This document shows positions 1 through 64,000 of a stretch of 64,000 nt of DNA, one piece after another. The stretch's first letter is position 1; each line of letters begins with the position of its first letter. The notes beneath the pieces were generated by a model, which was given only the letters and a program-made list of their open reading frames with translations, had not been told where the DNA came from and did not search any database. The translations under genes and the position numbers were made by a program. The DNA comes from Peptococcaceae bacterium. GTDB taxonomy: Bacteria > Bacillota > Desulfotomaculia > Desulfotomaculales > Desulfocucumaceae. The DNA lies in NCBI GenBank assembly GCA_023512435.1, contig JAILZP010000003.1, positions 62,001 through 126,000 of the forward strand, in the 5' to 3' direction.

Positions 1-174
1 GAAAATCTGAAAAAGGTCAAGCAGGGTAAACCGGCCGACAGCTACATCAACCCGTACGGATTGAACATAATCGAGCAGTCCCTGCTAAAAAACGCCCTTT
101 CCGCCATCACCAGGCTGCAGAAGCTGACCAGCAGCAATTTTACAAACTACTGGATGAGGTACGTGGTATCATGA
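1..174 (+). CDS. C-terminal end of DUF294-type nucleotidyltransferase-like protein (5' truncated)
   Basis: An open frame enters from the left edge and stops at 172-174, giving 57 residues. It reads as the helical C-terminal substrate-binding region of DUF294 (CBS/cyclic-nucleotide-associated putative nucleotidyltransferases): an N-P-x-G-L-N motif is followed by a helix containing L-K-N-A-L and I-T-R-L-Q. This domain usually follows CBS pairs in putative signalling proteins. The family call rests on this short helical signature only, because the catalytic part lies outside the window. It is followed by repeats and a terminator shared with the convergent transporter gene. Confidence 0.55.
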   Translation, partial: ENLKKVKQGKPADSYINPYGLNIIEQSLLKNALSAITRLQKLTSSNFTNYWMRYVVS

Positions 175-176
175 AA

Positions 177-215
177 TGGGAATTGGGAATTAGGAATTGG
201 GAATTGGGGATTAGG
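177..215. repeat. short GGGAATT/TTAGG direct repeats
   Basis: Four or five imperfect copies of a G-G-G-A-A-T-T unit alternate with A-T-T-A-G-G between the stop of the first gene and the terminator. No frame is open through it. Such low-complexity intergenic strings look like slippage or degenerate mobile-repeat remnants; the function is unknown. Confidence 0.5.
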
Positions 216-225
216 AGCAACAACG

Positions 226-255
226 AGGGGGATCTCTATAATTTGAGATCCCCCT
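226..255. terminator. bidirectional hairpin between convergent genes
   Basis: A perfect 11-bp inverted repeat, AGGGGGATCTC and its complement, flanks an 8-nt loop. It lies just beyond the stop codons of both convergent genes. There is no long T run on either side, so it may act as a bidirectional or RNA-stabilising hairpin. Confidence 0.6.
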
Positions 256-276
256 TGAGATTTGCACGGACACCGT

Positions 277-1608
277 TTACTTGTAAATGTCTACTTCCCT
301 GGTTTCCCTGAGGAATATCGAGGCCACCACGCAGGACAGACCGGTGGCGATGACCGGGTACCACACGCCGGCTATGGGATCGTTGAACCTGGTCACGAAG
401 TAGGTCATGGCGTAGGGGGCCAGGCCGCCGAATATTCCTATGGGGACGTGGTAGGCCAGGGACAGCGCGGTATACCTCACCTTGGCCGGGTAGAGCTCGG
501 GGAAGAGCGCCCCGTATGGCCCGTAGTACATGGCGGAGTATGTGGTCAGCAGGATCGGCACCAGGGCGATGAGGAACAGGTTGCCGGTTTTCAGCAGGGT
601 GGTGAGGGGATACCAGGTGACGGCGGCCAGGGCGTACCCCAGAAGCAGCACCGGTTTTCTCCCCCAGCGGTCGGTGAGAAGGCCTCCCAGGACGATATAT
701 CCGATGCAGGAAATGAAGGCGGAAATGATCATCACTGTGGAAACGGTCAGGAAGTCCAGCTTGCCCACCAGCCTCAGGGTCGAGGCGATGCCGAAGTAGG
801 CGCTGTACCATCCCACCCCGGCCCCGATGGTGATGATGCAGCCCATCAAAAGAGGCTTCCAGTAGTCTATGACGGCCTCCTTAAAGGGAGCTTTGGCTAC
901 GGTGCCGCCTTTTTTCATCTCGTCAAAGACCGGTGTTTCCATTAGTTTCCACCTTAGGTAAAGGGCCACGCCCACCAGGACCAGGGAAAGCAGGAAGGGG
1001 ATCCGCCAGGCCCACTGCTCCAGGCCCTTCTGACCCACCGCCAGAGTGACCAGAATGAATACGCCGTTGGCCACCACAACGGCCAGGGGGGCGGCCAGGG
1101 GGATAAAGCTGCCGTAGTATCCTCTCTTGCTTTGCGGCACATACTCGGCCACGTAGGTGACCGCGCCGCCCCAGGCGCCTCCCACCGACAGGCCCTGGCA
1201 GATTCTCAGGAAAGCCACCAGTATGGTGGCCCAGATCCCGATGGTGGAGTACGTGGGCAGCAGTCCGATGCAGAAGGTTGACAGTCCCATAAGGAATATG
1301 CTGATCATGAAGGTGGGCTTTCTGCCCAGCTTGTCGCCCAGAATACCGAACAAGCCGGCGCCGAGGGGCCGGAAGAACAGCCCCAGGGCAAAGGTCAGCA
1401 GGGCGGCCAGGGTCTGGGCCACTGGGTCGCCCGGGGGGAAGAAATGCTTGCCGACAATTGTGGCCAAGAGTCCGTATACAAAGAAATCATACCATTCAAC
1501 CGTGGCCCCCACGGTGGCGGTCACTACCACCCTGTTCAAAAGGGACTGGGGGACTACTACCTCCTTGCGCCCGAGGGCGTCAACTGTTGTTGCAGGGACA
1601 CTGGACAT
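277..1608 (-). CDS. MFS transporter, metabolite:H+ symporter (MHS) type
   Basis: A 443-residue, 12-helix major facilitator protein. The N-terminal motif V-E-W-Y-D-F-F-V-Y-G is the hallmark of the MHS family (KgtP/ShiA/ProP relatives), and the loop 2-3 motif D-K-L-G-R-K and loop 8-9 motif D-R-W-G-R-K are both present. The family imports carboxylates or aromatic acids with protons. The ATG start has a GGAG site about 8 nt upstream. It lies downstream of the phenylacetate-CoA ligase family gene on the same strand, so an aromatic or arylacetic acid is a reasonable substrate guess, but the sequence does not fix it. A gap of about 170 nt with a hairpin separates the two genes. Confidence 0.85.
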   Translation of the reverse strand: MSSVPATTVDALGRKEVVVPQSLLNRVVVTATVGATVEWYDFFVYGLLATIVGKHFFPPGDPVAQTLAALLTFALGLFFRPLGAGLFGILGDKLGRKPTFMISIFLMGLSTFCIGLLPTYSTIGIWATILVAFLRICQGLSVGGAWGGAVTYVAEYVPQSKRGYYGSFIPLAAPLAVVVANGVFILVTLAVGQKGLEQWAWRIPFLLSLVLVGVALYLRWKLMETPVFDEMKKGGTVAKAPFKEAVIDYWKPLLMGCIITIGAGVGWYSAYFGIASTLRLVGKLDFLTVSTVMIISAFISCIGYIVLGGLLTDRWGRKPVLLLGYALAAVTWYPLTTLLKTGNLFLIALVPILLTTYSAMYYGPYGALFPELYPAKVRYTALSLAYHVPIGIFGGLAPYAMTYFVTRFNDPIAGVWYPVIATGLSCVVASIFLRETREVDIYK

Positions 1609-1710
1609 CTGTTCATCTCCTTCCGTTAAGGAAATTTGATATTAATGGCATGAGCGGTGAGTAATTGCCGCCTGTTTCCCCCCTTCCCTAAAGGAATGCA
1701 TTAAATCATT

Positions 1711-1759
1711 CTGGATTCTGGCTCCTGGATTCTGGATTCCACCGCCGTTTACGGCGGTG
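1711..1759. repeat. CTGGATTC direct repeats plus 8-bp hairpin
   Basis: Three to four copies of C-T-G-G-A-T-T-C(T-G-G) occupy 1711-1740 and abut a perfect hairpin at 1740-1759 (CACCGCCG, loop TTTA, CGGCGGTG). It lies between the ligase stop and the transporter gene and may attenuate readthrough on the minus strand. Confidence 0.45.
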
Positions 1760-1779
1760 CCGGCTGGAGGGCGGCTTTA

Positions 1780-3099
1780 TTACCGCTTTCTCATGTCCAG
1801 CACCCTCTGGGCCTTGTGCGTCGCCCTGGGCAGGGCGCCGGGCTCCAGCAGTTTTATGTTGGGGCGGATGCCCAGGATGCTCTGACACTCCTTTTGTATT
1901 TTTTGGGCCAGCCGGGTGGTGTCCCCGGTGATGTGGGGAGCGTGTTCGGCCTCCACGGTGATTTTGGCCAGGTGCATTTCCTCGGTGACCACGATTCTGT
2001 ACTCCCCTGTAAGGTCGCTGTTCTTCCTGACCACCGTTTCAATATCGCTGGGGAAAACATTGACTCCGCTGATGATCAGCATGTCGTCCAGGCGTCCGTG
2101 GACGCCGTGCAGCCTGAGGCTGGTCCTGCCGCACGGGCAGGGTTCGGTGGTGTAGGAGACTATGTCCCCGGTACGGAACCTGACCAGCGGCCTGGCTTTC
2201 TTTTTCAGGGAGGTTAAAACCATCTCCCCGCGCTGACCCTCGGGAACTTCCTCTCCGGTGTCGGGGTTCACCACCTCCACAAGAATATGGTCCTCGGCCC
2301 AGTGCAGGCCGTCCTTCTTTTCGCACATGCCGGCGCACGCCCCGAAAATGTCCGAAAGGCCGTAATAATCGTATAAGTCCGCGCCCCAAAGGGCCTCGAT
2401 TTGCTCCCTGGTTTCGGGTATGGAACCCCCCGGCTCGCCGGCCACCAAAATCTTTTTCAGGTTGAAGTCCTTTTCAAAATCAAACCCCTGCAGCCTGGCC
2501 GTTTCTCCAAGGTACCAGGCGTAGGACGGAGTGGTCCAGGTGACGGTGGGCTTCCACTGTTTGAAGATGGCCAGCAGCCGCTCCGAGGGGATGGCCCCGG
2601 CCCAAATGCACAGGGCCCCCACCTTCTGCGCCCCGATGACGTCAGGCCCGCCCACAAAGAGGGTAAAGTTCAGGGCATGGCAGTAGCGGTCGGTGGGACG
2701 CATTCCCGAAGACCAGAAAAGGCGTGCTTCAAAATCCTGAAAATCCTCAAAATCACTGGCGGTAAAGGGCGAGGCGGTGGGCACCCCGGTGGACCCGCTG
2801 GAGACCGAAATGTACACTATTTCTTCCTCCGGCACGCAGACCAGGTCGCCGAAGTCCGGCGCCTCCTGCTGCCTTTCCCGCAGCACCTTTTTGTCAATGA
2901 CGGGGAATTTTTTTATGTCCTCCAGGCTTTTCAGGTCCTCCGGCTTCACCCCGGCCTCGTCAAAGGTCCGCCTGTAATACGGGGACTTGTTGTAGCACAG
3001 TTCCAGGGTCTGCTTTAAAAGGTCAAGCTGAAAGGCTTTCATTTTTTCCCTGGGCATGGTTTCTATTTCGGGATCCCAGTATGGCTTGTATTTATTCAT
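1780..3099 (-). CDS. phenylacetate-CoA ligase family (PaaK-like) AMP-forming ligase
   Basis: About 439 residues of the adenylate-forming PaaK family, which activates arylacetic acids to CoA thioesters using ATP. Visible motifs are the P-loop S-S-G-S-T-G-V-P-T, Y-Y-G-L-S-D in the A5 region, R-T-G-D-I-V, and the C-terminal T-H-K-A-Q-R-V-L-D-M-R with the mobile-domain lysine. The P-C-P-C-G sequence typical of the family is also present. The ATG at 3099 was chosen because GGAGG lies 8 nt upstream and the protein then begins N-K-Y-K-P-Y-W-D-P-E like family members; a GTG at 3168 would overlap its own Shine-Dalgarno. A predicted sigma-54 promoter lies about 125 nt upstream. Phenylacetate is favoured by the Pad-like genes elsewhere in the window; hydroxyphenylacetate or indoleacetate remain possible. 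Confidence 0.85.
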   Translation of the reverse strand: MNKYKPYWDPEIETMPREKMKAFQLDLLKQTLELCYNKSPYYRRTFDEAGVKPEDLKSLEDIKKFPVIDKKVLRERQQEAPDFGDLVCVPEEEIVYISVSSGSTGVPTASPFTASDFEDFQDFEARLFWSSGMRPTDRYCHALNFTLFVGGPDVIGAQKVGALCIWAGAIPSERLLAIFKQWKPTVTWTTPSYAWYLGETARLQGFDFEKDFNLKKILVAGEPGGSIPETREQIEALWGADLYDYYGLSDIFGACAGMCEKKDGLHWAEDHILVEVVNPDTGEEVPEGQRGEMVLTSLKKKARPLVRFRTGDIVSYTTEPCPCGRTSLRLHGVHGRLDDMLIISGVNVFPSDIETVVRKNSDLTGEYRIVVTEEMHLAKITVEAEHAPHITGDTTRLAQKIQKECQSILGIRPNIKLLEPGALPRATHKAQRVLDMRKR

Positions 3100-3224
3100 C
3101 TCGCCGACCTCCAATCCGTGATGTTCAGAAAACAAGTGCGTCAATGCGCGGAAAACCTGTTGTGCCACCTCCTGAAAATTAAAATGATAATTAAAACTAT
3201 TCAGAATTGTAAATTAAAATGACA

Positions 3225-3240
3225 TGCAAGAAGTATACCG
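3225..3240 (-). promoter_or_regulatory. sigma-54 (-24/-12) promoter for ligase/transporter
   Basis: CGGTATACTTCTTGCA on the minus strand has GG and GC doublets exactly 12 nt apart, as required by sigma-54. Fifteen of its bases recur exactly at 18720-18734. Confidence 0.6.
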
Positions 3241-3317
3241 TCAAATGCTATCTAAAGAGTACCCTGCGATTTGGGAATTGACCGCCCGGTCAGGTGCCGG
3301 GCCGGCCGGGATGCGTC

Positions 3318-3332
3318 GTATAGAAAATATAC
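3318..3332. promoter_or_regulatory. palindrome GTATA-N5-TATAC, candidate enhancer site 1
   Basis: GTATAGAAAATATAC is a perfect 5+5+5 palindrome about 80 nt upstream of the minus-strand sigma-54 promoter, a usual distance for an NtrC-type activator site. Confidence 0.5.
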
Positions 3333-3348
3333 TTTAAGGCCGCCGGTT

Positions 3349-3365
3349 GTATACTTTTTATATAG
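3349..3365. promoter_or_regulatory. degenerate copy of the GTATA-N5-TATAC palindrome
   Basis: GTATACTTTTTATATAG keeps the left arm, the 5-nt AT spacer and four of five right-arm bases. It lies between two perfect copies. Confidence 0.4.
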
Positions 3366-3500
3366 CCGCTGACCGGTTGTTTTCATTATGGGGGCATCAT
3401 GTTTATAATCGCAGGGAAACGGCATTTTTTAAAAATTAGTGTCCCGGTTATGGCGGCCGCGCAAAATTTTCAAGAGGGCCGGCAGGTAAAACAATCTCAA

Positions 3501-3515
3501 GTATAAAAAATATAC
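3501..3515. promoter_or_regulatory. palindrome GTATA-N5-TATAC, candidate enhancer site 2
   Basis: GTATAAAAAATATAC has the same arms and spacer as site 1. It ends about 50 nt before the plus-strand -24 element. Confidence 0.5.
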
Positions 3516-3564
3516 AGAGGGCTTTGTAAAAATATTTAGATATTACTGATTACTGAGTTTTGGA

Positions 3565-3580
3565 TGGCATTTATTTTGCT
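3565..3580 (+). promoter_or_regulatory. sigma-54 promoter for the HpaB/AbfD-like operon
   Basis: TGGCATTTATTTTGCT matches TGGCAC-N5-TTGCA with correct 12-nt GG to GC spacing. The expected transcript start is near 3591, about 45 nt before the ATG. Confidence 0.75.
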
Positions 3581-3636
3581 GTATAAATCATGAGAGCTTG
3601 GAAGAGACAGGCGCACCAAAGAAGGGGGGAAGTTTT

Positions 3637-5097
3637 ATGGCGCTGAAAACCCGGGAGGAGTACCTGCAGTCCCTGAAAGCCATGAGACCCAACATTTTCA
3701 AGTATGGAGAAAGGATCGACGATGTCACCTCCCACTGGGCCACCAGGAGGGTGGTGGAAAGCCACGCCAGGGGTATCGAGGCCGCCCACAACCCGGAGTA
3801 CGCAGATATCTTTACCACCGCCTCAAACCTTACCGGGGAAAAGATTCACCGGCACAATTCGCTGATGACCTGCATGGAGGACGTGATCAACAACGCCCGC
3901 ATGAAGCGGGTTATGTACCACCTTACCGGCACCTGCACCGGCGGACTGTGCGCCGGGTGGAACGCCTTTAACGTGATGTGGGCTGTTACCTGGGAGATAG
4001 ACCGGAAGGCGGGCACCGACTACCAGTCCAGGTTGAAGTCCTGGATCCTGCGTGCCCAGAATAACGGCCTGGTGGTGGCCGGGGCTCTTACCGACGCCAA
4101 GGGAAACCGCAGCCTCAAGGCCTCCCAGCAGGAGGACCCGGACGTTCATGTGAGGGTGGTGGAGGCCAGGGAGGACGGTATAGTGGTAAGGGGCGCCAAG
4201 CACATGATTGCCGGGACCGCAGCTTCAAATGAAATTTTTGTCATTCCCGGCACGGCCTACGGACCGGGGGAGGAGAGTTTCGCCGTCAGCTTTGCGGTGC
4301 CCCGGGACACCGAGGGACTGACCATAGTGGAGGCCAGGCACCCCAGCGACGAGAGGGAGCAGTTGGACGATTTCGATGCCCCCGTCACGGGTATAACCCA
4401 GGGCTTCCTGTATTTCGACAATGTTTTTATTCCCCGGGAAAGGGTTTTTCTATGCGGTGAAGTGGAGTTCACCAGGAAGATCATCCAGTTTTTTACCGCC
4501 AACTACCGGGCCTGCATCGGGGCCTGCGTGGCCGGCCAGGGGGACGTGATGATCGGGGCGGCCGCCCTGATGGCCCGGTCCAACGGACTTTCCGCCCGGA
4601 CCTTCAGCGACAAGATAGTGCAGATGGCCGTAAATAACGAGACCACCTTCGGGCTGGGCATCGGGGCCATCGCCATGGGTTTCCTGCACCCCGCCGGGGT
4701 TTGGGTGTCCGACTCCCTGCTGGCCCACACCAACAAGGTGCACGTGGCCACCCTGCCTTACGAGACCAAGCGGCTGTGCCAGGAAATAGGGGGCGGGATC
4801 GTGGAGACCGGCTGCTTCCCGTCGGCCAGGGACTTCAACAGCCCGAAATACGGTGAGCTGGTGCGCAGGTACATGAAGGCCGGCCCGGTGTCGGCCGAGA
4901 CAAGGGCCAGGGCCGCCCGCCTCAGCGAGTGGCTGACCATCGGGGCGGGAGTGCCGGGCTGCATGCACGGCGGGGGGTCTCCCGACGGGGCCAGGCTGGT
5001 GGTGCGTTCCCTGACGCCGGTGGACCGTTTTGCAGACCTGGCCAGGGCCCTGGCAGGAATAGATGAGCCGGTCAACGAACCTGAAAAGAAAAAATAA
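3637..5097 (+). CDS. 4-hydroxybutyryl-CoA dehydratase / HpaB superfamily protein with altered cluster ligands
   Basis: A 486-residue flavoprotein of the family that includes 4-hydroxybutyryl-CoA dehydratase (AbfD, about 490 aa) and 4-hydroxyphenylacetate 3-hydroxylase. It aligns along its full length with AbfD as recalled: Y-A-D-I-F-T-T-A-S-N-L, L-T-D-A-K-G-N-R, G-I-V-V-R-G-A-K, G-D-V-M-I-G-A-A, and a C-terminal M-H-G-G-G-S-P. AbfD binds its [4Fe-4S] cluster through C99, C103, H292 and C299. Here C100 and C105 are present with one extra residue between them, and C297 matches C299, but the histidine position is Y290 and an extra C293 is nearby. The ATG at 3637 has GGGGGGAAG upstream. It is first in an operon with an acyl-CoA dehydrogenase and Etf genes. 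The substrate is unknown; a dehydratase or isomerase on an acyl-CoA is the likeliest role. Confidence 0.75.
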   Translation: MALKTREEYLQSLKAMRPNIFKYGERIDDVTSHWATRRVVESHARGIEAAHNPEYADIFTTASNLTGEKIHRHNSLMTCMEDVINNARMKRVMYHLTGTCTGGLCAGWNAFNVMWAVTWEIDRKAGTDYQSRLKSWILRAQNNGLVVAGALTDAKGNRSLKASQQEDPDVHVRVVEAREDGIVVRGAKHMIAGTAASNEIFVIPGTAYGPGEESFAVSFAVPRDTEGLTIVEARHPSDEREQLDDFDAPVTGITQGFLYFDNVFIPRERVFLCGEVEFTRKIIQFFTANYRACIGACVAGQGDVMIGAAALMARSNGLSARTFSDKIVQMAVNNETTFGLGIGAIAMGFLHPAGVWVSDSLLAHTNKVHVATLPYETKRLCQEIGGGIVETGCFPSARDFNSPKYGELVRRYMKAGPVSAETRARAARLSEWLTIGAGVPGCMHGGGSPDGARLVVRSLTPVDRFADLARALAGIDEPVNEPEKKK

Positions 5098-5112
5098 AGG
5101 GGGACTGAATTG

Positions 5113-6255
5113 ATGGATTTCAGCTTCAGCAAGGAGCAGGAACTTCTGCGCAAGACGGTCAGGGAGTTTGTGGAGGCCGAGGTGGCCCCCATGGCGGCCA
5201 AATGGGATGAAGAGGACCACTGCCCGGTGGAGGTTTTCAGGAAAATGGGCGAACTGGGCTTCGCCGGCGTGTTCGTGCCCGCGGAATACGGCGGGGCCGG
5301 CCTGGGATATACCGAACGGGCCATTATCCTGGAGGAGGTCGCAAGGCACTCGGCCGGCCTGGCCATGTTCCTGATGACCCACCAGTTGTGCGTGGCCGCG
5401 ATACTGGAGTTCGGAAACGAGGACCAAAAGAAAAAGTACCTGCCCGGCCTCGCTTCCGGGAAAAAAATAGGCGCCCTTTCAGTTACCGAACCCACCGGAG
5501 GGTCCGACCTGGCCAACCACCAGACCACCGGGGAACTGGCGGACGGATGGTGGGTGCTCAACGGGCGCAAGTGCTTCGCCAGCAACTCAAGCAATGCCGA
5601 TGTTACCGTCGTTACCGCAAAAACAGGGACCGATGAAAAGGGCAGGAACGTGCTTACGGCGTTTATCGTGGAGTCCGGCAATCCAGGGCTGTCGCCGGGG
5701 CGGAAGGAAAGCAAGTTCGGGCTCAGGGTGTCCGTGATGGGGGACCTGGTCCTGAACAACTGCAAGGTGCCTCCCGAAAGCATCCTGGGCGGCCAGGGCA
5801 AGGGGCAGCGGGTGGCCCTGGGCACCATCAGCGAGGTGGGCCGGGCCGGCATGTCCGCCATCAGCCTGGGCATAATAAGGGCCTGCCTGGAGGACATGGT
5901 GAAGTTTGCCAAGGAGAGGAATCTGTATGGGAAGCCCATTTCCACCCTCCAGGCCGTCCAGTTTTCAATCGCCGAAACCAGGGTCGATTACGAGGCCGCC
6001 AGGCTGCTGACCTACAAGGCCCTGGCCCTGAAGGACGCCAAACAGCGCTGCGACCTGGACTTTACCATAGCCAAATATTTCTCCACGGAGGCGGCGGTGA
6101 GGGCGGCCAAGAGGAACATGGACAACATGGGCGGTTACGGGGTGCTCAACGATTATCCCGCCGGCAGGTACCTGAGGGACGCGCTGGCCACCCTGCCGTC
6201 GGCAGGCACCTCCAACATTATGAAGGTTATCGTCGCCGCCAATACACTGGGCTGA
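5113..6255 (+). CDS. acyl-CoA dehydrogenase family protein lacking the usual catalytic glutamate
   Basis: A 380-residue FAD-dependent acyl-CoA dehydrogenase of normal length. T-E-P-T-G-G-S-D binds FAD, and G-G-Y-G-V-L-N-D-Y-P-A-G-R-Y-L-R-D is the C-terminal signature. In short- and medium-chain enzymes the base is the glutamate of a following Y-E-G-T motif; here this reads S-A-G-T, so alanine 364 replaces it. The alternative position used by isovaleryl-CoA dehydrogenase, directly before the helix-G arginine, is glycine 243. The base must lie elsewhere or the reaction differs. The ATG at 5113 is preceded by GGGGGA; a TTG at 5110 is possible. It lies 15 nt after the HpaB/AbfD-like gene and before etfBA, which should take its electrons. 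Confidence 0.85.
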   Translation: MDFSFSKEQELLRKTVREFVEAEVAPMAAKWDEEDHCPVEVFRKMGELGFAGVFVPAEYGGAGLGYTERAIILEEVARHSAGLAMFLMTHQLCVAAILEFGNEDQKKKYLPGLASGKKIGALSVTEPTGGSDLANHQTTGELADGWWVLNGRKCFASNSSNADVTVVTAKTGTDEKGRNVLTAFIVESGNPGLSPGRKESKFGLRVSVMGDLVLNNCKVPPESILGGQGKGQRVALGTISEVGRAGMSAISLGIIRACLEDMVKFAKERNLYGKPISTLQAVQFSIAETRVDYEAARLLTYKALALKDAKQRCDLDFTIAKYFSTEAAVRAAKRNMDNMGGYGVLNDYPAGRYLRDALATLPSAGTSNIMKVIVAANTLG

Positions 6256-6356
6256 TTCAGTCACCGGCGGTCAGACGCCGAATGCCGGCATGAAAGTCTG
6301 TATTCCGGGCCGGGAGTTATATGCCGGCAGCCGGTTAACGGGGAGGAAGTTTTATT

Positions 6357-7163
6357 TTGAGCGGATTGAAAATAGCGGTATGCATAAAACCGGTGCCCAG
6401 CCCGGACCAATACCACCGGGTCGGGATTGACCCCAGGACCAAGACCCTGGTCAGGGAGGGCATCCCCACCGTGATTAACCCCCTGGACAAAAACGCCCTG
6501 GAGGCGGCCCTGCAGATCAGGGAAAAATGCGGGGGGACCGTGGCGGCGATCTCCATGGCCCCTCCGGCCGCCGAGGAGAATTTGAGGGAAGCCCTGGCCA
6601 TGGGGGCCGATGAGGCTTACCTTCTGTCGGACCGGGCTTTTGCCGGGTCAGATACGCTGGCCACCTCCATGGTGCTGGCCGCGGCCGTAAAAAAACTGGG
6701 CCCGGTGGACCTGGTGCTGACCGGAAACGAGTCCGCCGACGGGGGCACCGCCCAGGTGTCCGCCCAACTGGGGGAATGGCTGGGCTATCCGCACCTCATG
6801 CACGCCTGCGGGCTGGAGGTTATGGAGGACGGCTTCATCAGGGTGGACACCGCCCGGGAGGACTGCCGGGTGGCTTACCGGGTAAAGCTGCCAGCGGTGG
6901 TTTCGGTGGTCCGCACCATAAACAAGCCCCGGTTTACATCCCTGATGGGGGTCATCGCGGCCGGGAAGAAACCTTTATCGGTCTGGACATCCGGTGACCT
7001 GCCGGTGGACGAGAATTTCCTGGGCCTGGAGGGGTCTCCCACCAAGGCGGGAGACATCTACCAGCCCGACCTGAGCAGGCGGTGCGAATTGCTGGAGGGT
7101 TCGGCCGGGGAAATCGCCGGCGCCGTTTTACAGAAACTCCGGGCGGCCGGCCTGCAGTTGTGA
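6357..7163 (+). CDS. etfB: electron transfer flavoprotein beta subunit
   Basis: A 268-residue EtfB. It has the N-terminal I-A-V-C-I-K-P-V-P-S-P, the family segment I-D-P-R-T-K-T with I-N-P-L-D-K-N-A-L-E-A-A-L, and the A-D-G-G-T-A-Q-V nucleotide-binding region. With EtfA it forms a heterodimer that accepts electrons from acyl-CoA dehydrogenases. The start is TTG at 6357 behind GGGGAGGAAG. It is about 100 nt after the dehydrogenase gene and 1 nt from etfA, so it is probably the dedicated partner of that dehydrogenase. Whether it bifurcates electrons cannot be decided here. Confidence 0.92.
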   Translation: MSGLKIAVCIKPVPSPDQYHRVGIDPRTKTLVREGIPTVINPLDKNALEAALQIREKCGGTVAAISMAPPAAEENLREALAMGADEAYLLSDRAFAGSDTLATSMVLAAAVKKLGPVDLVLTGNESADGGTAQVSAQLGEWLGYPHLMHACGLEVMEDGFIRVDTAREDCRVAYRVKLPAVVSVVRTINKPRFTSLMGVIAAGKKPLSVWTSGDLPVDENFLGLEGSPTKAGDIYQPDLSRRCELLEGSAGEIAGAVLQKLRAAGLQL

Positions 7164-7164
7164 G

Positions 7165-8187
7165 GTGAGGCAATTGGACGGCAAAAACGGCCTTTGGGTG
7201 ATCGTTGAGCGCAGCGCCAACGGCTTCCGGAAGGTGGCCCTGGAGTTGCTGAGCCGGGGCAGGGATTTGGCCGGGCGCCTTGGGGAAGTCAGCGGAAGCA
7301 GGCCGGGGGTGTGGGCTGTGGTTACCGGGCCGGGCAGCGCGCCCGGGACGGAGGAACTGTACAGGTACGGGGCGGACGAGGTTTTGATGGTTTGCCACCC
7401 CCTGCTGGAGGAACACCGCACCGACCTCCACGCAGCCGTTTTGGCGGACCTGATCAGGGAAAGATCTCCCGGGATTGTTCTTTTTGGGGCCACGGCCTGG
7501 GGTTCAGAGGTGGCCCCCACGGTGGCGGCCAGGGTAAAAACCGGCCTGGCGGCCCACTGCGCGGATTTGAGGATTGACGGCCGGGGACTGCTGGTGCAGT
7601 GCGTGCCGGCCTTCGGCGGAAAAGTGCTGGGCGAGATCCTGTGCCCGGACCGCAGGCCCCAGATGGCCAGCGTCAGGCCCGGCGTGTTCCAGGCCGTGCC
7701 GGGGGACGCCCCGGCCGGGGAGCCGCTGGTGGTCCGGCCGGAACTGGACGATGACGACCGGATCAAGGTGCTGGAGGTGCAGCGGCGGGAGATAACCGGA
7801 AAGCCCCTGGAAGAGGCCGAGGTGGTCATCGCCGGCGGGTGGGGGGTGGGCTCCCGGGAGAACTGGCAATTGCTGGAGGAACTGGCCGGACTGCTGGGGG
7901 CGGCGGTGGGCTGCACCCGGCCGGCCCTGGACGAGGGGTGGACCGAAGGTGAACACACCATGATCGGGACCAGCGGAAAAACAGTCCGCCCCAAGGTTTA
8001 CCTGGGATTCGGGATTTCCGGCGCCACCCACCACGTGGTGGGGATGAAGGACTCGGGCCTGGTGATCAGCGTGAACACCAACCCCAACGCCGAAATATTC
8101 CAGTTCTCGGATTTCAAGGTGGTGGCCGACGCCCGGGCCGTGGCCGAAGCCCTGATCGCCGAGCTGAAGGCGGGAAAGACATCCTGA
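7165..8187 (+). CDS. etfA: electron transfer flavoprotein alpha subunit
   Basis: About 340 residues. The C-terminal FAD domain is complete: G-T-S-G-K-T-V-R-P-K-V-Y-L, G-I-S-G-A-T-H-H, and I-S-V-N-T-N-P-N-A-E-I-F. No extra N-terminal ferredoxin domain is present. The start is uncertain: GTG at 7165 almost abuts the etfB stop, while TTG at 7174 has AGGTG at better spacing; both give a normal N-terminus. It is last in the operon and followed by a bidirectional terminator. It carries electrons from the upstream dehydrogenase towards a quinone-linked or NAD-linked acceptor not seen in this window. Confidence 0.92.
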   Translation: MRQLDGKNGLWVIVERSANGFRKVALELLSRGRDLAGRLGEVSGSRPGVWAVVTGPGSAPGTEELYRYGADEVLMVCHPLLEEHRTDLHAAVLADLIRERSPGIVLFGATAWGSEVAPTVAARVKTGLAAHCADLRIDGRGLLVQCVPAFGGKVLGEILCPDRRPQMASVRPGVFQAVPGDAPAGEPLVVRPELDDDDRIKVLEVQRREITGKPLEEAEVVIAGGWGVGSRENWQLLEELAGLLGAAVGCTRPALDEGWTEGEHTMIGTSGKTVRPKVYLGFGISGATHHVVGMKDSGLVISVNTNPNAEIFQFSDFKVVADARAVAEALIAELKAGKTS

Positions 8188-8215
8188 ACCGGCAACAGGG
8201 GTATAGCGGAAGCTA

Positions 8216-8258
8216 AGGAACTCCCATGCAGGTTTCAATCGTGGGAGTTCTTCCTTTT
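8216..8258. terminator. bidirectional terminator
   Basis: GAACTCCCA at 8218-8226 pairs with TGGGAGTTC at 8242-8250, flanked by an A-rich left and T-rich right side (CCTTTT). The stop of the convergent amidohydrolase gene falls inside the loop. Confidence 0.75.
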
Positions 8259-9137
8259 GTGCTGTTCCGTTTCGGATAGTGGCAAATTTTTAAATCTTTC
8301 TTTTCCCACGATGTTTACCATGGTCCTCCAGCTCAGGTTTTCGAGGCTTTCCCGGTCCGGGCATATTTGATGTGCCAGCTTGAACAGGTTTTCCACGGGG
8401 AAGTCCATCCCCATCGGGTAATCCGTTCCGAAAACCATCCGGTGGCTGTATTTGCCGACCAAGTCCTTTAACAGCGCTTCTTCCCCGGAGCCGGGAGGCA
8501 GCAGGCTCAGGGTGTTGGTGGCGTCCAGGTACAGACCGGGGTGTTTTTCAAGCAGCTCCGGCCAGCCGGCGATGGGAAAGTCGGCGAAAAGCATGTGGGC
8601 GGCGATCACCTTCATGCCCGGGTAACGGCGCAGCAGTTCCAGGAAGCTGCCGGTCACCGGCGGCAGGCCGTAAAAAGCGGCGAACCCGGTATGGAAGGTC
8701 ACCGGGCGGCCCCTTTTTTCCAGTTCGGAGTATACCGGCGCCATGTCCCTGTCCAGTATATAAAACTGCTGGACATAAGGGTGGAACTTAAAGCCGGCCA
8801 GATCGAGGCCGTCATAGGCCTCGCTGATCAGGCCTTTCTTGTCCCGATCCCCGGGGTGAAGGGAGGCGAAGGGGACGACAAAACCGTGTTCACTGCCCAG
8901 CCGGTGCTGCCAGCGGTTTATTTCCCGGCTTTCTCCCGGCCCCAGGGGGTAGAAGTAGTTGATTATATAATCCACCCCGGCCTGCTTCAGGTGGCCGATT
9001 ATTTCCTCGCAGGTCACCTCCAGGCTCAGCTGATTGTAGGCCGGCACCGCCTTCCGGATCCACTTTATCCCCCCCCTGATGCGCGGGGGAGTCATCAAAT
9101 GCACGTGAGAGTCAATCAGCAGGCGCGGAGAGGACAT
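8235..9137 (-). CDS. amidohydrolase family 2 (ACMSD-like TIM barrel) protein
   Basis: A 300-residue metal-dependent hydrolase or decarboxylase of the amidohydrolase-related (ACMSD) family. The N-terminal metal motif is D-S-H-V-H-L, further ligands are likely in F-K-F-H-P, T-F-H-T-G and A-A-H-M-L, and the catalytic aspartate lies in F-G-T-D-Y-P-M-G. Members hydrolyse or decarboxylate cyclic carboxylic acids. The ATG at 9137 has GGAGG 8 nt upstream. It converges on the etf operon. Its place beside the acyl-CoA operon suggests action on a ring-derived or carboxylated intermediate, but the substrate is unknown. Confidence 0.8.
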   Translation of the reverse strand: MSSPRLLIDSHVHLMTPPRIRGGIKWIRKAVPAYNQLSLEVTCEEIIGHLKQAGVDYIINYFYPLGPGESREINRWQHRLGSEHGFVVPFASLHPGDRDKKGLISEAYDGLDLAGFKFHPYVQQFYILDRDMAPVYSELEKRGRPVTFHTGFAAFYGLPPVTGSFLELLRRYPGMKVIAAHMLFADFPIAGWPELLEKHPGLYLDATNTLSLLPPGSGEEALLKDLVGKYSHRMVFGTDYPMGMDFPVENLFKLAHQICPDRESLENLSWRTMVNIVGKERFKNLPLSETEQHKRKNSHD

Positions 9138-9409
9138 CTGGCCGCCTCCTTAGCGGAATTTACACCTTTTATACAACCGCAAGGGGTTTTTTGTCAATCT
9201 CCGCGATCAAACTTTTCAAGGGATGTTTTTCGTCACCGGGCGAAAGGCAAAAAGCCCCGCCGGGAGGTTTTCAGGCTTTATTCCAGGTGGTTCATTGGTG
9301 TACCGGGAGGGTCCCTGTTTCCGTTCCCTGGTCTTTAAGGACGGCATTTGCCCATATGGCATCAATATTGAATAAAATATTTTTTAAATTTTACAAGGGG
9401 GTGTTCGGC

Positions 9410-9904
9410 TTGACGTCCGATAACGTTGACCGCCTGAAAAAACTGGAGCGGGACTGGAAGACCATGATCATGATCTCCCACGATTTCTTTCACAACTGGC
9501 GGCAGGCGGTTTATGAAAAGTATGGAGAGGAAGCCATGGAAGAACTGACCCTGCGCTTTTGGGAGCTGGTCGGCGGGAACACGGCCGCCCAGTACGCCAG
9601 GGCTAAGATTGACGGGCGGGACGTGGAGCGGGTGGCCAGGGCGGCCGCCCGGAGCAGTGAGATAATGGGTGAAACGGTGCGGGTCGAGCCCGACGGGGAT
9701 GCCTGGCTGCTCCTGCACGACGACTGTCCCTGGATCGATTCCTACCGCAGGGCGGGGTTCGAGGGGAAATGCCGGCCGGGCTGCCACCGCTGGTTTGAGT
9801 CCGCGGTCAAAGGGTTATCCCCGGATTTGGGGGTGGACACCCTGGCCTGCCTGGCTGACGGGGATAAGCAGTGTGTGCGCAGGTTTTATAAAAAATCACC
9901 CTGA
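9410..9904 (+). CDS. conserved hypothetical protein, DUF6125-like
   Basis: A 164-residue soluble protein. The N-terminal half is helical, with a likely histidine-bearing helix (S-H-D-F-F-H-N-W), and the C-terminal half has cysteines in C-P-W, C-R-P-G-C-H-R-W and C-L-A-D-G-D-K-Q-C-V-R-R-F. This layout resembles DUF6125 / L-2-amino-thiazoline-4-carboxylate hydrolase-like proteins, an identification made from the general pattern only. TTG at 9410 was chosen because AAGGGGG lies 7-9 nt upstream; an ATG at 9356 has no ribosome site. It stands alone and may bind a metal through the cysteines. Confidence 0.5.
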   Translation: MTSDNVDRLKKLERDWKTMIMISHDFFHNWRQAVYEKYGEEAMEELTLRFWELVGGNTAAQYARAKIDGRDVERVARAAARSSEIMGETVRVEPDGDAWLLLHDDCPWIDSYRRAGFEGKCRPGCHRWFESAVKGLSPDLGVDTLACLADGDKQCVRRFYKKSP

Positions 9905-9934
9905 TACCGGCCCTTCCGTGGGCAAAAAAGGTGA

Positions 9935-9973
9935 TGCCCGTGGGTAACGGCTTTCCGCCCTGTCCCACGGGCA
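9935..9973. terminator. hairpin between convergent genes
   Basis: TGCCCGTGGG (9935-9944) and CCCACGGGCA (9964-9973) form a perfect 10-bp stem between the stops of two convergent genes. There is no clear U run. Confidence 0.5.
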
Positions 9974-10004
9974 AAAAATCTTCCGGTCTTAAAATGGGCG
10001 GCCG

Positions 10005-10628
10005 CTAGGCCGCCTTCCTCCATCCATAGGGCACCTTGTCGCTGATTACCTTTCCCACTTTCTCTTTCAGTTCCTGGGGATAGACGATATCGAAGGCGCG
10101 GGTTTCATCTGGGGTGGTCAGCTCAACCAGGTTGTCCCCCCGCTGTACAACCTGGTCGAAGTTTATCCACTGAAGAAAACCGGTGTGATGGTGGCTGCCT
10201 TCCCCGATCACCCAGACCCCTTTCTCGGTAAAAACGTAGCGGTACGGGAAATGCCACCGCAGCGGCCGGAACTGCCACCACAAAATCCCCGCGCAAAGCA
10301 GGAGCACCGCCGCCCGGACGAAGAACCTGGCCAGGTTGCCGCCGGTCAATGCTCCGTCTTCCAGCAGGCTCAGGCCTATGGCGGCCGACAGCGCCAGGAC
10401 CGCCAGGATATAGCCGAGAACTATGGAAAACAAGAGATCGTGCCTGCCGGCCAGCGCCTTGCGCCATACCTTCCGGGAGGGCCGCCAGTCCAGCAGCACC
10501 GCCGCCGACCGCAAGGCCCGGGTGATTTTTAGTTTTTCCCAAATTTTAATCACCGGCATACCGATGAGTACGAGGATGATCAAAATCATGATCACATCCC
10601 CGGCCAACAGCTCTGCAAATGCGCTCAT
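10005..10628 (-). CDS. hypothetical integral membrane protein
   Basis: A 207-residue protein with three clear hydrophobic segments: one at residues 8-28, then two after a basic cytoplasmic stretch. A soluble C-terminal domain of about 80 residues follows, with aromatic and beta-like sequence (V-F-T-E-K-G-V-W-V-I-G-E-G and a triple histidine), reminiscent of a small PH-like domain. The ATG at 10628 has GGGAGG upstream. No motif gives a function, and it does not seem to belong to an operon. Confidence 0.6.
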   Translation of the reverse strand: MSAFAELLAGDVIMILIILVLIGMPVIKIWEKLKITRALRSAAVLLDWRPSRKVWRKALAGRHDLLFSIVLGYILAVLALSAAIGLSLLEDGALTGGNLARFFVRAAVLLLCAGILWWQFRPLRWHFPYRYVFTEKGVWVIGEGSHHHTGFLQWINFDQVVQRGDNLVELTTPDETRAFDIVYPQELKEKVGKVISDKVPYGWRKAA

Positions 10629-10803
10629 GCTGATCCCTCCCCCGCGCCGTTTAGCGGCTTTTTACTGCCATTCGGCCGCCATATTCGACCTTTCAGCATC
10701 ATTTTATAATAGCTTTGTGAATAAAGCAACAAACCCCCGGTAAATTCTACTATTGAAAATTTTCAATAAAAAAAGGCTCCCGGCGAATGATGCCGGAAGA
10801 CCT

Positions 10804-10839
10804 GAAAAAGTCCCTGCCCGGTTTCTCCGGGCAGGGACT
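10804..10839 (-). terminator. rho-independent terminator of the padBCD-like operon
   Basis: A perfect 13-bp stem (AGTCCCTGCCCGG and its complement) with a 5-nt loop is followed on the minus strand by five T residues. It lies 40 nt after the NrfD-like gene stop. Confidence 0.85.
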
Positions 10840-10878
10840 GCTTTGCCTTAAGTATTGGGCGGATTGGCGGGCGGGGGA

Positions 10879-11757
10879 TCAGATGGTCAGCTTGCCCAGC
10901 ACCGGGGAATAAACCCCCACCATCAGGAGCAGGTAGAAGATGAAGAAGTGTCCGATCAGGTCGGCCAGGGTGATCAGCCCCACCACCAGGGTTCCGCCGG
11001 AGGCGCCCAGGAAAAGGGTCAGGACCAGGGTGAGGATAAAACCAATGGCCACCACGAAGCCGAAAAACATTCCCGAGTAGGGGCCCTTGATCAGCAGCCG
11101 TAGCGATTCCCGGGCGGTGGCGGTGGCGTTCACCATGCTGCCGAGGTAAATGGCCACCCCGATTAAATTGATTATGATCAGTGCGGTTTCCAGGGTCTCA
11201 AGGTCCACCAGGGGAGTGATGCTGGCCCATCCTCCGTGAACCAGGAAGAAGAACACCGAAGTTCCGCCCAGCAGGGAATAAAACAGGAACAGAAAGGGAA
11301 GCATGGGCGTGTTCCAAAGCGGAATGGCGGGAGAATCGTTCATCACAAAGCCGTCGGTTATGGCCACCACCACCGCGCTGACCAGGGCCAGCACCTTGAA
11401 GATCTGCCAGGCCGGGCTGCCCGCGGGCAGGACCAGGTAGATCAGTCCGATGACGGTAAATATGCCCATGACCCAGACGGTCCTGGAGATCCAGGAGCTT
11501 TGCGGGCGGGTCATGGCCCGCCAGAACCTTGCCGGCCGGCCCAGGTGGATCAGCAGCGCGCCGCCCTTGCCCACGTTTTCAATCACCAGCCCGGCCAGGG
11601 CTATCAGCGGGGTGTTCAGCAGCACCGCCAGGATGAACATTCCCGACCCCACCTTGCCGAAAAAGAAGGCCAGGGCGATCCATTTGGACCACACGCTCTG
11701 TTTTCTGTATCCCATGACAAACTCTTCGCCAACCATGGGCACGGTTTGACTAATCAT
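10879..11757 (-). CDS. NrfD/PsrC-type quinone-linked membrane subunit (PadD-like)
   Basis: A 292-residue polytopic protein with about eight hydrophobic helices, of the NrfD/PsrC/DmsC group that anchors molybdoenzymes and exchanges electrons with menaquinone. E-N-V-G-K-G-G-A-L-L-I-H-L-G-R-P-A-R-F-W in an early loop is typical of the family. The ATG at 11757 follows AGGAGG. It is the last gene of a three-gene operon with a four-cluster ferredoxin and a molybdopterin enzyme, the composition known for phenylacetyl-CoA:acceptor oxidoreductase (PadBCD) and for polysulfide-type reductases. A perfect terminator follows. Confidence 0.85.
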   Translation of the reverse strand: MISQTVPMVGEEFVMGYRKQSVWSKWIALAFFFGKVGSGMFILAVLLNTPLIALAGLVIENVGKGGALLIHLGRPARFWRAMTRPQSSWISRTVWVMGIFTVIGLIYLVLPAGSPAWQIFKVLALVSAVVVAITDGFVMNDSPAIPLWNTPMLPFLFLFYSLLGGTSVFFFLVHGGWASITPLVDLETLETALIIINLIGVAIYLGSMVNATATARESLRLLIKGPYSGMFFGFVVAIGFILTLVLTLFLGASGGTLVVGLITLADLIGHFFIFYLLLMVGVYSPVLGKLTI

Positions 11758-11768
11758 AGCTAAACCTC

Positions 11769-12380
11769 CTATTCAATATAGTATACCGAGGGGTCTGTGT
11801 TGGCCTCGGACATGGGCTGAATGCCGCCCCTCTGCCTGATCAGGCGGCTGACCTTGCTTTCGGGGTCGTGCAAATCTCCGAACACCCTGGCCTCGGCCGG
11901 GCAGGTGTTGACGCAGGACGGCTCAAGCCCCTGGTCCACCCGTTCGGAGCAGAATGTGCACTTGACCACCACGCCCTCCTGGAATTTTTTGTACTTGACC
12001 TGCTCGAAGGGTGTGAGGTAGCCTTTGAAATGCCCCTCCTTGAGTTTCCCCTCGGGCATCAGCTCCCTGTTTTTATAGGGGCACGCCACCACGCAGGCCT
12101 TGCATCCTATGCACTTGTTGTAATCCACCAGAACGATTCCGTCTTCCCGCTTGTGGGTGGCCCCGGACGGGCAGACCCTGACGCAGGGAGCGTTCAGGCA
12201 GTGATTGCAAAGAACGGGCACGTATTTCTTTTTCACAATGGGATACTGGCCCGCCACCTGTTCCAGCACCTTGGTGAAAAATATGCCCGGCGGAGTTCCA
12301 TTTTCCGCTTTGCAGGCCACGGTGCAGGCATTGCAGCCCACGCAGCGCTTAAGATCAATAACCATTCCATATCTTGCCAT
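11769..12380 (-). CDS. four-[4Fe-4S] ferredoxin subunit of molybdoenzyme (PadC-like)
   Basis: A 203-residue DmsB/PsrB-type protein with four cysteine motifs for four [4Fe-4S] clusters: C-V-G-C-N-A-C, C-N-H-C-L-N-A-P-C, C-I-G-C-K-A-C, and C-T-F-C-S-E-R with C-V-N-T-C-P. It should carry electrons between the molybdenum subunit and the NrfD-like membrane subunit. ATG at 12380 is preferred, with GGGGGTG upstream; a GTG at 12389 would lie inside that site. There is no signal peptide, so the complex faces the cytoplasm. Confidence 0.88.
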   Translation of the reverse strand: MARYGMVIDLKRCVGCNACTVACKAENGTPPGIFFTKVLEQVAGQYPIVKKKYVPVLCNHCLNAPCVRVCPSGATHKREDGIVLVDYNKCIGCKACVVACPYKNRELMPEGKLKEGHFKGYLTPFEQVKYKKFQEGVVVKCTFCSERVDQGLEPSCVNTCPAEARVFGDLHDPESKVSRLIRQRGGIQPMSEANTDPSVYYIE

Positions 12381-12392
12381 TTCCGTCACCCC

Positions 12393-14897
12393 CTATATTT
12401 TGCTGATCCGGACTTTGACCGCCGTTTCCTGGTGGCCCGACACCCGGTCGGTGAATTCCAGGCTGGCCGGCAGCAGCCTGTTGAAGTGAGTATTCATTTT
12501 TCTCTCCACCGGATGCATGGTCCAGCGGGTAATGGCGTTCGAAATCCCGATCACCCGGGGATGGATCTCTTCTATGACCCTGGCTATCCCTTCGACCCTG
12601 CCAAAGGGGGATTCGATGCTGATCCGGTCACCGGTCTTGATGCCCTTTTCCCGGGCGGTCCGGGTGTTGATCAGCACTCCCTTGTGAATCGGTATGTTGC
12701 TGACCAGCTCGTTGACCCAGGGTATGGTGGTGTTTTCATGGTGGTTTAACACGGCCTCGGCCTTGAAGTTTATGGCGTAGAGGTCGTATTCGCGCGGCAA
12801 CCGGTGCAGGGGATGATTATCGTTCCAGGTGGGGACGGGAAGATAGGAAGAAGTGTCCCACTCCTTGCCGGCGGCCCGGAACTTTTCCTCCAGGTCGTCG
12901 GCCACCTGCAGGAAGTACTCGTGGTACAGCGAGATGCGCATGCCCTCCCACGGCAGGTACATCTCCCCGGGCTTAATGTGGCGAACGGCGTTGTTGTTTT
13001 TCATAAACCACTTCAGGTCCTGGCCGGGACCGTAAATGCTCTTGGCCATGCGGTCGAGGCATTCCAGGACGGTGTACTTGCGCCCGGGCTTGAGGTGGTG
13101 CTCCGGCTTTAAAAACATGGTGAAGTTCAGCAGTCCGTTGAATTCATCCAGGCAGCCGCAGCGTTCGGATATTTCGGTCAAAATGTCGTGGGCGTCCCTG
13201 GTGTCGTACATCGGTTCCACCACCGGCTGCCGCAGGGTGTGCCCCGTAATCACCGGCGGCTCGCAGAGGGTCATCATGTAGGACTCCAGGTAGCTGTGGT
13301 CGGGCAGGATGACGTCGGCCCACTCGGTTGACTCATTGGGCAAAATGTCAATGGCCACGATGAAGTCCAGCATCTTGAATACTTCCAGCACCTTGTCGTA
13401 GCCGTTTATGTTCTTCAGCGGGTTGGCATGGTAAATCAGCGCCGCCTCGGGCTTGAAGTCAAAGCCCCACTCATCCGGGTTGAGGATGTTATGGGCAACC
13501 AGGTGCGCCGGATCCAGCCCGATGGGGAAGAACTCCATCATCTGCAGGGTATTGGGCGGACAGGTAAAAGGCACCATCGGGTGCAGGATATGGGGCTGGG
13601 GTTTGAGCATCCCGTCGGGGCCGGGCTCGATGAGCAGCAGCCGGTGGTCCAGGCCCACGCCCAGGTGACCGCCCGGGACGTCGATATTCCCCACCAGCAT
13701 GTTCATCAGCTTGATGGCCGCATGGTCGTGGGTCCCCTCGCAGTGGCCGATGGCTCCCCGGTAAAAGTTAATGGCCGCCGGCCGGTACGGGTACTGTTTT
13801 CCCTCGATCATGACGGTGCTGCCGATGCGGGCCGCTTCCACGAACTCCCTGGCGATGCGCCGCATTGTTTCCGCCGGGACGTCGCACACCTTTGACATCT
13901 TCTCCGGAGTGTGGTCCTTAAGGGTGTCCTTGATCACCTGGAAGCCCGGCCTGACCTCGGTGCCGTTTACCTTGTAATAGCCTTCCAGGGTAAAGTCTTT
14001 GATGGTTGGATCGTCGTATTCCTTGGCCCTGTTGTCGACGCCGTCCCAGACCATCGGTTTTTTGCTTTCCGGGTGGCGGAACAGGCGGCCGTCGGGGGCG
14101 ATCAGGTACGGCCCGTTGGTGTGCTTTTTGAGGAATTCGGCGTCGTAGCGGTTAAGCTCGTACAGTATGACGTAAACCATGCCCAGAATGAAGGCCCGGT
14201 CGGTGCCCGGCAGGATCGGGATCCACTCGTCGGCCTTGGCGCAGTACGAGGCCATCCTGGGATCCACCGCCACCAGCTTCATGCCCCGGTCCACCCTGGC
14301 GTCGGCCATCCGCTTGATTGATCCGGCCACGTGCAGGTGGGAGGAGAAGCCGTCGCCGCCTCCCATCTGGATCCAGTAGTTGCAGTATTCATAGTCGTTT
14401 ACCGAGGCGAAGGATCCGTCAATGATGCCGTTGATCGGGTGGTAGGCGGCCCCGCAGAACTGGCCGGTGGTGGTGAAGTAGTGCCCGGTTCCGAAGGCCG
14501 CTCCCCACCCCCACAGATGAATGCGCTGAAAGTCGTTGATGGCCACCAGCAGCTTGCGCGGGTCCTCCTGGCGTATTTTTTTAAGGCGCTTGCCCACGAT
14601 GTCCAGGGCTTCGTCCCAGGATATGGGCTCCCAGCCGGGATCCACGCCCGGCCCCCGGTTCGGATTGGTCCTCCGCACCGGCGACTTGATCCGGTTGGGG
14701 TCGTAATGGCGCATGATCCCCGTATGGCCCTTGGGGCATATCTTGCCCCTGTTGTTCAAGTTGTCCGGGTCGCCCTCGATTTTTACAATCACTCCGTCCT
14801 GTACCCGCACCCTGATACCGCACCCGTGCAGGCACATCTTGCAGGCGCTGCGGACCCACCTGTCCCCGGTCGCCGGGGATGTTGCCGCTTTAGCCAT
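12393..14897 (-). CDS. molybdopterin oxidoreductase, candidate phenylacetyl-CoA:acceptor oxidoreductase catalytic subunit (PadB-like)
   Basis: An 834-residue DMSO-reductase-family enzyme. C19, C22, C26 and C54 form the N-terminal [4Fe-4S] site. The sequence T-T-T-G-Q-F-C-G-A-A-Y probably supplies a cysteine ligand to the metal. The C-terminal MPT-binding domain includes L-I-N-T-R-T-A-R-E-K-G-I-K-T-G-D. There is no twin-arginine signal, unlike polysulfide or thiosulfate reductases, so the active site is cytoplasmic where CoA esters are. Predicted mass near 93 kDa fits Thauera PadB as recalled. PadB oxidises phenylacetyl-CoA to phenylglyoxylate with quinone. The PaaK-like ligase and the PadEFGHI-like cluster nearby support this role. 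Another cytoplasmic Mo/W oxidoreductase is possible. The ATG has GGAGGG 8 nt upstream. Confidence 0.7.
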   Translation of the reverse strand: MAKAATSPATGDRWVRSACKMCLHGCGIRVRVQDGVIVKIEGDPDNLNNRGKICPKGHTGIMRHYDPNRIKSPVRRTNPNRGPGVDPGWEPISWDEALDIVGKRLKKIRQEDPRKLLVAINDFQRIHLWGWGAAFGTGHYFTTTGQFCGAAYHPINGIIDGSFASVNDYEYCNYWIQMGGGDGFSSHLHVAGSIKRMADARVDRGMKLVAVDPRMASYCAKADEWIPILPGTDRAFILGMVYVILYELNRYDAEFLKKHTNGPYLIAPDGRLFRHPESKKPMVWDGVDNRAKEYDDPTIKDFTLEGYYKVNGTEVRPGFQVIKDTLKDHTPEKMSKVCDVPAETMRRIAREFVEAARIGSTVMIEGKQYPYRPAAINFYRGAIGHCEGTHDHAAIKLMNMLVGNIDVPGGHLGVGLDHRLLLIEPGPDGMLKPQPHILHPMVPFTCPPNTLQMMEFFPIGLDPAHLVAHNILNPDEWGFDFKPEAALIYHANPLKNINGYDKVLEVFKMLDFIVAIDILPNESTEWADVILPDHSYLESYMMTLCEPPVITGHTLRQPVVEPMYDTRDAHDILTEISERCGCLDEFNGLLNFTMFLKPEHHLKPGRKYTVLECLDRMAKSIYGPGQDLKWFMKNNNAVRHIKPGEMYLPWEGMRISLYHEYFLQVADDLEEKFRAAGKEWDTSSYLPVPTWNDNHPLHRLPREYDLYAINFKAEAVLNHHENTTIPWVNELVSNIPIHKGVLINTRTAREKGIKTGDRISIESPFGRVEGIARVIEEIHPRVIGISNAITRWTMHPVERKMNTHFNRLLPASLEFTDRVSGHQETAVKVRISKI

Positions 14898-14982
14898 TCG
14901 GCAATCCCTCCTTTAAGTTAAGCATGATACCAGCAAACAATTTTGAAAGTTGTGTAAATTAGGACCCATTGCCTTAAAATTG

Positions 14983-15025
14983 CCCGCTGAACTCCAAAAG
15001 CCCGTGGTTTTTGGAGTTCAGCGGG
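14983..15025. terminator. long hairpin after hydantoinase gene
   Basis: A perfect 17-bp stem (14983-14999 with 15009-15025, loop 9 nt) lies between the hydantoinase stop and the molybdoenzyme start. On the minus strand it is followed by CAATTTTAAGG. It separates the two minus-strand units, so the molybdoenzyme operon must have its own promoter in 14898-14982; no sigma-54 site is visible there. Confidence 0.75.
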
Positions 15026-15058
15026 AATTGTCCGGTTGAGCAGGGCCGGGCCGTCCTG

Positions 15059-16405
15059 TCAGGACGCCGAACGGCGCAGGTACCGTCCCGGGACTTGACC
15101 CACCACCTGGCCGTCCTTGACCACCAGCCGTCCCGATTTGATGGTCATGACCGGCCAGCCCTTAAGTTCCTCGCCGTCGTACAGCGAGAAATCGCAGTAG
15201 GACCCCAGGTTTTTATGGTCAACCCTGACTGTCTTGTCCAGGTCCACCACCACCAGGTCGGCGTCGCTGCCCGGGGCGATTACTCCCTTTTGCGGATAGA
15301 GGCCGAATATTTCGGCCGGCTTTTTGCTCATCAGTTCGGCCACCTTAAGCAGGCTGACGCCTCTTTTGTTCACCCCGTGGTGCAAAACAACCGGCAGGTG
15401 GGTGCCCAGGGCGGGATACCCGGGCATGGCCCCCCACATCCCTTTGTCGGCCTGCTTTACGGCCAGGGTTTGGCTGACGTTGTCGGTGCCGATGGTGTCC
15501 ACCACTCCGTCCTTCACTCCCTGCCACAGGGCCTCCACGCTGGCCTCCTCCCTGAAGGGCGGCACCATTTTGGCCAGCAGCCCCTTGTCGCTGAACTTGG
15601 TGATGGAAAGGTAGGGCGAGGTGGTTTCCGCGAATATTTTGGGGTTGGCCGGCTTTATGGCGGCCAGGGCGCGAATGCTTTCGCCGGTGGAAATATGCAC
15701 AAAATACAGGCGGTTTCCGGCCAGCCCGGCGAAATACGAAGCCCGGCGGACCGCCTCCTCCTCGGAATAATTGGGCTGGGTGTCAGTCCAGTCCGCCAGG
15801 GTTCCGTCCGCCAGCCTGCCCTGCACCTCGGACCTGGAGGCGGCGTTAATCTGCGGGTTCTCCGCATGCACGCAGATGGTTACGCCGTCGCCCAATGCGG
15901 CGGCAGTTTCAAAGGTCCGCAGCAAAAAGCCGTCGTCCACGTCGGGGATCAATCCGGGGATGCCGGCCATGTACAGCTTAAAGGAAGTAATGCCGTATTC
16001 TTCAATGAGGCGGGGTATTTGCTGTCTTTGTTCCGGGGTCATGATGCCCAGGTGGAAAAAGATGTCGGTGTTGATTTTTCCTTCGGTCAGGGCAATGGTG
16101 TCCGAAAATCCAGGGTGGTACGGGTTGGGTCCGCCCATGAAGCAACCCACCGTGGTAACGCCGCCCATGAGCCCCGACCGGGTCTCGGTCTCCATTTCCA
16201 TGGCCAGGTCCCCGAAGATCCCCAGGTGAATGTGCGGGTCAATGATTCCGGGCAGGACGTATTTGCCGGACGCGATAATTTCCTCGCGGCCGGTCAAGCC
16301 GCTGCCAAGGGCGATTATCTTGCCGCCCTCCACCGCTATGTCGGCCTCTACGATGCCTGTTCCCGGTATTACCAATTTGCCTTCTCTGATTACCAGATCC
16401 GCCAT
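15059..16405 (-). CDS. hydantoinase/dihydropyrimidinase family amidohydrolase
   Basis: A 448-residue cyclic amidohydrolase. Metal-site residues are in place: H58 and H60 in D-P-H-I-H, the carboxylated lysine K143 in F-K-L-Y-M-A-G, H180 in C-V-H-A-E-N, H237 in F-V-H-I-S-T-G and D308 in G-T-D-N-V-S. The last motif usually has histidine after the aspartate; here it is asparagine. The family opens hydantoins, dihydropyrimidines or allantoin. The ATG at 16405 has GGAGG at a rather long 13 nt. A sigma-54 promoter matches upstream. The neighbouring aromatic catabolism genes suggest an aryl-substituted cyclic amide, but that is inference. Confidence 0.85.
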   Translation of the reverse strand: MADLVIREGKLVIPGTGIVEADIAVEGGKIIALGSGLTGREEIIASGKYVLPGIIDPHIHLGIFGDLAMEMETETRSGLMGGVTTVGCFMGGPNPYHPGFSDTIALTEGKINTDIFFHLGIMTPEQRQQIPRLIEEYGITSFKLYMAGIPGLIPDVDDGFLLRTFETAAALGDGVTICVHAENPQINAASRSEVQGRLADGTLADWTDTQPNYSEEEAVRRASYFAGLAGNRLYFVHISTGESIRALAAIKPANPKIFAETTSPYLSITKFSDKGLLAKMVPPFREEASVEALWQGVKDGVVDTIGTDNVSQTLAVKQADKGMWGAMPGYPALGTHLPVVLHHGVNKRGVSLLKVAELMSKKPAEIFGLYPQKGVIAPGSDADLVVVDLDKTVRVDHKNLGSYCDFSLYDGEELKGWPVMTIKSGRLVVKDGQVVGQVPGRYLRRSAS

Positions 16406-16469
16406 GTGACGTCATCTACCTCCTCTTATTATTTAAAATTTTTTGACAATCCGGACTGCCACCGGTACA

Positions 16470-16485
16470 TGCAAGTCCCGTTCCT
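16470..16485 (-). promoter_or_regulatory. sigma-54 promoter for the hydantoinase gene
   Basis: AGGAACGGGACTTGCA on the minus strand has GG and GC 12 nt apart and an exact TTGCA. The transcript would start near 16459, about 55 nt before the ATG. Confidence 0.55.
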
Positions 16486-16668
16486 TTGGAAAGGAGGGGC
16501 GGGATTTACCGCTTCCGAAACGGTTAAATCCTTAAGTGACCAGTTTCTTTCAGGGGTTAAATGGAAAGAAGGACCCCGGCCGGGGACCCTTGGCCGGGTT
16601 TCCCGGTACAAAACCTTACCGGCGCACAGATTTTTAAAACCTTACAGGTCCGGTCCTGAACGGTCCTG

Positions 16669-16688
16669 CCGGTACTTTTCCGTACCGG
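16669..16688. terminator. inverted repeat after the activator gene
   Basis: CCGGTAC and GTACCGG flank a 6-nt loop just beyond the activator stop. The rest of the 16406-16709 gap holds a second GC palindrome (CCCCGGCCGGGG near 16575), two copies of AAAACCTTAC(C/A)GG and two of CGGTCCTG, but no gene. Confidence 0.45.
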
Positions 16689-16709
16689 ATTGCCGCCGCC
16701 AGTTCCGGG

Positions 16710-18416
16710 TTAGAGGTTGTATTTTTGGGCCTTGCGGATCACGGTGGGGTGGGAGACGCCGAGAATTTTGGCCGCCTTCCGGGTGCTGCCGAACAGCTGA
16801 AGGGCCTTGGCGATAAGCTTCCTTTCCAGGATCTCGGAGGCCGTCCTAAGGGGGATCGGGTTTTTAAGGTCGATGCTGAATCCCGAGGTGTCCACGCCTT
16901 CGTTGTTAAAGGGCAGGTGATGGAGGCCGATGATTTCTTCATCGTTAATTATTATCAGGCGCTCGATGACGTTTTCCATTTCCCGCACGTTGCCGGGCCA
17001 GTTGTAGAGTTCAAAGGCCAGCAGCACGTCGGGCTCGAAGCGCTTGTTGGTCTTGTACTTGGCGTTGAACTTCTCCAGAAAGTGAATGGCCAGGGGGATT
17101 ATGTCATCGGTGCGCTCCCTCAGGGGCGGTATGTTAATGGGCACAACGTTCAGGCGGTAGAACAGGTCGGCCCGGAAAAGGCCGTTCTTTACCATTTCCC
17201 CCAGGTCCCGGTTGGTGGCCGAGATTATGCGCACGTCAAACTTAATCGGAGTGGTGCCGCCGATCCGGAAGATCTGGCGTTCCTGAATGGCCCGCAACAG
17301 CTTTACCTGCAAGTTCAGGGGCATCTCGCCGATTTCGTCCAGCAGCAGGGTCCCCCCGTTGCAGAGCTCGAAGTAGCCCATTTTACCCCCGCTCCTGGCA
17401 CCCGTGAAGGCACCTCCCTCGTAGCCGAAAAGCTCCGATTCCAGCAGGGTTTCCGGTATGGCACCGCAGTTTATCTGGAAAAATGATTTCCGGGCGCGGG
17501 GGCTGGCCTTGTGAATTATCTTCACGATGATCTCCTTGCCCACGCCCGACTCTCCGGTGATCAGGACGTTGGAATCCACCTTGGCCACTTTCAGGGCGAG
17601 TTCAAATATATGCTGCATGGCCCGGCTTTTATAGACCAGCTCGCCGTGCAGCAGCTGCTTCGCCCTCAATTCCTTCAGCTCCAGCTTGTCCCTGTTTTGT
17701 TCGCACTCATCCAGTTCCTTCAGTATGTTCAATTCGTTCAAATCCCGGATGTTGCACACCACCCGGCTTACATTTCCTTTTTTGTCTAAGACCGGGCTTC
17801 CCGTGATGAGGATTTCCTTGCCTGTCCTGATGCGCTGGACGATGGTCACCGGCTTTTTTTGTTCTATCACCATCAAGGCAACGGCCCTGGACACCGTCCC
17901 CTCCTCCTGCAGGTCCCGGACATTTCTGCCCACGTTGTTGTTCTTTCTTGAAAGGCCGGTTATCCGCTCGTAGCTTTTGTTTACCCTGAGCAAGGTGCCC
18001 TCGCTGTCAATAATGCCTATTCCGTCGTAGAAGGATTCCATTATATCTTCCAGCTCTTTATTCTGGGCCTTGATGCGGCTGTTTTCAACCATCAGCGATT
18101 CCAGCTGCGACACGTCCTGGATAACGGCCGCGGCGCCGTTCAAGGTGTTTTCCTTATACAGAGGGAAAAAACTGGCGTTCACCATGTGGTTGTTTAGTTT
18201 TCTCATTATCTGGCACTTTGGCCGGCCGGTCTTCAGGACTTCAATTATGTCCGGCCCGATCTCCGGAAGCTTGACTTCCACCCTTTGGTTGATTAACTTT
18301 TTGGCCTGCCTGCCGGTAATGCTTTCGGCCCGTCTGTTGCAGAAAACTATATCGGCACAGGTATTGGTGATTACCACGGCCTCGTTCAGTTCGTTCAGGA
18401 AATCAAGCTCCAGCAT
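16710..18416 (-). CDS. sigma-54-dependent activator with two PAS domains (no receiver)
   Basis: A 568-residue enhancer-binding protein. Two PAS domains occupy about residues 5-110 and 120-235. The AAA+ domain starts near 255 with Walker A G-E-S-G-V-G-K-E, the sigma-54 contact loop G-A-F-T-G-A, Walker B G-G-T-L-L-L-D-E-I-G-E-M-P and the arginine motif F-R-A-D-L-F-Y-R-L-N. A TyrR-like helix-turn-helix ends the protein (R-K-A-A-K-I-L-G-V-S-H-P-T-V). Lacking a receiver, it probably senses a small molecule through PAS. It lies between the hydantoinase and the 2-oxoacid oxidoreductase cluster, both with sigma-54 promoters, and is the likely activator of several promoters in this window. The ATG has GGAGGG upstream. 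Confidence 0.92.
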   Translation of the reverse strand: MLELDFLNELNEAVVITNTCADIVFCNRRAESITGRQAKKLINQRVEVKLPEIGPDIIEVLKTGRPKCQIMRKLNNHMVNASFFPLYKENTLNGAAAVIQDVSQLESLMVENSRIKAQNKELEDIMESFYDGIGIIDSEGTLLRVNKSYERITGLSRKNNNVGRNVRDLQEEGTVSRAVALMVIEQKKPVTIVQRIRTGKEILITGSPVLDKKGNVSRVVCNIRDLNELNILKELDECEQNRDKLELKELRAKQLLHGELVYKSRAMQHIFELALKVAKVDSNVLITGESGVGKEIIVKIIHKASPRARKSFFQINCGAIPETLLESELFGYEGGAFTGARSGGKMGYFELCNGGTLLLDEIGEMPLNLQVKLLRAIQERQIFRIGGTTPIKFDVRIISATNRDLGEMVKNGLFRADLFYRLNVVPINIPPLRERTDDIIPLAIHFLEKFNAKYKTNKRFEPDVLLAFELYNWPGNVREMENVIERLIIINDEEIIGLHHLPFNNEGVDTSGFSIDLKNPIPLRTASEILERKLIAKALQLFGSTRKAAKILGVSHPTVIRKAQKYNL

Positions 18417-18575
18417 ATCATTCCCTCCGTTAAAATATATTTTATGTCATATATGCAAGAATTTTCAGATATTCAACGCGGCGGTACACTGTTGAACCGG
18501 TGGAGAAAACACCCATTTCCTAGTAATACGCAAGTTCTTTAATAATTGTATTTGAAGACTGAACCTTCTGGCAAA

Positions 18576-18593
18576 TGGTAAATTTTTATACCA
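18576..18593. promoter_or_regulatory. TGGTA-N8-TACCA inverted repeat
   Basis: TGGTAAATTTTTATACCA lies in the 364-nt gap between the activator and the oxidoreductase cluster. It is followed by CCCCGG, and the string TACCACCCCGG recurs upstream of the hybrid cluster protein gene. It may be a regulator site. Confidence 0.35.
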
Positions 18594-18707
18594 CCCCGGC
18601 CGGGGCGCCGCGGAATTATAACTGTAAAGAAACATCAGCATTTTTAAAACCTTCATAATTCAATGATATCGTGTCGCAATTCATTCCGGTCAGGATTGCC
18701 TCCTTCC

Positions 18708-18723
18708 TGGAACTAAGTTTGCA
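18708..18723 (+). promoter_or_regulatory. sigma-54 promoter for the padE-like operon
   Basis: TGGAACTAAGTTTGCA fits the -24/-12 consensus with exact 12-nt spacing. It would start transcripts about 45 nt before the first gene. Confidence 0.65.
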
Positions 18724-18735
18724 AGAAGTATACCC
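18720..18735 (-). promoter_or_regulatory. sigma-54-like promoter facing the activator gene
   Basis: GGGTATACTTCTTGCA on the minus strand has correct spacing and shares its TGCA with the opposite-strand promoter. It would give a leader near 290 nt, which suggests autoregulation or an unused site. Confidence 0.4.
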
Positions 18736-18780
18736 CAGACTCCCTTGTTTCTAATTTCTGCATTTTGGGAGGTGTGATCA

Positions 18781-19323
18781 TTGCTGCAGTTCAAGATTCA
18801 GGGACGGGGCGGCCAGGGGGCGCAGAAGGCCGCCGAGATATTAGCCGAGGCCTTTTTCAGGGAGGGGAAATACATTCAGGCCTACGCTACATACGGGGGA
18901 GCCAGACGGGGTACCCCCGTCAGTTCTTTTGTCCGGGTGGATGATAAGCCGATCAGGCTGCGCTGCGACATCGAGAACCCCGACGTGATCGTATGCTTTG
19001 ATCCCAGCCTGCTTACCGGCGCCCTGCTGCAGGGGGCCGGGGAAGATACCCTTTTGCTGATCAATTCCGCCAGTGCGCCGGACCATTTTGCTTCCCTGGG
19101 GAACTTCAGAATCTCCACCGTTGACGCAGTCACCATCGCCCATGCCAATGACCTGGGACGGATCGTCAACACCACCCTGGTGGGCGCTTTCGCCGGCCTG
19201 GTGAATAAACCCGACCTGGATATTCTGATCCGGGTAATAAGAGAAAAAAGTCCCGCCAAGGTCGATCAAAACGTAAAGGCCTTTTTGGAGGGTTATCGCG
19301 CGGTGACGGGAGGGATGAATTAA
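18781..19323 (+). CDS. 2-oxoacid:acceptor oxidoreductase gamma subunit (PadE-like)
   Basis: A 180-residue gamma subunit of the pyruvate/2-ketoisovalerate ferredoxin oxidoreductase family, with the N-terminal G-R-G-G-Q-G-A signature and Y-A-T-Y-G-G-A-R-R-G. The start is TTG at 18781 behind GGGAGGTG. It opens a four-gene operon in the order gamma, FAD/ferredoxin fusion, alpha, beta. Phenylglyoxylate dehydrogenase of Aromatoleum (PadEFGHI) has these same parts, including an NAD-linked flavoprotein not found in ordinary pyruvate oxidoreductases. Next to PadBCD-like genes, phenylglyoxylate is a good substrate candidate; pyruvate or an aryl pyruvate remains possible. Confidence 0.85.
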   Translation: MLQFKIQGRGGQGAQKAAEILAEAFFREGKYIQAYATYGGARRGTPVSSFVRVDDKPIRLRCDIENPDVIVCFDPSLLTGALLQGAGEDTLLLINSASAPDHFASLGNFRISTVDAVTIAHANDLGRIVNTTLVGAFAGLVNKPDLDILIRVIREKSPAKVDQNVKAFLEGYRAVTGGMN

Positions 19324-19324
19324 A

Positions 19325-20986
19325 ATGTGCGCAGTGGCAAAGGAGATTCCACCCGTATGGACCACCGGGTGGACGGAAGAACTGAGCACCGGCACCTGGC
19401 GCAGCGCCACCCCGGTGCATGAGGAACGGCCCTCTCCCTGCAAGAATGCCTGCCCGGCCGGGGGAAACATACCCCTTTGGATCCAGCAGGTCAGGGAGGG
19501 TCAATACCATTCGGCCTGGCTGACCCTGGTGGCCAACAATCCGTTTCCGGCGGTGACCGGCCGGGTCTGCCACCACCCCTGCGAGGTTTCCTGCAACCGC
19601 GGGGAATACGACGGTGCGGTGACGGTCAACGCCCTGGAGCAGTTTGTCGGCGACCTGGCTCTCAAGGAAGGGTGGCCGCTGCCCGGCCCGGAAAACAATA
19701 AGGACGCCCGGGTGGCGGTGATCGGCAGCGGCCCGGCCGGGCTGTCCTGTGCCTATCAACTGCGCCGGCGGGGGTACCGGGTAACGGTGTTTGAGGCCCA
19801 GCCGGAACCGGGAGGGGTGATGCGCTACGGCATACCGGCATACCGGCTGCCCAAGGAGATAGTGGCCGGGGAGGTAAACCGCCTGCTGGCCACGGGTATC
19901 GAACTGCGCACCGGCACCGTCGTCCGGGGAGAGGACCTGGATTCCCTGAGGAAAGAATTTGCCGCCCTGTGCCTGGCCACGGGGGCGCCCCGGGCGAAAG
20001 TGCTGCCGCAGTTTAACCCCGCCGGCGGAAGGGTGATCAGCGGACTGGACTTCCTCGGCCGGGTGAACCGGAACGATATCCCCGCCATCGGCCGGCAGGT
20101 GGCGGTCATCGGCGGGGGCAGCGTGGCCATGGACGTGGCCAGGACGGCCCGCCGGCTGGGCAGCCAGGTCAAGGTCCTGGCCCTGGAAGACGGGCATAAC
20201 CTGCCGGCCCAAGCCCAGGAAGTGCAGGAGGCCCTGGAGGAAGGCGTGATTATCCGGGGCGGGGTGATGGTGAGGGAAGCGGCCGAAGAAGGAGGCATCC
20301 TCAACCTGACCTGCGACAAGGTGGTCCTGGACCCCTCGGCCCCGCCCGGGGTCTTAAAGCCCATTGTCATTCCCGGGGTCAGCTTCCAGGTTTCCGCCGA
20401 CACGGTGATCCTGGCGGTGGGGCAGGACCCCGACCTGGATGGTTTTCCCGTCAGGCAGGGAGAAAACCGGGTGATTGAAGTTGATCACTGCCAGGCCACC
20501 AGCGGGGCCGGGATATTTGCCTGCGGCGACGCGGCCAGTACAGATCGCTTTGTGTCGGCGGCCATAGGCGGCGGCAAGCGGGCGGTGCTGGGCATAGAAC
20601 GCTATTTGGAGGGCCGTGGCGGGAACTGCGGCGGTGAACCGGTTCCCGATGAGGTTTCTTTTAAAGAGATAAATACCTTTTACTTCCCCGTTGCCGCCAG
20701 GGTTGAAAGAAAAGCGGCGGATCCCGTGAAGAGGTTACAGGACTTCAGGGAGGCGAGGGTGGCTCTGACTGAAGAGGAGGCCCGGGCCCAGGCCCATCGC
20801 TGCTTCAGCTGCGGCCACTGCCTCAAGTGCGACAATTGCTACTACTATTGCCCGGACATGGCCGTGATCAGGGAAACCCTCCCCGAAAAGCTTTACGGTA
20901 TTCAGGACCGGTACTGCAAGGGGTGCGGCCTGTGCGTGGAGGAATGTCCCCGGGGAGCCATAGTGCTGAAAGAGGTGAGAAGATGA
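19325..20986 (+). CDS. FAD/NAD(P)-binding oxidoreductase fused to a 2[4Fe-4S] ferredoxin (PadH-PadF-like fusion)
   Basis: A 553-residue protein with three parts. The N-terminal region is GltD-like, with cysteines in C-K-N-A-C-P-A-G and C-H-H-P-C-E-V-S-C for Fe-S clusters. The middle has an FAD fold (V-I-G-S-G-P-A-G-L-S-C-A) and an NAD(P) fold (V-I-G-G-G-S-V-A-M-D-V-A-R). The C-terminal 90 residues form a 2[4Fe-4S] ferredoxin (C-F-S-C-G-H-C-L-K-C-D-N-C, C-K-G-C-G-L-C). In phenylglyoxylate dehydrogenase the flavoprotein and delta ferredoxin are separate subunits; here they are one chain. The role is to pass electrons from the TPP subunit to NAD(P). The stop overlaps the next ATG by 4 nt. Confidence 0.85.
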   Translation: MCAVAKEIPPVWTTGWTEELSTGTWRSATPVHEERPSPCKNACPAGGNIPLWIQQVREGQYHSAWLTLVANNPFPAVTGRVCHHPCEVSCNRGEYDGAVTVNALEQFVGDLALKEGWPLPGPENNKDARVAVIGSGPAGLSCAYQLRRRGYRVTVFEAQPEPGGVMRYGIPAYRLPKEIVAGEVNRLLATGIELRTGTVVRGEDLDSLRKEFAALCLATGAPRAKVLPQFNPAGGRVISGLDFLGRVNRNDIPAIGRQVAVIGGGSVAMDVARTARRLGSQVKVLALEDGHNLPAQAQEVQEALEEGVIIRGGVMVREAAEEGGILNLTCDKVVLDPSAPPGVLKPIVIPGVSFQVSADTVILAVGQDPDLDGFPVRQGENRVIEVDHCQATSGAGIFACGDAASTDRFVSAAIGGGKRAVLGIERYLEGRGGNCGGEPVPDEVSFKEINTFYFPVAARVERKAADPVKRLQDFREARVALTEEEARAQAHRCFSCGHCLKCDNCYYYCPDMAVIRETLPEKLYGIQDRYCKGCGLCVEECPRGAIVLKEVRR

Positions 20987-22140
20987 GTGCAGGATCTGCC
21001 CGCATGCTGCTCAACGGCAACCATGCCGCCGCATACGGCGTTAAGCTGGCCCGGCCCAAGGTGGTGCCGGTCTATCCCATCACGCCGCAGACTCCCATTC
21101 TGGAAAAGATCTCCGAGTTTCAGGCCCGGGGAGAAATGGAAGTGGACATCATGACCATGGAGTCCGAGCACTCCGCCATGGCGGCCTGCATCACGGCCTC
21201 CCTGGCCGGGGTGAGGGTCTTCACCGCCACCGCCTCCCAGGGGCTGATGCTGATGCATGAAATGCTGCACTATGCCTCGGGCGCCCAGGCTCCCATCGTC
21301 ATGTGCAACGTCAACCGGACCATCGGGTCCCCGTGGGGCTTCTGGCCGGACCAGACCGACAGCCTGGCCCAGAGGGACACCGGCTGGATCCAGTATTACT
21401 GCGAAAACCCCCAGGAATCCCTGGACACGGTCCTGCAGGCCTTCCGGGTGGCCGAAAAAGTGCTTTTGCCGGCCATGGTCATTCACGAAGCCTTTTACGT
21501 TTCCCATGCCCTGGAGGTGGTGGAGGTGCCGGACCGGGAGGTGGCCGACCGCTACCTTCCGCCCTTCGACCCGCCCCACCGGCTGGACCCGGAGATTGGC
21601 GAGTCCTGGGGCAACGTGGTCAACCAGGATATGTTTTACCGCCACCGGAAGACCCTGGGCAGGTCCATGGACCAGGCGCTGGAGGCCGCCATTGAGGCGG
21701 ATTCCCTCTGGCAGGAACTGACCGGGCGGGGATACGGGGTGATCGAGGAGTACCGCTGCCGTGATGCCGAACTACTGATCGTCACCATGGGCTGCATGGC
21801 CGGCACGGCCAGGGAGGCCGTCGACCAGCTGCGGGAGGCCGGCGTGCCGGTAGGGCTGCTTAAAGTCAAGCTTTTCCGCCCCTTCCCGGTGGACCAGGTG
21901 CGCCGGGCACTGAAAGGAGTGCCCGGGGTGGTGGTTTTGGACCGCAACTTTGCTCCGGGTACCGGCGGCTTTCTGCACCAGGAATTGAAGGCGGCCCTGT
22001 ACGGCCTGGAGGGCGGGCCGGCGGTCCACGGCTGCCTTGCCGGGGTGGGCGGCACCAACGTTTCCCCCACTAAAATCGCCGCCCTGGCCCGGGAGGCCAT
22101 GGGCGGCAAGCCCTCAGTTTTTCCCGTCTGGAAGGGGTGA
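20983..22140 (+). CDS. 2-oxoacid:acceptor oxidoreductase alpha subunit (PadG-like)
   Basis: A 385-residue alpha subunit. Y-P-I-T-P-Q-T-P, M-E-S-E-H-S-A-M-A-A and T-A-T-A-S-Q-G-L-M-L-M-H-E are typical of the pyruvate flavodoxin/ferredoxin oxidoreductase alpha chain, which helps bind TPP and the substrate. The ATG at 20983 overlaps the upstream TGA (ATGA), with GAGGTGAGA as ribosome site. Family members differ in 2-oxoacid choice, which cannot be read safely by eye. The operon order with a NAD-linked flavoprotein favours a PadEFGHI-like enzyme converting phenylglyoxylate to benzoyl-CoA and CO2. Confidence 0.88.
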   Translation: MSAGSARMLLNGNHAAAYGVKLARPKVVPVYPITPQTPILEKISEFQARGEMEVDIMTMESEHSAMAACITASLAGVRVFTATASQGLMLMHEMLHYASGAQAPIVMCNVNRTIGSPWGFWPDQTDSLAQRDTGWIQYYCENPQESLDTVLQAFRVAEKVLLPAMVIHEAFYVSHALEVVEVPDREVADRYLPPFDPPHRLDPEIGESWGNVVNQDMFYRHRKTLGRSMDQALEAAIEADSLWQELTGRGYGVIEEYRCRDAELLIVTMGCMAGTAREAVDQLREAGVPVGLLKVKLFRPFPVDQVRRALKGVPGVVVLDRNFAPGTGGFLHQELKAALYGLEGGPAVHGCLAGVGGTNVSPTKIAALAREAMGGKPSVFPVWKG

Positions 22141-22146
22141 TTAAAA

Positions 22147-23016
22147 ATGGCATACCAGTTCGCCGAAGAAAAAGTGTTTTGTTCCGGCCACCATGCCTGT
22201 CCCGGCTGCAACGCCGCCCTGGCCATCCGCTATATAGTGAACACGCTGGGGAAAGACACCGTCGCGGTGGTGCCCCCATCTTGCATCGCCATCATATCCG
22301 GCCCACAACCCCTCAGTTCCATGCGCATACCGGTTTACCAGACCACCCTGGAGGCCAGCGCGGCTTCGGCGGCCGGCATCAAGAGGGCGCTGAAGGCCCG
22401 GGGGAAAGACCACGTCAACGTGGTGGCCATGGCCGGTGACGGGGGGACCTACGACATCGGCTTTCAGGCCCTGTCTTCGGCTGCCGAGCGCAACGAGGAC
22501 ATCATTTACATCTGCCTGGACAACGAGGGCTACATGAACACCGGGGCGCAGAAAAGCTCCTCCACGCCCTTCATGGCTTATACCACCTCGACCCCAAGCG
22601 GAAAGCCGACAGTAAAAAAGAATATAGCCGAGATAATGGCGGCCCACCGGATTCCCTATACCGCCACCGCCACCACGGGCTACCTGGACGACCTGGTGCG
22701 CAAGGTGCAGCGGGCCAAGGAAATGAAGGGCATGCGCTTTATCGTGGTGCTGATACCCTGTCTTGACGGGTGGGGCGTGGCCGACCACGAAGGGGCGAAA
22801 ATATCCCGCCTGGCGGTGCAGACCGGCATCTTCCCGCTCTACGAGGTGGAGGACGGCCGGAAGTACACCCTCAACCACGGTCCCCAGGGCATTCCGGTGG
22901 AAGCCTATTTGCGCCGCCAGAAGCGCTACAGGCACCTGACCGGGGAGCAGATCGACGAGATCCAGAGAATGGTTGACTCGGACTGGGAATACCTGAGGAC
23001 GAAGTTTGACAGTTAA
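22147..23016 (+). CDS. 2-oxoacid:acceptor oxidoreductase beta subunit, TPP-binding (PadI-like)
   Basis: A 289-residue beta subunit. The TPP motif G-D-G-G-T-Y-D-I-G runs to D-N-E-G-Y-M-N-T-G, and C-P-G-C-N-A-A-L with upstream and downstream cysteines binds a [4Fe-4S] cluster. It is the catalytic partner of the alpha subunit and decarboxylates the 2-oxoacid to an acyl-CoA. It starts 6 nt after the alpha gene stop and ends the operon before a hairpin. Strict pyruvate enzymes would normally be fused or carry different neighbours. Confidence 0.9.
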   Translation: MAYQFAEEKVFCSGHHACPGCNAALAIRYIVNTLGKDTVAVVPPSCIAIISGPQPLSSMRIPVYQTTLEASAASAAGIKRALKARGKDHVNVVAMAGDGGTYDIGFQALSSAAERNEDIIYICLDNEGYMNTGAQKSSSTPFMAYTTSTPSGKPTVKKNIAEIMAAHRIPYTATATTGYLDDLVRKVQRAKEMKGMRFIVVLIPCLDGWGVADHEGAKISRLAVQTGIFPLYEVEDGRKYTLNHGPQGIPVEAYLRRQKRYRHLTGEQIDEIQRMVDSDWEYLRTKFDS

Positions 23017-23019
23017 AAA

Positions 23020-23038
23020 CCCGGCCTTTAAGGCCGGG
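23020..23038. terminator. hairpin between convergent operons
   Basis: CCCGGCC and GGCCGGG flank a TTTAA loop, just after the beta subunit stop and before the stop of the convergent NuoG-like gene. Confidence 0.65.
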
Positions 23039-23069
23039 CCGTAAACAGCAATAAATTTTAGCCTGTATG

Positions 23070-23825
23070 TCATGTCGGCTGAATCACCAGGCCGCCCGCC
23101 AGGGCGGCCTGGAACCTTCTCCGGCAGGCGGGGCACAGTCCGGATAAGGGGCCCTCGACGGGAAACCGTTTTTGCAGCCGCCCGGCCTGCACTCCGGGGC
23201 CTATGGCGGCGCCGCAATTCCGGCAGTACGCCATTTCTATCTCTGACTGCCAGGGAAAAATCCTGATCCGCCCCCGGTCTTCCACCACTTTGATCACATT
23301 CACCGGGCATACCTGTTCGCAGGCCCGGCAGCCCAGGCAATCTGCCGGCGGCTGGTCGAAGGGGACGGCAACGCGGCGGTCACGGCCGCGCCATGCGAAG
23401 CCGATGACGTTGGCGCCCACGGCCCGGCATGCCCTTACGCACCGGCCGCACAGGATGCAGCCGGGGTCGCCGGGACGGGGGGTGAATTTAACTGCGCCCA
23501 GGTTTTCCGCCAGTTCCAAAAGCGGTTTTGCGTCGGGGCACCGGGCCAGCAGCAGCCCCAGCACCACGCGGCGGGCCCGGACCACCCTTTCGGTGCCGGT
23601 TTCCACCACCAGGTCCTCTGAGGCGGGCAGGGAGCAGGACGCAGCCAGTCCCGGCCGGCCTCCGGCCAGGATTTCCACCAGGCACAGGCGGCAGGACCCG
23701 AAATGTCCAAGCCCGGGGTGGTGGCAAAGGGCGGGGATGTGGATGCCCCCGGCCAGTGCCGCCTGCAACACCGTTTCACCGCTCCTGAAATTTACAGCCA
23801 GGCCGTTGATGATCATCTCAGGCAC
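23070..23825 (-). CDS. NuoG N-terminal-like iron-sulfur subunit with C-terminal zinc ribbon
   Basis: A 251-residue protein like the N-terminus of NuoG, HydA or BfuA. It has a plant-type [2Fe-2S] domain (C-H-H-P-G-L-G, C-R-L-C) and a two-cluster ferredoxin domain (C-I-L-C-G-R-C, C-L-G-C-R-A-C). The usual histidine-ligated cluster is not evident. An extra C-terminal part carries C-R-N-C and C-P-A-C pairs, like a zinc ribbon. The GTG start overlaps the NuoF-like stop. With the NuoE- and NuoF-like proteins it should link the aldehyde oxidoreductase to NAD(H), possibly with electron bifurcation as in Bfu-type modules. It is last in its operon. Confidence 0.82.
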   Translation of the reverse strand: MPEMIINGLAVNFRSGETVLQAALAGGIHIPALCHHPGLGHFGSCRLCLVEILAGGRPGLAASCSLPASEDLVVETGTERVVRARRVVLGLLLARCPDAKPLLELAENLGAVKFTPRPGDPGCILCGRCVRACRAVGANVIGFAWRGRDRRVAVPFDQPPADCLGCRACEQVCPVNVIKVVEDRGRIRIFPWQSEIEMAYCRNCGAAIGPGVQAGRLQKRFPVEGPLSGLCPACRRRFQAALAGGLVIQPT

Positions 23826-25752
23826 CGGGCATCCCCCTTCCCGTAAAGAATATCGCCTCCTGGGGGCATATCCTGTAACAGGCCCCGCAACGGGTGCAGC
23901 TTTCCTGGCTGATAACCCGCGGCTGGTCGTCCCGGCCCAGGATGGCGCCGCCGGGACATTCTTCGGCGCACAGGCCGCAGCCGATGCACAGTTCGGGGTT
24001 GATCCGGTAAACCGTCAGGTTCCGGCAGACCCCGGCGGGACAGTGTTTGTCCTTTATATGGGCCTCGTATTCGGACCGGAAATACCGCAGGGTGCTCAAC
24101 ACCGGGTTGGTGGCCGTCTGCCCCAGCCCGCACAGGGAGGCGTCCTTGACCACCCGGGACAGTTCATCCAGGGTGTCCAGGTCTTCCGGCCGCCCTCCGC
24201 CCTGGGTGATGCGATCCAAAATGTCCAGGATTTCCGCCGTCCCTTCCCGGCAGGGCGTGCACTTTCCGCAGGACTCCCCGGCGGCGAAGGTCATGAAGTA
24301 GCGGGCCATGTCCACCATGCAAACACTTTCGTCCATGACCACCATTCCCCCCGACCCCATGATGGTGCCGGCCCCGGTGAGGCTTTCGTAGTCCACGGGC
24401 AGGTCAACCAGGGATGCCGGGATGCAGCCGCCGGAGGGGCCGCCGGTCTGCACCGCCTTGAGCTTCCTGCCCCCGTCCGGGCCGCCCCCGGCCCCCAGCA
24501 CGATGTCCCCGATGGTGGTGCCCATGGGAACCTCCACCAGCCCGCTGTTTTTCACCTTGCCCACCAGGGCGAAGACCTTGGTGCCCCTGCTGCCGGCGGT
24601 TCCGAGACCGGCATACCAGTCCCCTCCCCGGCCGGCGATCAGGGGGATGTTGGCCAGGGTCTCCACGTTGTTGATGCAGGTGGGTTTTCCCCAGAGACCC
24701 TGCCTGGCCGGGTAGGGGGGCCGGGGCCGCGGTTCGCCGGGGTGACCCTCGATGGAGGCGATCAGGGCGGTTTCTTCGCCGCAGACAAAGGCTCCGGCCC
24801 CCATGACCACCTCCACGTCAAAGGACAGCCCGGAATTCAGTATGTTTTCACCCAGCAGGCCCAGTTCCCGGGCCTGGGCGATGGCGTGCCCCACGGTTTT
24901 GATGGCCAGCGGGTATTCAGCCCGGACGTAGATAATGCCGTGCCGGGCGCCCATGCAGTAAGCGCCTATGATCATGCCCTCCAGCACGCTGTGCGGGTCG
25001 CCCTCCAGGATGCTGCGGTCCATGTATGCTCCGGGGTCTCCCTCGTCCCCGTTGCAGATGATGTACTTTTCATCATGACCGGATCCTGCCGTGATTTCCC
25101 ACTTCAGGCCGGTGGGGAACCCGGCTCCGCCCCGCCCGCGCAGGCCGGATTTTTTAATCTCCGCGATGATTCCGGACGGGTCCCCGGCCAGGGCTTCGGC
25201 CAGGGCCCGGTAACCGCCCCGGGCCGCGTATTCATGGATGCTGAAAGGGTTTATGCAGCCGCAGTTCCGGGTTGCCAGCCTGACCTGGGGGCGGTAGAAA
25301 TCAAGATCGGCCAGCAGGCCCAGGTTCCCGGGCGGAGGGCCGAGATCTATTTGCCGGCCGGTGACGACCAGGCGGTCTTCAACTTCGGCACCCAGGGCCC
25401 GTTTTTGATAAACCTCTCCGCCGGCCAGGGCCGAAACAAGCGGCCCGGCGTCGGCCGGCTGTACGCCTGAGTAATAAATCCGGGCCTTTCCGGGCTCCAG
25501 GACGGTCACCAGGGGCTCCCGGCTGCACAGGCCCGGGCAGCCGGCGGGTACCAGGGAAGCGTCCAGGCCCCGGCGTTCCAGCTCGTCCCCGATGCTTTCG
25601 TAAATCCTTCCGGATCCGGCGGCCCTGCCGCAGGAGGCCATGGCCACCGCTATCCTGGGCCGGCCCGGGTACAGGAGTTCCAGGCCTTTCTTCTCCAGGG
25701 CCTGCAAGTCACGGCCGGATTCGACCCGGTGTTTAATTCCGCCTTCAGTCAC
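23818..25752 (-). CDS. NuoF-like NADH-binding flavoprotein with extra ferredoxin domains
   Basis: About 644 residues. A thioredoxin-like [2Fe-2S] domain comes first (A-S-C-G-R-A-A-G, G-C-P-G-L-C). The NuoF core follows with the NADH loop G-R-G-G-A-G-F-P-T-G-L-K-W, FMN motif C-N-G-D-E-G-D-P-G-A-Y and cluster motif G-E-S-C-G-K-C-T-P-C-R-E-G-T. Two [4Fe-4S] motifs end the chain (C-I-G-C-G-L-C, C-T-R-C-G-A-C). This layout is that of HydB/NfnF and Bfu-type bifurcating subunits rather than respiratory NuoF. The GTG at 25752 has GGGGGGTG 6 nt upstream and overlaps the NuoE-like gene. It probably reduces NAD with aldehyde-derived electrons. Confidence 0.88.
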   Translation of the reverse strand: MTEGGIKHRVESGRDLQALEKKGLELLYPGRPRIAVAMASCGRAAGSGRIYESIGDELERRGLDASLVPAGCPGLCSREPLVTVLEPGKARIYYSGVQPADAGPLVSALAGGEVYQKRALGAEVEDRLVVTGRQIDLGPPPGNLGLLADLDFYRPQVRLATRNCGCINPFSIHEYAARGGYRALAEALAGDPSGIIAEIKKSGLRGRGGAGFPTGLKWEITAGSGHDEKYIICNGDEGDPGAYMDRSILEGDPHSVLEGMIIGAYCMGARHGIIYVRAEYPLAIKTVGHAIAQARELGLLGENILNSGLSFDVEVVMGAGAFVCGEETALIASIEGHPGEPRPRPPYPARQGLWGKPTCINNVETLANIPLIAGRGGDWYAGLGTAGSRGTKVFALVGKVKNSGLVEVPMGTTIGDIVLGAGGGPDGGRKLKAVQTGGPSGGCIPASLVDLPVDYESLTGAGTIMGSGGMVVMDESVCMVDMARYFMTFAAGESCGKCTPCREGTAEILDILDRITQGGGRPEDLDTLDELSRVVKDASLCGLGQTATNPVLSTLRYFRSEYEAHIKDKHCPAGVCRNLTVYRINPELCIGCGLCAEECPGGAILGRDDQPRVISQESCTRCGACYRICPQEAIFFTGRGMPGA

Positions 25753-26218
25753 CGGGCGCACCCCCCGGGATTGCGGATTTGATCAGTTCGTCCACGGTTT
25801 CCGGCTTGACCCGGGCATGGACCGACCCGTCAATGCTCACCACCGGGGCCAGGCTGCAGCAGCCCAGGCATTTCACCGACTCCAGGGTAAATTTCCCGTC
25901 GCCGGTGGTGCCGCCCTCGGATACTCCCAGTTTCTTTTCCAGTTCGGCGGTTACCCGGGCCGCCCCCTTGACGTGGCAGACCGTGCCGTGGCAGACGCCG
26001 ATGATATGTTCCCCCCTGGGCTGCAGACTGAAGGAGGTGTAAAAGGTGGCCACTCCGTATAACTGGCTCAGCGGCAGGTTCAGTTCTTCGGCCGCCGCCC
26101 GCAGGGCTTCCTCGGGCAGGTGCCTGTATTTTCGCTGGATTTCCTCCAGGATGCTTAATACCCTGCCGTTTGGCGACGTGTGCCGTTTAACGATGTCCGT
26201 ATATTCGTTTCCGGTCAA
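25745..26218 (-). CDS. NuoE-like [2Fe-2S] subunit
   Basis: A 157-residue thioredoxin-fold protein. Y-G-V-A-T-F-Y and the cysteines in C-H-G-T-V-C-H and C-L-G-C-C bind a [2Fe-2S] cluster. It is the small partner of the NuoF-like subunit. The TTG start at 26218 overlaps the ThiF-like stop by 4 nt and has GGGGTGAG upstream. It belongs to the seven-gene aldehyde oxidoreductase operon. Confidence 0.9.
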   Translation of the reverse strand: MTGNEYTDIVKRHTSPNGRVLSILEEIQRKYRHLPEEALRAAAEELNLPLSQLYGVATFYTSFSLQPRGEHIIGVCHGTVCHVKGAARVTAELEKKLGVSEGGTTGDGKFTLESVKCLGCCSLAPVVSIDGSVHARVKPETVDELIKSAIPGGAPGD

Positions 26219-26964
26219 ATAGACTCACCCCTTCCACAGACCGGACAGAGGGGATCCCGGGCGACAGGCCGGGTGGTCCACTCCATGAAGGCCAGGTCAA
26301 AAAAGATCAGCCGGCTTCCGGCGGGTCCGCCGATGCCGGTCAGGTGGCGGATGATTTCCGCCGCCGAGATGATTCCGGCCTGCCCGGCGGCCACGCCGAT
26401 GATCGGGTTGTCCCCCTGTTCCGGGAAACTTTCGTCAACCAGGCAGCCCAGGCATCCCCCGTCTCCGGGGCTGAAGACCACGTAGCCGCTGAAATTCTGC
26501 ACGTACGAATGCACGGCCGCCTTCCGGAAGCGCAGGCAGGCCCTGTTCACGGCCAGCCGGTGGCGGTTGCGGTCAAAACAGTCCGCCACCGCCCCGGACC
26601 CGGCTACAAGTCTGTCTATTTCCTCATCCCCGGCCTGGACACGGAAAACCTCCAGGTTTATTTGGGGGTTGAGTTTCTTCAGGGCCTCCGCCGCCGCTTC
26701 CACCTTGGGCCTGCCCACATCGGAACAGCCGTACAGGATCTGCCGGTTCAGGTTGCTGGCCTCGACCAGGTCGCCGTCCACCAGGGTCATCCTCCCCACG
26801 CCGGCGGCGGCCAGGTAAAGAGCGGCGGGGCAGCCCACACCGCCCAGCCCCAGGACCAGCACATGGGCGCCGGCCAGGGCCAGCTGGGCTTCCGGGCCGA
26901 AGCCCGGAATGCCCAGCTGCCTCAGCCAAACGGGGCTGGAGATTGTCTTATCCGACCCGGTCAT
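26215..26964 (-). CDS. ThiF/MoeB-type adenylyltransferase
   Basis: A 249-residue E1-like enzyme. It has the nucleotide-binding G-L-G-G-V-G-C-P-A-A-L-Y-L-A, D-G-D-L-V-E-A-S-N-L-N-R-Q and D-C-F-D-R-N. MoeB and ThiF adenylate the C-terminus of a small ubiquitin-fold protein for sulfur transfer, here probably for tungstopterin synthesis serving the AOR. C-x2-C pairs for zinc occur at G-C-L-G-C-L and C-P-V-C. The start overlaps the stop of the small ubiquitin-fold gene by 1 nt. That partner lacks the usual Gly-Gly end. Confidence 0.88.
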   Translation of the reverse strand: MTGSDKTISSPVWLRQLGIPGFGPEAQLALAGAHVLVLGLGGVGCPAALYLAAAGVGRMTLVDGDLVEASNLNRQILYGCSDVGRPKVEAAAEALKKLNPQINLEVFRVQAGDEEIDRLVAGSGAVADCFDRNRHRLAVNRACLRFRKAAVHSYVQNFSGYVVFSPGDGGCLGCLVDESFPEQGDNPIIGVAAGQAGIISAAEIIRHLTGIGGPAGSRLIFFDLAFMEWTTRPVARDPLCPVCGRGESI

Positions 26965-27263
26965 CAGGCTGCCCCGCTGATTACCCCGAAGGACACCGTG
27001 TCCCCGTCTTTAAGGACGGTGTCGAGGCCGTCGGGGTATGATTTTTTATCGTTTATGTCGCGGCTGTTCAGGTTGGCGTTGCAGTAAAAACGGTCGCTGT
27101 ACAGCGGCTTGATGAAGCAGAGGTCCCTGAATTTGTAGCCGTAGCGGGCGGCAAGGCGATCGATGAGGTCCTGCAGGGTGCAGCTTTCCGGCAAGGTCAT
27201 CTCTTCGTGAATTTTTTTGGTTAACGAACTGATAAAGCCGTAGTAGCGCACTGTAATCCTCAT
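26964..27263 (-). CDS. ThiS/MoaD-like ubiquitin-fold protein without a terminal Gly-Gly
   Basis: A 99-residue beta-grasp protein: V-R-Y-Y-G-F at the start, a central helix, and L-K-D-G-D-T-V-S-F-G near the end, matching MoaD/ThiS. Canonical MoaD and ThiS end in Gly-Gly, which is adenylated and thiocarboxylated. This protein ends S-G-A-A, read directly from the codons before TGA. It may be processed, act as a structural AOR subunit (a MoaD-like gene occurs in Aromatoleum aor operons), or use a different chemistry. It follows the AOR gene after a short tandem repeat. Confidence 0.8.
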   Translation of the reverse strand: MRITVRYYGFISSLTKKIHEEMTLPESCTLQDLIDRLAARYGYKFRDLCFIKPLYSDRFYCNANLNSRDINDKKSYPDGLDTVLKDGDTVSFGVISGAA

Positions 27264-27282
27264 CCCGATACCCCCGGCGGTG

Positions 27283-27317
27283 AAGCTTTAAGCTATAAGC
27301 TGTAAGCGGTAAGCTGC
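27283..27317. repeat. five tandem AAGCNNN heptamers
   Basis: AAGCTTT, AAGCTAT, AAGCTGT, AAGCGGT and AAGCTGC follow each other exactly at 7-nt steps between the AOR stop and the ThiS-like start. The period is strict and the last copy touches the stop codon. Confidence 0.7.
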
Positions 27318-29239
27318 TAGCCCATTTTCTCCAGATAGGCCCGGCGGTAGGGCGCCAGCTCCTCCACCAGTTCATCCAGGCCGTATTCCGCCAGGACCTC
27401 GTCCAACGGGAAGCCGGTGGCCTCGTCCCAGCCGCGCACTTTATAATAAAGCGGGCGCAGTTCTTCGAAGGGGAATACCGTTCCCTTGTTGGGGCCGACG
27501 GGCATGGGCTCTCCGGTGAAGCGCTCCGGCACCGTGTCCTCCAGCCTGCCCACCAGCAGGCGGTTCCAGAAGGCCCTCTCCAGGGTCGCAATCCGTCCGC
27601 CGATCTTCAACAGGTCCTCCACGGTGTAGTCGACGCCGGTGCAGGCTGAAAGAATCCTGGCCATGTCCTCCGGCAGCACGGCGAAGGACCAGGAATGGGA
27701 GAAGGTGCACATGGTCAGGCAGTCCCCCACCGCCTTGACTTCCTCCTGGTATTTCTGCATCTCGGGCTTCTTTACCGGGGAGAGGCGGCTTTCGGCCTCG
27801 GCGGTGCCCAGTATTTTTTCCACCAGGCCGGGGTAAAACTGGCCGGTCAGCTCAAGGCAGGGCAGTCCCTGCAGGTGGTCTCCGCCGCGGCGTCCGGTGC
27901 CGAAACCGATGCCGAAGGCGAAGCCCAGGCCCCGGGGGTCGTCCTGGGACATGTCGTTGCCCTTGACGGTCATGGTGTACTCAAAGCCCCGGTTGAAGTG
28001 CAGGGCCGACCGGTAGGAGCCCTCGGCCAGGATATTGCCCAAGCCCTCCCGGTAGACAATCATTTTAATCAGTTTGTCAACTGTTTCCTGGTCTCCCCAC
28101 TCCAGGGACAGCCCGCCGGTGTCCGCGGAGGTCAGCAGGCCCTTTTCCCAGCAATCCATGGCCCACCCGATGGCGCCGCCCAGGGAGCAGGAATCCATGC
28201 CGTACTCGTTCACCAGCAGGGAATTGTGGATCACCGCCTCGATGTCCAGTATTCCGAGCCTGGGACCGACGGCGGTAAGGGTTTCGTATTCGGGGCCGCC
28301 GGTTTTTTCGCCGGCGTATTTCCCGCCGGGTATTTTGCTGAAGCGCCCGCAGGAAATGGAGCAGGCGAAACAACCCTCCCGGTGGGCCAGGTAGTGGTCC
28401 CGGTGCCTTTCGCCCCTGAGCTTGTCGGCCTCGGGGTGGAAGCCGGCCTGGAAGTTGCGCCAGCAGAACCATCCCTGCTCGTAGTTGGCCGGCATGGTCA
28501 AAAGCCAGGTGCCCTGGTCGTACAGCATCTGGACCATGATATCGGCTTTCATTTTTTCCCGCACTTTGGCGCACTCTTCGAAAAACTCCTTGGGCCGGGC
28601 CAGGTTGACCGGCCTGGTGCCGCGCACGGCCACCGCCTTCAGCTTTTTGGACCCCATCACCGCCCCCATCCCGGTGCGGCCGGCGGCCCTGGAAACGTCG
28701 TTGATAACGCAGGCGAAGCGGACCAGGTTTTCACCGGCCGGCCCGATGGCGGCAATATGAATGTCGGGGTCTTTCAGTTCCTCCTTGATTATGGCGTCGG
28801 TTTCCGACAGGGTTTTGCCCCATATGTGGCCGGCATCCCTGATCTCCACCCGGTCGTCGTCGATCCACAGGTACACCGGTTTTTCGGCCTTGCCCTGGAT
28901 CACCAGCTGGTCGTAGCCGGCGTACTTAAGCTCGGGACCCCAGTGCCCGCCCATGTTGGCGTCGCCGAAACCGCACGGGTACTGCAGGGGGGACTTGGAG
29001 GTGATGGTGGTGCGCCCGCTGGAGGGAGAAAATGTCCCGGTCAGCGGGCCGACGCCGAAGATGAGCCGGTTTTCTGCGTCAAAGGGGTCGATTTCGGGCC
29101 CCACCTCCTGGTACAGCAGGGCCGAATTGAAGCCCCTGCCGCCCAGCCACATTTTTCTGAATTTGGCGTCAATGGATTCCACCGTTATTTTTCCGGTGGT
29201 CAGGTCAACCCTCAGTCTTTTGCCGTTCCAGCCGTACAT
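27317..29239 (-). CDS. tungsten-containing aldehyde:acceptor oxidoreductase (AOR family)
   Basis: A 640-residue AOR. The N-terminus Y-G-W-N-G-K-R-L-R-V-D-L-T-T-G-K is typical. C290, C293 and C297 (C-F-A-C-S-I-S-C) with a C-terminal cysteine (C507 or C511) bind the [4Fe-4S] cluster. G-P-E-Y-E-T carries the conserved glutamates, and G-G-D-H-L-Q is near the second pterin. The family oxidises aldehydes to acids on tungstopterin. BamB-type benzoyl-CoA reductases share the fold, but the N-terminus and context (ThiS/ThiF, NuoEFG, AorA-type ferredoxin) fit an aldehyde enzyme such as Aromatoleum AorAB. Phenylacetaldehyde from phenylalanine is a likely substrate given the phenylacetate genes. Confidence 0.85.
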   Translation of the reverse strand: MYGWNGKRLRVDLTTGKITVESIDAKFRKMWLGGRGFNSALLYQEVGPEIDPFDAENRLIFGVGPLTGTFSPSSGRTTITSKSPLQYPCGFGDANMGGHWGPELKYAGYDQLVIQGKAEKPVYLWIDDDRVEIRDAGHIWGKTLSETDAIIKEELKDPDIHIAAIGPAGENLVRFACVINDVSRAAGRTGMGAVMGSKKLKAVAVRGTRPVNLARPKEFFEECAKVREKMKADIMVQMLYDQGTWLLTMPANYEQGWFCWRNFQAGFHPEADKLRGERHRDHYLAHREGCFACSISCGRFSKIPGGKYAGEKTGGPEYETLTAVGPRLGILDIEAVIHNSLLVNEYGMDSCSLGGAIGWAMDCWEKGLLTSADTGGLSLEWGDQETVDKLIKMIVYREGLGNILAEGSYRSALHFNRGFEYTMTVKGNDMSQDDPRGLGFAFGIGFGTGRRGGDHLQGLPCLELTGQFYPGLVEKILGTAEAESRLSPVKKPEMQKYQEEVKAVGDCLTMCTFSHSWSFAVLPEDMARILSACTGVDYTVEDLLKIGGRIATLERAFWNRLLVGRLEDTVPERFTGEPMPVGPNKGTVFPFEELRPLYYKVRGWDEATGFPLDEVLAEYGLDELVEELAPYRRAYLEKMG

Positions 29240-29715
29240 CAGTGTTCACCGCCCTCGATCACTTTTTTGTAGAACTGCCTTCTCCTGGCCATCAGGGACT
29301 GGTCCACGGTGGTGTACTCAAGGGCGCCGGAGGGGCAGAATTTGGCGCAGGCGGGGTCTCCGCCGCAGAGGTCGCACTTGATGGCAACGCGCTTTTCGGG
29401 GTGGTAGATGGCCTGGCCCAGGGGGCATACGGTTGAACAGGCCCGGCAGCCTATGCACTTGCTCTCATCCATGATCAGAGCCCCGGTTTCGGCCTGGACG
29501 GAAACCGCACCCGCCGGGCAGACCAGCATGCAGTAGGGGGTGGTGCAGTTGGCGCAGGTGGCCGGGACGCTTATTCCCTGGGCCTCCCACTTGATTACCC
29601 TGACCCTTGACAATTGGGGGCTGCACTTGTTTTCGTGCACCAGGGAGCAGGCCATTTCGCAGGTCCGGCAGCCGGTGCACTTGCCGGCATTGACCACAAG
29701 TGTTTTTAGAGCCAA
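29239..29715 (-). CDS. four-cluster ferredoxin subunit of the AOR (AorA-like)
   Basis: A 158-residue polyferredoxin with four [4Fe-4S] motifs: C-T-G-C-R-T-C, C-A-N-C with P-Y-C, C-I-G-C-R-A-C and C-D-L-C with P-A-C-A-K-F-C. It is the first gene of the operon and overlaps the AOR start, so it should be the electron-transfer subunit between the tungsten site and the NuoEFG-like proteins. TTG at 29715 is preferred, with GAGGTG 6 nt upstream; GTG at 29724 lies in that site. A sigma-54 promoter is predicted 160 nt upstream. Confidence 0.85.
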   Translation of the reverse strand: MALKTLVVNAGKCTGCRTCEMACSLVHENKCSPQLSRVRVIKWEAQGISVPATCANCTTPYCMLVCPAGAVSVQAETGALIMDESKCIGCRACSTVCPLGQAIYHPEKRVAIKCDLCGGDPACAKFCPSGALEYTTVDQSLMARRRQFYKKVIEGGEH

Positions 29716-29872
29716 TACGATCACCTCTTTTTAATATTTTATATTTTCAGACAAAGGCCGGCGACAACCGGCCCAAAACGAGCTTGTACAATTGGCAGGG
29801 AAGGTTTTTCGTCCACTGAAACCTGACATGGATGAACAATTTTTTTACTGACGCTACGGTTTTGATTCTACT

Positions 29873-29888
29873 TGCAAATTAAATTCCA
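29873..29888 (-). promoter_or_regulatory. sigma-54 promoter for the AOR operon
   Basis: TGGAATTTAATTTGCA on the minus strand matches the -24/-12 pattern with 12-nt GG to GC spacing. Confidence 0.6.
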
Positions 29889-29950
29889 CCAAACGCAAGC
29901 CTTTGATTTAACCCTAAAAAAGCCTTTTATTAACCAAGTCCCCATTGCCC

Positions 29951-30063
29951 GGTATATTTCTGTACCATTTTATTAATTGCCGGCGGGTTTTTTCCCTGGG
30001 TGCCGGTTTGTTGCAGTAAGTTCAGCATATACAAAAATGTACCACCCCGGTAAAATATGTACC
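29951..30063. repeat. three TGTACCA elements, two as GGTA...TACC repeats
   Basis: TGTACCA occurs at 29961, 30039 and 30059 upstream of the hybrid cluster protein gene. Two copies form GGTA-N7/8-TACC inverted repeats (29951-29966, 30049-30063). The spacing suggests binding sites for one regulator. Confidence 0.4.
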
Positions 30064-30096
30064 ATGGCGTTCTGTGATCAAAAAACTGTCTGTTGT

Positions 30097-30110
30097 GTGA
30101 TTTAAATCAT
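30097..30110. promoter_or_regulatory. FNR/CRP-type site upstream of hcp
   Basis: GTGATTTAAATCAT contains the perfect palindrome TGAT-TTAA-ATCA, the core of FNR/CRP-family operators. An AT-rich -10-like stretch lies about 30 nt downstream, so a class II activator arrangement (HcpR-like or FNR-like) is plausible. Confidence 0.5.
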
Positions 30111-30175
30111 ATCTAATAAGAGTCTTTTGAAATAAATTTATAAATGTAAAAATTGATGTCAGGGAGGAATCGGAA

Positions 30176-31462
30176 ATGTTTTGTTACCAGTGCGAGCAAA
30201 CGGCCGGCGGGACCGGCTGCACCAAGGCGGGAGTGTGCGGGAAGAACGAGGACATCGCCAGCCTGCAGGACACCTTGATTCTCGGGTTGAAAGGCATAGC
30301 CGCCTACGCCTACCACGCCGGGGAACTGGGAGCCCGGGACGAACAGGTGGACGCTTTCATGCACGAGGCGCTGTTCACCACTCTGACCAACGTGAATTTC
30401 GACCTGAAAGACCACATCGAAAAGGTCCTCAGGTGCGGCGAGATGAACCTCAGGGCCATGGAACTGCTGGACAGGGCCAATGTTGACCGGTTCGGGTCCC
30501 CGGAGCCCGTCCGGGTGTCCACCGGCTTCAAGCCCGGCCCGGGGATAGTGATCACCGGCCACGACCTGCTGGACCTCTATGAACTGCTGAAGCAGGCCGA
30601 GCCGGAAGGCGTGAGCGTGTATACCCACGGTGAAATGCTGCCGGCCCACGCCTACCCCGAGCTGAAAAAGTTCAGGAATCTGGCCGGGCACTACGGGTCG
30701 GCCTGGCAGAACCAGAAGAAGGAGTTCGATGAATTTCCCGGCGCCATCCTGGGAACGACTAACTGTGTCCTGATCCCCAAGGATTCGTATAAAGACCGCA
30801 TGTTTACCTGCGGTATCGCCAGGCTGCCGGAGGTTGTCCACATCAAGGACCGCGACTTCAGGGCGGTGATAGAGAAGGCCAAGTCCTGCCCGCCCCTGCC
30901 CGGGAAAGAGGGCAGTGTGGTTCTGACCACCGGCTTCCACCACAACTTTGTCCTGTCCATAGCCGACAAGATTATCGGCGCGGTGAAGGCCGGCAAGATC
31001 CGTCACTTCTTCCTGGTGGGCGGCTGCGAGGGTTCCAAGGCCTCCCGCAGCTACTACACCGAGTTTGTCCGGAAAGTGCCGAAAGACTGCGTGGTCCTTA
31101 CCCTGGGCTGCGGCAAGTACCGCTTCAATCACCTGGACCTGGGGGACATCGACGGCATTCCGCGCCTGATCGACATGGGCCAGTGCAACAACGCCTACTC
31201 GGCCATCCAGGTGGCCGTGGCCCTGGCCAAGGCCTTCAACTGCGGGGTCAACGACCTGCCGCTGTCCCTGGTGCTCTCCTGGTTCGAGCAGAAGGCGGTG
31301 GCCATCCTGCTTACCCTGCTGCACCTGGGCGTGAAGAACGTCCGCATCGGCCCCTCGGCGCCGGCCTTCCTGACGCCCAACGTGCTGGCCGTCATCCAGC
31401 AGAACTACGGCCTGAAGCTGATCACCACACCGGACCAGGACCTCAATGAAATACTGGGTTAA
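30176..31462 (+). CDS. hcp: hybrid cluster protein (class III, short form)
   Basis: A 428-residue Hcp. The N-terminal cluster is C-x2-C-x8-C-x5-C (C3, C6, C15, C21). The hybrid-cluster ligands appear in G-H-D-L, G-T-T-N-C-V-L, F-T-C-G, L-G-C-G-K-Y and C-N-N-A-Y. It lacks about 110 residues of helical domain found in 550-residue class I/II enzymes, which makes it the short class III form of archaea and clostridia. Hcp reduces nitric oxide or hydroxylamine and may act in protein S-nitrosylation. An FNR/CRP-type palindrome precedes it, fitting control by nitrosative or redox stress. The ATG has GGGAGGAATC upstream. Confidence 0.92.
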   Translation: MFCYQCEQTAGGTGCTKAGVCGKNEDIASLQDTLILGLKGIAAYAYHAGELGARDEQVDAFMHEALFTTLTNVNFDLKDHIEKVLRCGEMNLRAMELLDRANVDRFGSPEPVRVSTGFKPGPGIVITGHDLLDLYELLKQAEPEGVSVYTHGEMLPAHAYPELKKFRNLAGHYGSAWQNQKKEFDEFPGAILGTTNCVLIPKDSYKDRMFTCGIARLPEVVHIKDRDFRAVIEKAKSCPPLPGKEGSVVLTTGFHHNFVLSIADKIIGAVKAGKIRHFFLVGGCEGSKASRSYYTEFVRKVPKDCVVLTLGCGKYRFNHLDLGDIDGIPRLIDMGQCNNAYSAIQVAVALAKAFNCGVNDLPLSLVLSWFEQKAVAILLTLLHLGVKNVRIGPSAPAFLTPNVLAVIQQNYGLKLITTPDQDLNEILG

Positions 31463-31480
31463 CTGAGATGTCCGGGACGG

Positions 31481-31512
31481 GGAGGGGTGTGCCCGGTGCA
31501 CCCCTCCTTGTA
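31481..31512 (+). terminator. terminator after hcp
   Basis: GGAGGGGTG (31481-31489) pairs with CACCCCTCC (31499-31507), followed by TTGTATT. It lies between hcp and the cupin gene, so the latter may be expressed by readthrough. Confidence 0.6.
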
Positions 31513-31537
31513 TTAAGCAATGAGGGAGGTTTTTTCC

Positions 31538-31885
31538 TTGTCCGGGGTCTTGATGAAAAACATTGAATTCTCAAAGGTGCTGGTATTGAAGGACCTGGTC
31601 GGCTACCAGGAGGGGCAGGTGGTGAGCAGGACCCTGGCGCAGCTGCCCGGGGTGAGCATCACCCTGTTCGCCTTTTCCAGGGGCGAGGGGATCAGCACCC
31701 ACAGCGCCCCCGGTGACGCCATGGTGCAGGTCCTGGAGGGCGAGGCCGAAATAACCATCGGCGGCGGGGTGTTTACCGTAAAGGCCGGGGAATCGGTGGT
31801 CATGCCCGCCGACGTGCCCCACGGCCTGGAGGCCAGGGAAGCCTTCAAAATGCTGCTCACCGTGGTTAAAAGAACCGGATCGTAA
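31538..31885 (+). CDS. small cupin-domain protein
   Basis: A 115-residue single-domain cupin. Motif 1 is seen in H-S-A-P-G-D-A-M-V-Q-V-L-E-G-E-A-E with an unusual lack of the first H-x-H pair, and motif 2 in G-E-S-V-V-M-P-A-D-V-P-H-G. Small cupins of this type bind a metal and often accompany hybrid cluster or rubredoxin genes. TTG at 31538 was chosen because GAGGGAGG lies 8 nt upstream; an ATG at 31520 overlaps that site. The substrate is unknown. Confidence 0.75.
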   Translation: MSGVLMKNIEFSKVLVLKDLVGYQEGQVVSRTLAQLPGVSITLFAFSRGEGISTHSAPGDAMVQVLEGEAEITIGGGVFTVKAGESVVMPADVPHGLEAREAFKMLLTVVKRTGS

Positions 31886-31911
31886 AACAGGGAGCGACGG
31901 ATCATGCCGGA

Positions 31912-31948
31912 AAGCCCCCGTCATTGCCCTTCGGCAAACCGGGGGCTT
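31912..31948. terminator. GC-rich hairpin between convergent units
   Basis: AAGCCCCCG and CGGGGGCTT enclose a loop with its own small TTGCC/GGCAA stem. It follows the cupin stop. The remaining gap to 32244 shows no gene, only a 50-codon frame without a ribosome site. Confidence 0.6.
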
Positions 31949-32244
31949 AAAATTTAAAGGTTCCCGTTCCATGATGTCATTCCCGCTTGGGGTAATGCCT
32001 GGCAACTGCACTTGGAAGTGCTGGATCAGCAGGATGCCGGCCTGCAGTCGTTTTTGTTAAAATATTCCATATGTTTGTTCGGATCGTGATCTTCTTTCCC
32101 GGCGGGCTGGTCAGGGCCTTTAACCGCCCGCTGGAACGGGAGAGAATACCGGCCTCCCTTAATCAGCCGGCTGCTTCCGGGCTGGCGGCCAGGGGGGATG
32201 AGCGGGAAACCGGAGTTTGATTTTCTGGGGTCACGGCTTACCGG

Positions 32245-33642
32245 TTATTTCACGCTAGGAAAATATTTTTCTATGCGTCTCTGAAGCGAGTAGCGGCTTA
32301 AACCGAGCAGCCGCGATGCCTGGCTTACGTTCCAACGAGATTCGTTCAGGGCTATTTTGATGTATTCTTTCTCCAGGCTGGTGAGGGTCGCTTCCAGAGA
32401 AAAGTTCTCCGGTATTTTCTTTCCATCCAGGGCGGAAAGACTTTCGGTGCCGGCGTTGCATTCAGAGTTCTGCATGCTGAACATGTGAGTCGGCAGGTGT
32501 TTCAGGCCGATTATTTCACTGTCGCATAATATAGCCAGATGCTCTACGACATTTTTTAATTCCCTCACGTTGCCGGGCCAGCCGTATTCCTGCAAAACAC
32601 ACAGGGCTTCCGGTGAAAACCGTGCAATCCTTTTATTAAACTGTTTGTTAAAAAGGTTCAGGAAGAACCCGGCCAAAAGAGGGATATCCTCTTTTCGCTC
32701 CCTTAACGGAGGAAGCCTGACCGGGACAACGTTGATCCGGTAATACAGGTCGTCGCGGAACGTTTTTTTTGCCACCATTTGTTCCAGATTGCGGTTGGTG
32801 GCTACGATCACGCGCACGTTTACGGAGTGTTCCTGCAATCCTCCCAGGCGGGAAACTTTGCGGTCTTCCAGGAACCGCAGCAGCTTCACCTGCATCTCTA
32901 ATGGCAACTCACCGATCTCATCTAAGAAAATGGTGCCTTCGTCCCCCAGCTCCAACAAGCCTTTTTTAGGTTTGGTGGCGCCGGTGAAGGCGCTTCTTTC
33001 AAAGCCGAACAATTCGCTCTCCAGAAGGCTGGGAGGGATTGCGCCGCAATTGATGGCAATAAAGGGTTTTTCCGCCCGAATGCTCTTTTTGTGCAGGGTG
33101 CGGGCCACCAGTTCTTTTCCGGTTCCCGTTTCCCCAGTGATTAAAACAGTGGTGGTATCGGCTGCGGCTAGAGCTTCAACTTTTTTCAGTACTTCCGACA
33201 TGGCCGGGCTGCAGTGGACTATTTCCTGGTTGGACAGCAACTGTTGCTGTTTCCGGAAAAGATGGCTTTCTCTCTCGATTTGCAGCGAAGATAAGGCCCG
33301 TTCGATTAAAAACTTGATTTCAACGAGGTCGAAGGGCTTGTTGAGGTAGTCGTACGCTCCCATTTTAATGGCGGTGACGGTGGAGGAGGTGGTTCCGTAC
33401 GCGGTCATAATGATCACCATTGTATCCGGTGACCCTTTGCGGATATCGGCAAGCACGTCCAGGCCGTCCCGGTCGGGCAGCTTCAAATCCAGAAAAATCA
33501 GATGGTAATTTTCCCCCAGCATTTTCACTGCATCCAATCCGCTCTTTGCCACATCGGCTTGATATCCCCAGTTGGTTAGCGCTTCTTTCAGGGACAGGCG
33601 AAGGGTTGGCTCGTCATCAACTATCAGGATTCGCTTGCGCAT
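32245..33642 (-). CDS. NtrC-family sigma-54 response regulator
   Basis: A 465-residue protein. The receiver has acidic D-D at 9-10 and phospho-acceptor D52 (L-I-F-L-D-L-K-L-P). The AAA+ domain has Walker A G-E-T-G-T-G-K-E, the loop S-A-F-T-G-A-T and Walker B G-T-I-F-L-D-E-I-G-E-L-P. A Fis-type helix-turn-helix ends the chain (N-V-S-Q-A-S-R-L-L-G-L-S). It lies 4 nt after the histidine kinase gene in a symporter-kinase-regulator operon. Divergent sigma-54 promoters beyond the symporter gene are the probable targets, controlling both the symporter and the TRAP/oxoprolinase operon. Confidence 0.95.
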   Translation of the reverse strand: MRKRILIVDDEPTLRLSLKEALTNWGYQADVAKSGLDAVKMLGENYHLIFLDLKLPDRDGLDVLADIRKGSPDTMVIIMTAYGTTSSTVTAIKMGAYDYLNKPFDLVEIKFLIERALSSLQIERESHLFRKQQQLLSNQEIVHCSPAMSEVLKKVEALAAADTTTVLITGETGTGKELVARTLHKKSIRAEKPFIAINCGAIPPSLLESELFGFERSAFTGATKPKKGLLELGDEGTIFLDEIGELPLEMQVKLLRFLEDRKVSRLGGLQEHSVNVRVIVATNRNLEQMVAKKTFRDDLYYRINVVPVRLPPLRERKEDIPLLAGFFLNLFNKQFNKRIARFSPEALCVLQEYGWPGNVRELKNVVEHLAILCDSEIIGLKHLPTHMFSMQNSECNAGTESLSALDGKKIPENFSLEATLTSLEKEYIKIALNESRWNVSQASRLLGLSRYSLQRRIEKYFPSVK

Positions 33643-33646
33643 GGGT

Positions 33647-35404
33647 TCAAACCTCCGTTTTAACCGGCAGTTTTACCACCATCTGGGTTCCTTTGCCGGT
33701 TTCAGAAATCACGTCGATTTCACCTTCGTTTTCGTTGACCAGCCTTTGTACGATGGTCAGTCCGAGCCCGCTCCCGTCCGGATCGGTACTGAAGAAAGGC
33801 CGAAAAATCTTGTTAACATTTTCCGGGGGAATGCCTTTTCCTTCGTCGGAGACGGCAAAACTCAAATAAGAAGCAGACAGGGAATAAAGCGAGACTTTTA
33901 TTGTCGACCCGCACGGAGAAGCTTTTATGGCGTTCAAGATAAGGTTCAGCAGTATTTGTTTCAAGTGGTCCGGGTCCACGTAAAGCCGGGGCAGTTCGGG
34001 GGGAAGCCGGTTTTCAAAACAGATCCGCTTTTCCTTTAACAGCCTTAAAACCAGGCCGGAAATCGATTTTAAAGAATCGTTCAGGCAGACTCCGGTACGG
34101 TTAGGCGCTTGGGGACGGGCGAGGTTGAGCATATTAACGATAAGGCCGTTTATTCTGTCTATCTCCGTGGAGATGGCCGTTACAAGCTGGTTTGTCTTCA
34201 TGTCGGAGGGAAGTTGGTCGGCCAGGACCTGGCTGCAAGTCTTTATTCCGGCCAGCGGGTTGCGTATTTCATGGGCCAGCGACGCTGCAATTTCCCCGAA
34301 AGAAGCCAGTTGCTTCACCCTTTCCATGTTACGCTCGAAACGCCGCTTGTCGGTCGTGTCTTCAAACAGCAGCATTATCGCAATGCTTTTTCCTTCATTG
34401 TCGTATACCAGTTCCGTCCTGCCCGATATACAGAGGTTTTCTTCACCGTCTTTAATGTTGTGCTCCCAGGACACCGGTGAACTGTTTTCGCGGCACAGTT
34501 CCAGGCAGTGCCTTTTCAGAAGCGAAAGCAGCTGGTGGTTGTTCCCGACCCATCTCTGAACGATCTCTTCCTCACTTAATTTTAATATTTTTCTTGCCGT
34601 CGGGTTGGCCTTCAGGACAGATTGGCCGTCATACGACGCAGTGATGATGCCGGTTGAAATACTGCTGAGAATAGCGTCGTTAAATTGCTGCATGTGCCTT
34701 ATTTCATTGAGGTTTTCCTCGATTCTCCTGATCATTTTGGAAAATGAGCCGGCCAAAATTCCTATTTCGTCATTGCGGTTTACGGGCAGGTTGTATGTGC
34801 CCTCGCCGGGAATCAGTTCCTGGCAAATGCCCACAAGTTTTTTTATTGGTATGGTGATGTGATGGGCAAGAAAGATGGTTATTTCAACGGCCAGGATGCC
34901 GGCCAGCAATCCCACCAGCAGGACATATTTTTGAAAGAAGAGGAGAGGTTCCGGAAAAGGTTCGATCAGCACCGGAAGCCCAATCAGCCGGTCTTCACCG
35001 GGCGAGTAGGACGCGACCAGCCACAGTGTTTCGCTGAACAGTCTGTCGCTCCTGTATAATAAGATGTTCTCAACCTGCTGTCCGGGCCCGGACATCTCTC
35101 GCCTCAAGGCCATTATCCGGTCGCCGTGCGGCTTAAGCAGGGAGGGAAATTTGACGAACCGGCCACGTTCCAGTAAGACCACGTCTTCCCCCAGCAATTC
35201 CGACAGCGCCGCGACTCTGTCGGCGGAGTTTTGGTGTTGCAGGAATTGTTCAGCCCTGAGCAATATTTTTTTGACTTCGTTCATGCGATAGTTGACGTAA
35301 AACTGGTAACCGCCCCAGTATGCAACCGCCGCAATGGTTACGGTAAGCGACAGAACCACCAGCAGAAAGGGAATCATTATTTTGCGCTCGATGGAAAGCT
35401 TCAT
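33647..35404 (-). CDS. membrane sensor histidine kinase
   Basis: About 585 residues. Two transmembrane helices (near residues 8-28 and 155-175) enclose an extracytoplasmic sensor domain of about 125 residues. HAMP follows, then a PAS-like domain, the phospho-acceptor box S-L-A-H-E-I-R-N-P-L-A-G, and a HATPase with N box L-I-L-N-A-I-K-A, D-E-G-K-G-I-P and G-S-G-L-G-L-T-I-V. ATG at 35404 overlaps the symporter TGA (ATGA) with AGAGG upstream; TTG at 35431 is less likely. It partners the adjacent NtrC-type regulator and may sense the substrate directly or through the symporter. Confidence 0.93.
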   Translation of the reverse strand: MKLSIERKIMIPFLLVVLSLTVTIAAVAYWGGYQFYVNYRMNEVKKILLRAEQFLQHQNSADRVAALSELLGEDVVLLERGRFVKFPSLLKPHGDRIMALRREMSGPGQQVENILLYRSDRLFSETLWLVASYSPGEDRLIGLPVLIEPFPEPLLFFQKYVLLVGLLAGILAVEITIFLAHHITIPIKKLVGICQELIPGEGTYNLPVNRNDEIGILAGSFSKMIRRIEENLNEIRHMQQFNDAILSSISTGIITASYDGQSVLKANPTARKILKLSEEEIVQRWVGNNHQLLSLLKRHCLELCRENSSPVSWEHNIKDGEENLCISGRTELVYDNEGKSIAIMLLFEDTTDKRRFERNMERVKQLASFGEIAASLAHEIRNPLAGIKTCSQVLADQLPSDMKTNQLVTAISTEIDRINGLIVNMLNLARPQAPNRTGVCLNDSLKSISGLVLRLLKEKRICFENRLPPELPRLYVDPDHLKQILLNLILNAIKASPCGSTIKVSLYSLSASYLSFAVSDEGKGIPPENVNKIFRPFFSTDPDGSGLGLTIVQRLVNENEGEIDVISETGKGTQMVVKLPVKTEV

Positions 35405-36861
35405 AACCTCTGTTCCCTTGCTTTTTGGCAATAACCGATTCCCAGGTACAGCACTACGGAGACGATAACCCCCGGCATTGCCGGGTGAAGGTTGATGGTA
35501 ACTGGTCCCGTGGCGAACCAGGCGAACCAGATCAAGATTGTAAGCAACCCCCCGGTGACCGATGTCAACGCTTGCAGGAAGGAGGGCCTGCGCAGGAAAA
35601 GTCCTCCAATCAGGGGCGCGAGGAAGGTTACCGCCACCACCCCCCAGATATAGCTGCCGAATATCAAGAGCTGCATAGGCGGGTTTAAGGCCAGCAGCAG
35701 AGCCAGCGAACCGCCCAGGACGATTGCCAGCCGGTTGGCCAGCAGCAGCTTTTCTTCACTGGCGCCCGGGTCGATCAGGTTGCGGTATATGTCGTGCACT
35801 GCGCTGCTGGCTATGATCAGGAGTTGGGAGTTGGCGGTGGAAACGGCGGCGGAGATGATGCTGATGAGAACGACACAGCCGAAAATGGTGTTCATAAAGT
35901 TTTTGGAAAAGTAAGGCAAAACCTCGTCCGGGCTGTTTAAGGGAGCGCTGGGCATGATCACCCTCGCACCAAGCCCTGTAATCAGGCAGGCGAAGTAAAT
36001 CATCAGGAGCAGAAGGGCGGAGATAAGTATCATTCTGACGGTTGTCCGGTGGTCCCTGGCGGCAAGGATGCGGACGGCATACTGCGGGTTGGCGGAAAGG
36101 CCGAGGCCCCAGCCGAAAAAGGTGGAGACGTAGAAAAGGAGGGAAAACTGGCCGTTGGAATAGGGGTCCAGCATAGCTCCCGGCGAAGTTTCGCGAAAGT
36201 TGAAGAGGGGAGCCCCGGCCACGTTTGCAGTTTGCAGGAATAGTTCACGCAGGCCGCCGACGTGATCGATCACCAGCCAGGCCAGCCCGGCGGTGCCGAT
36301 AATGATGAACGACACGTGCAGGGAGTCTGTCCGTACCACCGAATACATTCCGCCGAAGGTTGTATAGAGCACGAACACGTATGCGAATAAAATAGCCATG
36401 GCATAGGGCACATCCAAAAAATTGCTGATAACAATGCCGACCCCGCGGATTTGCATAGCTATGTAATAGAGATAACACCCGAGGAGCACCAGGGCGGTTA
36501 GGGCCTGTAAAATCCTGCTGTCGTACCGGTGGCGGAGAAATTCCGGTATTGTCAATATATCGTATTTTCTTAGGCGCCCTGCAAAAAACAACATTATAGA
36601 CAGGCCGGCAAACCAGGCCAGCACGCTGTAAAGAATGGTGGATATGCCGAAAGTGTATACATTTCCGGTAAAACCCAGCATGGAGGCGGCGCTGAACCAG
36701 GTGGCGATAAAAGTTCCGACTGACGGGGCGGTTCTGAGGGAACGGCCGGCAAGGTAAAAATCCTGCATGTTTTTTGTCTTGTCCAGGCCGTGGTAACCGA
36801 ACAGAAGAATTAAACCTGAGTATATCAGAAAAGCCAGAACGTAAAAAAACCAGCTGGGCAT
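35401..36861 (-). CDS. sodium:solute symporter (SSS family)
   Basis: A 486-residue protein of about 13 transmembrane helices. The early D-F-Y-L-A-G-R-S-L-R and the G-F-T-G-N-V-Y-T-F-G and S-T-A-N-S-Q-L-L-I segments are typical of SSS members such as PutP and PanF. It imports a solute with sodium. It is the first gene of an operon with a histidine kinase and NtrC-type regulator and has its own sigma-54 promoter. The pairing with 5-oxoprolinase genes across the promoter region suggests a pyroglutamate, amino acid or organic acid substrate, or a sensor role. Confidence 0.88.
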   Translation of the reverse strand: MPSWFFYVLAFLIYSGLILLFGYHGLDKTKNMQDFYLAGRSLRTAPSVGTFIATWFSAASMLGFTGNVYTFGISTILYSVLAWFAGLSIMLFFAGRLRKYDILTIPEFLRHRYDSRILQALTALVLLGCYLYYIAMQIRGVGIVISNFLDVPYAMAILFAYVFVLYTTFGGMYSVVRTDSLHVSFIIIGTAGLAWLVIDHVGGLRELFLQTANVAGAPLFNFRETSPGAMLDPYSNGQFSLLFYVSTFFGWGLGLSANPQYAVRILAARDHRTTVRMILISALLLLMIYFACLITGLGARVIMPSAPLNSPDEVLPYFSKNFMNTIFGCVVLISIISAAVSTANSQLLIIASSAVHDIYRNLIDPGASEEKLLLANRLAIVLGGSLALLLALNPPMQLLIFGSYIWGVVAVTFLAPLIGGLFLRRPSFLQALTSVTGGLLTILIWFAWFATGPVTINLHPAMPGVIVSVVLYLGIGYCQKAREQRL

Positions 36862-36962
36862 AATAAAAGGCCGTACCTTTTTTGAATATGTATTGAAAGC
36901 TGCATTAGTAACTATAGTAAACTATGGTTTATTATATTTGAATGGGATCCATAACTTACGAT

Positions 36963-36978
36963 AGCAAAAAATATGCCA
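36963..36978 (-). promoter_or_regulatory. sigma-54 promoter for symporter-kinase-regulator operon
   Basis: TGGCATATTTTTTGCT on the minus strand is a near-consensus -24/-12 element with 12-nt GG to GC spacing, about 100 nt before the symporter ATG. Confidence 0.75.
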
Positions 36979-37003
36979 TTCTAAAAAAACATTTTTTTAG
37001 AAT
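36978..37003. promoter_or_regulatory. perfect 12-bp-arm palindrome beside the sigma-54 promoter
   Basis: Arms ATTCTAAAAAAA and TTTTTTTAGAAT flank a 2-nt centre. It directly abuts the -24 element of the minus-strand promoter. It could be a regulator site or a terminator insulating the divergent units. Confidence 0.5.
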
Positions 37004-37121
37004 TCTATCACGAAACTCTATTTGTGTACAGGTACAGGCGGTTTATGACAATATTTGCCAGGACAGAGTGTTCAAAAACGCACATTTTTTTAAGAAACAG
37101 CGGGCGGTTTTGCACGTACGG

Positions 37122-37154
37122 AGAATGGGCCAACTGTGCAATATCGCCCATTCT
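37122..37154. promoter_or_regulatory. inverted repeat AGAATGGGC-N15-GCCCATTCT, candidate enhancer site
   Basis: Perfect 9-bp arms lie 85-115 nt upstream of the plus-strand sigma-54 promoter and 145 nt upstream of the minus-strand one. An overlapping TGCAC...GTGCA repeat (37111-37140) is also present. The position suits the NtrC-type regulator encoded nearby. Confidence 0.5.
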
Positions 37155-37237
37155 TTTGTCTTATTGCATTATTGCTGATTCGCACATGAGGGAGCCATGT
37201 GGATTAAAATATTTAGTTTTTTTAGGGACTTTTGTGA

Positions 37238-37253
37238 TGGCATGCTGTTTGCG
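37238..37253 (+). promoter_or_regulatory. sigma-54 promoter for TRAP/pxp operon
   Basis: TGGCATGCTGTTTGCG matches -24/-12 with 12-nt spacing, ending 70 nt before the first gene. Confidence 0.75.
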
Positions 37254-37322
37254 TGAGTAAAAAACGGTTCCGGAACTTATATAGAAAGCTTTAATAATTA
37301 ATAATTATGTGGGGGTGTTTTT

Positions 37323-38366
37323 TTGAGTATGTTTAAAAAATTAAGTGTGGCAACCCTTATTGTGTCCCTGCTCATTCTTTTTTCAATAATTGCCGGGTGC
37401 GGGGGCGGAAAGCAGGCGGATGAGGCAAAATCATCCCAACCTGTCAAATGGACGGCGAATTCAGTTTGGCCCCCGGAAAACCACCAAAGCGCGGGCCTGC
37501 AGGAGTTTGCGGAGAAAGTTAAAAAGGCGACTAACGGGAAAGTGGAAATCTCGGTTCAGACTGGTGGAGCTCTCGGCTACAAAGGGCCGGAACTTCTTAA
37601 GGTGGTTCGCGACGGGCTTGTGCAAGTATCTGACATTCTTACCAGCGGAGTGGCGGGAGACGAGCCGATATTTGGTGTGGTTACCCTGCCGTTCCTCATC
37701 CAAAGCTTCGAGGAGGGAAAGATACTGAACGACATCGCCCGTCCCTACTTTGATAAGGTTGCGGAAGAAAAATGGCAACAGAAGATCCTGTATGTTGCTC
37801 CATGGCCGGCTGCCGGACTGTGGTCCAAAGGCAAGGTGGAGTCCGTAGCTCAAATGAAAGGACTTAAGACCCGTACCTATGACAAGAACGGCGCTCTGGT
37901 AATGGAGGCCGTGGGAGGCACACCTTACCCGCTGCCCTTCAGCGAAGTATACTCGGCGCTGGCCACCGGGGTTATCGATTCGGTTTTGACATCCACTCCC
38001 ACAGCCGTTGATGCCAAGTTCTGGGAGGTTCTGAAGTACTATGCGCCGATCAACGTTACCATGGCCACGGACCTTGTGACGGTCAACCTCAAGGCCTTCA
38101 ATGCCCTTGACAAGGAGACCCGGGAAGCACTGATCAAGGCCGGTAAAGAAATGGAAACCGAAATGTGGGCCAAGGTTGCCAAACTGGACAAGGAAAAAGA
38201 GGCCCTTTGCAACGAGAAAGGCATTGTTACCGTCAAGCCCAGCAAAGAATACATGAATGAACTGTCGGCAATCACGAAAAACATCCGGGAAGAATGGCTG
38301 AAAACTGCCCCTCCGGAGGCCAAGGAAATCGTTGCCAAGTTCCAAAAACAGGTTGGCCGTCAATAA
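37323..38366 (+). CDS. TRAP transporter solute-binding lipoprotein (DctP family)
   Basis: A 347-residue DctP-type binding protein. The signal peptide ends in a lipobox, I-I-A-G-C, so it is anchored outside the membrane. R-T-Y-D-K-N-G-A-L-V and the G-T-P-Y-P-L-P-F-S-E-V-Y-S-A-L-A-T-G-V-I-D segment are the conserved ligand-binding core with the carboxylate-binding arginine. TTG at 37323 behind GGGGGTG was chosen; ATG at 37329 is possible. It is first in an operon with TRAP membrane subunits and pxpABC, so 5-oxoproline or another small organic acid is the probable ligand. Confidence 0.92.
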   Translation: MSMFKKLSVATLIVSLLILFSIIAGCGGGKQADEAKSSQPVKWTANSVWPPENHQSAGLQEFAEKVKKATNGKVEISVQTGGALGYKGPELLKVVRDGLVQVSDILTSGVAGDEPIFGVVTLPFLIQSFEEGKILNDIARPYFDKVAEEKWQQKILYVAPWPAAGLWSKGKVESVAQMKGLKTRTYDKNGALVMEAVGGTPYPLPFSEVYSALATGVIDSVLTSTPTAVDAKFWEVLKYYAPINVTMATDLVTVNLKAFNALDKETREALIKAGKEMETEMWAKVAKLDKEKEALCNEKGIVTVKPSKEYMNELSAITKNIREEWLKTAPPEAKEIVAKFQKQVGRQ

Positions 38367-38373
38367 GCAAGGC

Positions 38374-38417
38374 AGAGGAGTGACCGAAAAGGGTGTAATA
38401 CTTTCGGTTACTCCTCT
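38374..38417 (+). terminator. intercistronic hairpin between dctP- and dctQ-like genes
   Basis: A 16-bp stem with one wobble pair (38374-38389 with 38402-38417) lies in the 78-nt gap. Such hairpins often favour excess binding-protein expression. Confidence 0.65.
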
Positions 38418-38444
38418 CCGTTATTAACTCAAGGGGGATGAGAC

Positions 38445-38978
38445 ATGGAAAAATTCGTTCGCCTGTGTGACCGCCTTTCCCATGCATGTGGAATGATGGC
38501 AGGATTCATGATGATCGCCGCTCTGGCGTTGATACTGATCGAGATTGTAATTCGCACCCTTTTCAGCATGACCCTGTATATCACTGAAGAATACACCGGT
38601 TATCTTATGGTGGCGATTACTTTTCTTGCCCTGTCTTACACACTCAAAGAGAAAGGCCATATCCGCATGGTTTTTCTGCATGTAGTACTGAAAGGAAAAG
38701 CGCGGATTGGCCTTGACATCTTTGCGTATGTTGCCGGTCTGGCGTTATGCGCCGCCATTACCGTGACCACCGCCGGTTTCTTTTGGGACTCTGTGGTTTC
38801 AAAGAGCCAGTCGATGCAGATTTCCGGAACCTATCTTGCCATTCCCCAGTTCTTTATGCCGTTGGGTGCTTTCATGATGGCGCTGCAATTCGCTGCTGAG
38901 ATCGGCCGGTCGATAATTCATATCCGTTCGGAAAGGGTGGAGGATCTGGAAGTTGAGTCCAGCGCCCTGGGCCGTTGA
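38445..38978 (+). CDS. TRAP transporter small membrane subunit (DctQ family)
   Basis: A 177-residue protein with four transmembrane helices. The conserved T-E-E-Y-T-G-Y-L-M-V and L-K-E-K-G-H-I-R-M loop is the DctQ signature. It forms the membrane unit with the large subunit encoded next. The ATG has GGGGGATG upstream. Confidence 0.9.
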   Translation: MEKFVRLCDRLSHACGMMAGFMMIAALALILIEIVIRTLFSMTLYITEEYTGYLMVAITFLALSYTLKEKGHIRMVFLHVVLKGKARIGLDIFAYVAGLALCAAITVTTAGFFWDSVVSKSQSMQISGTYLAIPQFFMPLGAFMMALQFAAEIGRSIIHIRSERVEDLEVESSALGR

Positions 38979-39001
38979 CACCGAAATAGGTGGTGACTGA
39001 C

Positions 39002-40303
39002 TTGGATTTGATGAACGTATCTCTTACAATATTGGGCCTTCTTTTCCTGTTTCTGGGAAGCAGCATATGGATCGGCTTATCCCTGTTCCTTGTAGGCATT
39101 GCAGGTTTCGCAATCTTTACAAGCAGCCCCCCCCTCAATATCCTGTCCAATATCCTTTGGAACAACACGAGCGGATCTACCATGATTGCCCTTCCGCTGT
39201 TCATATTCATGGGAGAGGTGCTTTTTCGGAGCAAAATATCAGAGAACCTGTTCAAGGGTCTGTCCCCCTGGATGAACAATCTGCCCGGCCGCCTGATCCA
39301 CGTGAATATTGCAGCCAGCGCCCTGTTCGCCGCCGTGAGCGGCTCGTCCGCAGCCACCACCGCCACCGTGGGGAAGATTACAGTCCCCGAACTGCTGAAA
39401 CGAAACTACAGTGAGTCTCTCAGCCTTGGGTCCCTTGCAGGGGCCGGATCACTGGGGTTTCTCATCCCTCCAAGCCTGGTGATGCTCGTCTATGGCATTA
39501 TGGCGGAGGTCAGTATCGGCAAACTATTTATAGCCGGCATCATCCCGGGTATCATCCTGGCCGCCGCCTTCAGCCTTTTTGTGATGTTTCGGTGCATTGT
39601 CAACCCGAATCTTGCGCCCTGTGGAGACTTGAAGTATAACTGGAAGGATCGCATTCAGGCGATCCCGCAACTGCTCCCGGTAATATCACTGATACTATTG
39701 GTGCTGGGGAGTATCTACACGGGATGGGCCACTCCAACCGAAGCGGCTGCCGTGGGTGTGGCCGGATCTCTCTTTTTTGCCAGGATCACCGGCAGTATGA
39801 ATATGAAAATATTCCGGGAGTCAATGCTGGGGTCAGTGAAGATGAGTTGCATGATCATGTTGATTGTGTGCGGGGCTTCGTATTTGTCCGTGGCGGTGGG
39901 TTATCTCGGCATTCCGGCCGGCCTCACCAGATTCATCGGCACCCTCGGGCTTTCCAATTACGAACTGATAGTGATTCTGTCGGTCATGTACATTATTCTG
40001 GGCTGCTTGCTGGATGGCTTCTCCATGATCGTCATGAGCCTTCCCCTGGCTTTGCCGCTGATCAAGGCGACCGGGTTTGATCCCCTTTGGTTCGGCATCT
40101 ATCTCGTGATTATGATTGAGGTTGCACAGATAACGCCTCCCGTGGGATTTAATCTTTTCGTCATTAATGGTCTTGTTGAAAGGAGCATCTTCAAAATTTC
40201 CTGGTATGCACTTCCCTCCTTTGTGATCATGCTGCTTGTCGTTGCGTTATTGACGGCTTGCCCGGAGATAGTGCTTGTACTGCCGAACAAGATGATAAAA
40301 TAG
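39002..40303 (+). CDS. TRAP transporter large membrane subunit (DctM family)
   Basis: About 433 residues with roughly 12 hydrophobic helices. S-G-S-S-A-A-T-T-A-T-V-G and A-G-S-L-G-F-L-I-P-P-S are DctM family signatures; the C-terminal half repeats a related hairpin (E-V-A-Q-I-T-P-P-V-G-F-N). It couples solute uptake to an ion gradient. TTG at 39002 has AGGTGGTGA 6 nt upstream; GTG at 38990 or ATG at 39011 are alternatives. Confidence 0.9.
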   Translation: MDLMNVSLTILGLLFLFLGSSIWIGLSLFLVGIAGFAIFTSSPPLNILSNILWNNTSGSTMIALPLFIFMGEVLFRSKISENLFKGLSPWMNNLPGRLIHVNIAASALFAAVSGSSAATTATVGKITVPELLKRNYSESLSLGSLAGAGSLGFLIPPSLVMLVYGIMAEVSIGKLFIAGIIPGIILAAAFSLFVMFRCIVNPNLAPCGDLKYNWKDRIQAIPQLLPVISLILLVLGSIYTGWATPTEAAAVGVAGSLFFARITGSMNMKIFRESMLGSVKMSCMIMLIVCGASYLSVAVGYLGIPAGLTRFIGTLGLSNYELIVILSVMYIILGCLLDGFSMIVMSLPLALPLIKATGFDPLWFGIYLVIMIEVAQITPPVGFNLFVINGLVERSIFKISWYALPSFVIMLLVVALLTACPEIVLVLPNKMIK

Positions 40304-40394
40304 ATTAGGCCGTTTTTCTTTCAAGTGCCTGATAAAGTTATCGGAGCGGGTGTCTGTTAAAAATTTTTGCTGGCTTAACGGACGGGAGGATTAT

Positions 40395-41156
40395 ATGCTG
40401 CAGATTGATTTGAACTGTGACCTGGGGGAGAGTTACGGCAGGTACAGGATCGGAATGGACGAACAGATAATACCAATTGTTTCGTCAGTAAATATAGCGT
40501 GCGGATATCACGCCGGCGACCCGACGGTAATGAGGAAAACGGTTGAAATCGCGGCGGCTCACGGGGTGTCCATCGGGGCTCACCCCGGGTTTCCCGACCT
40601 TCAGGGTTTCGGCCGGCGGCGGATGGATATTGGGCCCGAAGATTTAACAAACATGCTGGTTTACCAAATCGGAGCCCTGCAGGCCTTCGTAAAGTCATCG
40701 GGTTTAACTTTAAACCATGTTAAGCCCCACGGGGCCTTATACAACATGGCCGCGGTAAACCGGGAAACAGCCCGGGCCATTATAAAGGCGGTTCAGATGG
40801 TGGATCCGAACATCATCCTCGTTGGGCTTGCCGGCAGCGTCCTGGTCACGGAGGGCCTCAAGTGCGGGCTGAAAGTGGCCAGTGAGGTTTTTGCCGACAG
40901 GACGTACCGGGCCGACGGCACGCTGACGCCCCGGGGAACTCCCGATGCTTACATACACGACCCGGAAGAAGCCGCCGACAGGCTGACGGAACTTATATCG
41001 ACAGGGTGCATAAGGGCTGCGGATGGAACCTTATTAAAGGTTTCCGCCGACACCGTCTGCGTTCACGGGGACAATGAAAAAGCGGTCCAGTTTGCCCTGG
41101 CCTTAAGAGAGAGGATGGAATCGGCGGGAGTGGCCATTAAGCCAATGTCTTTTTAG
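40395..41156 (+). CDS. pxpA: 5-oxoprolinase subunit A (LamB/YcsF family)
   Basis: A 253-residue LamB/YcsF protein: D-L-N-C-D-L-G-E-S-Y-G at the start, N-I-A-C-G-Y-H-A-G-D-P, G-A-H-P-G-F-P-D and V-K-P-H-G-A-L-Y. With PxpB and PxpC it cleaves 5-oxoproline to glutamate with ATP. The ATG at 40395 has GGGAGG upstream; an earlier GTG at 40350 has none. The gene follows a TRAP transporter, so the operon appears to take up and open pyroglutamate, with glutamate then entering fermentation or respiration. Confidence 0.93.
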   Translation: MLQIDLNCDLGESYGRYRIGMDEQIIPIVSSVNIACGYHAGDPTVMRKTVEIAAAHGVSIGAHPGFPDLQGFGRRRMDIGPEDLTNMLVYQIGALQAFVKSSGLTLNHVKPHGALYNMAAVNRETARAIIKAVQMVDPNIILVGLAGSVLVTEGLKCGLKVASEVFADRTYRADGTLTPRGTPDAYIHDPEEAADRLTELISTGCIRAADGTLLKVSADTVCVHGDNEKAVQFALALRERMESAGVAIKPMSF

Positions 41157-41189
41157 AAGCACTGACTGAATACCGGGAGGAGCATCGCG

Positions 41190-41951
41190 TTGCTGGAAAA
41201 AAGCATTTTCCCTTTGGGTGACAGGGCCTGCCTGGTGACTTTCAGGCCGGAGATTTCTCCGGCCGTTCAAAGAAAGGTTTCCTCGCTGGAAAAACGCCTG
41301 AAAGAAAAGGGGATGGCCGGCATCGTTGAAACGGTGCCGGCTTACTGCAGCCTGGCGGTATACTATGATCCCTTATCTTTGTCGTATGACGAGATGCTTT
41401 TTTTATTGGAAAAAATCCTGGAGGACGATGAAGGTGTGGCTCCGACGGAGGATGATCATGTCAGGGTGGTGGAGATACCAACTTTGTACGGGAATGATTG
41501 CGGGCCGGATTTGATTGATGTGGCCCGGCATTGCGGCCTGACGCCCGAAGAGGTGATCGAGCGCCACAGATCGAGGGACTACCTTGTTTACTTTATCGGA
41601 TTTACCCCGGGATTTCCCTACCTGGGGGGGATGGATAAGAGGCTTAAGACACCCCGGCTGGAAGATCCCAGACTGAACATTCCCGCCGGGTCGGTGGGGA
41701 TAGCCGGGGAACAGACCGGCATCTACCCGGTGGACAGCCCGGGAGGATGGCGGATTATCGGGCGGACCCCGGTTCCTCTTTATCAGCCGGTGAAAAACCC
41801 CCCGACCCTGTTGGAAGCTGGCGACTATGTCCGGTTTGTCCAGGTGGAAAGGGAAGTATACCACCGCCTGGAAGAGGAAGTGCGCAGGGGTTCCTGGAAG
41901 CCCCGGGTGGAGTTGCGGCGCCGTGTGGAGGTGGAAACGACCCTTGCGTAG
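41190..41951 (+). CDS. pxpB: 5-oxoprolinase subunit B (KipI family)
   Basis: A 253-residue KipI-type protein: G-D-R-A-C-L-V-T-F, Y-G-N-D-C-G-P-D-L, and F-I-G-F-T-P-G-F-P-Y-L-G-G-M with R-I-I-G-R-T-P. The family forms the ATP-dependent 5-oxoprolinase with PxpA and PxpC; KipI of Bacillus also inhibits a kinase. The start is TTG at 41190 with GGAGG 8 nt upstream. The end overlaps pxpC. Confidence 0.92.
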   Translation: MLEKSIFPLGDRACLVTFRPEISPAVQRKVSSLEKRLKEKGMAGIVETVPAYCSLAVYYDPLSLSYDEMLFLLEKILEDDEGVAPTEDDHVRVVEIPTLYGNDCGPDLIDVARHCGLTPEEVIERHRSRDYLVYFIGFTPGFPYLGGMDKRLKTPRLEDPRLNIPAGSVGIAGEQTGIYPVDSPGGWRIIGRTPVPLYQPVKNPPTLLEAGDYVRFVQVEREVYHRLEEEVRRGSWKPRVELRRRVEVETTLA

Positions 41952-42897
41952 TCCGCTATTGCGAATAGTTCAGGGCGGGCTGCTTACCACCGTCCAGGAT
42001 AAAGGCCGTTACGGCTACCAAAGGTACGGGGTGCCGGTAAGCGGGGCCATGGATTCATGGTCCTTGAAGGTGGCCAATATATTAATCGGCAACGGGGAAT
42101 CCTGTGCAGGCCTGGAAATCACCGTCCTGGGGCCGAGGATCGAGTTTTGCCGCGATACGTTCGTCTCCATATGCGGCGGCGACCTGAGCCCGCTTTTGGA
42201 CGGCGAGCCGATGCCCATGTGGCAGGGTTTGAAGGTCAGGCGCGGGCAATTGCTGTCCTTTGGCGGAAGGGTGTCCGGTTGCCGGGCATACCTTGCCGTG
42301 GCAGGAGGTATAGATGTGCCGGAAGTGATGGGCAGCAGGTCCACTTTTTTGCGCGGCGCCACGGGGGGCTTTGGCGGAAGGGCGCTGAAAGACGGGGATG
42401 TTCTGTACGGAGGCGAAACTCAGGCCGCAGCCAGGCTATTGAAATTGAACCCGGACTTCCGGCCTGACCTGGATCGAAAGGAATGGGAGCTAAGGGTAAT
42501 CATGGGGCCGCAAGATCATTATTTTACCGGGGAGGCCCTGGAAGTTTTTTTAAGCGAGCACTTTACCGTCTCCCTCAATTCGGACCGCATGGGGATAAGG
42601 TTGGAAGGCAGGGTGCTGGAATATAAAGACGGCGCAGATATTCTTTCAGAGGCCGTGGCTTTTGGGTCCGTTCAGGTACCGGCCCACGGCCGGCCCATTG
42701 TATTAATGGCCGAAAGTCAAACAACCGGAGGATATGCAAAAATAGCCAATGTAGTTACGGTGGATCATTCCTTTGCCGCCCAGTGCATGCCGGGCGACAA
42801 AATCCGTTTCAGTTCCGTCACTTTGGAATTTGCCCACCGGCTGGTGCATGAAAGAGAAACAGGTTTGAGAAGGGGCTTGGTTATTGTTGATCATTAA
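41944..42897 (+). CDS. pxpC: 5-oxoprolinase subunit C (KipA family)
   Basis: A 317-residue KipA-type protein: V-Q-D-K-G-R-Y-G-Y-Q-R-Y-G-V-P-V-S-G-A-M-D near the start, S-D-R-M-G-I-R-L-E-G and A-E-S-Q-T-T-G-G-Y at the C-terminal end. TTG at 41944 gives the family's normal start (R-I-V-Q-G-G-L-L-T-T) and overlaps the pxpB stop by 8 nt. Last gene of the operon. Confidence 0.92.
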   Translation: MRSPLLRIVQGGLLTTVQDKGRYGYQRYGVPVSGAMDSWSLKVANILIGNGESCAGLEITVLGPRIEFCRDTFVSICGGDLSPLLDGEPMPMWQGLKVRRGQLLSFGGRVSGCRAYLAVAGGIDVPEVMGSRSTFLRGATGGFGGRALKDGDVLYGGETQAAARLLKLNPDFRPDLDRKEWELRVIMGPQDHYFTGEALEVFLSEHFTVSLNSDRMGIRLEGRVLEYKDGADILSEAVAFGSVQVPAHGRPIVLMAESQTTGGYAKIANVVTVDHSFAAQCMPGDKIRFSSVTLEFAHRLVHERETGLRRGLVIVDH

Positions 42898-43026
42898 AAA
42901 AAAATTAAAACCACGGGGGAAACAGAGAGCAGAGGCAATAACCGGGGACGGTTCCCTGACTCCGGAATAATCAACGGTTTCTTTATGGTATTGGCCTTTT
43001 GGGTCATCCGTTCCGGCCAAGTAAAC

Positions 43027-43052
43027 AAGCGCACCACAAAAGTGATGCGCTT
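43027..43052. terminator. hairpin between convergent units
   Basis: AAGCGCA and TGCGCTT enclose a 12-nt loop and are followed by CTGCTGTTTT on the plus strand. The gap 42898-43060 also holds a GGGGACGGTTCCC string but no gene. Confidence 0.6.
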
Positions 43053-43060
43053 CTGCTGTT

Positions 43061-44191
43061 TTAAAGGTTTGCCGAAATTGCTTGCTTTTGCTCCTCCGCC
43101 AGTTCCAGGATGCGGGCCAGGGTTTTTTCCCGGCGGGCGTTGATTTCGTCAAAGTTCATGTACGGCACGTAGAAGGTCTCCATGCGGTCGTGTTCGGCCT
43201 TGGCCCTGGCGATGAAATCCACGGCCAGCTCCATGCTGCGGCGGTACATCTCCCGGGCGGCGGTCTTTTCGGCCAGGTACTGGCTGTTCAGCGCCGGGTT
43301 CACGAACTGCATGGTGTCGATGACCCGGTCCCCCTCCCGGGGCTTGTAGAAGTGGGGCTCCACCGAGTTGATCACCGCCGTGTCCAGGGCCGGGATGACC
43401 AGGTGGTCTATGTTGTCCGGGGAGAGGGCGCAGTGGTAGGCCTCCACGTTGAACCCGCGCATCATGGCGGCGTCCATGAGCCTGCCGACCAGGGTGGTCT
43501 TGCCGGTGCCGTCATCCCCGCTGATGATGTATCTTTTGCCCAGGCGGTCCACCACGGTGTCCAGGTGGCTCACCGGGCCGTCCGGGGTGATGGCCGTGAT
43601 GAAGAGATGCCTGGCCCGGGGCTTGCCGGTCTGCCGGTCCCTGCCCTCGAAAATCTCGTGGGTCAGTTCCAGGCACAGTTTGTCCAGGGATCCCACGTCC
43701 AGGGCGCCGGTGTCCCGGTAGTAAGACTCCACCTGGTCCAGGAATATCTTGGCGCTGGCCAGGTAGCCGTATGCCCGGCGGAAAAGCCTGCCCACCTCCC
43801 GGTTGGCCTCCAGGATCTCCTGCTTTTTGCCCGCGATGCCCCTGGCGTTCCAGTGGTCCCCCAGGTGGATGATCTCGTCCACCGCCCCGGGGTTCTTGGG
43901 ATCCACAATGTGGGGGGCCGTGCCGTCGAGAAGCGCCACCCTGACGGCCGGTATCACCACGCCGTCCAGGGACCCGTTGTCCGAGGAGCAGCAGTGAAAT
44001 TCCACGTCGTATCCCCTCTCCAGCATGGCCTCTCCTATTTTCCTCATGAAGGTGGATTTGCCCACTCCCGGCCCGCCCTTGATCACGAAGATCCTGGAGG
44101 CGTCGGGCTCGATGATGTAGTCGTAGAAGGAATAGAAGCCCTTGCTGGTGTTGCCGCCGGGAAAGACCTTTTTGAGCCTGCCGATGCCCAT
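43061..44191 (-). CDS. PRK06851-type protein with two P-loop NTPase domains
   Basis: A 376-residue protein with two ATPase halves. The first P-loop is G-G-P-G-V-G-K-S-T near residue 40; the second is S-G-D-D-G-T-G-K-T-T near 225. Each half is followed by a similar Y-x-C/H-C-x-S-x-D-x-x-x segment and a V-I-P-A hydrophobic strand, so the protein looks like an internal duplication. The family is found in spore-forming Firmicutes and its function is not established. The ATG has AAGGAGG upstream. It stands alone on the minus strand, divergent from the B12 operon. Confidence 0.8.
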   Translation of the reverse strand: MGIGRLKKVFPGGNTSKGFYSFYDYIIEPDASRIFVIKGGPGVGKSTFMRKIGEAMLERGYDVEFHCCSSDNGSLDGVVIPAVRVALLDGTAPHIVDPKNPGAVDEIIHLGDHWNARGIAGKKQEILEANREVGRLFRRAYGYLASAKIFLDQVESYYRDTGALDVGSLDKLCLELTHEIFEGRDRQTGKPRARHLFITAITPDGPVSHLDTVVDRLGKRYIISGDDGTGKTTLVGRLMDAAMMRGFNVEAYHCALSPDNIDHLVIPALDTAVINSVEPHFYKPREGDRVIDTMQFVNPALNSQYLAEKTAAREMYRRSMELAVDFIARAKAEHDRMETFYVPYMNFDEINARREKTLARILELAEEQKQAISANL

Positions 44192-44464
44192 TGTACCTTA
44201 ACCTCCTTTTGGGGATTTGAAAAAACGGCCCGTCAAAGGCTGCCCAGGGGTTTATCAACGGTGCCGCCCCCGGGTCAATACACTAATATATGCCGGGCCG
44301 CCGCGATGTGACATCCTCTGCAGGAAGATCATAGACACCACGGCGGGTCGATTGCGGTGGACAGCGATCCGGGCAGGAAAAGCGCCCTCACCGACGCCCT
44401 TCCGGCCGGGCTGATCCCCGGTAGCCCCCGGCGGCGGGCGGCCGGGACCGGGTGCTGGCAGGTA

Positions 44465-44493
44465 TTGACATGATGTGGGCCCAGTGTTATTAT
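44465..44493 (+). promoter_or_regulatory. sigma-A promoter of the B12 operon
   Basis: TTGACA, a 17-nt spacer and TATTAT lie 19 nt before the first riboswitch. The rest of the 44192-44464 gap shows no gene. Confidence 0.8.
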
Positions 44494-44511
44494 GGGTTAA
44501 AATTGAAAATT

Positions 44512-44684
44512 CGGGACAAGTGATTCTACTTGTTAAAGTAGAACTTAAAAGGGAAGCCGGTGCGATTCCGGCGCGGTCCCGCCACTGTGAAGGGGAGCCC
44601 TTCTGCATGACGCCACTGGGGAGGCACATGCCGGGAAGGCGCAGAAGGGGCAATGAACCTGAGCCAGGAGACCTGCTTGTTCCG
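44512..44684 (+). ncRNA. cobalamin riboswitch 1
   Basis: A B12-box RNA. It has the G-C-C-G-G-T-G-C-G-A helix, the GCCACTGTGAAGGGG core and the GAGCCAGGAGACCTGC stretch. CGGGACAAG at the 5' end pairs with CTTGTTCCG at the 3' end (one G-U) as P1. It binds a cobalamin and lowers downstream expression. Confidence 0.93.
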
Positions 44685-44765
44685 GTCCTTACGGGCGTGC
44701 CCACGACGGATGGGAAAGAGGTCCCGGGCTTGATTCATATTCCGGGAAGCAAAGCCGGGTTTTAT

Positions 44766-44798
44766 CCCCCTGCGGACATGGGTGCGGGGGGTTTTTAA
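44766..44798 (+). terminator. terminator of riboswitch 1
   Basis: CCCCC-T-GC pairs with GC-G-GGGGG, followed by TTTTTAATTT. It is the likely expression platform of the first riboswitch. Confidence 0.8.
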
Positions 44799-44828
44799 TT
44801 TACGGGCCGGCCCGGACAATTTAATATT

Positions 44829-45000
44829 TATAAAACGGGTGCCTTATTTCAGGACGGGCTTAAAAGGGAAGCCGGTGCGATTCCGGCGCGGTCCCGCCAC
44901 TGTGAAGGGTAGAAGTCCCGCACTTTGTCACTGGACGACATTTCCGGGAAGACGCGGGGTGCTTCGATGATCCTGAGCCAGGAGACCTGCCCGTTTTATA
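44829..45000 (+). ncRNA. cobalamin riboswitch 2 (tandem copy)
   Basis: A second complete B12-box RNA. The core AAAAGGGAAGCCGGTGCG and GCCACTGTGAAGGG are nearly identical to copy 1, and GAGCCAGGAGACCTGC recurs exactly. P1 is a perfect 11-bp helix of TATAAAACGGG and its complement. The peripheral P-loop region differs from copy 1, so the pair is diverged and not a recent exact duplication. Confidence 0.93.
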
Positions 45001-45070
45001 CGAACCATTACCTACGGGCGATAGGGAGGGTTGATGTTTGTGTTGTTTGCACCCAGCTGCAAGGGATAGA

Positions 45071-45103
45071 ACCCCCGGCCTCCCGCAGGCCGGGGGTCTT
45101 TAG
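45071..45103 (+). terminator. terminator of riboswitch 2
   Basis: ACCCCCGGCCT and AGGCCGGGGGT form a perfect 11-bp stem with a 5-nt loop, followed by CTTTAGT. It lies just before the CbiZ gene. Confidence 0.85.
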
Positions 45104-45134
45104 TCGGCAATTTTATATGCGGGAGGAAGGTGCT

Positions 45135-45851
45135 TTGCCGGACAAACTTCTGGTTTTTGGAGGGCAGGTTCCCATCCACGGAATAAGATGCTGTGTCTAC
45201 CGCCATTCGACGTTTGCCGTTTCGTCGGAGAGGCCGCTCAACGTGGTCAGTTCCGCCGTGTTGGGAGGGAATTTGAGGGAGGCCGAACACATAATCAATC
45301 ACTCCGTGGACGAGGGATACAACGGCAGCGATCCAGAGGAGGATCTCAAGCAGGTGGCGCTGCGTCTGGGTTTAAGGGGCAACGTTGTAGGAATGATGAC
45401 GGCTGTACGCGTTAAGCACACCGTGTTAAGACAGGGGAGGCAAAAAGACCTTTTGGTGGCCGCCTTTTGTACGGTGGGCACCGGCAACCCGGGGGTGGCA
45501 GGGTTGCCGGCCGGGAAGGTGCAGCAACGGTACAAGCCGGGCACCATCAACATTATTTTGCTGATTGACGGGAATTTGACCGGCGCCGCCATGGTGAACG
45601 CCGTGATAACGGCCACCGAAGCAAAAACCAGGGCTTTGTTCAAGGCAAGAATCAGCCTGCCAGGAGGTGAGCCGGTTACAGGCACCACCACTGACGCCAT
45701 TGTTGTGGCCTGCACGGGCAGGGGGGATCCCCTGCGCTACGCCGGGACGGCCACAAGCCTTGGGTATTTGATAGGAAAAACCGTTTACAGTGCTGTTTTG
45801 CGCGGAATCGAGGGGTATTTGTCAAGGCATGGCGGCGGGGGACAGGGGTGA
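45135..45851 (+). CDS. cbiZ: adenosylcobinamide amidohydrolase CbiZ
   Basis: A 238-residue CbiZ-family protein. Visible features are S-S-A-V-L-G-G-N, V-G-M-M-T-A-V, F-C-T-V-G-T-G-N-P, I-N-I-I-L-L-I-D-G-N-L-T and the C-terminal G-T-T-T-D-A-I-V-V-A. CbiZ removes the lower-ligand loop of imported corrinoids so that the cell can rebuild its own cobamide. TTG at 45135 is preferred, with GGGAGGAAGG upstream; the ATG at 45117 precedes that site. It is the first gene after the tandem riboswitches, placing salvage and remodelling at the head of a B12 uptake operon. Confidence 0.88.
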   Translation: MPDKLLVFGGQVPIHGIRCCVYRHSTFAVSSERPLNVVSSAVLGGNLREAEHIINHSVDEGYNGSDPEEDLKQVALRLGLRGNVVGMMTAVRVKHTVLRQGRQKDLLVAAFCTVGTGNPGVAGLPAGKVQQRYKPGTINIILLIDGNLTGAAMVNAVITATEAKTRALFKARISLPGGEPVTGTTTDAIVVACTGRGDPLRYAGTATSLGYLIGKTVYSAVLRGIEGYLSRHGGGGQG

Positions 45852-45936
45852 AGGGCCATCGCTGTCCATCCAATCAATTCGCCACACGCGCAGGATGCTT
45901 CAGGGCGGGCATGGATCCAAAAACGCCGGGATCGAG

Positions 45937-48516
45937 GTGTTTAAACTTAAAATGGGCAGACATGGAATTAATTTTCGCTATCTGGCGATTATGCTGGCAT
46001 TATGCCTTCTCACCGGACTGGCGGCTCCGTTCGGACTGTCCGGCGGGGCTGCGGCCGCGGATCAAACGCCGGCGTATTCAGCCGCAGAGATGGCCGGCAA
46101 AGCCGTTGACTTTATCAAGCAGAAGTACAGGGCCGGGGAGAAAGCGGACGGTTACGCCGTCTTCGTGCTGACCCTGGCCGGCGAGGACCTGTCGGCGCCG
46201 GAATGGGTCTATGGCGGCAAGACCCTGAAGGATTCGGTGCTGGATTCCGTTTATGCAACATTAAGCGATCCGTCTTCCGCCGGGACGAAGGACGTAGCCC
46301 TCCAACTGCTGGCGGCAAGCCGGTGGGCCGGCGGGGATCAGGCCGACCAGCTGGCGGCCATCCTGGCGGGGCGGCAGAAGGATAACGGCGCCTTTGACGA
46401 CAACGTCTATGTTGATATGCCGGCCTATGAGGCGCTGGGCAGGGCCGGGCGGATCAGCGTGATCAACGCCGTATACGCCCGGGGCTATATTCTGGGCAGC
46501 CAGTGCAACACGGCCGGGGACAATTACGGATCCTGGGGCGGCACATGGGCCGGGGTGTTTTACCCTGACTTTATGACCACGGCCCAGGCTGTCCGGGCGC
46601 TCACGTACCTGCCCGGAGCCGGCGGCGATGAGGCTGTCCAGGCGGCCGTGGCCAAGGGCCTTGCCTACCTGAAAGGCTTGCAGCAGGCGGACGGCGGCGT
46701 CTATTCCGCCTGGGACGACCCGGCCGTGGACAACTCCGAGTTAATCCGCACCCTGAACAGGCTGGGTGTGGATCCCGCTTCCGCCGCCTGGAAAAACTCC
46801 GCGGGCCTGACCCCGGCGGACTACCTGCTTAACAAGAGCATGAACCAGGACGGGAGTTTCGGTTCTGTCGGAAACGTCTTCTGCGCCGCCGAGGTGCTGG
46901 ACGCGCTTCTGACGGTGAACGGGCAGGGCGGCCCCGGTGGAGGCGGCCAGCCGCCGGCGGAGGAAGACCGGTGCAGTGTCGGCGTGGCGGTGGTCGGCCA
47001 AAGCGGGGATCTGCTTTTCGGTCCGGACAGCGTCACGGTGAGCAAGTCAGGCAGGTGGGGACTCACGGCCCTGGGGGCGCTCCACGCCACGGGACTGCCG
47101 TACGAGGAGGACGGCGGTTTTGTCAGGAGCATAGCCGGGCAGGCCAACAGGGGGATGAACGGCTGGATGTACAAGGTTAACGATACGGTGCCCGCGGTGG
47201 CGGCGTCGTCCAAACCGGTGGGCGGGGGAGACCGGGTGATCTGGTGGTACAGCAAGGATATGAATTTCTCAGGCCCCACCTGGGACAGCCTTCTTAAGCC
47301 GAATGTTTCCGTTCAGCCGGATCCGCAGACGCCGGCCGGCCCCAAGGAGCAGATCGGGCTGCTCCCCGCCGCCCTGCGGGCTTCGGACGGTGCCCTGGCG
47401 GAGCTGGAAAAAATCGTCCGGCTTAGCCCCAATGAAATGGAAGCAATGTTGGGCACCCCGGATGAACAGTCCGGGGCCGTGGCCGTGGCCGTGGCAGGCA
47501 GCTTACGGCCTCCGGACCTGGCCGCCATTGCCGCTTTGAAAAAGGAGCTGGACCAAAATGCGGTGGACCTGGTTAAAAAGGTGGCGGCCGGTTCGGGGGG
47601 CGCTCTCACGGACGCGGGGGCCGAGGTTGCCCTGGTCATTCCGGCCGGGGCGCTTGGCCGTGACGTGGAAATAACCGTTAAAGAGACGGCTGCCGGCAGC
47701 GGCGCCGGGACCACGGCACCGCCCGGTTTCCGCCTGGTGTCCGCCGTGTACGACTTTGGGCCGGACGGGACTTCTTTTGCCCTGCCGGCTACCCTGATCA
47801 TAAAGGTGGCCGTCCCGCCCCTGGTCAGGCCGGAAAATCTGGCCCTGGCCCGGTACGATAAACCCACCGGCAAGTGGATGACCATCCCGGCGGTGGTGGA
47901 TGCGGACAGGGGATTGATCCTGGCCATGGTCCGGCACTTCAGCCATTACGCAGTATTCGCCGGGGAGCCTGTGAAACCCTTTGCCGACGTTACCGCTGAT
48001 TCTTTCGGCTGGGCGAAGGAACCCGTGGAGAAGCTGGCCGGGGCCGGGATTGTCGCCGGAGTGGACGGAACGCATTTTGAGCCGGCCCGGGCGGTGACCA
48101 GGGCGGAATTCGCCGCGTTGCTGGTCAGGGCGCTGGGCCTGCAGGCGCAGCCCGGCGCCGCCCCTCCCTTCAACGATGTACGCCCCGGCGACTGGCATTC
48201 CGGGGCGGTTAGCGCGGCCCACGCCGCCGGGCTGATCGCGGGCTGCGGTGACGGCACTTTCCGCCCGGACAGCGCCGTCACCAGGGAGGAAGCGGCGGTT
48301 ATGCTGGCAAGGGCCATGAAACTTCAAGTCGCGGAACAGAAACTGCCTTTCGCCGACGGGGACAGGGTTGCCTCCTGGGCCAGGGCCGGCGTTGCGGCCG
48401 TGGCGGCCCAGGGACTGATCAGGGGTTTCCCGGACGGCTCCTTCCGGCCGGATGCCGCGGCCAGCCGGGCCCAGTGCGCGGTGACGGTTTACCGGATGCT
48501 GGCAGGCGAGAATTAA
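45937..48516 (+). CDS. SLH-anchored transcobalamin/intrinsic factor-like surface protein
   Basis: About 859 residues. A signal peptide (hydrophobic A-I-M-L-A-L-C-L-L, cleavage near A-A-A-A) precedes an alpha/alpha-barrel domain of prenyltransferase/terpenoid-cyclase-like repeats (about 45-335, with L-K-G-L-Q-Q-A-D-G-G-V and D-Y-L-L-N-K-S-M-N-Q-D-G-S-F). A DUF4430 domain follows (about 345-445, with G-W-M-Y-K-V-N and V-I-W-W-Y-S), then a linker with a ZU5-like beta segment (V-I-P-A-G-A-L), and three SLH domains from about 680. Helical barrel plus DUF4430 is the order of animal intrinsic factor and transcobalamin, where B12 lies between the two. SLH domains bind cell-wall polymer. The gene is B12-riboswitch controlled beside an ECF transporter, so it probably captures cobalamin at the surface. 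The start (GTG 45937 or ATG 45952) is uncertain. Confidence 0.85.
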   Translation: MFKLKMGRHGINFRYLAIMLALCLLTGLAAPFGLSGGAAAADQTPAYSAAEMAGKAVDFIKQKYRAGEKADGYAVFVLTLAGEDLSAPEWVYGGKTLKDSVLDSVYATLSDPSSAGTKDVALQLLAASRWAGGDQADQLAAILAGRQKDNGAFDDNVYVDMPAYEALGRAGRISVINAVYARGYILGSQCNTAGDNYGSWGGTWAGVFYPDFMTTAQAVRALTYLPGAGGDEAVQAAVAKGLAYLKGLQQADGGVYSAWDDPAVDNSELIRTLNRLGVDPASAAWKNSAGLTPADYLLNKSMNQDGSFGSVGNVFCAAEVLDALLTVNGQGGPGGGGQPPAEEDRCSVGVAVVGQSGDLLFGPDSVTVSKSGRWGLTALGALHATGLPYEEDGGFVRSIAGQANRGMNGWMYKVNDTVPAVAASSKPVGGGDRVIWWYSKDMNFSGPTWDSLLKPNVSVQPDPQTPAGPKEQIGLLPAALRASDGALAELEKIVRLSPNEMEAMLGTPDEQSGAVAVAVAGSLRPPDLAAIAALKKELDQNAVDLVKKVAAGSGGALTDAGAEVALVIPAGALGRDVEITVKETAAGSGAGTTAPPGFRLVSAVYDFGPDGTSFALPATLIIKVAVPPLVRPENLALARYDKPTGKWMTIPAVVDADRGLILAMVRHFSHYAVFAGEPVKPFADVTADSFGWAKEPVEKLAGAGIVAGVDGTHFEPARAVTRAEFAALLVRALGLQAQPGAAPPFNDVRPGDWHSGAVSAAHAAGLIAGCGDGTFRPDSAVTREEAAVMLARAMKLQVAEQKLPFADGDRVASWARAGVAAVAAQGLIRGFPDGSFRPDAAASRAQCAVTVYRMLAGEN

Positions 48517-48583
48517 AGGGCGGCCCGCGCTGCCGGAAAAAGGCGCGTGTTTCCCGGTTGCCCCCGGGCGGGGAGTGAGCTTT

Positions 48584-49306
48584 TTGAAGAGGAAATTAAT
48601 CTATGTTGTGTTGTTTTTGATAGTGACAGCCAGCATAATGGGACCGGCCATTTACGCCGGTAGAATGTCCGGCCTGAAACAGGCGGCGGATCGTCCGGCG
48701 GGCGGCGAAGCGGCCGGCCCGGCGGCAGGGGGGCGGGCATCCACTTACAGTGCGGCCGAAAACGGAGTCACGCCTGACCGGTCCGCCGCGCCGCGGGCGG
48801 ATCACAGCCCTTCGGCCGGGAACACGGCCGGCCGGAGGGATGACCCGGCCGGCGCCGCCGGACAGGGCGGCGTCCAGCCGGCACGGGGGCCGGCGGCCGG
48901 ACCGCCCGGCGGCGCGGAGGAGGGCGGGTGCACAGTCGGCATCGCCGTGGTGGGCATGAACGGAGAGCTGCTGTACGGGCCGGGGAACGTTGCCCTGGCC
49001 GGGAAGAACACGTGGGGAGTCACGGCGCTGGGCGCGCTGGACGCCACCGGCCTGCCCTATACCGTGTCCGCCCGCTGGCCGGGGTTTGTCGAGGCCGTTG
49101 CCGGACAGCGCAACAAGGGGCAGGCGGGGTGGATGTTCAAGGTGAACAATGAAGTCCCGCTGGTTGCCGCCGGTCAAAAAACGGTTAATCCCGGGGACAA
49201 AGTGATCTGGTGGTACAGTAAAAGCATGGGTGACTCCGTGCCGGACTGGGACGGCCTGGTCGGGCAAAGAGGAGGAGTCAACAGCGCTGACGGCGGCAGC
49301 CGGTAG
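48584..49306 (+). CDS. membrane-tethered DUF4430 protein
   Basis: About 240 residues. An N-terminal hydrophobic helix (Y-V-V-L-F-L-I-V-T-A-S-I) is followed by about 80 residues of Gly/Ala/Pro/Arg-rich linker and one DUF4430 domain (G-I-A-V-V-G-M-N-G-E-L-L-Y to V-I-W-W-Y-S-K-S-M), closely similar to the domain in the upstream gene. The helical barrel is missing. It may sit on the membrane and pass cobalamin from the surface protein to the ECF transporter. TTG at 48584 has GGGGAG upstream; GTG at 48575 lies too near. Confidence 0.8.
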   Translation: MKRKLIYVVLFLIVTASIMGPAIYAGRMSGLKQAADRPAGGEAAGPAAGGRASTYSAAENGVTPDRSAAPRADHSPSAGNTAGRRDDPAGAAGQGGVQPARGPAAGPPGGAEEGGCTVGIAVVGMNGELLYGPGNVALAGKNTWGVTALGALDATGLPYTVSARWPGFVEAVAGQRNKGQAGWMFKVNNEVPLVAAGQKTVNPGDKVIWWYSKSMGDSVPDWDGLVGQRGGVNSADGGSR

Positions 49307-49329
49307 CTGTTTTCAGGAGGTGGCGGCCG

Positions 49330-50259
49330 TTGCCGGATAAGCTTTTTTACCGGGAAAAGGGGTTGTTCCTGCAGAGCCTGCATCCCCTGGCGGCTTTTGT
49401 ATACCTGGGCACGCTGCTGGTGCTGGCGCTGGCCTTTGCCAACCCGCTTTATTTGCTTGGGATCCTGCTGGTTGTGGCGCTGGCCGTCCGGGAGGCGGAC
49501 GGCCTGGAGGCGTGGGAAGGTTACCTGAAAATCGCCCTGTTCATGATGGTGCCGGTCATGATCATCAACCCGCTGGTGGTTCACGCCGGAAAAACCGTTC
49601 TCTGGGAAGGTCCCCGTATTCCGGTTTTCGGCCGGCTGACCGTCTCCCTGGAGGCCGTTTGCTACGGGGCCGCCATGAGCGTCAGGCTGCTGGACATAAT
49701 CAGCGTGTTCTGCCTTTACAACCTGATTGTGCACCCGGATAGGGCCTTAAACCTCTTTTCCCGCTTTGCCGGCAGGTCCGTGCTGGTGGTGTCCCTGGCC
49801 GCCAGGATGTTTCCGGTCATGGTCAGGGAACTGGAGAGAATCCGGGGCGTGCAGCAGATGCGCGGGGTCGATTTCAACAGCGGATCGGCCCGGGAGAGGA
49901 TCAAAAAATACTCCTCTTTAATCAACATACTGCTTTTATCCTCCCTGGAGGGCTCCCTGGAGATCGCCGAGTCCATGCAGGCAAGGGCCTACGGCAGCGG
50001 TCCCCGCACCTGCTACAGCCGGAACCCGTGGCGGCCGCGGGATGCGCTGTGCCTTTCGGCCAGCGCCTGCGCGCTTGTTGCGGGCATTTGGGGACTGCTG
50101 AACGGTTTCGGCGGCTACACTTTTTACCCGCAGCTGGACTGTTTGATCAGCGGCCCGGGAACAGTGGCGGTGCTGCTGATTGTGCTTTTCAGTTTATCCG
50201 TTCCGGTGATGGCCGGTTGGGGGTGGCGGCGCTGTCATTATTTAAAATCGAAAATTTGA
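49330..50259 (+). CDS. ecfT: ECF transporter T component
   Basis: A 309-residue EcfT with hydrophobic helices at both ends and a long cytoplasmic coupling region. Its two coupling motifs are M-R-G-V-D and A-R-A-Y-G-S-G. It joins the ATPases to the substrate-binding S protein. The start is TTG at 49330 with GGAGGTGG upstream. It overlaps the next gene by 37 nt. The gene neighbours point to cobalamin as substrate. Confidence 0.9.
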   Translation: MPDKLFYREKGLFLQSLHPLAAFVYLGTLLVLALAFANPLYLLGILLVVALAVREADGLEAWEGYLKIALFMMVPVMIINPLVVHAGKTVLWEGPRIPVFGRLTVSLEAVCYGAAMSVRLLDIISVFCLYNLIVHPDRALNLFSRFAGRSVLVVSLAARMFPVMVRELERIRGVQQMRGVDFNSGSARERIKKYSSLINILLLSSLEGSLEIAESMQARAYGSGPRTCYSRNPWRPRDALCLSASACALVAGIWGLLNGFGGYTFYPQLDCLISGPGTVAVLLIVLFSLSVPVMAGWGWRRCHYLKSKI

Positions 50260-51926
50260 CTTATTGCTATCCGGATGCTGAAAAACCGGCCTTAAACGGG
50301 ATCAACCTGGGCATAGAGGAAGGGGAGTTTGTCCTGGTGGCCGGTGAATCCGGATCGGGCAAGTCTTCCCTGGCGCGGGTGCTGGCGGGGCTGATCCCGG
50401 ATTTTTACGGGGGCCGGTTTGGCGGCAGGGTTTACTTCCAGGGGCGGGAGATGCGCGGCATCGACCGGCGCAAACTGGCCCGGCAGGTGGGCATGGTCTT
50501 CCAGGACCCGGAAAAGCAGCTGGTGATGACCGGCGTGGAGGCCGAGATCGCCTTCGGCCTGGAGAACCTGGGGCTGCCCCGGAAGGAGATGTTCCGCCGG
50601 GTGGCCGAGGTGATCAGTTTCCTGGGGCTTGCTGAATTAAGGCAGGAGTTTACCGCCGGCCTGTCGGGGGGACAGAAACAGAAGCTGGTCCTGGCCGCCG
50701 TCCTGGCCATGCAGCCGCGGGTGCTGATCCTGGACGAACCCACGTCGCAGCTGGACCCGGTGGCCGCGGAGGAGTTCCTCAATCTGGTAAAGCGGCTGAA
50801 CGAAGAGATGGGCTTTACCGTCGTGTTGATCGAGCAGAGGCTGGAAAGGTGCTTTCACCTGGCCGACCGGGTGGTGGTCATGGAAGGCGGGCGGGTGGCG
50901 CAGGACGGCACCCCGGAACAGGCCGCCCGCTGGGCGGCCGGAATGGGGGCGCCCCTGGTTCCTTCCGTGGCCAGGTTTTTTTCGGCGCTGGGATTCCCCT
51001 CCGTGCCGGTAACTGTTAAGGACGGCAGAAGGCAATTGAGGGAATATCTCAGCGGGCGGCCCGTTTCCGGGGGGCCGGACCCCCGGAAGGAGCCGGGTTC
51101 CCGCTTGAAAGGCCGTACTCCCCTGGTGGAGGTAAAAAATTTATGGTTCACTTATCCCAACGGCAGGGAGGCGCTGCGGGACGTAAACCTGCAGGTCGGC
51201 GCCGGGGAATTTGTGGCCATCCTGGGGGAGAACGGCGCAGGCAAATCCACTTTGTTGAAAAATATGGCGGGACTTTTACGGCCGGGGCGCGGCAGGGTGA
51301 TTTTAAAGGGCCGCGACCTGGGCAAATGCAAGGGCGGCTGTCCCGGCGGCCAGGTGGCCTATCTTTCCCAGAACCCCAACGACTACCTCTTTCAGGACAC
51401 CGTGGAGGGCGAACTGCTGTTTACCCTGAACAATTTCGGCTTGAAGGATGACGGCATCGTTGACGAACTGCTGGAAAAACTGCAATTATCCCGCCGCCGC
51501 CTGGCAAACCCCCGGGATTTGAGCAGCGGGGAGAGGCAGCGGGCGGCCCTGGCCTCTGTGCTGGTGACCAGGCCGGACCTGCTGGTGCTGGACGAGCCGA
51601 CCCGGGGACTGGATTATCGCCTCAAGGCCGGACTGGGCGGTTTTCTGGCCGGGCAGGCCGCGGCGGGGGCGGGGGTGGTGCTGGTTACCCACGACGTGGA
51701 GTTTGCCGCCGAATACGCCTCGCGGGTGATCATGATGTTTTCCGGCCGGATTGTCAGCGACGGCGCCAGGCATGAAACCCTGGGACAGTCGGTTTTTTAC
51801 TCCACCCAGATCGGCAAGCTGTGCAGGGGCTTCTGCGACGGCATCCTGACCTTTGACGAGGCCGTGGAGAGGATCGGTCCGCTGCTTTCAGGCGAAACAG
51901 CGGTCCGGGCCGGCGCGTTGAAATGA
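50223..51926 (+). CDS. ECF transporter ATPase, two ABC domains fused (EcfA-EcfA')
   Basis: About 567 residues carrying two complete ATP-binding cassettes. The first has Walker A G-E-S-G-S-G-K-S-S, signature L-S-G-G-Q-K-Q-K and Walker B V-L-I-L-D-E-P-T-S-Q-L-D. The second has G-E-N-G-A-G-K-S-T, L-S-S-G-E-R-Q-R and L-L-V-L-D-E-P-T-R-G-L-D. In group II ECF systems the two ATPases are often separate genes. GTG at 50223 is the first start giving a normal N-terminus, overlapping ecfT. It powers the dedicated transporter. Confidence 0.92.
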   Translation: MAALSLFKIENLTYCYPDAEKPALNGINLGIEEGEFVLVAGESGSGKSSLARVLAGLIPDFYGGRFGGRVYFQGREMRGIDRRKLARQVGMVFQDPEKQLVMTGVEAEIAFGLENLGLPRKEMFRRVAEVISFLGLAELRQEFTAGLSGGQKQKLVLAAVLAMQPRVLILDEPTSQLDPVAAEEFLNLVKRLNEEMGFTVVLIEQRLERCFHLADRVVVMEGGRVAQDGTPEQAARWAAGMGAPLVPSVARFFSALGFPSVPVTVKDGRRQLREYLSGRPVSGGPDPRKEPGSRLKGRTPLVEVKNLWFTYPNGREALRDVNLQVGAGEFVAILGENGAGKSTLLKNMAGLLRPGRGRVILKGRDLGKCKGGCPGGQVAYLSQNPNDYLFQDTVEGELLFTLNNFGLKDDGIVDELLEKLQLSRRRLANPRDLSSGERQRAALASVLVTRPDLLVLDEPTRGLDYRLKAGLGGFLAGQAAAGAGVVLVTHDVEFAAEYASRVIMMFSGRIVSDGARHETLGQSVFYSTQIGKLCRGFCDGILTFDEAVERIGPLLSGETAVRAGALK

Positions 51927-51935
51927 GGTACGGGT

Positions 51936-52679
51936 ATGGGCGAAGGCATTCCCGGCGAAAGGCCGAAAACAGCGCGGAAAATTCTTTTTCCCCTTTTTCT
52001 GATCGTTATCCCGGGGCTGCTTTATGCCGGCATAAAGCAGGACAATTTCCTGGCCGGGCAGGGTTGGGGGCTGCTTTCGGCGGAAATGGTGCTGGCGGCC
52101 CTGGCCTTGTTCTACTGGGGATTTGAGCGGGGCGGGGCCTCCAGCCGGGAAGCAGCCTTTATCGCCGTGCTGGGGGCCGCCGCCGCCGCGGGGCGCATCC
52201 CCTTCGCCGCGCTGCCCAACGTGCAGCCCACCACGTTTTTGGTGATTGTTTCAGGCTTTGTGTTCGGCCCCAGGGCCGGATTCATGGTTGGGTCCACAGC
52301 GGCCCTGGTTTCCAACTTTTTCCTGGGCCATGGTCCCTGGACGCCCTGGCAGATGTTCGCCTGGGGCCTGGCCGGAGCTTCGGCCGGTTTGATCAGAATG
52401 GTTTATCCCGGCATAGGGACATTGGGCATGTCGGCTTTCAACTTTATCTGGGGCTACCTTTTCGGCTGGATCATGAATCTGTGGTTTTGGACGTCCTTTA
52501 TCCAGCCGCTGAACTGGCAGTCCTTTCTGGCCTCATATGCGGCCAGTTTCTGGTTCGACACTTTCCACGCCGCCGGGAACGCCGCCTTTTACCTTGTCTT
52601 CGGGTCCAGTTTTACAAAGATTTTAACGCGCTTCCGGAGGAAGCTGAAGGTTAGGATTGTTGAAAACCGGGATTGTTGA
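51936..52679 (+). CDS. ECF transporter S component, probable cobalamin-specific (CbrT-like)
   Basis: A 247-residue membrane protein of about six helices. G-R-I-P-F-A-A-L-P-N-V-Q-P-T-T-F-L-V, G-F-V-F-G-P-R-A-G-F and F-L-G-H-G-P-W-T-P-W-Q-M form the conserved core of the S-component group assigned to cobalamin (CbrT) or related corrinoids. It binds the vitamin and is moved by EcfT and the ATPases. The ATG follows the fused ATPase gene by 9 nt. The tandem B12 riboswitches support the corrinoid assignment. Confidence 0.85.
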   Translation: MGEGIPGERPKTARKILFPLFLIVIPGLLYAGIKQDNFLAGQGWGLLSAEMVLAALALFYWGFERGGASSREAAFIAVLGAAAAAGRIPFAALPNVQPTTFLVIVSGFVFGPRAGFMVGSTAALVSNFFLGHGPWTPWQMFAWGLAGASAGLIRMVYPGIGTLGMSAFNFIWGYLFGWIMNLWFWTSFIQPLNWQSFLASYAASFWFDTFHAAGNAAFYLVFGSSFTKILTRFRRKLKVRIVENRDC

Positions 52680-52704
52680 CAAGGTCTCAGGAATGGATTA
52701 CCAT
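52676..52704 (+). promoter_or_regulatory. possible sigma-A promoter before the DUF2292 gene
   Basis: TTGACA, 17 nt, TACCAT overlaps the stop of the S component. The predicted start leaves under 10 nt of leader, so it may not be used for the next gene. Confidence 0.3.
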
Positions 52705-52719
52705 AAAGGGTGTTGGGCA

Positions 52720-52863
52720 TTGAGCAAAAATAAGCCGCTGACCACCAGAGAAGCGAACCTGATTCGGATTATCCGCACCACCAGATACGGCGAAATAAAA
52801 ATAATCATCCAGGAAGGGCAGCCCGTGAGGGTTGAGGAAATTAAAAAATCCATCAAGCTTTAG
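52720..52863 (+). CDS. small DUF2292 (YezD-like) protein
   Basis: A 47-residue protein. The pattern L-I-R-I-I-R-T-T-R-Y-G-E-I-K-I-I-I-Q-E-G-Q-P-V-R-V-E-E-I-K-K is that of DUF2292/YezD, a tiny Firmicutes protein with one helix and a beta-hairpin and no assigned function. TTG at 52720 has AAAGGGTG upstream; an ATG at 52693 would add nine residues. It ends the B12 operon just before a strong terminator. Confidence 0.7.
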   Translation: MSKNKPLTTREANLIRIIRTTRYGEIKIIIQEGQPVRVEEIKKSIKL

Positions 52864-52888
52864 GACTAATGCTGACCGGAAAACCGGA

Positions 52889-52921
52889 GGCACTATCTTC
52901 GAGGGTAGTGCCTTTTTTTTT
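52889..52921 (+). terminator. strong rho-independent terminator
   Basis: GGCACTA and TAGTGCC (extendable by wobble pairs) form a stem followed by nine T residues. It ends the B12 operon 15 nt before the next gene. Confidence 0.92.
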
Positions 52922-52936
52922 CAGGAGTGATGCTGC

Positions 52937-54253
52937 TTGAAAAAAATTGCCCTGTTTAAAATCGTGGTGACTGTCCTGGCGTTAAGTATGATCTCGTTTT
53001 CCGCCAGCGGCTGCTTTCCCGGAAACAGCGGCCAAATGCGGGTGATCACCAACCAGGACGGCAAAGCCGGAAGCGGAACGGCAGTTCAAAACAATGAACA
53101 GCCCGGGTACGGGGTGGGCCGGGATCAGGGCGGCCCCGGGGCAGAGGAAGGCAAGAACCGGGGGAGCGGCGGAACCGGGGTGAACGGTGGCACCACTGCG
53201 GGCGGCGGCAATGGAGAAACCGGCGGCGGCAGCCTGGACGGCGGGGAAAGTGAAGAAAAGGCAACCGGCGGAGTGGCCTACAAGGGCTACAAGGGGCCGG
53301 TGCAGGGGGAAGTCAGGTATAAGGAGGGCACCCCGGCCGGAGAGAATGCCAGGGGATTCAAGGCCTCGGGAGACATTGAAAGCCCCTACAAGGTGGATTT
53401 GATTGTGACCAGGGACTTCGGCCACCAGAAGATGTTTGCCAGGACCGTGGGGCTGGTCAGGGACGAGGTGGGAATGGAAGTAATGTTCAGAAACCTGGAC
53501 ATCCAGACCGCTTACGGGGGCGGATTCGTCAACGCCATCAACGGTCTGGAGTCCGGATACACCTTTTTTACCGGCCAGGACAGGAAAAAGCATGACTGGT
53601 TCTACTGGGTAAACGGCATCCTTTCCCCGGTGGGTGTGGCGGAGTACCGCCCCCAGCCCGGGGATGTCATCTGGTGGGACTATCACGACTGGAGCATGAC
53701 CATGTTTATACCGGCGGTGATCGGTTCCTATCCCCAGCCCTTTAAAAGCGGCTTCTGGGGAAAAAACCCAGGCACCGTGGTGATGCACACCCCGGAATAC
53801 AGGGAGGACGCCATGAGACTTAAACGGAGCCTGGAGGCCGAAGGGGTGAAGCAGGTGGACACGGCGGCCTTTGATCCGGAAGTGCTCAAGGTGCCGAAAA
53901 AATACTACATTGTGCTGGGCCTGTGGGACAAGCTGACGGCAGAATGCGGCCTCTTGAGGGAAATAAACACCAGGAACAAGCTTGTGGGGGTTTATGTCAA
54001 ATTCGCGGACGGGGAATTAAAGGCCCTTGATTTTAAAGGCAATGTCGTCTCTTCCCACAGCCGGGCGGGGGCCGTTTACGCTTACGGCGCCTTCACCGGC
54101 AGTTTGAATCCCGTGTGGGTGGTTACGGCAACGGACGACGAGGGCTTGAGGCTGGCCCTGAACACCCTAATCAACAGCCCCGGGGACATAAAGGAACATT
54201 TTGGGGCGGTGGTTACAAAGGACGGGGTGATCAATGTCCCATATGTTAATTAA
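52937..54253 (+). CDS. DUF4430 lipoprotein
   Basis: A 438-residue lipoprotein with lipobox S-A-S-G-C at about residue 26, then a Gly-rich linker of about 70 residues. One DUF4430 domain (about 150-255) contains H-D-W-F-Y-W-V-N-G-I-L and V-I-W-W-D-Y-H-D-W. The C-terminal 180 residues form an unrecognised alpha/beta domain (Y-Y-I-V-L-G-L-W-D-K). This is the third DUF4430 protein in 9 kb and may also bind a corrinoid or hand it on. TTG at 52937 follows AGGAGTGAT. It heads the MoxR/vWA operon; the stop overlaps the next gene by 20 nt. Confidence 0.8.
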   Translation: MKKIALFKIVVTVLALSMISFSASGCFPGNSGQMRVITNQDGKAGSGTAVQNNEQPGYGVGRDQGGPGAEEGKNRGSGGTGVNGGTTAGGGNGETGGGSLDGGESEEKATGGVAYKGYKGPVQGEVRYKEGTPAGENARGFKASGDIESPYKVDLIVTRDFGHQKMFARTVGLVRDEVGMEVMFRNLDIQTAYGGGFVNAINGLESGYTFFTGQDRKKHDWFYWVNGILSPVGVAEYRPQPGDVIWWDYHDWSMTMFIPAVIGSYPQPFKSGFWGKNPGTVVMHTPEYREDAMRLKRSLEAEGVKQVDTAAFDPEVLKVPKKYYIVLGLWDKLTAECGLLREINTRNKLVGVYVKFADGELKALDFKGNVVSSHSRAGAVYAYGAFTGSLNPVWVVTATDDEGLRLALNTLINSPGDIKEHFGAVVTKDGVINVPYVN

Positions 54254-56303
54254 CAAGTGCGGTGATATATTTAAAAACCGCTGCCGGGCGCTGGCCGTGC
54301 TGGCCGTCTGCCTGGGGTTCCTGGCCTGGGGCGGCACCGCCCGGGCTTCCGGGGTGGAGATTACCATTAAGTCGGGATTTGACGGCAGGTGCAAGCTGGG
54401 CGGGCTGAATCCGGTGGTGGTGGTCATTGAGGCGGTGGGCGAAGGCCGCAAGGGGGTTTTAAAATTAAAGGCCGGTGAAAGGACCTACAGTGTCCCGGCG
54501 GAGCTGGAAAGAGGCGCCAGGAAGGCCATTCGCTTTTCCATACCCTTTTTCGGGGCGGAAGAAAGGATAGAGGCGGCCTTTGAAGGGGAAGGCGGGGATC
54601 AGGTCAAGGCCGGCCACACCCCGGTGATTCTTCCTGAAAGGACCATTTTTTTCGGCGTGCTCAGCGATTCACCCAAGTCCCTTTACTTCCTCAATGATTT
54701 GGATACCTCCGGGCTGGGCGGGGGCCGGGCCGCCGTGGTGGAGCTGGACAGGCAAATTCCGTACAGCCTTGATGAACTGGAGAATATCAATTTTATCATT
54801 GTCGAGGATTTCAGGACCGGGGAACTGGCCGGCAGCAAAGCCAGGCTGCTGGAGGACTGGGTGGCCCTGGGAAACTGCCTGCTGGCGGGGGCCGGAGACA
54901 GTGCGCACAAAAATCTCACCGGCCTGCTGGCCGGTTTAAGGGAGCCTTTGCGCCATGGTGACGGGGTAATGGTGCCGGTGGCTGGGGGTATCGCAGGAAG
55001 CACGCCGGAATCCCTCCGGGACGTTGTTTTAAAGCACGTTACTCCATACTCCCTGGCCATGGCGGTCAAGGGCAGCGGCCTGCAGCGGCGGGCCGCCGGG
55101 GCGGCGAAGATGGCCGGGGCGGCCGGGGGGGCGGTCAGGCCGGAGAGAAGCGGCCTGTACTTAATTTTTTCGCTGATTATACTGTATGTGCTGGCTGCCG
55201 GGGCGGCGGCCCTGGCCGGGAAGAGGCTGAAATGGGCCTTTGGCGCGGTGGTGGCTTTTTTTTGCCTGTTTTTCCTGGGCCTGTCCCTGCACGGCGGCAT
55301 TTTCAAGGCGGTGGCGGGGGGGGCCGGCGTACGGGTGCACGGGCCGGTCAGCCGCACCTACGCCCTGACCTGTGTATATCCTCACCGCGGGGACGGGGCC
55401 CGCATCAAGATTTCCTGCGCCTCCTTTGCGTCGGCGCAGGGCGCCTCCCCGGAGGCCGACGCCCTGTCCAGGGAGGTGTATTGCCCCGGCAGGACCGGGC
55501 ATTACATCCACAGTTCCTCCTATGAGCCCGGCGGCGCGAAGTGCATTGTCCTGACGGCGGGCGGGGACGGCGTGATCAGCGGGGAGATCATCAACCCTCT
55601 GCCGTATGACATGGAAAACTGCTTTATGATCATTGGCGACACCGTCATCCCCGTGGGGAAAATGGGAGGCAGGGAGAGATTGTCGGTAAAATACAGCCAG
55701 GACCATAACCTGAGGGGCGCCGGGGACTACAACTACCTTGACCTCCTGTACCGGGCCGCCGGCGTGAAGGATCAGCGCCGGCACCTGATTGACTACTATT
55801 TTTATCATGTGGACGATTACCGGCCCGGTGGAAGGCTGATCGGGTTCGCCCGGGAGTCGGCGGAGGTTGAGATAAACGGCGCCGGCCGGAGTTTCAGGCG
55901 CACCGTCATGAATGTATTCCCCATAGATATCCGGGCCGGGGACGGCAGCCTGAGCCTTCCCCCGGAGGTGGTTAGGCCGGTGGCTGACTGCGGCCCGGCT
56001 GAAGAGGGCGGGTCCTGGAGGGAGTACTCCGGCGGTCCGGGCGGGGAATTAAAGCTGTACTATGTGATGCCCCCGGGCCTGGAGCCCGCTGAGATAGCCA
56101 TCACCGGATCTCCCGGGGCGGGGGAAAACAGTGTGTCCGTATACAACCGGGCCGCCGGCAGGTGGGAGGCGCTCGGGCCGGAGATCCTGGCCGGCGAAAG
56201 ACTCCGGCCATACCTGTCCGCCGGCCCGCTGGCTCTCAGCGTCCGGAGCGGCGCCAGGGTATTGATTCCCCAGATGGCGGTGAAGGGGGTTGAACACCGG
56301 TGA
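54234..56303 (+). CDS. large exported membrane protein of MoxR/vWA cluster, function unknown
   Basis: A 689-residue protein. A signal peptide (L-A-V-L-A-V-C-L-G-F-L-A-W, A-R-A-S) is followed by an extracellular region of about 270 residues, including an Ig-like part and a GATase-like alpha/beta part (N-I-N-F-I-I-V-E-D-F). Two transmembrane helices near residues 305-360 follow (L-Y-L-I-F-S-L-I-I-L-Y-V-L and V-V-A-F-F-C-L-F-F-L), then a second large domain of about 320 residues. Proteins of this layout accompany MoxR-vWA operons; no enzyme motif was found. The ATG at 54234 has GGGGTGATC upstream and overlaps the lipoprotein gene. Confidence 0.7.
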   Translation: MSHMLINKCGDIFKNRCRALAVLAVCLGFLAWGGTARASGVEITIKSGFDGRCKLGGLNPVVVVIEAVGEGRKGVLKLKAGERTYSVPAELERGARKAIRFSIPFFGAEERIEAAFEGEGGDQVKAGHTPVILPERTIFFGVLSDSPKSLYFLNDLDTSGLGGGRAAVVELDRQIPYSLDELENINFIIVEDFRTGELAGSKARLLEDWVALGNCLLAGAGDSAHKNLTGLLAGLREPLRHGDGVMVPVAGGIAGSTPESLRDVVLKHVTPYSLAMAVKGSGLQRRAAGAAKMAGAAGGAVRPERSGLYLIFSLIILYVLAAGAAALAGKRLKWAFGAVVAFFCLFFLGLSLHGGIFKAVAGGAGVRVHGPVSRTYALTCVYPHRGDGARIKISCASFASAQGASPEADALSREVYCPGRTGHYIHSSSYEPGGAKCIVLTAGGDGVISGEIINPLPYDMENCFMIIGDTVIPVGKMGGRERLSVKYSQDHNLRGAGDYNYLDLLYRAAGVKDQRRHLIDYYFYHVDDYRPGGRLIGFARESAEVEINGAGRSFRRTVMNVFPIDIRAGDGSLSLPPEVVRPVADCGPAEEGGSWREYSGGPGGELKLYYVMPPGLEPAEIAITGSPGAGENSVSVYNRAAGRWEALGPEILAGERLRPYLSAGPLALSVRSGARVLIPQMAVKGVEHR

Positions 56304-57025
56304 ATGCGGCGGGAAATTTTCATACCGGCGGGGAAAACGGCGTCCTGGAGTCACTGTATGTTGCGGTGCTGTCCTTTATGCTGGCCGCATACATGATCCT
56401 GGTGGTGTCGCGGGAGGAGGGGTACGATCCCGGCCTGTACAGGAACGCCTATGTGTATTTTATGGTATTTGACCTGATACTGTTTTCCCTGTTTGTATCC
56501 TTCTGGGAAACAGGGGGGGCGGCCCAAGGAAAGGCGTACCTGCTGAGGGCTGCCGCCGGCGTCATCATCCTGGCGGCATCTCCGGCGCCGCTGATTCTTG
56601 CCATATTTCTGGCAGGCAGGATAAATCCCGCCAATTTTATGCTTCCCCTGATGTTGAAAGCTGTCTGGGGCCTGGCGGTGGTTTGCCTGAGAGACTTTTT
56701 GGAGGCTGTAAAACCGGGCTGGCGCTGGAACGGCTTCCTGACGGGATTTTTCATTTTTTCCGTGCTGGTGTTGAGCGGGCTGCTGGCGTTTTTTCTCACG
56801 GAATACCGGCAGGCGGTGATCACCACCCTTTACGACCGGGACATGCCAGGAGCACTTTTTCTCAATCCCCTGCTGTCCCTGGCCGGGCTTGTATACTGCC
56901 AGGCCGGGGGCGGCAGCCAGGCGGGCCTGGACCCATTTTATACCTGCCTGCTGTTCTGGGGGCTGGCGGCGGCGGCCCTGGGCACGGCGGCGGTGAAAAT
57001 CCCGGGTGGTGCCGGCCGTGGCTGA
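56300..57025 (+). CDS. polytopic membrane protein of MoxR/vWA cluster, function unknown
   Basis: A 241-residue protein with six to seven hydrophobic helices and short loops. The GTG start overlaps the previous stop by 4 nt, and the end overlaps the next gene. No family motif was recognised. It may resemble an ABC-permease-like partner, but the sequence does not show this clearly. The compact overlaps imply that it works with the MoxR/vWA proteins. Confidence 0.6.
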   Translation: MNAAGNFHTGGENGVLESLYVAVLSFMLAAYMILVVSREEGYDPGLYRNAYVYFMVFDLILFSLFVSFWETGGAAQGKAYLLRAAAGVIILAASPAPLILAIFLAGRINPANFMLPLMLKAVWGLAVVCLRDFLEAVKPGWRWNGFLTGFFIFSVLVLSGLLAFFLTEYRQAVITTLYDRDMPGALFLNPLLSLAGLVYCQAGGGSQAGLDPFYTCLLFWGLAAAALGTAAVKIPGGAGRG

Positions 57026-58595
57026 GACGAGGGCGGAGGCGGCGCTGAGAAAGTTGAGGAACAGGATCTGGCTGGGACACGTCCTGAACAGCCTTTCCTT
57101 CACCCTGCTGGCGTCAGCCGCAGGGGTGCTGCTGCTGGTGGCGGCTAGGCATGTCTTTGTTATACCGCACCTGACCGGCAAGGCCGCGGCACTGCTGGCG
57201 GTCCTGTGGACGGCGGGGGGGATCTGGGGGTTGGCCGGACGCCCTGGGATCAGACAGGCGGCCCTGGCGGGGGACCGGCTGGGTCTGCAGGATCGGCTTG
57301 CCACCTGCCTGGAGTACGGGAGCCGGGAAGGTGTCGTGATGGAGGCTTTCCGGGAGGAACTGGAGGATGTGCTCGCGGGATTCAGCCCGGTCCGGATGTA
57401 CCGGATCGATTTTCCCTGGAGAAGGGTGCTGGCCGCGGTGATCATCTTTGCTGCGGCGGCCTGCGTTTTCTGGCTGCCGTCCTCCCGGGCGGAGGAAGCG
57501 GCCTTGCGGGAGGAGGTAAACAGGGAGCTGAGGCTGGAGGCGGAAAATGTCGCGCTGATCAGGATCGGCCTGGAGAAAGCTGCGGGAGAGGAGGAGCCAG
57601 CCGGATCATTCAGGGAAAATGCCGCGGCCCGGCTGGAGGAATTGGAGAATAAGCTGGAACAGGGCTATGATTACAGGCAGGCCGCCCTCCAGGTGGCGGA
57701 CACCCTGCAGGCCCTCCACAGGCAGGGGCGGTGGCCGGACCCCGCCGGCATAAAGGGCCTGGCGGGAATATTCGCGGGCGCCGGGGAAAAAGCCGCCATA
57801 GCCGCCCGCTTCTTGCAGTCAGGAGACGCCGGCGCAGCCGCCCGGGCCATCGAGAGTATGACTTTTAACACTGATGAACGCAGGGTCCTGCTGGAAAATA
57901 CCAGCAGGCTTTTAGAGGACGGGAATCAGGCCGGAGCCTCCAGGCAGGTCCTGAAGGAATTTAAATCCGCCCTGGAGGAGGAGAGTCTTTCCGCCGGGGA
58001 TCTGTCGGAGGCGCTGAGTTCGGCTCTTTCCGGCAAAAAGGAGGTGGCGGGGCTGAAGGAGGCGGAAACGAAGCTTCAAAGCATTAAGGAAAGGCTGCTG
58101 GCCAGGAGCGGCAAAAGTTTTGACAATTCCGGCGGCGCAGGCGGCGATGAATCCCGGCGGGAAGGCGCGGCGGCCCCCTGGGGCGGGGAAAACGCCGGCC
58201 GGGAAACGGCATCGGCCCGGGGCGATTTTGGCAGCCAGTCCCGGCGGGATTCCGGCGCCTTGGGGGGAGGCGTTTCCGGCGGCGGAGAAAACGTGAAAGC
58301 GGGCCGGGAGGGCCAGGTGGCGAAAAGTGACACGCCGGTTTTCGCCCCCGCTGCGGATGCCGGATTGCTGGAGGTCAGGGGGGAATGGCAGGAGAACAGC
58401 GGCCAGGTGGGCGAAAGACGGTCGGACAGGGTGTTGGGCCTGGCGGGGGAAGCCGCCGGCTATGAGGCGCTGTACCGGGATTTTCAAAGGGAAGGCATGG
58501 CCTACCTGGACAGGTTTGAAATACCTCCCGGCAAGAGATCGCTGGTGCTGGAATACTTCAGGGGGCTGAGGGGAGATTACCGGGGTGAACAATGA
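57018..58595 (+). CDS. membrane-anchored coiled-coil protein with Gly/Arg-rich linker
   Basis: About 525 residues. Three hydrophobic helices lie in the first 150 residues, followed by a long Glu/Leu/Ala-rich coiled-coil region (about 160-350), a low-complexity Gly/Ser/Arg linker (about 360-430) and a short C-terminal helix. The layout recalls DUF4175-like proteins found with MoxR-vWA genes, an identification by layout only. GTG at 57018 has GGGTGGTG upstream; 57006 is an alternative. The end overlaps the MoxR gene by 11 nt. Confidence 0.6.
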   Translation: MAETRAEAALRKLRNRIWLGHVLNSLSFTLLASAAGVLLLVAARHVFVIPHLTGKAAALLAVLWTAGGIWGLAGRPGIRQAALAGDRLGLQDRLATCLEYGSREGVVMEAFREELEDVLAGFSPVRMYRIDFPWRRVLAAVIIFAAAACVFWLPSSRAEEAALREEVNRELRLEAENVALIRIGLEKAAGEEEPAGSFRENAAARLEELENKLEQGYDYRQAALQVADTLQALHRQGRWPDPAGIKGLAGIFAGAGEKAAIAARFLQSGDAGAAARAIESMTFNTDERRVLLENTSRLLEDGNQAGASRQVLKEFKSALEEESLSAGDLSEALSSALSGKKEVAGLKEAETKLQSIKERLLARSGKSFDNSGGAGGDESRREGAAAPWGGENAGRETASARGDFGSQSRRDSGALGGGVSGGGENVKAGREGQVAKSDTPVFAPAADAGLLEVRGEWQENSGQVGERRSDRVLGLAGEAAGYEALYRDFQREGMAYLDRFEIPPGKRSLVLEYFRGLRGDYRGEQ

Positions 58596-59562
58596 TATAC
58601 AGGCGGTGCGGAGTTTTAAGGATATTTTCGAGACCGTGACGGCCGAGGTGGAAAAGCAGGTGGTGGGGCAGAGAGGGGTTGTCAGACACGTCCTGACGGC
58701 AATCATCGCCGGGGGCAATGTTTTGTTGGAAGGGGCGCCGGGCTTGGGAAAGACCGTGCTGGTAAAGGCCTTCGCCAGGGTGCTGGACCTGCCCTTTTCC
58801 AGGATCCAGTTCACCCCGGACCTGATGCCCTCGGATATTACCGGCACGGTGATGGTGAACAGGACTGAACGGGGGCCGGAATTCACCTTCCAGCCCGGCC
58901 CCCTGTTCAGTTCCCTGGTGCTGGCGGACGAAATCAACAGGGCCACCCCCAAAACCCAGAGCGCCTTGTTGGAAGCAATGCAGGAAGGCGCCGTCACCGT
59001 GGGAGGGGTAACCTACAGGCTGCCGGAGCCGTTTTTCGTGCTGGCCACCCAGAACCCCATCGAGATGGAGGGAACCTACCGGCTGCCCGAGGCCCAGCTG
59101 GACAGGTTCATGTTCAAGCTGGACATACGGTTGCCCGGCGAGGGGGACATTCATAGAATTATCGACGTAACCTCTCTTGCCGGTGACGGGCCGCGGGTTG
59201 AAAAGCGGCTGTCCGGGGAGGACCTGCTGAACATGAAAGCCGTCGCCGCACAGGTTCCGGTGCCGTTCACGGCCAGGGAAAGGGCGGTTAGGATAATGCT
59301 GCACACCCACCCGGACAGGACGGCCGTACCGCTGGTGAAGGAATATGTCCGCTGCGGTGCCAGCCCCCGGGGGGTGCAGTCGCTGATTGCCTCGGCCCGG
59401 GTGCTGGCCCTGGCCCGGGGCAGGTTCAACGTGTCCGCCGGAGACATTGCGGAAATGGCGGCTCCCTGCCTGAGGCACAGGTTCTTCCTTAATTTCAGGG
59501 CCGCCGCCGACGGGGTGGACGCGGACGCCATTATCAGGGAAATTTTGAAAAAGGTGATCTGA
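58585..59562 (+). CDS. MoxR-family AAA+ ATPase
   Basis: A 325-residue MoxR ATPase. It has Walker A G-A-P-G-L-G-K-T, Walker B L-V-L-A-D-E-I-N-R-A-T-P-K, sensor 1 L-A-T-Q-N-P-I-E and the following G-T-Y-R-L-P-E-A-Q-L-D-R-F. MoxR proteins are chaperone-like and act with DUF58/vWA partners to assemble or activate protein complexes or insert metal or cofactor. GTG at 58585 overlaps the upstream gene with AGGGGAG before it. The DUF58 and vWA partners follow directly. Confidence 0.93.
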   Translation: MNNDIQAVRSFKDIFETVTAEVEKQVVGQRGVVRHVLTAIIAGGNVLLEGAPGLGKTVLVKAFARVLDLPFSRIQFTPDLMPSDITGTVMVNRTERGPEFTFQPGPLFSSLVLADEINRATPKTQSALLEAMQEGAVTVGGVTYRLPEPFFVLATQNPIEMEGTYRLPEAQLDRFMFKLDIRLPGEGDIHRIIDVTSLAGDGPRVEKRLSGEDLLNMKAVAAQVPVPFTARERAVRIMLHTHPDRTAVPLVKEYVRCGASPRGVQSLIASARVLALARGRFNVSAGDIAEMAAPCLRHRFFLNFRAAADGVDADAIIREILKKVI

Positions 59563-59605
59563 ACTGGACCGCTTTATACAGGAAATACAGAACATAGGCA
59601 GTATA

Positions 59606-60409
59606 ATGCCGCGAAAAAGGATTGCCAAGGGGGGCGGCGGGGTCCACCTGGGCGCCGGGCGGGGCGCCTCCCTGGACTTTTACGGCCACAGCCCCTATAC
59701 TCCCGGGGAGGATATAAGGAAAATCGACTGGAAGGCCTATGCCAGGACTGAAAACCTTTACGTAAAGGATTTCAGCGAGGAGAGGCAGGTCCTGGTCAGG
59801 GTTCTGCTGGACAGCAGCGCCTCCATGGATTTCGGAAGCCCGGGAAAGTGGGCGTTCGCCCTCAAGCTGTCCCTGGGGCTGGCCTGCCTGGCCTTGAGGC
59901 AGGGAGACAGGCTGTCCTTTTACACCGCCGGCCGGAGCCTGGAGGTATTAAAGGAAAGTGTGGCGGGCACGGGCCACTTTTACGATCTTATGAAGGCCGC
60001 GCCGTTGCTGAGGCCCGGGGGCGCCACGGCGCAGCAGGCCTTTACCGGCGCCGCGCCCCGGGGACCCGGAATAACCTTTATACTGTCCGATTTTTTCGGC
60101 CTGGATGCCGCCGTGGTGCTTGACCATTTCTGTTTGCCGGATCAGCAGGTGGCGGCCATCCAGGTGATCTCCCCCCAGGAACTGGACCCGCCCGCCGGAG
60201 AGGAGCTTAAACTGGTGGACGCAGAAACCGGAAGAATAAAAAGGATTCATTTCACCGCCGCAGCCAGGCGCAGATATGCGGAAAAGGCCGGGCTCTTCCT
60301 GGCGGCGACCAGGGAACGGTGCGTCCGGAGGGGAGCCTCGTACATATTGGCCATAACCGCCACGGACCCCGTCTGTGTTCTCAAGCAGGCGCTGGAGGTG
60401 GGCGAATGA
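59606..60409 (+). CDS. DUF58 protein (vWA-like MoxR partner)
   Basis: A 267-residue DUF58 protein. The family core Y-T-P-G-E-D-I-R-K-I-D-W-K-A-Y-A-R-T-E-N is complete, and L-L-D-S-S-A-S-M-D-F is a vWA-type metal site. The ATG at 59606 gives M-P-R-K-R. The family N-terminus suggests an earlier CTG at 59564, in frame and with AAGGTGAT upstream, adding L-D-R-F-I-Q-E-I. It overlaps the next gene by ATGA. It is the usual partner of MoxR. Confidence 0.88.
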   Translation: MPRKRIAKGGGGVHLGAGRGASLDFYGHSPYTPGEDIRKIDWKAYARTENLYVKDFSEERQVLVRVLLDSSASMDFGSPGKWAFALKLSLGLACLALRQGDRLSFYTAGRSLEVLKESVAGTGHFYDLMKAAPLLRPGGATAQQAFTGAAPRGPGITFILSDFFGLDAAVVLDHFCLPDQQVAAIQVISPQELDPPAGEELKLVDAETGRIKRIHFTAAARRRYAEKAGLFLAATRERCVRRGASYILAITATDPVCVLKQALEVGE

Positions 60410-61944
60410 CCTTTTTCAGGCCGGAGTGGCTGCTGCTGGGGGCGCTGCTGCCGCTCATCGTGCTGATCTATTTTAAAAAGAAGCAGGTCTTGGAATACCG
60501 GGTTTCCAGCCTGGAATTCTGGGAGGAGATAGAAAGGGAGATCCAGGGCGTCCGGGTCAGGCGCATAGACAGGTACCTGCCCTTGATTCTGCAGCTTTTG
60601 GCGGGGCTGATCCTGGTCCTGGCCGCCGCCGGGCCGGTGTGGGTCCGCCAGTTTGCCGGGGACAGGGTGGTCGTCGCCGTGGACTGCTCCATTTCCATGA
60701 AAGCGGTGGAGGGCGGCGCCAGCAGGTTTGATGTCGCCAGGGAGGAAGCGGGCAGGATTATCCGCGCCCTTCCCGGGGAAAGCGCGGTAAGCCTGGTGTT
60801 GCTGTCGGACGGCGTCCGGGAGCTGGCAACGGACGCCACCCCAAAAGCCGCCGGGGAAGCGCTGGAGGGAGCCGAGTGCGTCTCCCGGCCCCTGAACGCC
60901 GACTTCGCCGCCGGATACCTCAAAGGCTGTGCTTCCCCGGTGATAGTGGTGACGGACAAAGACCTGAATCTTGGGGATAGAGTGGTGCGGGTGGGGGGCG
61001 CCTTGGACAACGCGGGCATCACCGGGGCCTCCTACGATTACTACAGCGGGAGCGTTTTCTTTACGGTGAAAAACTATTCTCAAAGCCGGAAGAGGGTCAC
61101 GGTCAGTCTGTGGAGTGGCGGCCAAAGAATTGACGCCGCAGCGATGGAAGTGCAGCCCGGGGCCTGGGGGGATTTCTCTTTCGCGGCGCCGGGCGCCGAC
61201 GGGCTGCTGACCCTAAAAATAGAGGACCCGGACATGCTGGAGGAGGACAACGTTTATTTCGTGCCTGCCGGAAACATGGGCAAAAAAAAGGTGCTGCTGG
61301 CCGGCGGCAACTACTTTCTGGAGAAGGCGCTGGCATCTATGGCCGATGTCAGCCTGGCCAGGGCCGGGAGCCCGGAGGAAGGCGAAGGCTGCCGGGCGGT
61401 GATTGTGGCAGGCGGCGCGGATGCGCCAGCCCTCCCGGAGGGGGCCGGGGTCTGGTACCTCGCCCCGGGCCCCGGCGGGACTGCCGGTGGGGGGGTGAAA
61501 AACGCATATTTGCAGGCCTATGACTCCCCCTTGACTGAAGGCCTGGCCATGAAGGGCGTTTACTTGGAGGAAGCGGCCCGGTTGGCAACAGGGGAGGGAA
61601 TGCAGTGGATCCTCGGTGCCGGTGACGCCGCGGTTATGGCCGCAGGCAATGAAAATGGCAGGAAAACCGTTTACTCCAGCATTGATTTCAACCGGACCAA
61701 CCTGGTACTGCTGCCGGAATTTCCGGTGCTGGTCAGCAATATAGTCAACTGGCTGGCCGAGGACGCTGACGCGGAATATCCCGGCAATCCCCCGGCCCGC
61801 TTTGTCGTTGGCTGGGCCGACCCCGGCCCGGGGAATAATGTCCGGGCAGTCACGCCGCTGTTTTTTCCGCTGGGGGGCATAGCCCTGGCGGTCGTGCCGC
61901 TGCTGCTGGCGGCGGAGTGGGAGGTGTACAGGCGTGGGCTGTGA
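60406..61944 (+). CDS. BatA-like membrane protein with vWA domain
   Basis: A 512-residue protein. An N-terminal helix (P-E-W-L-L-L-G-A-L-L-P-L-I-V-L) and the BatA-type start are followed by a second helix and a vWA domain with metal site V-D-C-S-I-S-M and threonine near V-I-V-V-T-D-K. The C-terminal part has a GATase-like fold (A-G-G-A-D-A-P) and ends in a helix (L-A-V-V-P-L-L-L-A). The ATG at 60406 overlaps the DUF58 stop. In Bacteroides and spirochaetes such proteins give aerotolerance; here the role is unknown. Confidence 0.85.
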   Translation: MTFFRPEWLLLGALLPLIVLIYFKKKQVLEYRVSSLEFWEEIEREIQGVRVRRIDRYLPLILQLLAGLILVLAAAGPVWVRQFAGDRVVVAVDCSISMKAVEGGASRFDVAREEAGRIIRALPGESAVSLVLLSDGVRELATDATPKAAGEALEGAECVSRPLNADFAAGYLKGCASPVIVVTDKDLNLGDRVVRVGGALDNAGITGASYDYYSGSVFFTVKNYSQSRKRVTVSLWSGGQRIDAAAMEVQPGAWGDFSFAAPGADGLLTLKIEDPDMLEEDNVYFVPAGNMGKKKVLLAGGNYFLEKALASMADVSLARAGSPEEGEGCRAVIVAGGADAPALPEGAGVWYLAPGPGGTAGGGVKNAYLQAYDSPLTEGLAMKGVYLEEAARLATGEGMQWILGAGDAAVMAAGNENGRKTVYSSIDFNRTNLVLLPEFPVLVSNIVNWLAEDADAEYPGNPPARFVVGWADPGPGNNVRAVTPLFFPLGGIALAVVPLLLAAEWEVYRRGL

Positions 61945-64000
61945 GGGCGGCGTGAGAGCGGCCGTAATCATTGCCTGCGCCCTGGCCGGGGGATATTTCG
62001 TATGCCAGGGATTGCGGCTGCGGGGTGCGTATCCGCGGAAAAAGTTTCTGGCCTGGGCGCTATTAAAGGCCGCAACGCTGTCGTGCCTGGTGCTGGCGGC
62101 CTGGGGGTTGAGGGTGACCCTGCCCGCCGCCGGCACCACCACCATTTTCCTGGTGGACAGGTCTCTGAGCATGGAGGAAAAGGCCGGAGAAATTGAGGGT
62201 TTTATCAACCGCCAGCTGAGGGGGAACAAGGGCGGCCGGGACAGGGTGGCGGTGGTGAGCTTTGCCCGGGAGCCCATGGTGGAGCGGCCGGTTTCCCGGG
62301 ACCTGCGGGAAATAAGGCTGGAGGCAGCCCCCGACCCCAATTTCACCGATATCCAAAAGGCGCTGGAGTTCTGCCGGGAATACTTTCCCCGGGAAGACAA
62401 CAAAAGGCTGGTGCTGATCACCGACGGCCGGGAGAACCTGGGCAACGCCGACCAGGCCCTGCGCAGCCTGGCGGACCGGGGGATCAACCTGGCGGTGCTG
62501 CCTGTAATCACCCCCTCCTCCGGTGATGTCCGGCTGTTATCGCTCAAGGCCCCGGCCGGCGCCCGCAGGGGGAACGGGATCACCCTCGGGGCGGAATTGT
62601 ATTCGGACTATGACACCCGGGGGACCTTCAGACTTTATAACGGAACCGTCAAGGTACTGGAACAGCCCGTCACGGTTAAAGCGGGGAATAACACCTTTTC
62701 TTTCGGGGTGGCGGCGGCCGGGGAGGCCGGGACGGTGTTCAGGGGGGAAATAAGCTTTGCCGGGGACCGGAACCCCCGCAACGACTTTTTTACCGTGACG
62801 GTGCCGCTGCAGGACAGTCCGGCGGTGCTGGTGATCGGCGAAAGGGAGGATACCGCCAACATCGCAAGGTTGTTGGCAAGCCTGGGTTATGCCGCCGTCA
62901 TCCGGCGTCCCGGGGAGGTTCCGGGGGAACCGGGGATGCTTTCCGCATATGGCGGGATTGTCCTGGCCAACGTGCGGTACCGGGACCTGCCGCAGGGTTT
63001 CGAGGCCGCCCTGCGAAACGCCGTGGAGGAACAGGGCGCCGGCCTGCTGGCCGTGGGGGGGGACAGCGCCTTCGGGCCGGGGGGCTACGAGAACACCCTT
63101 CTGGAACAGATGCTGCCGGTGCGCTGCCGGATGAAAGGCAATGAAAAGGTTCCGGACACCGGGCTGGTGCTGGCGGTGGATTGCTCCGGCAGCATGAACG
63201 ACCGGAGCGGCGGGGCGCGCAAGATTGAAATAGTGAAGGAAGCCGCCGTAAAGTCCATGGAGGCGCTGGATGAAAACGACCGTCTGGGGGTGCTGGCCTT
63301 TTCAGACCGCCAGGAGTGGGCGGTGCCCTTCGGTCCCCCGGACCGGAAGGACGATGTCAGAGAGCGGATAGGTAAACTGGCCCCCGGGGGTGGCACCCTG
63401 ATTCTGCCTGCCCTGGAGAAAGCGGTGGAAACTTTGGAGAAGGCCGAGGTCAAGGTTAAGCACATCATCCTGCTCACCGACGGCCAGGGGGAAAAGGAGG
63501 GCTACGACGGGGTGGTTCAAAGAATAAGGGCGGGGGGGATTACCCTGTCCGCCGTGGCGGTGGGGCAGGACGCGGACCGGCAACTGATCCGGGCCCTGGC
63601 TGAAAAAGGCGGCGGCCGCGGCTATTACACCGAGCACTACCGGGATATCCCCGAAATATTTACCAGGGAAACCTACCTGGCCACCAGAAAATACCTGAAC
63701 AGCAGGGAGTTTGTGCCCCGGCCCGCCGGGGGCGGCGGGCCGTACGGGGGCGAAGCCCTGCCGAAGCTGTACGGGTATACCGGGACGGGCATAAAGGATG
63801 GGGCGGAATTGCTTCTGGAAAGCGACAGCGGCGATCCCGTGCTGGCACGCTGGCAGTACGGCCTGGGCCGGGTCGCGGCCTGGACCCCGGACCTGAGCGG
63901 CAGGTGGAGCAGGGAATGGATACGCTGGAGCGGCCTGCAGAGTTTTTTCGGCAGGGTGCTTGATGACCTGCTGGCTGTAAGTGACGGGGAGGGTCTGGAT
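61934..64000 (+). CDS. membrane protein with two vWA domains (3' truncated by window)
   Basis: The frame is open to the window end (at least 689 residues). Two N-terminal helices (A-A-V-I-I-A-C-A-L and T-L-S-C-L-V-L-A-A) precede a first vWA domain (L-V-D-R-S-L-S-M), a beta/Ig-like part, a GATase1-like domain (A-Y-G-G-I-V-L-A-N-V), a second vWA domain (A-V-D-C-S-G-S-M) and a further glutamine-amidotransferase-like stretch. GTG at 61934 has GGAGGTG 7 nt upstream and overlaps the previous stop. Two metal-site vWA domains in one chain are uncommon in BatA/BatB proteins. Confidence 0.85.
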   Translation, partial: MGCEGGVRAAVIIACALAGGYFVCQGLRLRGAYPRKKFLAWALLKAATLSCLVLAAWGLRVTLPAAGTTTIFLVDRSLSMEEKAGEIEGFINRQLRGNKGGRDRVAVVSFAREPMVERPVSRDLREIRLEAAPDPNFTDIQKALEFCREYFPREDNKRLVLITDGRENLGNADQALRSLADRGINLAVLPVITPSSGDVRLLSLKAPAGARRGNGITLGAELYSDYDTRGTFRLYNGTVKVLEQPVTVKAGNNTFSFGVAAAGEAGTVFRGEISFAGDRNPRNDFFTVTVPLQDSPAVLVIGEREDTANIARLLASLGYAAVIRRPGEVPGEPGMLSAYGGIVLANVRYRDLPQGFEAALRNAVEEQGAGLLAVGGDSAFGPGGYENTLLEQMLPVRCRMKGNEKVPDTGLVLAVDCSGSMNDRSGGARKIEIVKEAAVKSMEALDENDRLGVLAFSDRQEWAVPFGPPDRKDDVRERIGKLAPGGGTLILPALEKAVETLEKAEVKVKHIILLTDGQGEKEGYDGVVQRIRAGGITLSAVAVGQDADRQLIRALAEKGGGRGYYTEHYRDIPEIFTRETYLATRKYLNSREFVPRPAGGGGPYGGEALPKLYGYTGTGIKDGAELLLESDSGDPVLARWQYGLGRVAAWTPDLSGRWSREWIRWSGLQSFFGRVLDDLLAVSDGEGLD

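Follow-up and report, generated by a model that had tools for sequence, protein, structure and literature searches.

A riboswitch-controlled operon with a predicted intrinsic-factor-like surface protein and a proposed role in cobamide capture, import and remodelling in a Peptococcaceae bacterium

Described systems and the present operon

A secreted fusion of an alpha/alpha toroid with an SLBB (DUF4430) domain was described in Desulfotomaculum by Burroughs et al. 2007 and predicted to bind and scavenge B12, with a paralogous SLBB protein, a CbiO-like ATPase and a CbiQ-like protein in the operon and with hosts that usually lack B12 synthesis genes (PMC1796856). No report of a test of that prediction was found in the literature. 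The operon analysed here, in a window of 64,000 nucleotides from a Peptococcaceae bacterium, likewise combines the toroid-SLBB fusion, a paralogous extracellular SLBB protein, CbiO and CbiQ in one operon, and the core idea is not new in kind, since it had already appeared in print, as a prediction, in 2007 (PMC1796856). Added here are riboswitch control, a CbrT-type S component, SLH anchoring, the occasional presence of CbiZ and fold evidence; riboswitch, CbiZ, SLH domain and S component are all present in the window operon but absent from the 2007 text (PMC1796856). Further additions are a third DUF4430 protein, predicted to be a lipoprotein, and a host that can apparently also synthesise corrinoid; in contrast to the hosts described in 2007 this host and 25 others among the 48 genomes with the toroid-DUF4430 module have CbiC.

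Other described systems share single features with the operon. Cobalamin and cobinamide transport by CbrT, the S component of the ECF-CbrT transporter of Lactobacillus delbrueckii (6FNP), has been demonstrated experimentally (PMC5997447). In Bacteroides, according to two papers (PMC6143338, PMC10404256), the surface lipoprotein BtuG captures corrinoid and feeds the transporter BtuB, which is alike in principle, but the proteins are unrelated and theirs is an outer membrane system, whereas a Gram-positive-type wall and SLH anchoring are found here. The corrinoid-starvation operon-2 of Dehalobacter, strongly induced by corrinoid starvation, also places a cobalamin riboswitch and terminator before transporter and CbiZ genes, but its transporters are of the FepBCD/BtuCDE type, unlike the ECF transporter of the window; neither S-layer nor intrinsic factor is mentioned in the text of that paper in a term search (PMC4285132).

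Regulatory elements, CbiZ and the ECF transporter

The operon lies on the forward strand, as do all window features given below. It begins with a promoter-like site at 44465, followed by two cobalamin riboswitches and the genes, and ends with a terminator at 52886-52915. The sigma-70-type promoter-like site at 44465-44493 (TTGACA-17-TATTAT, with TG before the -10) is by consensus match alone the best of the region, with 11 of 12 positions matching. As originally predicted, two tandem riboswitches lie upstream of CbiZ, and Rfam cmscan matched both to the full RF00174 model, at 44501-44694 (118.7 bits) and 44820-45008 (134.2 bits), far above the gathering score of 31.5. Because the 3.18 Mb genome holds only 8 cobalamin riboswitches in total, two of which precede this one operon, the tandem arrangement is not attributed to chance. 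Riboswitch 1 is followed by an intrinsic-terminator-like hairpin with a T5 run (44766-44791) of modest z score (-1.8), and riboswitch 2 by a GC-rich terminator-like hairpin with a weak U-tract (45072-45096, z -2.75). The intrinsic terminator at the operon end has a 13-bp stem and a T-run (z -3.85, 0/200 shuffles). The range first proposed, 44465-52863, stopped short of this terminator. The last gene of the unit encodes a small DUF2292 protein (52720-52863; PF10055, 1.3e-6) that was missing from the original prediction and is followed by the strong terminator. MoxR/DUF58/vWA genes located after the operon were considered as members and dropped, since just two of the sister loci that were inspected gave matches to them.

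The first gene (45135-45851) is assigned to CbiZ, adenosylcobinamide amidohydrolase, by its match to PF01955 (2.4e-61), from which the activity is predicted. Read from the sequence, its start is most likely TTG 45135 with GGGAGGAAGG upstream. It is the only copy found in the genome, and CbiZ lies within the operon in a minority of relatives only. The product of CbiZ is cobyric acid, and therefore the whole nucleotide-loop arm would be removed; the presence of the enzyme was correctly called, but its described role of stripping the lower ligand was too narrow.

The transporter genes anticipated in the operon were all recovered. A CbiQ/EcfT family coupling protein (49330-50259; PF02361, 6.9e-12) precedes a fused ECF-A/A' double ATPase (50223-51926) that starts at GTG 50223 as read from the sequence, with two fused ABC ATPases at 1e-60 in Pfam and two stretches above the cut-off of TIGR04520/04521. 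The S component (51936-52679; Pfam ECF_trnsprt, 1e-7) has 6fnp_A, CbrT, as its sole meaningful PDB sequence match (E 4.2e-14 over 163 residues), and 6fnp is likewise the sole meaningful match for two relatives. Since EcfT, two ATPase domains and a CbrT homologue as S component are all encoded, this is by homology a CbrT-type ECF transporter, predicted to perform ATP-driven corrinoid uptake. Compared with L. delbrueckii, the T and fused A/A' genes here adjoin the S gene and are linked to genes of extracellular binding proteins. In relatives, locus L054 carries BtuF-like/FecCD/ABC genes where ECF would stand, and a BtuF-like protein is encoded at L133, so that unrelated transporter types share the surface protein and the riboswitch.

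A riboswitch-controlled metal uptake system, with cobalt or a cobalt complex other than corrinoid as its ligand, is very improbable. The resemblance of EcfT to CbiQ would suit such a role, as would the naming of a same-fold bacterial domain, 3u7z of Ruminococcus gnavus, as a putative metal-binding protein, but the S component matches CbrT and no cobalt component, the BtuF/FecCD-type partners in L054 speak for corrinoid, and a separate CbiM-type cobalt importer is already present elsewhere in the genome (L016) behind a riboswitch of its own.

Fold and domains of the extracellular proteins

The surface protein (45952-48516) consists of a signal peptide read from the sequence, an alpha/alpha toroid (about 46048-46938), a DUF4430 domain (about 46960-47302; Pfam 6.9e-13), a ZU5-like stretch and three SLH domains (about 47977-48516; PF00395 in three stretches, 1.6e-35 in all) that match Sap S-layer chains. 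With three SLH domains and a signal peptide it is classed from its sequence as an SLH-anchored wall protein. Pfam gave only a squalene-cyclase-type match below threshold for the toroid (SQHop_cyclase_C, 1.7e-4; 2.4e-5 for the domain alone), and it is the predicted fold, not Pfam, that makes the toroid clear. The AF2 model of the toroid-DUF4430 module reached pLDDT 89.9, and that of the relative L079, from a deeper alignment, 93.2 with a pTM of only 0.71. When both modules were compared with the PDB by Foldseek, the 15 best matches were all cobalamin carriers (E 1e-10 to 1e-7), namely haptocorrin (4kki), transcobalamin (2bb5, 4zrp, 8ixt) and intrinsic factor (2pmv, 3kq4), and the isolated transcobalamin beta domains 5no0 and 5np4 were also among the fold matches. 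Terpene cyclases and prenyltransferases, which the toroid alone also resembles, ranked below the carriers for both modules because in the carriers both domains match in order. The order of an alpha/alpha toroid followed by a beta-grasp domain, seen in the AF2 secondary structure, Foldseek and the DUF4430 match, is that of the transcobalamin/intrinsic factor family. The proposed comparison with intrinsic factor and transcobalamin supports the claim of an intrinsic-factor-like protein with barrel and DUF4430. The carriers were found by fold search alone, the PDB sequence search with the module returning no cobalamin carrier, and a fold search of a viral fold library gave no match at E <= 0.001. 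Relative to animal intrinsic factor, transcobalamin and haptocorrin, the two domains are alike in modelled fold and in order, but the identity is only 12-16%, an SLH anchor is found here in place of an endocytic receptor, and the inter-domain pose is not reproduced.

In both models the domains match the holo carriers singly, with a whole-module rmsd of 21-25 Å and TM of 0.37-0.47. Model confidence is low in the stretch that joins toroid and DUF4430 (linker pLDDT below 50), the sandwich arrangement of the holo carriers is absent and a closed cavity between the domains is not visible; the L079 pose came no closer to the holo carriers despite the deeper alignment. Such a linker and pose would be in keeping with a system in which corrinoid is imported but the two domains act separately and form no transcobalamin-type clamp, DUF4430 for example gripping corrinoid or the wall and the toroid a partner protein or polysaccharide. 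In many relatives 80-110 additional residues with an Ig-like (Big_2) pattern separate the domains; this insert, the solo toroid and solo DUF4430 proteins in sister operons and the likeness of toroids to enzymes point the same way. Against it, toroid and DUF4430 are fused in the same order in 49 distinct relatives and the carriers with both domains in order top the fold search, which makes separate action quite unlikely, and a clamp is the preferred reading.

The second, membrane-tethered DUF4430 protein that had been proposed was found at 48575-49306 (PF14478, 3.3e-14), with an N-terminal hydrophobic anchor and a long Gly/Ala/Pro-rich linker; the anchor is common to most relatives, and two relatives have a lipobox-like cysteine. 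The third DUF4430 protein, a predicted lipoprotein (SASGC; PF14478, 1.8e-13), is located at 52937-54253, just past the terminator and outside the range first proposed. In relatives this type replaces the tethered protein just before EcfT, as in L058 and at many genome-scan loci, or lies one gene further up, as in L065.

Conservation, host metabolism and proposed mechanism

The module was matched in 48 of 113 genomes of the class, and at its loci in other genera the gene order is kept with a riboswitch at 19 of 20. Moorella, Desulfofundulus and Thermosediminibacter are among the relatives with conserved gene order. In the genome scan a cobalamin riboswitch was present at 54 of the 57 testable loci of relatives, in line with the expected linkage. 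The riboswitch regular expression used had no matches in shuffled DNA but a sensitivity of 26/35, and negative loci with enough upstream DNA were therefore rechecked with Rfam.

The host genome contains CbiC, CbiD, CbiG, CbiJ and three tetrapyrrole methylases together with CbiB, CobQ, CobB/CbiA, CobS and CobT. By gene content it appears able to make corrinoid, and uptake is therefore not strictly needed. This gene set, with CbiC in 26 of the 48 module genomes, host included, would suit a variant of the best explanation with the same parts but another purpose, in which recapture of the cell's own leaked corrinoid, or its protection in the wall, is the main role as opposed to scavenging. The variant is rather unlikely, since genomes with the module lack CbiC more often than those without it (22/48 against 16/65, Fisher p 0.026, kinship ignored) and CbiZ points to processing of foreign corrinoid.

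Fold, transporter identity, riboswitch control and gene order thus agree in supporting a surface intrinsic-factor-like system for corrinoid capture and ECF import, and the original prediction was largely right. The full reading, a system for capture, import and remodelling of cobamides (the B12 family) with an intrinsic-factor-like clamp, a relay and CbiZ, is given a probability of roughly three in four. Adenosylcobamide would switch the operon off through two successive transcription-terminating riboswitches, and under scarcity the secreted protein would be made and held in the wall by its SLH domains. We infer that the module binds corrinoid directly, toroid and DUF4430 closing on it as in transcobalamin and intrinsic factor. 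The CbrT-type S component would then receive the corrinoid, probably by way of the membrane-anchored DUF4430 protein, for import at the expense of ATP. In the cell CbiZ would convert the adenosylated corrinoid to adenosylcobyric acid, which CbiB, CobS and CobT of the host would rebuild into the preferred cobamide.

A more specific S-layer-to-membrane relay is proposed tentatively, as a possibility well below even odds. In it the SLH-held module would pick up external corrinoid and hand it to a "split intrinsic factor" at the membrane, which would load CbrT; this split factor would consist of the anchored DUF4430 protein, joined in many relatives by a toroid protein secreted separately. If true, the relay would correspond, in Gram-positive bacteria, to BtuG-BtuB, and would be the living relative of the supposed ancestral system of the animal B12 carriers. 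How Gram-positive-type bacteria gather B12 across a thick wall has received little attention, and the case for a bacterial origin of animal intrinsic factor and transcobalamin has so far been based on the sequence argument of 2007. The operon, with its riboswitches, CbrT-type component and conserved order in named relatives, provides defined proteins and genes for testing both questions, in a system that also occurs in organisms apparently able to make corrinoid.

Organisation of the operon and its surroundings

The operon lies on the forward strand and runs from a promoter-like site (44465-44493), 5′ of a pair of full-length cobalamin riboswitches (44501-44694 and 44820-45008), each with a terminator-like hairpin after it, to a strong terminator ending the unit (52886-52915, z −3.85). 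It encodes CbiZ (45135-45851); a secreted protein of 854 residues (45952-48516) that combines a toroid, DUF4430, a ZU5-like stretch and three SLH domains; a DUF4430 protein of 243 residues (48575-49306) whose N terminus carries a hydrophobic anchor; EcfT (49330-50259); EcfAA', a fused ATPase pair (50223-51926); an ECF S component (51936-52679); and DUF2292 (52720-52863). Computation established this anatomy together with the regulation and transporter type. Past the terminator comes the next gene group, whose first gene encodes another DUF4430 protein, the third here and predicted to be a lipoprotein (52937-54253). Directly after it are genes for a MoxR AAA ATPase, DUF58 and BatA-type proteins (54234-64000); B12 linkage of that group found no support in the sister loci examined.

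More surface proteins resembling B12 carriers are grouped in the downstream stretch adjoining the window (L013, G000:C73:126001-146000). This second cluster comprises a solo toroid protein (578-1723), a cobalamin riboswitch at 1946-2141, a divergent DUF4430 protein (2540-3391), two PQQ-propeller proteins, one with Ig (3468-7541) and one with Big_2 and a toroid (7558-10806), a DUF4430/SLH protein (10878-14219) and another cobalamin riboswitch (14475-14674). The latter riboswitch stands 5′ of dipeptide/nickel-type ABC permease genes (14475-17153 including the riboswitch), near which, on the opposite strand, a ferredoxin-domain protein has a weak reductive-dehalogenase match (19144-19998, E 0.0035). 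At locus L015, a 137-bit cobalamin riboswitch (6709-6895, minus strand) lies about 400 bases 5′ of an aldehyde:ferredoxin oxidoreductase gene (4402-6297, minus strand), an unusual target for such a switch, with FeoB-like genes thereafter.

Carrier fold and transporter type

The toroid-DUF4430 module was modelled by AlphaFold2 with pLDDT 89.9 and pTM 0.69, and its 15 best PDB matches were all haptocorrin, transcobalamin or intrinsic factor (E 1.3e-10 to 1.1e-7, identity 12-16%), terpene cyclases ranking below them (E 3e-5 and worse). An independent prediction for the 52% identical relative at locus L079 (pLDDT 93.2) had the same outcome. The fold supports the likeness to intrinsic factor proposed in the original prediction. 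Toroid and DUF4430 each match the carriers, and the two-domain pose differs (rmsd 21-25 Å), both models being apo, with a flexible linker between the domains as the main low-confidence stretch; since such models cannot reveal an inter-domain cavity, they speak neither for nor against the one implied by the original prediction. The solved Ruminococcus gnavus domain in PDB 3u7z shares its fold with DUF4430 and the transcobalamin beta domain; its label there, 'putative metal binding protein', could merit re-examination.

Of all chains in the PDB, only 6fnp_A matched the S component meaningfully (E 4.2e-14), and the same held for its counterparts in sister loci L056 and L073. 6FNP is ECF-CbrT, which carries cobalamin and cobinamide according to transport and binding assays (PMC5997447). 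No other single result points as strongly to the substrate as this match, which was not available to the original prediction and agrees with the proposed ECF import of corrinoid. At sister locus L054 a BtuF-like protein, FecCD and ABC genes stand where others have ECF, and L133 also has a BtuF-like protein; that the surface protein and riboswitch persist where a BtuFCD-like type has taken the transporter's place independently supports a corrinoid ligand.

Conservation among relatives

The module was matched in 48 of the 113 genomes of the class. Among 20 loci taken for comparison, mostly from different genera, RF00174 was present at all except L071, and nearly all show riboswitch, toroid-DUF4430-SLH, DUF4430, EcfT, EcfA and EcfS in that order, as far as each stretch reaches. 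Scanning 84,980 species genomes recovered 70 loci, partly overlapping this sample (some genomes are identical), from genera including Moorella, Pelotomaculum, Desulfofundulus, Thermovorax and Thermosediminibacter and from one Methanocalculus record. A regular expression found the riboswitch at 37 of the 70, and Rfam at 17 of the 20 negative loci with upstream DNA, making 54 of the 57 that could be judged, the remaining 13 being too short; SLH was present at 64/70, EcfT at 54/70 and the S component at 45/70. The predicted linkage to B12 riboswitches and transporters, in conserved gene order, holds across relatives. At least two cobalamin riboswitches occur near the operon in 8 of 21 sister loci (L054, L058, L059, L061, L062, L070, L072 and L073), so that the doubling is not peculiar to the host genome. 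Relatives vary in several ways: DUF4430 is preceded by one toroid or two, and the junction between the domains is either a short linker or carries an Ig-like (Big_2) insert; in some, a gene lying between those for DUF4430 and EcfT encodes a further secreted protein, composed of a toroid and a Cu_amine_oxidN1 domain, and in some a DUF4430 lipoprotein of the 52937-54253 type substitutes for the anchored protein.

Earlier proposal, probable corrinoid synthesis and proposed mechanism

Burroughs, Balaji, Iyer and Aravind named the SLBB superfamily in 2007, described a toroid-SLBB fusion in Desulfotomaculum, noted a paralogous SLBB protein with CbiO/CbiQ genes, proposed B12 scavenging and transfer to animals, and stated that the hosts usually lack B12 synthesis genes (PMC1796856). 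The type of system is therefore known from that account, which is without riboswitch, CbiZ, SLH and S component, whereas the present operon has all four; it apparently still awaits experiment, no later test being found in openly licensed papers, the literature covered by the search.

Eight cobalamin riboswitches occur in the host genome (3.18 Mb in 80 contigs, completeness 88%); besides the two of the operon, others adjoin CbiM-type cobalt import genes, CobT and a CobQ-CbiB-CobB/CbiA-CobS group. Its CbiC, CbiJ, CbiG, three tetrapyrrole methylases and CbiD are clustered, and judged from these genes the host is therefore probably a corrinoid producer as well as an importer. CbiC occurs in 26/48 class genomes with the module versus 49/65 without (Fisher p 0.026, kinship ignored). 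Although the module leans to non-producers, it is also common among producers, and the 2007 statement needs qualifying accordingly.

The terminators, together with comparable riboswitch operons of Dehalobacter that are induced by corrinoid starvation (PMC4285132), suggest that both riboswitches are OFF switches. At low adenosylcobamide, transcription would pass both hairpins, and the wall-seated SLH protein would bind corrinoid, which the anchored DUF4430 protein, with its long flexible linker, appears placed to bring to the CbrT-like component for import powered by EcfT/EcfAA'. CbiZ would then remodel it to adenosylcobyric acid, from which CbiB, CobS and CobT may rebuild.
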